Positions 1-22,772 of a DNA stretch of 22,772 nt are shown here, piece by piece (the first letter of the stretch is position 1; each line of letters starts with the position of its first letter). Origin of the DNA: a virus; the IMG/VR virus record IMGVR_UViG_3300046011_000296, positions 1 to 22,772 of that record; one strand, written 5' to 3'. The notes beneath the pieces were generated by a model that saw nothing but the letters and a program-made list of their open reading frames with translations, made no database searches and was not told the DNA's origin. The position numbers were made by a program, and so were the translations under genes.

Positions 1-8
1 CCCCCTAT

Positions 9-33
9 CGAAAATGGGTCCCCCGAAAAGGGT
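9..33. repeat. Short GC-run direct repeat at left edge
   Basis: CGAAAATGGGT (9-19) is repeated as CGAAAAGGGT (24-33), differing by one inserted T. Runs of five C occur at 1-5 and 20-24, with a G run just after at 34-37. No gene is seen here. The repeats sit outside the palindrome array, ahead of the first packaging gene, where a cos, pac or terminator-like element could lie. The function is unknown and the element is too short to identify. Confidence 0.4.
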
Positions 34-37
34 GGGG

Positions 38-158
38 TGTAACAAATGTTACAGTTGACAAGACGATTTTCAACTGTAACAGGGTGTTACAGTGGGGATG
101 TAACTGTAACAGGCTGTTACAGTACGTAACATTGTTATAGTTTGTAACAAAAGTTACA
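38..158. promoter_or_regulatory. Array of TGTAAC/GTTACA palindromes (operator-like)
   Basis: Five palindromes stand in the leader. Site 1 (38-53) is TGTAACA-AA-TGTTACA. Site 2 (73-93) and site 3 (103-123) both have arms ACTGTAACA and TGTTACAGT around GGG or GGC. Site 4 (127-137) is a weaker TAACA-T-TGTTA. Site 5 (143-158) is TGTAAC-AAAA-GTTACA. An extra TGTAAC half-site lies at 99-104. Centres are near 45.5, 83, 113, 132 and 150.5, so spacings are roughly 38, 30, 19 and 18 bp. In addition 47-57 and 71-81 form an 11-bp inverted repeat with a 13-base loop. Arrays of this kind are typical of repressor operators or of terminase recognition sites. The next gene encodes a LexA-type winged HTH protein, and LexA half-sites are CTGT-like, which makes it the obvious candidate ligand; that pairing is inference. 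Confidence 0.75.
133..141 (+). promoter_or_regulatory. Possible extended -10 promoter element
   Basis: TGTTATAGT fits an extended -10 (TGn plus TATAAT with one mismatch). No good -35 hexamer is found 16-18 bases upstream. A start about seven bases downstream would fall inside palindrome site 5 (143-158), giving a very short leader before the ATG at 165 and a natural way for a bound protein to block transcription. A TATAGTT with a nearby TGTAAC half-site recurs after the capsid terminator (8010-8026), which supports a functional motif. Sigma-factor use is unknown. Confidence 0.35.
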
Positions 159-164
159 GTAGAT

Positions 165-401
165 ATGACGGACGCACAGAGAGAGATTTATCAGGTCATT
201 GATGGCTGGTGGAACAAGTTTGGGTTCGGGCCTTCGATAGATGAAATCATGATGATTACCGGAGACAAAGGACGAGGAAATGTGCATAGGAAGATCCGGT
301 CCCTTTTGCGGGCGGGGCATTTGAAGGGTTTGCCTAATAGAGCGAGATCAGTTCGGCCTGCTTATTTGAGAGTGCATAAGATTGAACCCGAAGATTCTTG
401 A
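165..401 (+). CDS. Small LexA-type winged helix-turn-helix DNA-binding protein
   Basis: This 78-residue protein matches the layout of the LexA N-terminal domain. Helix 1 is about residues 3-18, helix 2 begins near PSIDEI (23-28), the recognition helix is about 37-50 (GNVHRKIRSLLRAG), and the wing is about 53-65. It has no room for a LexA peptidase domain, so self-cleavage is not expected. The ATG at 165 is preceded by palindrome site 5 rather than a clear Shine-Dalgarno sequence. The 3' end overlaps the terminase gene by 20 bases. By family it should bind DNA, and its own upstream palindromes are the likeliest target (inference). It may be an autoregulator of the late operon. Alternatively it could serve as the small terminase subunit, because it occupies that gene position and no other small-terminase candidate is visible. 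Confidence 0.8.
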   Translation: MTDAQREIYQVIDGWWNKFGFGPSIDEIMMITGDKGRGNVHRKIRSLLRAGHLKGLPNRARSVRPAYLRVHKIEPEDS

Positions 402-1881
402 GCTGATAGATCAACTGCCCGATGGGGATCGAGCGTCTCTTTTAGAGATGGCGCTTCAGTATCAAGACGCGCTTAAGAGGGAGCAAGGACAAGAGAAGTT
501 CTTAGCCTTTGTGAAGACCATGTGGCCGGGATTTATCTCTGGGAGGCACCATGCTGTCATGGCGAAGAAGTTTGAAGAGATCGCCTCGGGCAAGTTAAAG
601 AGGTTGATCATCAATATGCCTCCACGGCATACGAAGTCGGAGTTCGCGTCCTTTCTCTTGCCAGCGTGGTTTCTGGGAAGGTTCCCAGATAAAAAGATTA
701 TTCAGACCTCCCACACGGCAGAACTTGCTGTTGGTTTTGGCCGAAAGGTCAGGAACCTAGTGGATAGCGAGGTGTATACGAAGATCTTCCCAAATGTGGC
801 GCTACGGCAAGACTCTAAGGCGGCAGGACGGTGGTCCACGAATGCGAACGGGGAGTATTTTGCTATTGGTATTGGGGGTGCTGTTACAGGTAAAGGTGCC
901 GATCTACTAATTATTGACGATCCTCACTCGGAACAAGAGGCCGCCTTGGCTGAGATCAATCCTGAGATCTATGACAAGACGTATGAGTGGTTTACGTCCG
1001 GCCCAAGACAGCGGTTACAACCTGGCGGGGCCATAGTCGTAGTAATGACCAGATGGTCGAAGAGAGATCTTACGGGGCAAGTGTTGAAGGCAAGCGCTCA
1101 GAGGGAGGGCGACGAGTGGGAAGTCATAGAGTTTCCTGCCATTTTGCCGTCGAGTAAGCCTTTGTGGCCTGAGTTCTGGCCGATAGAAGAACTACAAGCA
1201 TTAAGAAACGAACTGCCTAACAGTAAATGGATGGCGCAGTACCAACAAAACCCGACATCTGAGTCCGCGGCGATCATCAAAAGAGAGTGGTGGAACGTCT
1301 GGGAAGGGGAAAGCCCTCCGTATTGTGAGTTCACTTTAATGGCGTGGGATACAGCATTTGAAGCAAACAACCGAGCTGACTACTCGGCGTGTACCTTATG
1401 GGGAATTTTTCAACATCCTGATGACAATGGGGTCACACAGACGAACATCATTCTTTTAAACGCCTTCAGAGACAGGATGGAGTTCCCAACTTTGAAGAGA
1501 AGGGCGATAGAAGAGTACAAAGAGTGGGAGCCAGACTCTGTAATCATTGAAAAGAAGGCATCTGGTGCGCCGTTGATCTATGAATTACGAGCGATGGGCA
1601 TTCCTGTGCAGGATTTCACGCCTGTTAGGGGCAACGACAAAATTACCAGATTGAATGCAATCTCCGATATATTTGCCTCTGGGCGCGTTTGGGCTCCTAA
1701 TAAGAGATGGGCCGAAGAAGTTGTTGACGAGGTTGCGTCTTTTCCTGGCGGAGAACATGATGACTACGTCGATACTGTCTCTTTGGCGTTGATGAGATTT
1801 AGAAAAGGCGGATTTATACGTGTCGAGTTAGACATCGAGGATGAACCGCAACAATTTAAAAGGCGCGAGCCTTATTACTGA
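382..1881 (+). CDS. terL: Terminase large subunit (packaging ATPase and nuclease)
   Basis: This 499-residue packaging motor cuts concatemeric DNA and pumps it through the portal. The ATPase half carries a deviant Walker A, MPPRHTKS at 79-86, and Walker B LLIIDD at 175-180. The RNase H-like nuclease half shows acidic residues at MAWD (D323), VIIE (E390) and HDDYVD (D460, D461, D464). Length is normal for the family. The chosen start is TTG at 382, because the following residues (LELIDQLPDGDRASLLE) look like the usual terminase N-terminus and GAGAG at 368-372 could be the ribosome site. The first in-frame ATG is at 448. It overlaps the HTH gene upstream, and the portal follows after 10 bases. 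The function is secure; only the start is uncertain. Confidence 0.96.
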   Translation: MNPKILELIDQLPDGDRASLLEMALQYQDALKREQGQEKFLAFVKTMWPGFISGRHHAVMAKKFEEIASGKLKRLIINMPPRHTKSEFASFLLPAWFLGRFPDKKIIQTSHTAELAVGFGRKVRNLVDSEVYTKIFPNVALRQDSKAAGRWSTNANGEYFAIGIGGAVTGKGADLLIIDDPHSEQEAALAEINPEIYDKTYEWFTSGPRQRLQPGGAIVVVMTRWSKRDLTGQVLKASAQREGDEWEVIEFPAILPSSKPLWPEFWPIEELQALRNELPNSKWMAQYQQNPTSESAAIIKREWWNVWEGESPPYCEFTLMAWDTAFEANNRADYSACTLWGIFQHPDDNGVTQTNIILLNAFRDRMEFPTLKRRAIEEYKEWEPDSVIIEKKASGAPLIYELRAMGIPVQDFTPVRGNDKITRLNAISDIFASGRVWAPNKRWAEEVVDEVASFPGGEHDDYVDTVSLALMRFRKGGFIRVELDIEDEPQQFKRREPYY

Positions 1882-1891
1882 AGGATAAATC

Positions 1892-4399
1892 ATGGCTATT
1901 GAAAAGTCGTTGAGTCAAGCTCCCATTGGTGTGATGTCCGAGATGTCAGCGGCACCCGATATTGAGATCGAAATCGAAGATCCCGAGTCGGTAACGATTG
2001 GTATCGGTGATCTTGAGATTGAGTTTGAGAAAAAAGAGATGACCGACGAAGACTTCAACGCCAATCTTGTTGAGTCAATGGACGATGAAGTCGTTGCGAG
2101 TCTTGCCGGTGAGTTGATTGGTGACTATGACGAAGACGTAGCCTCCAGAAAAGATTGGATACAGACTTATGTAGACGGCCTAGAGCTTCTTGGAATGAAA
2201 TTAGAAGACCGGGCTGAACCATGGGAAGGCGCTTGCGGTGTGTACCACCCGCTTTTGTCCGAAGCCCTGGTCAAGTTCCAGTCGGAAACGATGATGTCTA
2301 CGTTTCCTGCCTCTGGGCCGGTGAAAACACAGATCATCGGCAAAGAAACGCCCGAGAAAAAAGAGTCCGCCAAGCGTGTGCAGGACGACATGAACTACCA
2401 GTTGATGGATGTCATGAAAGAGTACCGGCCTGAACATGAGCGGATGCTCTGGGGCTTGGGTCTTTCTGGTAATGCGTTCAAAAAGGTCTATTTTGACCCC
2501 AGTATTGAGCGGCAAGTCTCTCTATTTGTCCCAGCAGAAGACATTGTTGTGCCTTATGGCGCATCGGATCTTGTATCTGCGGAGCGTGTGACCCATGTTA
2601 TGCGTAAAACAGAGAATGAGCTGCGCCGACTACAGGTTTCCGGCTTCTATGCAGACATAGACCTCGGCCCACCCAATAATATGTTGGACGAAGTAGAGAA
2701 AAAGATCGCAGAGAAGTTGGGATTCCGTGCTTCGACCGACTCCCGGTACAAGATTCTTGAGATGCACGTGGAGTTGGACCTTCCTGGCCATGAGCACAGG
2801 GATGAAGACGACGAGTTAACGGGTATTGCGCTGCCGTATGTAGTGACTATTGAGAAGGGATCGAATCAAATCCTAGCCATTCGGCGTAACTGGGAGCCAG
2901 ACGATGAAACGTATGCGAAGCGACAGCATTTTGTTCATTACGGATATGTTCCCGGCTTTGGTTTTTACTATTTCGGCCTTATTCACCTTGTTGGTGCTTT
3001 TGCCAAGTCTGGTACTTCTCTCATTCGTCAGTTGGTTGATGCAGGAACACTGGCGAATTTGCCGGGAGGCTTTAAAGCGCGGGGTCTGCGCGTTAAAGGC
3101 GATGACACACCGATAGCACCTGGAGAGTTTAGAGACGTAGACGTTCCATCAGGGTCTATTAAAGACAACCTGATGCCGCTGCCGTACAAAGAACCAAGTC
3201 AGACTCTCTTCCAGTTGTTCCAAACCATTATTGATGAAGGTCGAAGGTTCGCTAACACAGCAGATCTTCAGATTTCCGATATGTCTGCCCAGGCACCAGT
3301 GGGAACTACGCTGGCCATTCTTGAGCGGACGCTAAAAACAATGTCGGCGGTCCAAGCTCGCGTTCATTACTCTATGAAGCAGGAGCTAGGGTTACTCAAG
3401 CAGATCATCGCGGCATACACGCCTGATGAGTACAGCTATGAACCAGTAGATGGACACCGCCGGGCGAAGAAAACAGACTATGACGATGTTGACGTTATCC
3501 CGGTTTCAGACCCAAATGCCTCGACGATGGCGCAAAAGATCGTTCAGTATCAGGCGGTCATGCAGTTGGCGCAGGCGGCTCCACAGCTATATAACCTGCC
3601 ACTACTTCACCGACAAATGCTCGATGTGCTTGGAATTAAAGATGCACAGAAGCTAGTGCCAATGGATGAAGATCAGAAGCCGGCAGATCCTGTAACAGAG
3701 AACCAGAATATGTTGCGTAACAAGCCGGTTAAAGCATTTGCGTACCAGGATCACAGAGCGCACATCACAGTGCACATGTCTGCTATGCAAGATCCGATGA
3801 TCCAAGAGTTGTTGAAGAACAACCCAATGGCCGGACAAATGCAAGCAGCCATGATGAACCATATCAACGAGCACTTGGGTATGGAGTATCGCAAGCAGAT
3901 CGAGTTACAGCTTGGCTTTAACCTGCCGCCCAAAGAAGATGAGATGGGCGAAGAGGTTGGTATGAATCCTGAAGTCGAAGCTCGCCTGGCACCGATGTTG
4001 GCTCAAGCTGCACAACGGCTTCTTTCTCAGAACCAGGCTCAAGTCGCGCAACAACAAGCGCAGCAGCAGGCACAAGATCCAATCATTCAGATGCAGCAGC
4101 AAGAGCTTGCAATGAAACAGGCTGAGATTCAACGCAAAGCCCAGAAAGATCAGGCTGATATTGAACTGCGTAAGCGTCAGCAGGAAATAGAAGCCGGTCG
4201 GATTATTTCGCAGGCTGAGTTCCAGAAGCAGAAGTTACAGAGTGATACGGAGCTTGAAGCTATTCGTACCGCAGCCGAGATGCGAGATGGCAGAGAAAAG
4301 GAAATCATTCGCATGGGCGTAGACATTGCAAAACAGTTGTCTAGCCAGGCACATCAGAAAGAAGTACAGCGCCCCCAACAACCAAAGGCTAACAAATGA
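1892..4399 (+). CDS. Portal protein (head-tail connector)
   Basis: An 835-residue protein directly after terminase, in the classic portal position. Portals form the dodecameric ring at one capsid vertex through which DNA enters. The N-terminus (about 18-50) is very acidic, the middle is a mixed alpha/beta body, and from about residue 700 to 825 there is a Gln/Ala-rich, strongly helical stretch with many QQ pairs, predicted to be coiled coil. The P22 portal is similarly large and ends in a long helical barrel, so a P22-like barrel is a reasonable inference. The start ATG has AAGGAT at 1881-1886. The stop overlaps the next start (ATGA). The assignment rests on position, size and general portal-like character rather than one diagnostic motif. 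Confidence 0.88.
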   Translation: MAIEKSLSQAPIGVMSEMSAAPDIEIEIEDPESVTIGIGDLEIEFEKKEMTDEDFNANLVESMDDEVVASLAGELIGDYDEDVASRKDWIQTYVDGLELLGMKLEDRAEPWEGACGVYHPLLSEALVKFQSETMMSTFPASGPVKTQIIGKETPEKKESAKRVQDDMNYQLMDVMKEYRPEHERMLWGLGLSGNAFKKVYFDPSIERQVSLFVPAEDIVVPYGASDLVSAERVTHVMRKTENELRRLQVSGFYADIDLGPPNNMLDEVEKKIAEKLGFRASTDSRYKILEMHVELDLPGHEHRDEDDELTGIALPYVVTIEKGSNQILAIRRNWEPDDETYAKRQHFVHYGYVPGFGFYYFGLIHLVGAFAKSGTSLIRQLVDAGTLANLPGGFKARGLRVKGDDTPIAPGEFRDVDVPSGSIKDNLMPLPYKEPSQTLFQLFQTIIDEGRRFANTADLQISDMSAQAPVGTTLAILERTLKTMSAVQARVHYSMKQELGLLKQIIAAYTPDEYSYEPVDGHRRAKKTDYDDVDVIPVSDPNASTMAQKIVQYQAVMQLAQAAPQLYNLPLLHRQMLDVLGIKDAQKLVPMDEDQKPADPVTENQNMLRNKPVKAFAYQDHRAHITVHMSAMQDPMIQELLKNNPMAGQMQAAMMNHINEHLGMEYRKQIELQLGFNLPPKEDEMGEEVGMNPEVEARLAPMLAQAAQRLLSQNQAQVAQQQAQQQAQDPIIQMQQQELAMKQAEIQRKAQKDQADIELRKRQQEIEAGRIISQAEFQKQKLQSDTELEAIRTAAEMRDGREKEIIRMGVDIAKQLSSQAHQKEVQRPQQPKANK

Positions 4400-4584
4400 C
4401 TGAACTAGAAGTAATCGTCGAACAGACAGACGACAAAGTTTCTCAACTGAAAGACTTCTTGGCAGAAGGGAAGTGCGAAAGTCTTGAGGAATACAAAAGA
4501 ATTTGCGGTGAGATCCGGGGTCTGCTCACTGCAAGGGGGTACGCATTAGACCTTAAACAAAAGATGGAGAACACTGATGAGTGA
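4396..4584 (+). CDS. Small conserved phage protein between portal and co-chaperonin
   Basis: A 62-residue, charged, mostly helical protein (MTELEVIVEQTDDKVSQLKD at the start, then a YKRICGEIRGLL helix). No membrane segment or catalytic motif is visible. It is translationally coupled at both ends: its ATG overlaps the portal stop as ATGA, and its stop lies inside the first codons of the co-chaperonin gene (8-base overlap). Similar small helical proteins follow the portal in other short-tailed phages, to my recollection, without a known function. A head-assembly accessory role is likely from context only. Confidence 0.75.
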   Translation: MTELEVIVEQTDDKVSQLKDFLAEGKCESLEEYKRICGEIRGLLTARGYALDLKQKMENTDE

Positions 4585-4993
4585 AATCCTTATCGGCACA
4601 AATCCCGATAAACCGCAGATAGTAGGCGCAATTAACCTAGAAGCAACCAACGAAGAGAAAGCAAGGCAGCTTCCCAAGCCCTCGGGCTACAGGATTCTGT
4701 GTGCAATACCAGAAGTAGAAAAAGAGTACGACAGTGGATTGGTTAAAGCAGATACAACCATTCACTACGAAGAGATCTTAACGACGGTTCTATTTGTCGT
4801 TGAGCTAGGCCCAGACTGTTACAAAGACACTTCTCGATTCCCCACGGGACCGTGGTGCAAGAAAGGTGATTTTGTATTGGTAAGGCCAAACGCCGGTACA
4901 CGGCTGTTAATCCACGGACGCGAGTTTCGACTCATTAACGATGACTCAGTAGAGGCAACGGTGATGGACCCTCGCGGAATCAAACGTAAGTAA
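4577..4993 (+). CDS. GroES-like co-chaperonin
   Basis: This 138-residue protein shows the GroES/Cpn10 fold pattern. A start strand GYRILCAIPEVEKEY (37-51) leads into a mobile-loop-like segment with the hydrophobic tip GLV (54-56). Then come VLFVVELGPDCY (71-82), the turn GPWCKKGDFVLVRPNAG (91-107), and a closing strand through 130. GroES caps the GroEL chamber and docks through the mobile-loop hydrophobic tripeptide. Phage versions such as T4 gp31 replace host GroES so that the capsid protein can fold. About 30 extra N-terminal residues precede the domain. It lies in the head operon between portal and scaffold, which supports capsid folding as its job. No GroEL is seen in the window, so it would work with the host's. 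The fold is confident; replacement of host GroES is inference. Confidence 0.85.
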   Translation: MSEILIGTNPDKPQIVGAINLEATNEEKARQLPKPSGYRILCAIPEVEKEYDSGLVKADTTIHYEEILTTVLFVVELGPDCYKDTSRFPTGPWCKKGDFVLVRPNAGTRLLIHGREFRLINDDSVEATVMDPRGIKRK

Positions 4994-5005
4994 CAGGAGG
5001 ACAAG

Positions 5006-5968
5006 ATGCCTGAATTTGAAAAAGATGAATTTAAATTCCCCGACGAACAGACTAACGAACTGAGCGTCACTATTGGAAACGACAAAAACGATAAGGTCGA
5101 AGTCGAGATAGAAGACGACACGCCTGAAGAGGATCGTGGCCGTCAGCCATTGCCCGCCCCTCTCAAAGAGGAGCTTGAGAAAGATGACCTAGAGGCTTAT
5201 GACGACGAGGTCAAACAAAAACTCAAGCAAATGCGGAAGGTTTGGCACGACGAGCGCCGCGAGAAAGAGGCCGCATATCGAGAGCAGCAAGAGGCTGTAC
5301 GCCTGGCGCAGCAGCTCATGAATGAGAACAAGCGGATTAAACAGATTCTTGATACTGGTGGGAAAGAATATGCCACTACGTTACAAGAAGCTGCCGCGTT
5401 AAAGCTCAAAATGGCCGAGGTGCAGTACAAAGAAGCCTATGATTCTGGAGATTCTGACAAGGTGTTAGAGGCCCAGAAAGAGCTTCAAACTGCCCAAATC
5501 CGGTCTATGCAGGCACAGAACTTCCAAATGCCTGCTTTACAAGAAGAAAATTTTCAGGTACAAAATACATACGAGACCCCGCAACCTCGGGCAAATCCGA
5601 AGTTACAGTCATGGCAGGACCGAAATCCCTGGTATGGCCAAGACGACGAGATGACCGCTGCGGCCTTGGGTTTACACGAAAAACTCAAGAAGAGCGGCGA
5701 GGTGCAAATAGGGTCTGATGAGTATTACGCGATTTTGGACAGAACAATTCGCAAACGGTTTCCAGAGAATTTTGAGGAGGCCGAGGTTCCAAAGGCAAAA
5801 GCTGAGTCTCGTACAAGATCGAGCACGGTAGTAGCCCCAGCAGTACGCAGCACCGCATCTAACAAGATACGGTTGAGAGCGAGCCAGGTTCAATTGGCTA
5901 AGAAGTTGGGATTAACACCAGAGCAGTACGCCTTAGAACTTAAAAAATTGGAGGCCCAAAATGGCTGA
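5006..5968 (+). CDS. Capsid assembly scaffolding protein
   Basis: A 320-residue, highly charged, low-complexity helical protein. The N-terminal 50 residues are acidic. A PAPLKEELEKDDLEAYDDEV segment (about 51-70) leads into a long coiled coil rich in Gln, Glu and Lys to about residue 170. A linker follows, and the protein ends in a basic helical hairpin (ASQVQLAKKLGLTPEQYALE). Scaffolds of tailed phages have this composition, with a C-terminal basic helix that binds the capsid subunit. The start has a near-perfect AGGAGG at 4996-5001, the strongest ribosome site in the head module, consistent with the high copy number a scaffold needs. It lies one gene downstream of the co-chaperonin and three genes ahead of capsid, as expected. 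Confidence 0.88.
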   Translation: MPEFEKDEFKFPDEQTNELSVTIGNDKNDKVEVEIEDDTPEEDRGRQPLPAPLKEELEKDDLEAYDDEVKQKLKQMRKVWHDERREKEAAYREQQEAVRLAQQLMNENKRIKQILDTGGKEYATTLQEAAALKLKMAEVQYKEAYDSGDSDKVLEAQKELQTAQIRSMQAQNFQMPALQEENFQVQNTYETPQPRANPKLQSWQDRNPWYGQDDEMTAAALGLHEKLKKSGEVQIGSDEYYAILDRTIRKRFPENFEEAEVPKAKAESRTRSSTVVAPAVRSTASNKIRLRASQVQLAKKLGLTPEQYALELKKLEAQNG

Positions 5969-6413
5969 GCAAAATCGAGCAACACGCGAAGTAGCAACCC
6001 GAGCAGTCACAGAGCGTCCTAAGCAGTGGATGCCCCCTGAGCTTCTCCCCGAACCAGACAAACAGGTTGGGTATGCGTATCGCTGGATTCGCGTCTCAAT
6101 GTTGAACCAGGCTGACCCACGTAACCTTTCTACCAAAATGAGAGAGGGATGGGAGCCGGTATCCGTTGAAGAGCAACCAAAATTTAAACTGCTCATCGAT
6201 CCTTCAAGTCGTTTCAAAGACAACATTGAGATCGGTGGACTATTGTTGTGCAAGGCACCAGAAGAGTTTGTGGATCAGCGTTCGGATTGGTACCGTAACC
6301 AGACCGCATCTCAGACGGAAGCCGTGGACAATAATTTAATGCGGCAAAGCGACCCAAGGATGCCCCTCTTTAAAGAGCGGAAGTCTACGAGTAGCTTTGG
6401 TAAAGGAACTTAA
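5961..6413 (+). CDS. Conserved head-module protein of unknown function
   Basis: A 150-residue soluble protein, not matched to a named family. The N-terminus is basic and Arg/Thr-rich (RATREVATRAVTERPKQ), followed by a Trp/Pro/Tyr-containing core (YAYRWIRVSML, EGWEPV, LLIDPSSRF, IGGLLLCKAPEEF). The C-terminal tail is polar and basic. GGAGG at 5950-5954 precedes the ATG, and the gene overlaps the scaffold stop by 8 bases, so it is co-translated with the scaffold. Its place between scaffold and capsid-type genes suggests a virion or assembly component. The basic N-terminus could contact DNA or scaffold, but this is not shown by the sequence. Confidence 0.8.
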   Translation: MAEQNRATREVATRAVTERPKQWMPPELLPEPDKQVGYAYRWIRVSMLNQADPRNLSTKMREGWEPVSVEEQPKFKLLIDPSSRFKDNIEIGGLLLCKAPEEFVDQRSDWYRNQTASQTEAVDNNLMRQSDPRMPLFKERKSTSSFGKGT

Positions 6414-6429
6414 TCTTTAGGAGTTAACA

Positions 6430-7050
6430 ATGGCTTATCCTACTATTAGTAAGCCCTACGGCTTTAGGCCTGTTAACCGAATTGATGGTCTACCGTATGC
6501 TGGTGCAACGCAGCAGATTCGTATTGCTGGCACCTACAACTCGGCCATTTTCTTCGGTGACACGGTAAAAGTCGTCGCGGGTGGTTCTATCGAGCTTTCT
6601 GGCGCAACCACGACAGGCACCATTGTTGGTGTTTTCATGGGATGTCAGTACACCAACTCGTCTGGGCAGACTGTTCAGGCTCAATACTATCCCGGCACGG
6701 CAGTTACTAACGCTATCGCCTACGTAGTGGTTGATCCGTCGGCTGCGTATAAAGTGGCTATTACTACTTCTGGTACGGCTGGAACGGTTACTGGTGCAAA
6801 CCAGACTATCGTTGGCGCTAACGTAGCTACTGTTTATGGTACCGGTTCGACTGCTACAGGCGATTCCGGGTCTTCTATTGTTCTTCCGGGCAACGGCGCT
6901 GGTGCTGCTACCACGCTTCCGTTCCGAGTTATTGCTGTCGTTCCTGATACTTCCTTTGTCTCCAGTGGTGTTGTTATTTACCCTGAAGTCATTGTGAAGA
7001 TTAACGACCCGCAATACACGGCGCTGACCGGCACTGCGTACACGGCTTAA
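6430..7050 (+). CDS. Beta-rich head decoration or capsid-associated protein
   Basis: A 206-residue, almost cysteine-free protein rich in Gly, Thr, Val and Ala, with alternating strand-like runs (DTVKVVAGGSIELSG, TGTIVGVFMGCQY, AIAYVVVDPSAAYKV). No transmembrane or enzyme motif is seen. The opening MAYPTISKPYGFRPVNRIDG looks like a capsid-binding arm, as in other phage decoration proteins, and the rest like a beta barrel. GGAG at 6420-6423 precedes the start, and the stop is 11 bases before the capsid gene. Position directly upstream of the major capsid gene is where decoration or cement proteins often lie. The role is inferred from context and composition. Confidence 0.75.
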   Translation: MAYPTISKPYGFRPVNRIDGLPYAGATQQIRIAGTYNSAIFFGDTVKVVAGGSIELSGATTTGTIVGVFMGCQYTNSSGQTVQAQYYPGTAVTNAIAYVVVDPSAAYKVAITTSGTAGTVTGANQTIVGANVATVYGTGSTATGDSGSSIVLPGNGAGAATTLPFRVIAVVPDTSFVSSGVVIYPEVIVKINDPQYTALTGTAYTA

Positions 7051-7061
7051 GGAGAATATAA

Positions 7062-7967
7062 ATGGCTATTTCACGCGCACAACTACTGAAAGAGCTTCTC
7101 CCTGGCCTGAACGCTTTGTTTGGTCTGGAGTATGCTCGTTACGGCGAACAGCACAAGGAAATCTACGAAACTGAGACTTCCGAGCGTTCGTTTGAAGAGG
7201 AAACCAAGCTCTCTGGCTTCTCAGCAGCGCCGGTTAAGAACGAAGGTTCTGCCATCGCTTATGACAACGCCCAGGAAGCATGGTCTGCTCGCTATAACCA
7301 CGAAACCATTGCTTTGGGTTTCTCGCTGACCGAAGAGGCCATCGAGGACAACCTGTACGACAGCCTGTCTGCTCGTTACACCAAAGCCCTGGCCCGTGCT
7401 ATGGCTTACACCAAACAGATCAAGGCCGCTGCGGTTCTGAACAATGGATTTGACTCCGCCTTTGCTGGTGGCGACGGTCAACCCCTGTTCTCCAACGCGC
7501 ACCCCTTGGTCTCTGGTGGCACAAACAGCAACATCCCCACGACTCCTACCGATCTCAACGAGACCTCTCTTGAGAACGCAGTGATTCAAATTGCTGCATG
7601 GACGGATGAGCGCGGACTGCTGATTGCAGCCAAGCCCAAGAAGCTCGTCGTTCCCCCTGCCCTCCAGTTCGTGGCCACCCGTCTCCTTGAGACTGAGCTG
7701 CGTGTTGGTACGGCGGACAACGACATCAACGCCATCAAGAATAACGGTTCTATCCCTGAAGGGTATACCGTTAACAACTTCTTGACGGACACCAACGCAT
7801 GGTTCCTGACCACTGACGTTCCTAATGGTATGAAGCACTTTGTGCGCGTACCGTTGCAGAACTCGATGGACGGTGACTTCGACACTGGTAACGTTCGTTA
7901 CAAGAGTCGTGAGCGTTATTCCTTCGGATTCTCGGATCCGCTCGGAATGTTCGGTTCCGCAGGCTAA
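7062..7967 (+). CDS. Major capsid protein (HK97 fold, Mu gpT-like)
   Basis: A 301-residue protein with the pattern of Mu gpT-like major head subunits. There is an N-terminal helical arm (RAQLLKELLPGLNALFG), an E-loop-like segment with many charged residues (ETETSERSFEEETKLSGF, about 32-49), a spine-helix region (SLSARYTKALARAMAYTKQIKAA, about 103-125), the FSNAHPLVSGG motif (about 145-155), and a C-terminal beta part ending in RERYSFGFSDP. It has AAGGAG before the start and is closed by a strong terminator eight bases after its stop, fitting a highly expressed last gene of the head block. Many Ala, Arg and Asn codons are of the GCT/CGT/AAC type often seen in highly expressed genes. HK97 subunits tile the icosahedral shell. 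Confidence 0.92.
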   Translation: MAISRAQLLKELLPGLNALFGLEYARYGEQHKEIYETETSERSFEEETKLSGFSAAPVKNEGSAIAYDNAQEAWSARYNHETIALGFSLTEEAIEDNLYDSLSARYTKALARAMAYTKQIKAAAVLNNGFDSAFAGGDGQPLFSNAHPLVSGGTNSNIPTTPTDLNETSLENAVIQIAAWTDERGLLIAAKPKKLVVPPALQFVATRLLETELRVGTADNDINAIKNNGSIPEGYTVNNFLTDTNAWFLTTDVPNGMKHFVRVPLQNSMDGDFDTGNVRYKSRERYSFGFSDPLGMFGSAG

Positions 7968-7974
7968 GCAGTAT

Positions 7975-8007
7975 AAGGATAGGGGGCTTCGGCCCCCTTC
8001 CTTTTTT
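7975..8007 (+). terminator. Rho-independent terminator with UUCG tetraloop
   Basis: AGGGGGC (7981-7987), loop TTCG (7988-7991) and GCCCCCT (7992-7998) form a perfect 7-bp stem of the very stable C(UUCG)G type. AAGGA (7975-7979) and TCCTT (7999-8003) can extend the stem by five pairs past a bulged T, and TTTTTT at 8002-8007 supplies the U tract. It sits eight bases after the capsid stop and separates the head block from the downstream virion genes, presumably giving extra capsid transcript with partial read-through. Confidence 0.93.
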
Positions 8008-8009
8008 GT

Positions 8010-8026
8010 TGTAACGGTGTATAGTT
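8010..8026 (+). promoter_or_regulatory. Promoter-like motif: TGTAAC half-site plus TATAGTT
   Basis: TGTAAC (8010-8015) is followed after four bases by TATAGTT (8020-8026), the same pair of elements found in the first leader (GTAAC at 126-130, TATAGTT at 136-142). It lies just after the terminator and about 95 bases before the next start codon, where restart of transcription would be needed. No convincing -35 hexamer is seen. A single half-site would bind the HTH protein weakly, if at all. Confidence 0.35.
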
Positions 8027-8030
8027 ATTA

Positions 8031-8092
8031 TTAAGTCTAGGATTTACCACCCATGCAGACTGGCCTAGCAGACTTAGTAGAGACGGCATGGG
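8031..8092 (+). other. Structured 5' leader, possible pseudoknot
   Basis: Two complementary pairs interlock. TAAGTCTAGG (8032-8041) can pair with CCTA (8064-8067) and GACTTA (8071-8076), leaving GCA bulged. CCCATGC (8050-8056), inside that loop, can pair perfectly with GCATGGG (8086-8092). The 7-base direct repeat GCAGACT lies at 8055-8061 and 8068-8074. No reading frame of note covers 7968-8119. This may be a translational control element, an mRNA stability element or chance. Confidence 0.35.
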
Positions 8093-8119
8093 GAAGTGCT
8101 ACTACACGAAAGGACTGTC

Positions 8120-8710
8120 ATGGCGACGACTTCGTTTTCTGGGCCAGTAAAATCGGCTAATGGTTTTATCTCCGGCACCGCTACTGATGAAATTGCGGTC
8201 ACCTCTGCTTCCAACGTTTCTTCTTCTTACGTTACCGCGTCAAATACGACTGGTGATGTACGACTGAACTATTCCCGTCTGACCTTTACCTCTACCGGTT
8301 CTGGTGAGACAGCTCGTTTCCTTACCCGCGTAACTGGTGCTGGCGCTGCTACTGGCGGCACAGTCAACGGTGCTCATATCTCCCTGTCCATTAATGGATC
8401 TGGAACGATCTCTGGTGCCGGTAATGCTCTGCGCGTAACTCTCGGTGGATCTTCTACTGCTCCTGGCGGTACGATTTCTGCAATCCAACTGGACTCTGAT
8501 TTTGCTTCTGGCGGCTCTTGGTCTGGTGCTACTTACCTGCGTTGTACGAATAGCGGAACTGGAACTGTTAGCGCTCTGTTGCGCGTTCCTGCCCCGGCGT
8601 CCGGTACGGTTTTCCGTGCTGCTGCTGGAACTCCGGCTGCTACCCACACGATCCCTGTGATCAGTGATAACGGGACTACGTACTACATCATGGTAAGTAC
8701 GATTGCCTAA
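8120..8710 (+). CDS. Beta-rich virion structural protein
   Basis: A 196-residue protein dominated by Ser, Thr, Gly and Ala with short hydrophobic strands (ISLSINGSGTISG, NALRVTLGG, ATYLRCTNSGTGTVSALLRV) and a TYYIMVSTIA end. The frame is open from a GTG at 8096, but ATG at 8120 is chosen because AAAGGA at 8109-8114 is well spaced before it and MATTSFSGPVKS looks like a native phage structural N-terminus. No catalytic motif is visible. It is the first gene after the capsid terminator and its stop overlaps the next ATG. Composition suggests a beta-helix or barrel on the capsid surface or in a tail accessory. The exact role is unknown. Confidence 0.75.
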   Translation: MATTSFSGPVKSANGFISGTATDEIAVTSASNVSSSYVTASNTTGDVRLNYSRLTFTSTGSGETARFLTRVTGAGAATGGTVNGAHISLSINGSGTISGAGNALRVTLGGSSTAPGGTISAIQLDSDFASGGSWSGATYLRCTNSGTGTVSALLRVPAPASGTVFRAAAGTPAATHTIPVISDNGTTYYIMVSTIA

Positions 8711-8883
8711 TGCAGATAACTAAAGAGTTTCTGCTAGAAGAGATCAAGCAAATGGAACAGCAACGCGCTCACGCACATGACGTAGCCGTTGCTTCCCAGG
8801 CTGCCATAGATACGATGAAAGCTATGCTGGCCCGTCTTGAACTACCAGATCCAGTGGAGAGCCAAAATGGGTATGCAGTATGA
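8710..8883 (+). CDS. Small coiled-coil phage protein
   Basis: A 57-residue frame beginning MQITKEFLLEEIKQMEQQRA and ending LPDPVESQNGYAV. The ATG overlaps the preceding stop (TAATG). The last 17 bases overlap the next gene. It is almost entirely helical and Gln/Ala/Glu-rich with heptad-like spacing (LLEEIKQMEQQ then VAVASQAAIDTMKAMLARL). Similar short ITKEFL proteins, to my recollection, are frequent in phage structural operons without assigned function. The tight junctions on both sides argue that it is a real, translated gene despite its size. Confidence 0.75.
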   Translation: MQITKEFLLEEIKQMEQQRAHAHDVAVASQAAIDTMKAMLARLELPDPVESQNGYAV

Positions 8884-9355
8884 CGTAAAGTCGTTTCACG
8901 CAGAGGTTTCATCACTTGCGTATGCGGCTCGTACACGTCTCAAAGGTGTAGTTATATCTCCCACTACGTCAACGACGTTTAACTCATGTGTAGTTGATAC
9001 TGATGGGGCGTTGACGGGAACGTATGACATTCCTGGTTCAACTACTTGTACGGTGACAATTGCTAATCATGGATTGTCAAACGGGGATATAGTTGGTCTA
9101 AACTTTACTAGCGGTACGGCAGTAGACGACAGTTATGTAGTATCAAATGTAACAACTGATACGTTTACTATAACCACGGCAAGTTTGACTACCAGCGGCG
9201 ATGTAACCATGTACCCTAAAGTCCTTGTTGAATTAGATTGCTCAACCGGCACAGCGTTTTATACATTGATTCCGGGCGAAGGCATCCTTGCAGCGGGCGG
9301 ACTGTTTTGTTTGCTGCCGTCAACCAATGTAACCATGACTATTTTTTACGGATAG
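8867..9355 (+). CDS. Virion protein, tandem paralogue copy 1
   Basis: A 162-residue beta-rich protein. ATG at 8867 is chosen because GGAGAG at 8856-8861 precedes it and the sister gene begins likewise with MQYDVKS; ATG at 8873 is also possible. Shared blocks with the next gene are MQYDVKS at the start, TVTI-NHG, FTSGTA-D, DTFT, TTSG-VT-Y, LIPGEGI and F-YG at the end. The central NHGLSNGDIVGLNFTSGTA block resembles a small beta module recurrent in phage structural proteins. Its job is probably capsid or neck decoration; no enzyme motif is seen. Coupled to the 57-residue gene upstream by a 17-base overlap. Confidence 0.8.
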   Translation: MGMQYDVKSFHAEVSSLAYAARTRLKGVVISPTTSTTFNSCVVDTDGALTGTYDIPGSTTCTVTIANHGLSNGDIVGLNFTSGTAVDDSYVVSNVTTDTFTITTASLTTSGDVTMYPKVLVELDCSTGTAFYTLIPGEGILAAGGLFCLLPSTNVTMTIFYG

Positions 9356-9364
9356 GAATAGGCC

Positions 9365-9859
9365 ATGATGCAATATGACGTTAAATCCGCTCGGGCCGCA
9401 GGTACCGGGTTGCTTGTAACGCAGATCCCCGTAAGATTGAAGTCAATTACGGTGACAAGTGGGACTTCGTCTAGAAGGCAGACCGCCGTATGTGATCCAA
9501 CCGTTCAAAAGTCAGGCACGTACGCACGTACAAGCCCAAGCACCACGATTACGGTGACCATTGTTAACCATGGTTTTGAGACCGGACAGCGGGTGTTTTT
9601 AGACTTTACGTCTGGTACTGCAAGAGATGGCGTGTACGCTATTACTAAAACGGGTGACGATACGTTTACCTGCGTAGACACTGGTGTAAGCACTACGACG
9701 AGCGGGAACGTCACAGCGTATAGCAGTATTGCTCTGGAAATTGCCACGTTCAGTACAGTTGGGTTGCCGGTTCTGATTCCAGGCGAAGGCATATATTGCC
9801 CCAACGGTATTTTCGTTGGTTGTGGTTCTTCTGTAACTGCGACGGTGTTCTATGGCTAA
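9365..9859 (+). CDS. Virion protein, tandem paralogue copy 2
   Basis: A 164-residue protein clearly homologous to the preceding gene across its length. MQYDVKS, VTIVNHGFETGQRVFLDFTS, DDTFTCVD, TTSGNVTAYS, LIPGEGIYCPNG and TATVFYG line up with the sister blocks, while the region around residues 10-50 has diverged strongly. AGGAATAGG lies just before the ATGATG start. The stop overlaps the following start by 8 bases. Tandem duplication followed by divergence suggests two related subunits of one decoration layer, or different partners in the same structure. No specific function can be read. Confidence 0.8.
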   Translation: MMQYDVKSARAAGTGLLVTQIPVRLKSITVTSGTSSRRQTAVCDPTVQKSGTYARTSPSTTITVTIVNHGFETGQRVFLDFTSGTARDGVYAITKTGDDTFTCVDTGVSTTTSGNVTAYSSIALEIATFSTVGLPVLIPGEGIYCPNGIFVGCGSSVTATVFYG

Positions 9860-10133
9860 GGGCATGGGCATCAAAACCTCTGTGAAGTCGGGCAACTTCC
9901 GTCCGACTAAGCAGGGCGCTGGTATGACAGATAAAGGCGTGGCAGCGTATCGCCGTGCCAATCCAGGGTCAAAGCTCAAGACTGCCGTAACAGAAGACAA
10001 GCCTACTGGAGAACGGGCAAAGCGCCGCAAATCATTTTGTGCGCGGTCGGCTGGACAGATGAAGCAGTTTCCAGAAGCCGCCAAAGATCCCAACAGCCGT
10101 ATTCGGCAAGCGAGAAAAAGGTGGAAGTGTTAA
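9852..10133 (+). CDS. Small basic protein resembling DUF6321
   Basis: A 93-residue, strongly basic protein. Recognisable blocks are GMTDKGVAAYRRANPGSKLKTAV (about 24-46), RAKRRKSFCARSAGQM (about 55-70) and the end SRIRQARKRWKC. I recall this as the DUF6321 type found in phages and other viruses; that name is from memory. Two cysteines lie at about 63 and 93. There is no membrane segment or enzyme motif. It starts inside the previous stop (8-base overlap) and is followed directly by a membrane-protein gene. The charge suggests nucleic-acid contact, perhaps packaged with DNA, but the function is unknown. Confidence 0.8.
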   Translation: MAKGMGIKTSVKSGNFRPTKQGAGMTDKGVAAYRRANPGSKLKTAVTEDKPTGERAKRRKSFCARSAGQMKQFPEAAKDPNSRIRQARKRWKC

Positions 10134-10382
10134 ATGGAAATGATGCTTTGGAATATCGCTTTGAGTGCGATAGTGGCAATTATGGGTATGCTGCTTAAAA
10201 GTAAGTTCGATGAACTTAACCGTCTGAGCATCCTGCTTAACAGGACTCGGGAAGAGGTAGCTCGGGAGCACATTACCCGTGCAGAGGTACGGCAGGATCT
10301 GGATAAGATCCGTGAACATTTTGACGACGGCTTCCGCAGACTAGAGGCCAAACTTGACGCGATGGCGCAGAGGAAATTATGA
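10134..10382 (+). CDS. Single-pass membrane/coiled-coil protein, possibly lysis-related
   Basis: An 82-residue protein with one hydrophobic segment at about 5-21 (LWNIALSAIVAIMGMLL), then a charged helical region (about 22-82) with heptad character (LNRLSILLNRTREEVAREH, REHFDDGFRRLEAKL). The start abuts the preceding stop with no gap, and the stop overlaps the next start as ATGA. A short N-terminal membrane anchor with a coiled coil could fit a small holin-type or inner spanin-type protein, or a membrane-docking virion protein. No endolysin lies beside it, so a lysis role is only a possibility. Confidence 0.8.
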   Translation: MEMMLWNIALSAIVAIMGMLLKSKFDELNRLSILLNRTREEVAREHITRAEVRQDLDKIREHFDDGFRRLEAKLDAMAQRKL

Positions 10383-11038
10383 AACGCAAAGTCAAACGGT
10401 ATTCGCCTGGCGGCGGCATTGAAGATGATGCCATCAGTCTTGAGCAGACTGGTGGGTTTGGTCGAGCTGCGGCAGAGGAAGCTGCTAAGCGTCCTACCTT
10501 TGCAAGCACGATGGGCCAGATAGATGATCGTGATCGTCGAGAAATGGCGATGGCAGATATGGCAAAAACGAAGCCGGCCAAGTCTGCGGTTGTAACAAAA
10601 GAACAGATGAAAAAAGCCGGTTTTGATAACCTGCGCGACTATCTCAATGCTCAGCGTGGTCTTACCCGTCGTGGTTCGGCAGCAGCTCCAGCACCAAAAT
10701 CCATGGGTCCAAGCGGACAGGACATAGACCGCATGGAATCCGCTCTGACGGCCTCCAATATCCGTGATGAGCGTAGAGCATACGAGCAAGGCAAGGACGC
10801 TACAGCAGCCGCTAAGAAGGCGGCAGACATGCAGAAAGAGCGTGCTGCATACCTCAAAGAACAGAATCGTTTAAAAGAAGATACTCAGACAGGATCTGGG
10901 CGTCTTGCTCGCAAGGCTGAAGCATTTAGAACCAGAATGCGTGAACAGGCTGCTGGCATGAAGAAGGGTGGCATGGTCGCATCAAAACGCGCAGACGGTA
11001 TTGCTCAGCGCGGCAAAACCCGTGGAAGGATTATCTAA
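10379..11038 (+). CDS. Helical basic virion-module protein with C-terminal KGG/GKTRG motif
   Basis: A 219-residue, Ala/Lys/Arg-rich, mostly helical protein. The start MKRKVKRYSPGGGIEDD is basic, then comes a long charged helix region (about 120-190) and a C-terminal tail with KKGGMV followed by ADGIAQRGKTRGRII. That tail recurs in altered form at the end of the next gene and in the middle of the one after it, so three successive genes share it. No catalytic site is seen. It is translationally coupled to its neighbour by ATGA. A structural or DNA-associated role is suggested by charge and gene context only. Confidence 0.75.
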   Translation: MKRKVKRYSPGGGIEDDAISLEQTGGFGRAAAEEAAKRPTFASTMGQIDDRDRREMAMADMAKTKPAKSAVVTKEQMKKAGFDNLRDYLNAQRGLTRRGSAAAPAPKSMGPSGQDIDRMESALTASNIRDERRAYEQGKDATAAAKKAADMQKERAAYLKEQNRLKEDTQTGSGRLARKAEAFRTRMREQAAGMKKGGMVASKRADGIAQRGKTRGRII

Positions 11039-11284
11039 ATGGAACAGGAACGCAAGGACTCTACCCGCACTAAGATGATCAAAGAAGCAAAGATCGAAGA
11101 TGACTTCTTAGGCATCAAAAAGGGTATTAAATATGCGACGACAAAAGCTAGTGAACTAGCTGATCGTATGGGCTATACCCAAGAAGAGGAATACAAGAAG
11201 CCAATTAAAAAGGCCAAAGGCGGTTATGTTCGGTCCGCTGATGGGTGTGCAGTCCGTGGTAAGACGAAAGGAAAAATGGTATGA
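11039..11284 (+). CDS. Small basic protein with ADGCAVRGKTKG C-terminal motif
   Basis: An 81-residue protein. Residues 1-55 are a mixed-charge helix (MEQERKDSTRTKMIKEAKIE through MGYTQEEEYKK). The C-terminus is KAKGGYV, then ADGCAVRGKTKGKMV, matching the tail of the preceding gene (ADGIAQRGKTRGRII) and an internal block of the following gene. The ATG follows the previous stop immediately, and the stop overlaps the next ATG. It is probably a real member of the basic mini-protein cassette. No enzyme or membrane feature is seen. The shared tail may be a docking or DNA-binding tag, which is inference. Confidence 0.75.
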   Translation: MEQERKDSTRTKMIKEAKIEDDFLGIKKGIKYATTKASELADRMGYTQEEEYKKPIKKAKGGYVRSADGCAVRGKTKGKMV

Positions 11285-11520
11285 AAAAGATGATGACCGG
11301 TATGGGCCCCACCAAGATGGGTGCTGTTAAGACTGCTGCTCCTAGCAAAGATGGCGTGGCCGTTAAGGGCAAGACCAAAGGCAAGATGGTCAAGATGGCT
11401 GCTGGTGGTATGCCGATGGTTATGAAGGGCGGAAAGAAAGTCCCGGCGTTTGCTGCTGATGGCAAGGGCAAGATGGCCAAAGGTGGCATGACGAAGATGC
11501 GTTACGGCGGGAAGTGCTAA
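11281..11520 (+). CDS. Lys/Met/Gly-rich mini-protein
   Basis: A 79-residue protein of extreme composition: by my count about 18 Lys, 13 Met and many Gly, with only two acidic residues. The block KDGVAVKGKTKGKMV is the same motif that ends the two upstream proteins, here followed by repeats of the form KMAAGGMPMVMKGGKK and GKGKMAKGGMTKMRYGGKC. No stable hydrophobic core is evident, so it is likely disordered or folded on a partner such as DNA. Start is by ATGA overlap and the stop abuts the next ATG. The composition resembles protamine-like viral core peptides, but that is analogy, not homology. Confidence 0.75.
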   Translation: MKKMMTGMGPTKMGAVKTAAPSKDGVAVKGKTKGKMVKMAAGGMPMVMKGGKKVPAFAADGKGKMAKGGMTKMRYGGKC

Positions 11521-11805
11521 ATGATGCCCTCACGCGGGATGGGCGCTGTGCGTTCTTCCAAGATGCCAACTGCAAAAACCGGGAGGCGGAAAGATGGAGA
11601 CACTTTTACTCAGTATAAAGAGGGTGGCAAAGTCAAGTCTCGCGTCAATGAGGCAGGCGTTTACACGAAGCCTGGAATGCGTAAAAGCCTATTTGAAAAG
11701 ATTAAGGCTTCCGCGACTCAAGGGACGGCTGCGGGTCAATGGAGCGGAAGAAAAAGCCAACTCTTAGCAAAACAATATAAAGCTCGTGGCGGTGGTTATA
11801 AGTGA
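11521..11805 (+). CDS. Small basic conserved phage protein
   Basis: A 94-residue basic protein with the recognisable stretch KSRVNEAGVYTKPGMRKSLF (about 40-59), then GQWSGRKSQLLAKQYKARGGGYK to the end. I recall relatives of this block from uncultured phages and other viral genomes, but cannot give a firm family name. The N-terminus MMPSRGMGAVRSSKMP is again Met/Arg/Ser-rich with a KEGGKV core. The ATG abuts the previous stop, with GGGAAG upstream. Its stop overlaps a possible GTG start (GTGA). Presumed virion-associated from position; no activity is visible. Confidence 0.78.
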   Translation: MMPSRGMGAVRSSKMPTAKTGRRKDGDTFTQYKEGGKVKSRVNEAGVYTKPGMRKSLFEKIKASATQGTAAGQWSGRKSQLLAKQYKARGGGYK

Positions 11806-11975
11806 TCAAGGCACCTGTGTACAACCCTCAAAAGGATGGCAACGTCTTTCGATGGTTACTGGTAGCTTCGCAGGTGTATCGGAAAAGAAAGCAGGTAGAG
11901 ACCAATGCCGCTAAAGAAGCCACAACAGAGCTTAAAAGAATGGGGCCAGCAGAAGTGGAAGACCAAAAGTGGTAA
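11802..11975 (+). CDS. Possible 57-residue gene in the gap, GTG start
   Basis: A frame opens with GTG overlapping the previous stop as GTGA and encodes MIKAPVYNPQKDGNVFRWLL followed by a basic helix (VASQVYRKRKQ) and a charged tail. It covers the otherwise empty 99-base gap 11806-11904 and then overlaps the next gene by 71 bases in another frame. GGTGG shortly before the GTG could serve as a weak ribosome site. In favour: coupling geometry identical to its neighbours and a protein-like composition. Against: short length, a non-ATG start and long overlap with a gene I trust more. Confidence 0.45.
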   Translation: MIKAPVYNPQKDGNVFRWLLVASQVYRKRKQVETNAAKEATTELKRMGPAEVEDQKW

Positions 11976-12144
11976 ACCGTCGTCCGTTACCGGCGAGCGC
12001 TACCTCCCAGAGAAGGCGATCAACGCACTTTCTAGTTCAGAGTATGCAGCGACGACTAGAGCGAAAAGAGCTGGTAAGGCTGCTGGAAAACAGTTTGTTA
12101 AACAGCCAAAACGAATTGCAGCAAAGACAGCGAGGTTCAGATGA
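11905..12144 (+). CDS. Small basic protein with WRTKSGKPSS-type motif
   Basis: A 79-residue, very basic protein. Conserved-looking blocks are SLKEWGQQKWKTKSGKPSS (about 9-27), VTGERYLPEKAINALSSSEY (about 28-47) and a Lys/Arg/Ala tail (TRAKRAGKAAGKQFVKQPK). Proteins of this type occur, as I recall, in phages and in some large eukaryotic DNA viruses, with no function known. AGGTAGAG at 11892-11899 is a fair ribosome site. The stop overlaps the next start by ATGA. The charge again suggests DNA or RNA contact. The family recollection is uncertain. Confidence 0.8.
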   Translation: MPLKKPQQSLKEWGQQKWKTKSGKPSSVTGERYLPEKAINALSSSEYAATTRAKRAGKAAGKQFVKQPKRIAAKTARFR

Positions 12145-12413
12145 AAACGGTTACACCTAGCCCGGCTAAAGAAGATCAGATGAGCAAAGACCCGATTGAC
12201 CAGATCAAGAAGGCCAAGGGTAAAACTGTTATTGCAAAGTCTGGTGGGTGGATCAAAGACGCGATCAAGAAGCCTGGTGCGTTACGCGCCTCTCTTGGCG
12301 TCAAGAAAGGTGAGAAGATCCCTGCCGGTAAGCTCGCTGCTGCTGCCAAGAAGCCTGGCAAGATGGGTCAGCGTGCTCGCCTGGCTCAGACATTGAAGAA
12401 GTTAGGAAAGTAA
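12141..12413 (+). CDS. Small basic protein with KKPGALRASLG motif
   Basis: A 90-residue protein rich in Lys, Ala and Gly. The C-terminal two thirds read WIKDAIKKPGALRASLGVKK, then GEKIPAGKLAAAAKKPGKMG, then QRARLAQTLKKLGK, a compact helical and basic pattern I recall from many phage structural regions. GAGG precedes the ATG at 12141; an internal ATG at 12180 (MSKDPIDQIKKAK) is an alternative start. It is coupled to its neighbour by ATGA, and the neck gene begins one base after its stop. A virion-internal or DNA-binding role is plausible; no function is established from the sequence. Confidence 0.8.
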   Translation: MKTVTPSPAKEDQMSKDPIDQIKKAKGKTVIAKSGGWIKDAIKKPGALRASLGVKKGEKIPAGKLAAAAKKPGKMGQRARLAQTLKKLGK

Positions 12414-12414
12414 G

Positions 12415-13347
12415 ATGCCTACCTCCGGGACCGTAGCGTTTAACTTAGACCTCTCCAATCTTATTGAAGAGGCGTTTGAGCGCGTCGGTGGCGAGCTGCG
12501 TTCTGGTTACGATCTGCGGACGGCCAGGCGGTCATTGAACCTGTTGACGATTGAGTGGAGCAACCGGGGCGTAAACCTTTGGACGATGGAGCAGGGATCG
12601 TTCCCGCTGGTTACAGGCCAGGCCATCTATCCCATCCCCTCGGATACGATCCAGATCCTTGATACGGTCATCCGGCAGAATCCTGGTACGTTGAACCAGA
12701 TCGACATCAACATCAGCAACATCGCTGAGCCGACCTATTCTTCGATCCCCAATAAACTTACCCAAGGACGCCCGATTCAGTATTGGTTTAACCGGCAGTC
12801 TGGAAACGAGAATGCCACCGCAATTACCCTGGCCCAAGACATCAATGCCACGGATACGACGATTGAGCTGAGCACGACGACGGGCTTGGCTGCGGCAGGC
12901 TTTATCAAGATTAACAACGAGACAATCAGCTACCCCAACATCTCGGGTAGCTCGCTTATAAACTGCGCCCGTGGACAGAATGGCACTACGGCGACAGGTC
13001 ATGCGGTCATTGGTACACCCCCGATCACGGTGCAGAACCTCCCGTGTGTGAACCTCTGGCCGACGCCTAATCCGCCTGGAGACCAGTACACATTTGTCTA
13101 CTGGAGACTTCGCCGGATGCAGGACGCCGGGAATGGAACAACGGTACAGGACATCCCGTTCAGGCTTATCCCGTGTATGGTGGCTGGCCTGGCGTATTAC
13201 CTCGGCATGAAGCTCCCAGGGATAGACCCCACCAGGATTCAGATGCTCAAGATGGACTATGAAGAGCAGTGGACCTTGGCGTCCCAAGAGGACCGTGAGA
13301 CAGCTCCGCTGCGGATCGTCCCGCGTAACATGTTCTACTACGGATAA
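12415..13347 (+). CDS. Head-tail adaptor (neck) protein with inserted beta domain
   Basis: A 310-residue protein. The N-terminal part (about 11-60, NLIEEAFERVGGELRSGYDL then ARRSLNLLTIEWSNRGVNLW) and the C-terminal part (about 225-300, YTFVYWRLRRMQDAGNGTTV, then IPFRLIPCMVAGLAYYLGMK) have the helical/beta pattern of podovirus-type neck proteins that bind under the portal. Between them, about 134-206, lies a beta segment (ITLAQDINATDTTIELSTTT, FIKINNETISY, CARGQNGTTATGHAV) of the kind often found in phage fibres and decoration proteins, apparently inserted. The start has AGGAAAG upstream. The neck role is inferred from pattern and order. Confidence 0.78.
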   Translation: MPTSGTVAFNLDLSNLIEEAFERVGGELRSGYDLRTARRSLNLLTIEWSNRGVNLWTMEQGSFPLVTGQAIYPIPSDTIQILDTVIRQNPGTLNQIDINISNIAEPTYSSIPNKLTQGRPIQYWFNRQSGNENATAITLAQDINATDTTIELSTTTGLAAAGFIKINNETISYPNISGSSLINCARGQNGTTATGHAVIGTPPITVQNLPCVNLWPTPNPPGDQYTFVYWRLRRMQDAGNGTTVQDIPFRLIPCMVAGLAYYLGMKLPGIDPTRIQMLKMDYEEQWTLASQEDRETAPLRIVPRNMFYYG

Positions 13348-13349
13348 AA

Positions 13350-13946
13350 ATGGCCTACAAAGACCCAGCCAGAGCCCTGGAATACTATCGCCAGTACAAC
13401 GAGAAACGTCGTGCTGCGAAGCGTCCTATTAGCGCTAGGCAGGCCGCTATGAATGCTGGTGAGATCCAATACTCAACAGGCGAACCGTGTGTCAACGGGC
13501 ATTTAAGTCCAAGAAGCACGCAGACAAGAATTTGCATGGAGTGTGATCGTTTGAGAAAGTCAAAAAAACGATTAGCAAATCCAGAGTTGTATCAAGAAAA
13601 AGGTCGCAGGTATTACGCTGAACATAGGCAAAAGGCTTTAGATCAGAAAAAGGTTTACAGGCAAGCAAACAAAGGGAAGATTATTGCTCTGGCTGCACTT
13701 AGGAAAAAAATCATCAAGCAGCGCACTCCTAAGTGGCTAACCAAAGACGACTTGTGGATGATCAAAGAAGCCTATGATCTTTCTAGTTTGCGGACTAAAA
13801 TGTTTGAGTTCTCTTGGCATGTGGATCATGTGATACCGCTGCAAGGAGAAACGGTAAATGGGTTACATGTCCCAACAAACTTGCAAGTTATACCCGGCAC
13901 AATAAACCTTTCCAAAAAGAACAAGTACGAGGCAAACTATGCCTAA
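13350..13946 (+). CDS. HNH endonuclease (likely homing type)
   Basis: A 198-residue protein. A zinc-binding region CVNGH (47-51) and CMEC (62-65) is followed by a very basic helix-rich linker and a C-terminal HNH core: HVDH (157-160), N177 in VPTNLQVIP, and TINLSKKNKY (about 184-193). HNH enzymes of this shape are free-standing phage homing or nicking endonucleases. The central part is A-rich compared with the neighbouring neck gene, suggesting a separate origin. Only GGAT precedes the ATG, a weak ribosome site. It lies between two structural genes and overlaps the next by 8 bases. HNH proteins can also help packaging, but those usually sit beside terminase. Confidence 0.9.
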   Translation: MAYKDPARALEYYRQYNEKRRAAKRPISARQAAMNAGEIQYSTGEPCVNGHLSPRSTQTRICMECDRLRKSKKRLANPELYQEKGRRYYAEHRQKALDQKKVYRQANKGKIIALAALRKKIIKQRTPKWLTKDDLWMIKEAYDLSSLRTKMFEFSWHVDHVIPLQGETVNGLHVPTNLQVIPGTINLSKKNKYEANYA

Positions 13947-14367
13947 CCAATTTGCTTCTGGAAAGTTTGCGATTGCGGAGTGCGATAGATGTGATCAGCG
14001 CTTTATGCTCAAGGAATTGCGGATACAAACCGTTAAAACCAGACCTTTTAAAATTAAGGTGTGTCGAGCGTGCTACGACCCTGATCAGCCACAGCTCCAG
14101 CTTGGTATGTACCCGGTTAACGATCCACAGGCCGTCCGTGAGCCACGCCCGGATGTGAGTTATCAACAGTCTGGTACGAGCGGATTGCAAGAACTGACGA
14201 CCAATAGCACCTCCCCGCTGGGCTTTGGTTTCCCTTTAGAGGGGAGTCGGGTATTTCAGTGGGGATGGTATCCAGTCGGTGGTTCATCCTACTTTGATGC
14301 GGAGTTGACGCCGAACGATTTAGTGGCTAAAACAGCAGTAGGATCGGTAACAATCTCAATATCTTAG
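13939..14367 (+). CDS. Zinc-ribbon virion-module protein
   Basis: A 142-residue protein with two CxxC knuckles, C15-C18 (ECDRC) and C42-C45 (VCRAC), forming a probable zinc ribbon over the first 50 residues. A Pro/Gln-rich linker (DPDQPQLQLGMYPVNDPQ) follows and then a beta-type C-terminal half (FPLEGSRVFQWGWYPVGGSSYF, AVGSVTISIS). Proteins like this stand beside neck genes in related-looking phages, from recollection. It starts inside the HNH stop, so the HNH gene and it are co-translated. It may be a neck or tail adaptor with a structural zinc site. No enzymatic motif is visible. Confidence 0.8.
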   Translation: MPNQFASGKFAIAECDRCDQRFMLKELRIQTVKTRPFKIKVCRACYDPDQPQLQLGMYPVNDPQAVREPRPDVSYQQSGTSGLQELTTNSTSPLGFGFPLEGSRVFQWGWYPVGGSSYFDAELTPNDLVAKTAVGSVTISIS

Positions 14368-14376
14368 GAGTCCAAA

Positions 14377-14559
14377 ATGACTAAACAGATGCGTAGCGTA
14401 GCCAAAAAGGAAGCCATGAAGGCCGTCAAGGGTCATGAGGCTTCTATGCACAAGGCTAAAAAGATGAAGGCTGGTGGCCCGACTTCTCTCGACATGAAGA
14501 AGTATGGCCGTGGCATGGCAAAAGTAATGAACCAGCGTCAATCCGTAAGGGGACGATAA
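14377..14559 (+). CDS. Lys/Met-rich mini-protein
   Basis: A 60-residue basic peptide (MTKQMRSVAKKEAMKAVKGH, then SMHKAKKMKAGG and a tail ending SVRGR). It contains a KAGG block like the KKGG/AKGG blocks of the cassette at 10379-11520, but not the GKTKG motif. TTAGGAGT at 14364-14371 is a good ribosome site, and the stop overlaps the next ATG (TAATG), so translation is credible. It lacks any hydrophobic core and is probably disordered or DNA-bound. Confidence 0.7.
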   Translation: MTKQMRSVAKKEAMKAVKGHEASMHKAKKMKAGGPTSLDMKKYGRGMAKVMNQRQSVRGR

Positions 14560-14849
14560 TGGCTAAGTTCAGCAAAAAAGTGATGGGCAAAGAGGTAGGC
14601 AGCGGCGAGCTGTATGCCACCCCCCATACCATGCAAGGTTCCGTGATCGATGAGAAGGCAGCGATGCTGTCTGTCAGTCGTCCTCCCGATCCTAATACGC
14701 TTGCCGCTAAGGACTTTACCTGTAACACCCCGGCTGGCCGTGTGAGCTTTGGCGATCCTGGCCGTGACAACGTGAAGACCGACGGTATCAGGATTCGTGG
14801 AACTGGGGCAGCAACCAAGGGCGTAATGGCTAGAGGGCCGATGGCGTGA
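14559..14849 (+). CDS. Small conserved phage protein ending GTGAATKGVMARGPMA
   Basis: A 96-residue protein. The N-terminus is basic (MAKFSKKVMGKEVGSGELYA), the middle is polar, and the C-terminal motif GIRIRGTGAATKGVMARGPMA-like block (about 76-96) is one I recall as conserved in phages with this gene order. AAGGGG at about 14547-14552 precedes the ATG. The stop overlaps the next gene's GTG start (GTGA). No activity can be read. The position directly before a neck gene and the flexible Gly/Arg/Met-rich tail suggest an extended arm that binds a partner in the virion. Confidence 0.78.
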   Translation: MAKFSKKVMGKEVGSGELYATPHTMQGSVIDEKAAMLSVSRPPDPNTLAAKDFTCNTPAGRVSFGDPGRDNVKTDGIRIRGTGAATKGVMARGPMA

Positions 14850-15502
14850 ATTATTCCGAATTGACCGCTGCAATTAAGGGCTACGCAGAGAACGATTTCC
14901 CAGAAACAGTGGGATCGTTTACCTCTGCCAGCCAGATAGCTACGTTTGTTGAGCAGGCGGAGCAGCGGATCTACAACTCTGTGCAGATTCTTGCGCTGCG
15001 GAAGAACTCTACTGGTACGGTTACTGGTGGGAGCCAGTATCTGTCCGCCCCCTTGGATTGGCTGTCCACCTTCTCTCTAGCAGTAATTGACCCTGTAACG
15101 GGTGAGTACGAGTACCTGCTGGACAAGGATGTGAACTTCATCCGCCAGGCGTACCCATATCCAACGACATCAGGCAAACCGCTGTACTATGGTTTATGGG
15201 ATGAGAACACGTTCATCCTGGGGCCGACGCCAGACGCCAATTACACGATGGAGCTGCACTACTTCTATTATCCCGAGTCAATTGTGACGGCTGGCACGTC
15301 CTGGCTTGGGGATAACTTTGACTCTGTTCTTTTGTATGGTGCTTTGCTGGAAGCCGCGGCGTTTATGAAGAGCGAGCCAGATACGATTGGCAATTACACG
15401 GCCCGATACAATGAAGCCATGAGCGTTCTAAAGCAGCTTAGCGAAGGCAAGAACCGGTCAGACGCCTACCGTAATGGCCAGATTAGAGTGCCGATTACAT
15501 GA
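14846..15502 (+). CDS. Head-tail connector / tail tubular protein A-like
   Basis: A 218-residue protein with the pattern of podovirus tail tubular A or gp4/gp6-like connectors. An N-terminal helix (NYSELTAAIKGYAENDF, then IATFVEQAEQRIYNSVQILA) leads to a beta middle (GSQYLSAPLDWLSTFSLAVI, KPLYYGLWDENTFILGPTP, YTMELHYFYYPESI) and a C-terminal helix bundle (SVLLYGALLEAAAFMKSEPD, ARYNEAMSVLKQLSEGK). GTG at 14846 is the start, overlapping the upstream stop as GTGA. Such proteins form the ring below the portal. It is the second neck-type protein in the window, the other being at 12415-13347. Confidence 0.82.
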   Translation: MNYSELTAAIKGYAENDFPETVGSFTSASQIATFVEQAEQRIYNSVQILALRKNSTGTVTGGSQYLSAPLDWLSTFSLAVIDPVTGEYEYLLDKDVNFIRQAYPYPTTSGKPLYYGLWDENTFILGPTPDANYTMELHYFYYPESIVTAGTSWLGDNFDSVLLYGALLEAAAFMKSEPDTIGNYTARYNEAMSVLKQLSEGKNRSDAYRNGQIRVPIT

Positions 15503-15915
15503 TCACTCAGACACAGACCACGTCGTTCAAAGAGGAACTCTACGAGGGTATCCACGATCTTTTGACCGATACCATCAAGATCGCTCTCTACACCGCCAAC
15601 GCCGATTTAGGGGCATCCACGACGGTCTATACCACGGACCAAGAAGTCACTGGAACAGGCTACACCGCCGGGGGTCTTACTGTAACAAATGTTACAGTGG
15701 CATCGTCTGGAACAACCGCGTATGTGAGCTTTGACAATCCTCAGTGGACCGGGGTGTCGTTTACCTGCCGGGGCGCTTTGATATATAACTCCAGCAAGGC
15801 CAATAGATCCGTAGCAGTCCTCAACTTCGGCAACGACAAGATTGTGACCAACGGAACATTTACGGTCACGATGCCTGCCAACACGGCTACAACCGCCCTG
15901 ATAAGGTCTCAATAA
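15499..15915 (+). CDS. Small beta-rich virion protein carrying the palindrome
   Basis: A 138-residue beta protein (MITQTQTTSFKEELYEGIHD start; IKIALYTANADLGASTTVY; TGTGYTAGGLTVTNVTV; ALIYNSSKANRSVAVLNFG; a TALIRSQ end). The pattern recurs in phage tail or decoration proteins, as I recall. A weaker version is seen in the 155-residue gene at 16783-17250. The start overlaps the previous stop by ATGA and the stop overlaps the next ATG by one base. Its coding sequence contains the perfect 20-bp palindrome at 15679-15698, read as Thr-Val-Thr-Asn-Val-Thr. Virion role from context. Confidence 0.82.
   Translation: MITQTQTTSFKEELYEGIHDLLTDTIKIALYTANADLGASTTVYTTDQEVTGTGYTAGGLTVTNVTVASSGTTAYVSFDNPQWTGVSFTCRGALIYNSSKANRSVAVLNFGNDKIVTNGTFTVTMPANTATTALIRSQ
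15679..15698. promoter_or_regulatory. Intragenic copy of the leader palindrome
   Basis: ACTGTAACAAATGTTACAGT is a perfect 9-bp inverted repeat around AA. Its 18 bases from 15681 to 15698 are identical to 38-55 in the leader. It lies inside a virion gene, in frame as ACT-GTA-ACA-AAT-GTT-ACA-GTG minus the last base, so a Val/Thr-rich protein context could favour it by chance. I found no other full palindrome of this type in the window, although isolated half-sites are common. Confidence 0.6.
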
Positions 15916-16781
15916 TGTTCGCTTCGTTCTTCTCCGAACCACCGACTGTAGTGGTATCTCAGATCCCCCCGACTGAGCATGAGACATGGATGCCAGCGGA
16001 AGACTTTGAGATGTGTGGGTCGCTGAACATAGACCTGGATCTCTTAAAGAAGAATGTCGAAACCAACATCAGGAAGGGCTTTCAGCAGATCGTTCCCCAT
16101 CCGACTAATGAGGTGGAGGCAATGATTGTTGGGGGCGGACCGTCCTTGAAAGAATACATCCACGAAATTAAGAGCCTGCGCCGCCAAGGTGTGAAGCTCA
16201 TTACTTTGAACAACGCCTACCAATACTGTATCGACGCGGGGGTGATGCCTTCTGCAATGGTTATGGTAGACGCCAGGCCGTTCAATGCACGATTTGTAGA
16301 AAACATCATCCCGGACTGCAAATACTTTATTGCATCGCAGTGTGACCCGACGGTCTTTGACAAGCTGCCCAAGGACAGGACTTATATCTGGCACACCAGC
16401 GCGGAAGAGATTAGTGACATTCTGGCGACCGAATACGCCAATTGGTATCCCGTTCCTGGCGGTTCTACCGTCTTGTTACGGACGCTACCTTTGTTTAGAA
16501 TGTTAGGATTCAAGCGGTTTCATATCTTTGGATGTGATTCCTGTTTGGAAGATGGAGCGCACCATGCTTACGAGCAGCAAGAAAACGATGACCAGATGGT
16601 CATTCCTGTGCGTGTCGGCGGCAAAGTTTTTCACTGTAATCCGTGGATGGTTTCGCAGGCCAAAGAGTTTATTGACTTGATCGCCTGCATGGGTGATGTG
16701 ATGGAGTTGGAAATCTACGGCGGATTACTCCGTCAAATTTTGGAAACTGGCGCTTCTCGCGCAGACTTAGAGGAGATTTAA
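15915..16781 (+). CDS. DUF115 / MptE-like (Rossmann-type) protein
   Basis: A 288-residue protein resembling the DUF115/MptE-like domain. It has a glycine loop IVGGGPSL (71-78), the strand ending VMVDARP (116-122), the block PGGSTVLLR (181-189), and HIFGCDSCLEDGAHHAY (203-219). The superfamily includes archaeal 6-hydroxymethylpterin diphosphokinase and bacterial motility accessory (Maf) glycosyltransferase-like proteins, so phosphate- or sugar-nucleotide chemistry is possible. Substrate cannot be read from the sequence. It sits between two small virion proteins and ahead of fibre genes, where it might modify a virion protein or glycan. The ATG overlaps the preceding TAA, with AAGG upstream. 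Confidence 0.8.
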   Translation: MFASFFSEPPTVVVSQIPPTEHETWMPAEDFEMCGSLNIDLDLLKKNVETNIRKGFQQIVPHPTNEVEAMIVGGGPSLKEYIHEIKSLRRQGVKLITLNNAYQYCIDAGVMPSAMVMVDARPFNARFVENIIPDCKYFIASQCDPTVFDKLPKDRTYIWHTSAEEISDILATEYANWYPVPGGSTVLLRTLPLFRMLGFKRFHIFGCDSCLEDGAHHAYEQQENDDQMVIPVRVGGKVFHCNPWMVSQAKEFIDLIACMGDVMELEIYGGLLRQILETGASRADLEEI

Positions 16782-16782
16782 A

Positions 16783-17250
16783 ATGGCTGCAACCGCATGG
16801 CAACTGTATAACACTGCCAAACGCTACATCGGCAACGGGACGATTGAACTCGGTGCTGGTAACTTCAAGATGGCGCTGTTCCGTACTTCTAGTAATGCTT
16901 CGACCTTTACCCTCAGCACGTTTGGACAGTTGACGTCTCAGATCTCTGCGACCGGCGGATACGTGAGTGGTGGTAAAGCTCTTGTTCCGGCTACCGGCCA
17001 GTGGACAACGGGCGCATCAGCTAAGCAGATGAAGTTCACCTACTCGACAGTGGGCCTGACCTTCACCGCTTCTGGCGCTTCGTTGACAAACATTCGGTAC
17101 GCTGTGATTACGTTTGGAGCATCGGCTGCTGTGGCTTCCGCCCGTAAGTTGGTTTGCTTCTGCCAGCTATCGAGCGCACAGTTTACTGTCACGTCGCCCA
17201 ACACTCTTACGGTTCTTCCGGCTGCTACTGGCGTCTTCACCCTTACCTAA
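16783..17250 (+). CDS. Small beta-rich virion protein
   Basis: A 155-residue Ser/Thr/Ala-rich beta protein (WQLYNTAKRYIGNGTIELGA, FKMALFRTSSNASTF, GGYVSGGKALVPATGQW, YAVITFGASAAVASARKLV, SAQFTVTSPNTLTV). It is similar in strand order to the 138-residue protein at 15499-15915: IKIALYTANAD against FKMALFRTSSNA, then G-Y-xGG, then a late hydrophobic pair. GAGGAG just before the ATG is a strong ribosome site. The DUF115-like gene ends one base before. A tail or decoration role is inferred. No catalytic feature is seen. Confidence 0.78.
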   Translation: MAATAWQLYNTAKRYIGNGTIELGAGNFKMALFRTSSNASTFTLSTFGQLTSQISATGGYVSGGKALVPATGQWTTGASAKQMKFTYSTVGLTFTASGASLTNIRYAVITFGASAAVASARKLVCFCQLSSAQFTVTSPNTLTVLPAATGVFTLT

Positions 17251-17266
17251 ACAGTAAGGGGGCAAG

Positions 17267-18493
17267 ATGTTTGCACAAGCCCCGTTTTCGGGTGCCCCTT
17301 TTGCATCTGAAGAGGGGGTATTTCAATATGTAGTCACACCGGCTACAGGGGCAGTTGTTGCTGCTGGAGTTGCACCAGCGATTTTAAGAGGCACAGTTGT
17401 TGTGCCTGGTGTTGGCGCTTTGTCGTTAGTTGGGGTTGCGCCAACTCTTAAAACAGACAGTTTTATCACTCCCAATGCTGGTGCGGTTGTTATTGCAAGC
17501 GCTGCTCCAACGACCCTTGTTGGTGTATCAATTGCGCCAGGTGTAGGTCAGGTATCTATTCAAGGATTCGCGCCTGAATTCAGATCAGAAACATTTATTA
17601 CGCCAGCGACGGGCGCTGTAACTGCTACCGGATTTGCTCCAGTTGTTGAGTTCAATACCTTCATTACGCCTGGAGTTGGGTCTTTAACAATAGCGGGAGT
17701 TGCTCCGACTGTTTCGTCTGGAACTGTAATCACTGTAGACAGTGGAAGCATAAGCATTGTTGGTGACGTTCCAGAATTATTGCGCGGGACAGTTGTTATA
17801 CCAATAGTGGGAGCAGTAACAGTAGATGGAAATGTACCAATCACTAACGTAGCCATTGAAACAGGAACGGGTTTAATTTCTGTTGCTGGACAAGCACCAA
17901 CGGTTGCAATTAGCGGTGTAATAGAAGTAGGCACAGGCAGCATAGCAATTACTGGGTTGCAGCCTAGTGTAGTGCGCGGTACTGTTATTACGCCAAATGT
18001 AGGTGCGGTAACTATAGATGGGCAAACACCGGTAATTTTAAGAGAAACGGTTATCTCCCCAACAGGTGGGTCGGTCATTGTTGGATCTGTGCCTAGCGTA
18101 GTAGTTGCCGGTCAGATTACGATACCGGGTACGGGAACCTTAGTAGCTGCGGGGGTTGCACCTCAGACAAACCTTGCAATTATTCCTGGTAGCGGTGCGG
18201 CTAACATTCAAGGACAGGTGCCGGACTCTGGGCAATCAATCGTTACAACACCAGCAGGGGCAAACCTTTCACTTGTAGGGGCTGCCCCGATTACGGCGCT
18301 AGGTCGAGATATAGTTCCAGGCACAGGTGCGATAACATCGGCAACAAGCGCACCTGATGTGGTGCAAAGCGCAGTCATAACACCGGGAACAGCAAACGTA
18401 GTAATAGTGACTTTTGCTCCCAAACGGCAGAGTCCAAATTGGGTCGTAATCAACGACGCGCAGAATCCGAATTGGATACCGATTGCCGCATAG
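17267..18493 (+). CDS. Tandem-repeat tail protein, 17 x ~22 residues
   Basis: A 408-residue protein almost wholly built of a 21-22-residue repeat: hydrophobic-I-T-P-G-x-G-x-V-x-I-x-G-x-A-P-x-V, then a polar turn. I count about 17 copies between residues 21 and 390. The ends are non-repeat: MFAQAPFSGAPFASEEGVFQ at the start and PNWVVINDAQNPNWIPIAA at the end, the latter with two Asn-Trp pairs. Even spacing with a Gly-Gly turn and a Pro break suggests a beta-solenoid or beta-sandwich stack, such as a fibre shaft. AAGGGGG precedes the ATG. The fibre gene follows after 10 bases. Function is inferred from repeat and position. Confidence 0.82.
   Translation: MFAQAPFSGAPFASEEGVFQYVVTPATGAVVAAGVAPAILRGTVVVPGVGALSLVGVAPTLKTDSFITPNAGAVVIASAAPTTLVGVSIAPGVGQVSIQGFAPEFRSETFITPATGAVTATGFAPVVEFNTFITPGVGSLTIAGVAPTVSSGTVITVDSGSISIVGDVPELLRGTVVIPIVGAVTVDGNVPITNVAIETGTGLISVAGQAPTVAISGVIEVGTGSIAITGLQPSVVRGTVITPNVGAVTIDGQTPVILRETVISPTGGSVIVGSVPSVVVAGQITIPGTGTLVAAGVAPQTNLAIIPGSGAANIQGQVPDSGQSIVTTPAGANLSLVGAAPITALGRDIVPGTGAITSATSAPDVVQSAVITPGTANVVIVTFAPKRQSPNWVVINDAQNPNWIPIAA
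17327..18436 (+). repeat. Coding tandem repeat, about 66-bp period
   Basis: The repeat unit encodes roughly ITPGVGxVxIxGxAPxVxxGT. About 17 copies, mostly 63-66 bp, differ strongly at DNA level and are recognisable mainly as protein. The most faithful positions are the Pro-Gly-x-Gly turn and the Ala-Pro pair. There are no spacers, so it is not a CRISPR. Confidence 0.8.
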
Positions 18494-18503
18494 AGGATAG
18501 ATC

Positions 18504-19754
18504 ATGCCACTTGTACTAAAAGACAGAGTTAAAGAGACTACGACAACCACCAGCACGGGCAGTTATACGCTCGCTGGGGCGGTCGGTGGATACCAGGCAT
18601 TCTCCGTCATCGGGAATGGAAATACGACGTACTACGCGGTTACAAATGGGACAGACTGGGAAGTGGGCATTGGAACCTACACTTTGTCTGGTACTGTACT
18701 TAGCCGTGACACAATCTTAGAGTCATCTAATTCAGGCAACGCCGTTAACTGGAGCGCAGGAACTAAGGAGATCTTCTGTACTTATCCAGCCGAGCGTTCG
18801 ATGTATGTGGATGGCACGACGATTACGCCAGCTATATCAGCCAGGCTTGGGTTTACTAACCTAGCCCAAGGTTCTGCGCTTTCTGTTTTAGGGGTTACTG
18901 GTAACGCCACTGCGGATAACGCAAGCATAGCTGCTGGTACAGACAACCAAGTTCTTCGTAGGTCTGGTACATCAGTAGCGTTTGGTGCAGTCAACCTTGC
19001 GTCAACAGATGCTGTCACTGGAGATCTTCCATTCTCTAATCTTGCCCAAGGTTCTGCTCTGTCAGTTCTTGGTGTAACAGGTAACGCAACGGCAGACAAC
19101 GCCAGTATTGCGGCAGGAACGGATCACCAGGTACTTCGTAGGTCTGGAACGACTGTAGCGTTTGGTGCGGTTAACCTTGCTCAGTCAGCGGCTGTAACAG
19201 GAACCCTTGCGGTAACTAATGGTGGCACTGGGATTACTTCATTTGGTTCTGGTGTTGCTACATGGCTAGGCACCCCTTCTTCTACGAACCTTCGTTCAGC
19301 AGTTACAGATGAAACGGGTACTGGCTCTCTAGTCTTTGCTACTTCTCCTACCTTAGTCACTCCCGTTCTTGGCACTCCCACCTCGGGCACTCTTAGCAAC
19401 TGTACGGTCGATGGCACGGATGCTGTTGGGTTTAGGAATACGCCGATCAATTCTCAATCTGCGGCCTATACTCTGGTGCTTACTGACGCAGGGAAAACGA
19501 TCCTGCACCCCGATTCAGACAACAACGCCCGGACATTTACAATACCGGCTAACGGAAGTGTGGCGTATCCAGTAGGTACAGTAATTACCTTTGTTAACAT
19601 GAAGAACACTGTGACGATTGCTATTACGACAGACACGATGTACTTGGCTGGCCCAGGCACTACGGGGTCACGGACTCTTGCTGAATATGGCGTTGCGACA
19701 GCGGTAAAACTTACGTCAACAAGCTGGCTTATATCTGGAAATGGCCTCACATGA
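18504..19754 (+). CDS. Tail fibre protein with internal duplication
   Basis: A 416-residue protein. The N-terminal domain (1-100) with MPLVLKDRVKETTTTTSTGS, FSVIGNGNTTYYAVTNG and GTVLSRDTILESSNSGNAVN resembles the virion-binding start of many phage tail fibres. A 60-residue block is duplicated at about 119-178 and 179-238, starting NLAQGSALSVLGVTGNATAD. Then come GGTGITSFGSG, a TPSSTNLRSAVTDETGTGSL segment and a GTPTSGTLSNCT segment typical of fibre shafts, and a C-terminal domain (about 310-416) with alternating strands. AGGAT precedes the ATG. The stop overlaps the next gene's ATG (ATGA). A role in host-surface contact is likely; the receptor is unknown. Confidence 0.82.
   Translation: MPLVLKDRVKETTTTTSTGSYTLAGAVGGYQAFSVIGNGNTTYYAVTNGTDWEVGIGTYTLSGTVLSRDTILESSNSGNAVNWSAGTKEIFCTYPAERSMYVDGTTITPAISARLGFTNLAQGSALSVLGVTGNATADNASIAAGTDNQVLRRSGTSVAFGAVNLASTDAVTGDLPFSNLAQGSALSVLGVTGNATADNASIAAGTDHQVLRRSGTTVAFGAVNLAQSAAVTGTLAVTNGGTGITSFGSGVATWLGTPSSTNLRSAVTDETGTGSLVFATSPTLVTPVLGTPTSGTLSNCTVDGTDAVGFRNTPINSQSAAYTLVLTDAGKTILHPDSDNNARTFTIPANGSVAYPVGTVITFVNMKNTVTIAITTDTMYLAGPGTTGSRTLAEYGVATAVKLTSTSWLISGNGLT
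18858..19181 (+). repeat. Duplicated 60-residue fibre block (180-bp period)
   Basis: Copy 1 starts at 18858 and copy 2 at 19038. Over the first 48 codons of each, 46 residues are identical (Asn/His and Ser/Thr are the only changes), whereas about 30 codons differ by my hand count, nearly all silently. The last 12 residues of each unit differ. Confidence 0.85.
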
Positions 19755-22700
19755 CCGGGATTCTTAATGCTCTCTTAGGTTTTCTTCGCCCATCGGCGGC
19801 ACAGCCTTACACCGTCATCCAGACGTTTACCTCTTCGACCACATGGGTCTGCCCTGCTGGTGTAACGGAGGTTGAGTATTTGGTTGTTGCTGGTGGTGCA
19901 GGTGGAGGGCAGCTAGGTGGTGGGGGCGGTGGAGCAGGTGGATTTAGAACTGCTTCTGCATACCCAGTTGTTGCTGGTACGGCATATACGGTTACAGTCG
20001 GTGGAGGTGGTGCCGGTGCTGCCGCTGCGCCTGTGAATCCTTATCAGGGTCTACGAGCAACTTCTGGGTCTAATTCAATCTTTGGTAATTCACCAAATGC
20101 TATTACGTCTGCTGGAGGTGGGGGCGGCGGTTCATACGGTCAACCCACTAATAATTCCCAAGGGGCTAGTGGGGGCAGTGGCGGGGGTGGTGCGGTTGAT
20201 ACTTCAACAAACACAGCAGAAATCGGTGGAGCCGGTAATACGCCTTCAGTAGCACCCGCACCAGCGCAAGGGAGTGGTGGAGGTACGTCTTACCGCAACT
20301 CTTCTCCAAGTTACGTGGGTGGCGGTGGCGGTGGCGGTGCTAGTGCTGTTGGAGCGAATGCACCCTCTACTGGCCCTGGTGGTAATGGCGGCAACGGAAC
20401 AGCGTCTACCATTTCTGGAACTTCTGTTACCTATGCAGGTGGCGGTGGTGGCGGTGGTGATACACGGGCACCAAATACAGCCGGAGGAACTGGAGGCACA
20501 GGCGGTGGCGCTAATGGTGGTGGATCACCAGGCGTTGCAGGTAGCTCAGCACCGGCAAATACCGGCGGTGGCGGCGGTGGCGGCAATGGTTCGCTTGTTC
20601 CTTTGGCATCAGCAGCAGGCGGTTCAGGCGGCTCTGGCATCGTCATCATCAAATACACGGTCACTCCTGCGACTACGATTGATGTAGTTCAGACCTTTAC
20701 ATCATCTGGCAACTGGACTGCCCCTGAAGGGGTGACAAGTGTTGAGTACCTTGTGGTTGCTGGTGGGGGTGGGGGAGCTAGGCAACAGGGTGGCGGAGGC
20801 GGAGCAGGCGGATTTAGAACTGGAACTGGACTTTCTGTTACCGCAGGTACTTCATACACTGTAACTGTTGGTGCAGGCGGTGCTGCCGCTACTGGAAATG
20901 CGCCCAATAATCAAGGGAGTCCTGGCGCAAATTCCGTATTTGGAAATGCACCCAGCGCCATTACATCTGCTGGTGGGGGTAACGGGGCTAGTTTTGATAC
21001 AAATGGCGGGAACGGTGGATCAGGCGGCGGTGCTGGAGGTTTTTTCACGACACAGGGGCTTGGCGGCTCTGGTAATACTCCCGTTACATCGCCATCTCAG
21101 GGAAATAATGGGGGCAATGGTTTCACATCTGGAAGTGCCAACAATAGACCATCTGGAGGTGGCGGCGGTGCTAGTGCGGTAGGTGGTAATGCAACATCTC
21201 CCGCATCGGGTAATGGTGGTAATGGAACCGCATCCACTATATCTGGATCATCTTTCACTTATGCAGGTGGTGGTGGCGGTGGGATGGGATCTAGTGGAGG
21301 ATCGGCTGGTTCAGGAGGTTCTGGCGGAGGCGGCGCTGGAGGAAAAGCCCCTGCTGTTGGAAGTGCTGGAACCGCTAACACAGGCGGAGGCGGAGGCGGC
21401 GCTGGAGATGACAACATTGCTGCTGGCGCAGGCGGCTCCGGCATTGTCATTCTCAAGTGGACTCAAGCCTTACAGGTCACAAACACCTTTACATCTTCAG
21501 GAACATGGGTAGCCCCACCAGGGGTCAGCACGGTGGAGTATCTCGTCGTGGCTGGCGGTGGTGGAGGTGGTCACATTGGTGGTGGAGGCGGTGCTGGTGG
21601 TTTTAGAACGGGGACAGGGCTTTCTGTTACCCCAGGAACTTCTTATCCGGTTACTGTTGGTGCCGGTGGTGCTGGTAAAAATTCATCAGTAAAAGCTGAC
21701 TCTGGAACGTCTTCAACATTCAGCACAATTACTTCTGCGGGTGGCGGAGGCGGTGGTTCTTATATAAATAACCCTTCGGCAGCAGTTGCTACGGGAGCAG
21801 ATGGAGGTTCTGGTGGTGGCGGCACTCTTAAAGATGGGCCAGCTACGTTTGGCCCAGGCGGTACAGGAAATACACCTTCTGTTTCGCCAAGCCAAGGAAA
21901 CAACGGAGGTTCAGGAATTTATGGCCCTACCCTATTTGGTGGCGGAGGTGGCGGTGGCGCATCCGCAGTAGGGCAGTCAGCAAGTGGTTCTCCAGCCCGG
22001 GGTGGCGGAAACGGCACAGCATCTTCTATTTCTGGAACATCGGTAACCTATGCTGGTGGTGGAGGTGGTGGCGGTCATAGTGGTGGTGGAACTACAGGTG
22101 GTACAGGCGGTACAGGTGGTGGTGGAAATGGTGGTAATGCAACTCCAGCCGCTACTGCTGGAGGTAATGGCACAGATAACACAGGTGGTGGTGCTGGTGG
22201 AGGCGGTTGGAATGCACCAACGTCAGCAACTGGTGGCAACGGCGGCTCCGGTATCGTGATCCTTAAATACCTCTCCAAGCCCAATTTCCAAATCTTCCAG
22301 GCTACTAGCACATGGGTATGCCCAACGGGGGTTACTGAAGTCGAGTACCTCGTTGTAGCGGGGGGTGGTGGAGGTGGTTCGGGCGGCGGTGGCGGAGGTG
22401 CGGGGGGTTATCGCACTGGAAACGGTTTGGCAGTCACTGCTGGAACGTCTTATACAGTAACAGTAGGCGCTGGAGGCAGTGGCGGTGCTCAGGCAACTGC
22501 CCCTGCTTTAAATAATGGTGTGGCCGGGTCAAATTCAGTATTTAGTACCATAACATCTGCCGGTGGAGGGTTTGGCGCTGCGGGAATTGCAGCAACAGCA
22601 GGTAATGGTGGTTCTGGTGGTTCTGGCGGCGGCGCTGGGATTCGTGCAGCAAGTTTGACAGGAGGGGCTGGTGACACACCATCAGTGTCTCCATCACAAG

Positions 22701-22772
22701 GCAATAACGGTGGAAATAACACTGCCTCTGCAAACTATGGAGCGGGGGGTGGTGGCGGCGCATCAGCAGTCT
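19751..22772 (+). CDS. Giant glycine-rich modular tail adhesin, 3' end outside window
   Basis: The ATG at 19751 overlaps the fibre stop, and the frame stays open for 1,007 codons to the window end; I read it through line by line and found no stop. After a short hydrophobic N-terminus (MTGILNALLGFLRPSAAQPY) come four modules. Each opens with a Trp strand then VEYLVVAGG, runs through Gly tracts with GGFRTG, YTVTVGAGG, TSAGGGGGG, NTPSVSPSQGNNGG, GGASAVG and GTASTISGTSVTYAGGGGG, and closes GGSGIVIIKY. This matches the phage glycine-rich domain style (Gly_rich_2-like, from memory). Polyglycine-II helix bundles are known in phage adhesins such as S16 gp38, so a receptor-binding fibre tip is likely. 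The shadow frames here are long because of codon bias. Confidence 0.85.
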   Translation, partial: MTGILNALLGFLRPSAAQPYTVIQTFTSSTTWVCPAGVTEVEYLVVAGGAGGGQLGGGGGGAGGFRTASAYPVVAGTAYTVTVGGGGAGAAAAPVNPYQGLRATSGSNSIFGNSPNAITSAGGGGGGSYGQPTNNSQGASGGSGGGGAVDTSTNTAEIGGAGNTPSVAPAPAQGSGGGTSYRNSSPSYVGGGGGGGASAVGANAPSTGPGGNGGNGTASTISGTSVTYAGGGGGGGDTRAPNTAGGTGGTGGGANGGGSPGVAGSSAPANTGGGGGGGNGSLVPLASAAGGSGGSGIVIIKYTVTPATTIDVVQTFTSSGNWTAPEGVTSVEYLVVAGGGGGARQQGGGGGAGGFRTGTGLSVTAGTSYTVTVGAGGAAATGNAPNNQGSPGANSVFGNAPSAITSAGGGNGASFDTNGGNGGSGGGAGGFFTTQGLGGSGNTPVTSPSQGNNGGNGFTSGSANNRPSGGGGGASAVGGNATSPASGNGGNGTASTISGSSFTYAGGGGGGMGSSGGSAGSGGSGGGGAGGKAPAVGSAGTANTGGGGGGAGDDNIAAGAGGSGIVILKWTQALQVTNTFTSSGTWVAPPGVSTVEYLVVAGGGGGGHIGGGGGAGGFRTGTGLSVTPGTSYPVTVGAGGAGKNSSVKADSGTSSTFSTITSAGGGGGGSYINNPSAAVATGADGGSGGGGTLKDGPATFGPGGTGNTPSVSPSQGNNGGSGIYGPTLFGGGGGGGASAVGQSASGSPARGGGNGTASSISGTSVTYAGGGGGGGHSGGGTTGGTGGTGGGGNGGNATPAATAGGNGTDNTGGGAGGGGWNAPTSATGGNGGSGIVILKYLSKPNFQIFQATSTWVCPTGVTEVEYLVVAGGGGGGSGGGGGGAGGYRTGNGLAVTAGTSYTVTVGAGGSGGAQATAPALNNGVAGSNSVFSTITSAGGGFGAAGIAATAGNGGSGGSGGGAGIRAASLTGGAGDTPSVSPSQGNNGGNNTASANYGAGGGGGASAV
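19814..22772 (+). repeat. Four tandem glycine-rich coding modules
   Basis: Module starts, aligned at the strand before the first Trp, are about 19814, 20684, 21476 and 22283, giving lengths of 870, 792 and 807 bp, with the fourth cut by the window edge. Order and wording of the internal blocks are kept, while the variable loops between Gly tracts differ in length and sequence. Confidence 0.85.

Follow-up and report, generated by a model that had tools for sequence, protein, structure and literature searches.

In the window, a 22,772-nucleotide stretch of DNA (positions 1 to 22,772 of the IMG/VR virus record IMGVR_UViG_3300046011_000296), genes for small basic proteins adjoin the capsid-to-tail adaptor gene of a water-borne, short-tailed phage (Table 1; genes are named by their first position). 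Eight consecutive open reading frames on the plus strand (9852-12413) form a close-packed operon with small, mostly basic products, located between capsid genes on one side and an SU10/Pam1-type adaptor gene on the other. Up to the adaptor, neighbouring frames overlap by ATGA or are separated by 0-2 bases, with a single exception of 99 bases. The sequence-only reading had described six or seven tiny genes for very basic proteins; seven of the eight products are indeed very basic, whereas the 10134 protein, which consists of a hydrophobic N-terminus and a charged, helix-like part, is not, and the 10379 protein is not tiny. Cassette pairs with unsaturated dS give dN/dS values of 0.05-0.16, indicating that the genes are real; the cassette is conserved and under purifying selection. 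The 12141 mini-protein is encoded directly upstream of the adaptor in 18 of 58 adaptor loci. The adaptor itself scores 25.8 bits against the Pfam SU10_adaptor model, slightly below the cut-off of 27, and shares 50% identity with the “Pam1 adaptor protein” of phage DSL-LC04.

Table 1. Genes and tag sequences in the window
Feature	Position	Strand	Match or basis
Major capsid protein, locus anchor	7062..7967	+	phrog_371 major head protein 1.5e-25; Pfam Phage_capsid_4 2.4e-15
DUF6321 mini-protein, 93 aa, pI 11.3, net +19	9852..10133	+	Pfam PF19846; phrog_10346 2.9e-27
10134 protein, 82 aa, pI 8.2, net +1, not basic	10134..10382	+	phrog_7885 4e-8
Tagged basic protein, 219 aa, pI 10.3, tag at extreme C-terminus	10379..11038	+	
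Tag core DGIAQRGKTRG, then RII and stop (10379 gene)	10994..11026	+	sequence
Tagged basic protein, 81 aa, pI 9.6, tag at extreme C-terminus	11039..11284	+	
Tag core DGCAVRGKTKG, then KMV and stop (11039 gene)	11240..11272	+	sequence
Tagged basic K/G/M-rich protein, 79 aa, pI 10.6, internal tag	11281..11520	+	
Tag core DGVAVKGKTKG, internal (11281 gene)	11350..11382	+	sequence
phrog_17747 mini-protein, 94 aa, pI 10.8	11521..11805	+	phrog_17747 1.1e-26
Possible ninth gene, 57 aa, GTG start, GTGA overlap with 11521	11802..11975	+	
phrog_14910 mini-protein, 79 aa, pI 11.0	11905..12144	+	phrog_14910 7.7e-37
K/A-rich mini-protein, 90 aa, pI 10.6, net +18	12141..12413	+	
Head-to-tail adaptor, SU10/Pam1-like	12415..13347	+	Pfam SU10_adaptor 1.7e-5
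Basic mini-protein, net +14	14377..14559	+	
Mini-protein ending in variant tag	14559..14849	+	
Variant tag RGTGAATKGVMARGPMA, codons preceding stop (14559 gene)	14796..14846	+	sequence

Three adjacent genes carry the motif DGxAx[RK]GKT[KR]G in the arrangement first reported, with two C-terminal copies, in which three residues separate the core from the stop (DGIAQRGKTRGR in 10379 and, in the same position, DGCAVRGKTKGK in 11039), and one internal copy (DGVAVKGKTKGK in 11281). From shuffled copies of these three proteins, 1.4e-6 to 6.4e-6 chance matches are expected per protein. The 17-residue consensus is x-R-[AG]-D-G-x-A-x-[RK]-G-K-T-[RK]-G-x-M-x-end, and the motif ends exactly 3 residues before the stop in 184 of 277 cases (about 67%). 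D, A and T are among the residues it conserves, and its C-terminal end is fixed and for the most part hydrophobic. A Walker A reading of GxxxxGKT was rejected, because H or R can replace the K and because of the tag's place at the extreme C-terminus. Tagged homologues account for 74 of 75 in the 10379 family, 34 of 34 in the 11039 family and 56 of 59 in the 11281 family. The gene pair at 14377-14849, which had been compared with this group for its style, belongs to it: 14559 ends in a variant tag, and proteins at the 14377 position are tagged at the N-terminus in six related loci (L025, L063, L150, L161, L162 and L121). Of the 14559 homologues, 94% have a tag-profile score exceeding the 99% shuffle level, and 78 of 84 keep the variant tag at a constant spacing from the end.

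The tag is constrained as protein and not as DNA: its synonymous codons vary freely and its amino acids are kept. Tags from the same genome are more alike at the variable columns (0.626 versus 0.515, permutation p 0.0005) and not at synonymous sites (0.384 versus 0.358, p 0.16), which is the pattern expected from one shared binding partner, old gene conversion being not fully excludable in this test.

Conservation among relatives was assessed in 34 loci fetched by the capsid protein and not by the motif; tagged genes, one to five each, are present in 32 of them. In 58 deduplicated adaptor loci, 97 of 98 tags share the strand of the adaptor and precede it by at most 6 kb, and a DUF6321 gene occurs in 54, at a median of 2.15 kb upstream of the adaptor. 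Wherever a motif locus has no adaptor match, its contig runs no further than 1.9 kb downstream from the tag. In GTDB, the tag pattern gives 28 hits, versus about 15 expected by a rough estimate; real tags are found on four contigs, three of which carry the adaptor gene of this phage group. On these counts, the spread of the tag into cellular genomes was rejected. By tblastn, neither the tag alone nor the 10379 and 14559 proteins matched any cultured phage, probably because the low-complexity filter masks queries of this kind. The Planktothrix phage Pag-Yong1 encodes a protein ending in GRDGCAKRGRTKGRFI, two genes upstream of its adaptor. This phage and DSL-LC04, HTVC023P and HTVC027P, all podoviruses of fresh or marine waters, possess the same capsid, portal and adaptor genes and likewise a cluster of basic mini-proteins, but the mini-proteins are different, and DSL-LC04 and the HTVC phages showed no strict tag.

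The tag appears to sit on proteins with mostly unrelated N-terminal parts. BLAST sorts 231 such parts into 100 clusters, 80 of them singletons, the largest single cluster holding 93, and the parts differ in 131 of 148 same-locus pairs; they often look low in complexity, so the “unrelated” cargo may in part reflect fast divergence. The tag is portable between proteins, as illustrated by the N-terminally tagged proteins mentioned above and by DUF6321 homologues, of which 10 of 121 have the tag added (for example in L072, L177 and L212). DUF6321 proteins are complete without it. Pfam recognises essentially no domains in the tagged cargo, apart from DUF6496 once and two weak, chance-like matches.

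The sequence-only reading named no described function for the combination; some members do fall into described families (DUF6321, phrog_17747, phrog_14910), which are themselves without known function. The 9852 protein matches the DUF6321 model with E 1.3e-14 and 55 bits, above the cut-off of 28.5. Records of DUF6321 from cyanophages and pelagiphages number in the hundreds, and the family forms the C-terminal end of the cyanophage proteins S-CREM2 gp137 and SSCSM1_29, while in the present phage group it occurs on its own as a mini-protein, sometimes tagged. Trypsin cuts Lys/Arg-rich proteins into short peptides, which bears on the result for phage S-SZBM1. Its DUF6321 protein, SSZBM1_192, is missing from the proteins listed by virion mass spectrometry (PMC9146016). 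In contrast, S-CREM2 gp137 was detected by mass spectrometry in CsCl-purified virions, with a coverage of 4.1% of 490 aa that need not touch DUF6321 (PMC10665884), and SSCSM1_29 was annotated as “virion protein” by authors who performed virion mass spectrometry (PMC9602691). A literature search found no paper naming DUF6321, and the P-SCSP1u structure paper, for the terms searched, names no such protein.

The 11521 and 11905 proteins align by hhalign to residues 6-47 (probability 96, E 3e-9) and 42-123 (probability 98, E 1.5e-14) of S-CRES1 gp97, respectively, so that two halves fused in gp97 are neighbouring genes here. S-CRES1 gp97 is a weak DUF5872 (PF19197) match, below the gathering score; neither window protein matches that Pfam model, and the single paper to list a DUF5872 member, a gene of an algal virus, assigns it no function. 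Sequence and fold searches of the PDB gave nothing useful. AlphaFold models of the DUF6321 protein (weak, pLDDT 73) and of 11905 (better, 84.5) matched no solved structure, the latter being significantly similar only to unnamed viral proteins.

The virion links of the tagged proteins all run through homology of other parts. An N-terminal module of about 45 residues links 17 of 86 tagged proteins to phrog_22033 and phrog_25121, each labelled “virion structural protein, head and packaging”. The module, absent from the window and frequent on 11281-type tagged proteins elsewhere, belongs to phiKZ-like and GAP32-like jumbo phages (phrog_16759, 22033, 25121), in which it is roughly 55-60% identical to the N-terminus of tagged proteins from relatives of this phage. 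In GAP32 it opens the 844-aa GAP32_317, annotated as a virion structural protein; in phiKZ it stands alone as PHIKZ165.1, without structural annotation.

Of the functions first suggested, a common packaging tag fits best, given a constant tag on varied cargo, its fixed register and its likeness within a genome, as well as the location among head genes and the virion-protein homologues of some members; ejected internal proteins, also suggested, would be compatible. A probability of about 0.45 is given to the reading that these are small basic virion-associated proteins with a common docking or packaging tag. The cassette proteins would be expressed together with the head-tail adaptor from a single compact structural operon, and one partner, in the growing head or at the portal vertex, would recognise the 17-residue tag and so carry otherwise unrelated proteins into the particle. 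This single receptor would be one of the head proteins, namely scaffold, portal or capsid, and the cargo would act inside the head or be ejected. Portal and scaffold have acidic peptides at their N-termini.

Alternatively, the positive charge may serve to package the proteins with the genome or to coat it, the tag being a DNA-binding peptide. All 276 tagged proteins are net positive, most cassette families have a median net charge of +0.08 to +0.23 per residue, and in a charge-hydropathy plot most cassette proteins, being rich in K, R and G, fall on the disordered side. However, charge alone leaves the conserved D, A and T and the exact C-terminal register unexplained, and the within-genome likeness of the tags points to a specific partner and not to DNA. 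Protamine-like condensers are very Arg/Lys-rich and without a positional motif, whereas K+R is about 22-28% in the basic members of the window and positional conservation is strong; the protamine-like set originally proposed is therefore the weaker account, and a DNA-condensing or DNA-binding role is considered unlikely. Ranked after it, and likewise improbable, is a role in neck or tail assembly, in which the tag would attach the proteins externally to the adaptor or portal and they would serve as assembly helpers or minor parts of the neck. The cassette is packed against the adaptor gene and continues on its other side, where 14559, just downstream, bears its variant tag. Nevertheless, similarity among tags does not follow that among adaptors (Spearman 0.06, p 0.13) and weakly follows the scaffold (0.29) and the capsid protein (0.24), in Mantel tests that are exploratory, weak and confounded by shared ancestry, which was not removed; such cargo diversity would also be unusual in a structural neck part.

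Phage host-takeover genes often encode small, basic, fast-evolving proteins of unknown function, which counts for proteins or peptides acting in the infected cell and never in the particle. Yet the genes lie inside the head-neck structural operon in relatives, the tag is strongly conserved, and no PADLOC family match was obtained among the 86 tagged proteins; the host-targeted peptides of the sequence-only reading gain no support, and a host-directed role is very unlikely. The idea that recombination joints or repeats left the tag behind as a by-product maintained at the DNA level is hardly credible, even though the tag recurs at gene ends beside exchanged cargo: in its simple form it is refuted by the free synonymous variation and by the lack of likeness between same-genome tags at synonymous sites.

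For a packaging tag the closest known system is that of phage T4, in which a capsid targeting sequence of about 10 residues, located N-terminally on IPI, IPII, IPIII and Alt, is cleaved by the head maturation protease (PMC7697877, PMC3012670). The T4 internal head proteins resemble the tagged set in carrying a short conserved sequence on highly diverse proteins of one genome, with cargo that varies strongly among relatives. The present tag differs in being mostly C-terminal, N-terminal in a few proteins, and a putative packaging signal; no dedicated protease gene is found among the head genes of the window, which covers only part of a genome. By analogy, the tag is best read as working like the T4 capsid-targeting sequence, but from the C-terminus and with an unrelated sequence. 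It is possible, though on balance doubtful, that a C-terminal head-targeting tag, perhaps uncleaved, marks exchangeable internal proteins across a large aquatic podovirus group, as a second, independent solution to head loading with one cargo module common to phiKZ-like jumbo phages. If so, the tag would explain why basic mini-proteins without annotation recur in phages widespread in fresh water and the sea, internal or ejected proteins could be found by sequence alone by searching for the tag and reading the cargo, and the design of a targeting sequence plus variable cargo would have arisen outside T4-like phages.

The 99-base gap in the cassette holds the possible ninth gene; its 57-aa frame is kept in two relatives, L140 (9e-19) and L043 (7e-17).

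The head and tail genes of the 22,772-base virus fragment lie on the + strand in the order TerL, portal, GroES-like protein, scaffold-like acidic protein, major capsid protein, decoration-like genes, cassette, adaptor and tail genes. Portal comparison places pelagiphages HTVC023P and HTVC027P, phage DSL-LC04 and Planktothrix phage Pag-Yong1 among its nearest cultured relatives. The cassette and its motif exist where the sequence-only reading placed them; that reading counted six or seven tiny, very basic genes; there are eight, seven of them very basic, and the 219-residue product of the gene at 10379 is not tiny. The remaining gene, 10134, encodes a small protein of low net charge whose N-terminus is hydrophobic. 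Neighbouring cassette genes overlap by 4 bases (ATGA) or abut directly, one 99-base gap excepted, and this packing runs on into the adaptor. A possible extra ORF in the gap overlaps its neighbours and is conserved in two relative loci, L140 and L043. The dN/dS of 0.05-0.16 against the nearest relatives (pairs with unsaturated dS) indicates that the cassette genes are under selection.

Coordinates of the cassette and of other features in the window
Feature	Positions	Strand	Remark
Portal	1892-4399	+	
Scaffold	5006-5968	+	
Major capsid protein	7062-7967	+	
Strong GC hairpin, then T run	7981-7998		directly 3' of capsid gene stop
Paralogue-like pair	8837-9355 / 9365-9859		both with PGEGI...VFYG-like ending and phrog_32294
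Cassette	9852-12413	+	
Possible extra ORF	11802-11975		57 aa, GTG start
SU10/Pam1-type adaptor	12415-13347	+	
Endonuclease VII/HNH-like gene	13350-13946		phrog_1035; directly 3' of adaptor
Paralogue-like pair	15499-15915 / 16783-17250		phrog_644 match in each
MptE-like domain	15915-16781		among tail genes; Pfam PF01973, 3.6e-21
Glycine-rich ORF	19751-22771		open-ended, >1000 residues, long internal repeats

When the three proteins with the motif (10379, 11039 and 11281) are shuffled, it is expected by chance at about 1e-6 to 6e-6 each. The consensus of 276 unique strict cases is R-[AG]-D-G-[ICV]-A-x-[RK]-G-K-T-[KR]-G-[KRT]-[MIF]-[VIC]-stop, where positions fixed by the search pattern do not count as evidence of invariance; a K/G/S-rich stretch with KGG usually precedes it, and two thirds of the tags end exactly three residues past the core. 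A relaxed profile search added 96 cases, which show H or R for K, A or C for the core's last glycine and, rarely, G or N for D. The fixed residues use synonymous codons freely, AAA and AAG about equally often and GGC and GGT too, so it is the tag peptide that is under selection. A second class is subterminal with a VKM..GGKC-like end, and a third is N-terminal, on proteins at the 14377 position. The 14559 family, ending in RGTGAATKGxMARGPMA, fits the tag profile with one residue extra; 94% of its homologues lie above the 99% shuffle level and 78/84 keep the same spacing to the end. A pattern search for this variant gave 88 new loci; every match lies within 10 residues of the C-terminus, and 87 of the 88 matching proteins belong to the same phage group. 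The suggested kinship of the mini-proteins at 14377-14849 with the cassette is thereby borne out, by the variant tag in 14559 and the N-terminal tag at the 14377 position in some relatives.

Relatives were sampled as 80 loci fetched via the capsid protein and at least 116 further loci via a degenerate DNA version of the motif. They yielded at least 299 strict motif ORFs in at least 148 loci, and in at least 203 of these ORFs the motif is no more than eight residues from the C-terminus. Loci fetched by the capsid protein alone form a sample unbiased for the tag, and 32 of the 34 with an adaptor carry at least one (strict or profile match). Where a motif locus has no adaptor, the contig stops within 1.9 kb downstream. 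After deduplication, 58 loci have an adaptor with 5 kb or more of sequence upstream, and their gene order is nearly constant: DUF6321, 10134-type, tagged genes, 11521-type, 11905-type, 12141-type, adaptor, 13939-type, 14377-type, 14559-type and 14846-type, all on the adaptor's strand, with 97/98 tags at most 6 kb upstream of the adaptor. When prokaryotes were scanned with one genome for each species, true tags turned up on four contigs only, three with the adaptor of the phage group. Together with the locus counts, this confines the tag, as far as sampled, to one phage group in which it is nearly universal. A contig binned with an actinobacterium (Patulibacter MAG, JALRCL010000652.1) encodes a protein of 613 residues that bears a perfect tag at its C-terminus; none of the phage group's core genes were found on its examined stretch.

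The N-terminal parts of tagged proteins (231 parts of at least 40 residues, tag excluded; BLAST 1e-4) fell into 100 clusters, including 80 singletons and one of 93, and 131/148 same-locus pairs belong to different clusters, a diversity that may be overstated owing to low complexity and fast divergence. A clearer sign of portability is the tag appended after the usual C-terminal W-x-C in 10/121 DUF6321 homologues. Pfam and PADLOC revealed almost no known domains in the cargo. Of 86 tagged proteins, 17 possess a module common to phrog_16759, phrog_22033 and phrog_25121 (PHROGs), the latter two annotated as virion structural protein. By HMM it occurs in 106 distinct proteins of the fetched loci, of which 90 bear the tag; wherever the locus has an adaptor, the module lies upstream of it. 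The window lacks the module. Matches in cultured phages (125 records, at most about 60% identity over module length) are mostly from phiKZ-like and other jumbo phages. PHIKZ165.1 of phiKZ, with 58 residues, consists of the module alone and is encoded a few kilobases away from genes 162 and 163 for internal head proteins; in GAP32 the module is the start of the 844-residue GAP32_317, annotated as virion structural protein.

The first cassette gene, 9852, is DUF6321, a family with 355 to 536 records among cultured phages, depending on the query used. In T7-like P-SCSP1o the family member is flanked by the capsid and gp11 genes, and in T4-like cluster GC119 proteins, whose genes adjoin neck genes, DUF6321 is the C-terminus. 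MS of purified virions detected S-CREM2 gp137, which has DUF6321 at its C-terminus (PMC10665884). SSCSM1_29, annotated in its record as virion protein, has the same ending, and the virion of its phage was analysed by MS (PMC9602691); the DUF6321 protein SSZBM1_192 is absent from the MS list of S-SZBM1 (PMC9146016). Genes 11521 and 11905 encode as separate proteins what S-CRES1 gp97 combines as its two halves, and this fusion suggests a functional link; both types are also adjacent or close in HMO-2011-type phages and other pelagiphages.

A constant peptide, set at an exact distance from the C-terminus of varied cargo proteins that are all encoded next to the adaptor, has the appearance of a docking or targeting tag. 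The packaging tag proposed for the shared tail is the best supported reading, held tentatively at about 45%. On this reading, tagged proteins would enter the virion through binding of the tag to one receptor, and the cargo may be ejected. In T4, diverse internal proteins have only a short targeting sequence in common (PMC3012670, PMC7697877). The design, one short sequence on diverse proteins, is alike, with packaging here putative; the T4 sequence is N-terminal, the phage-group tag mostly C-terminal, and no protease gene, which the T4 system has, was found among the head genes of the window, itself part of a genome. If a targeting tag at all, it is thus a variant on T4-type targeting.

Tags are more alike within than between genomes in amino acids (0.626 vs 0.515, permutation p 0.0005), most strongly at the last two residues and at the variable position that follows the conserved A (0.64 vs 0.29); synonymous sites show no such likeness (0.384 vs 0.358, p 0.16). 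Since recent duplication would raise synonymous likeness too, this fits co-adaptation to a common partner; old gene conversion with synonymous saturation could leave the same picture and keeps a small share of the probability. In Mantel tests, confounded by shared ancestry, the tags tracked scaffold, capsid and 11905 weakly and the adaptor not at all, which would weakly rank a candidate head partner ahead of the adaptor. The N-termini of portal and scaffold have an acidic peptide in common (IEIEIEDPES and VEVEIEDDTPEEDRGR), a possible candidate partner of the basic tags. Its strict pattern occurs in 26/72 portals, 15/89 scaffolds and one TerL; the other head proteins tested lack it.

Elsewhere in the window, the hairpin behind the capsid gene resembles an intrinsic terminator, which would reduce expression of the genes downstream. 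Homologues of the Endonuclease VII/HNH-like gene occupy other operon positions in relatives, as a mobile gene would, and the glycine-rich ORF probably encodes a tail fibre and is truncated where the contig stops.
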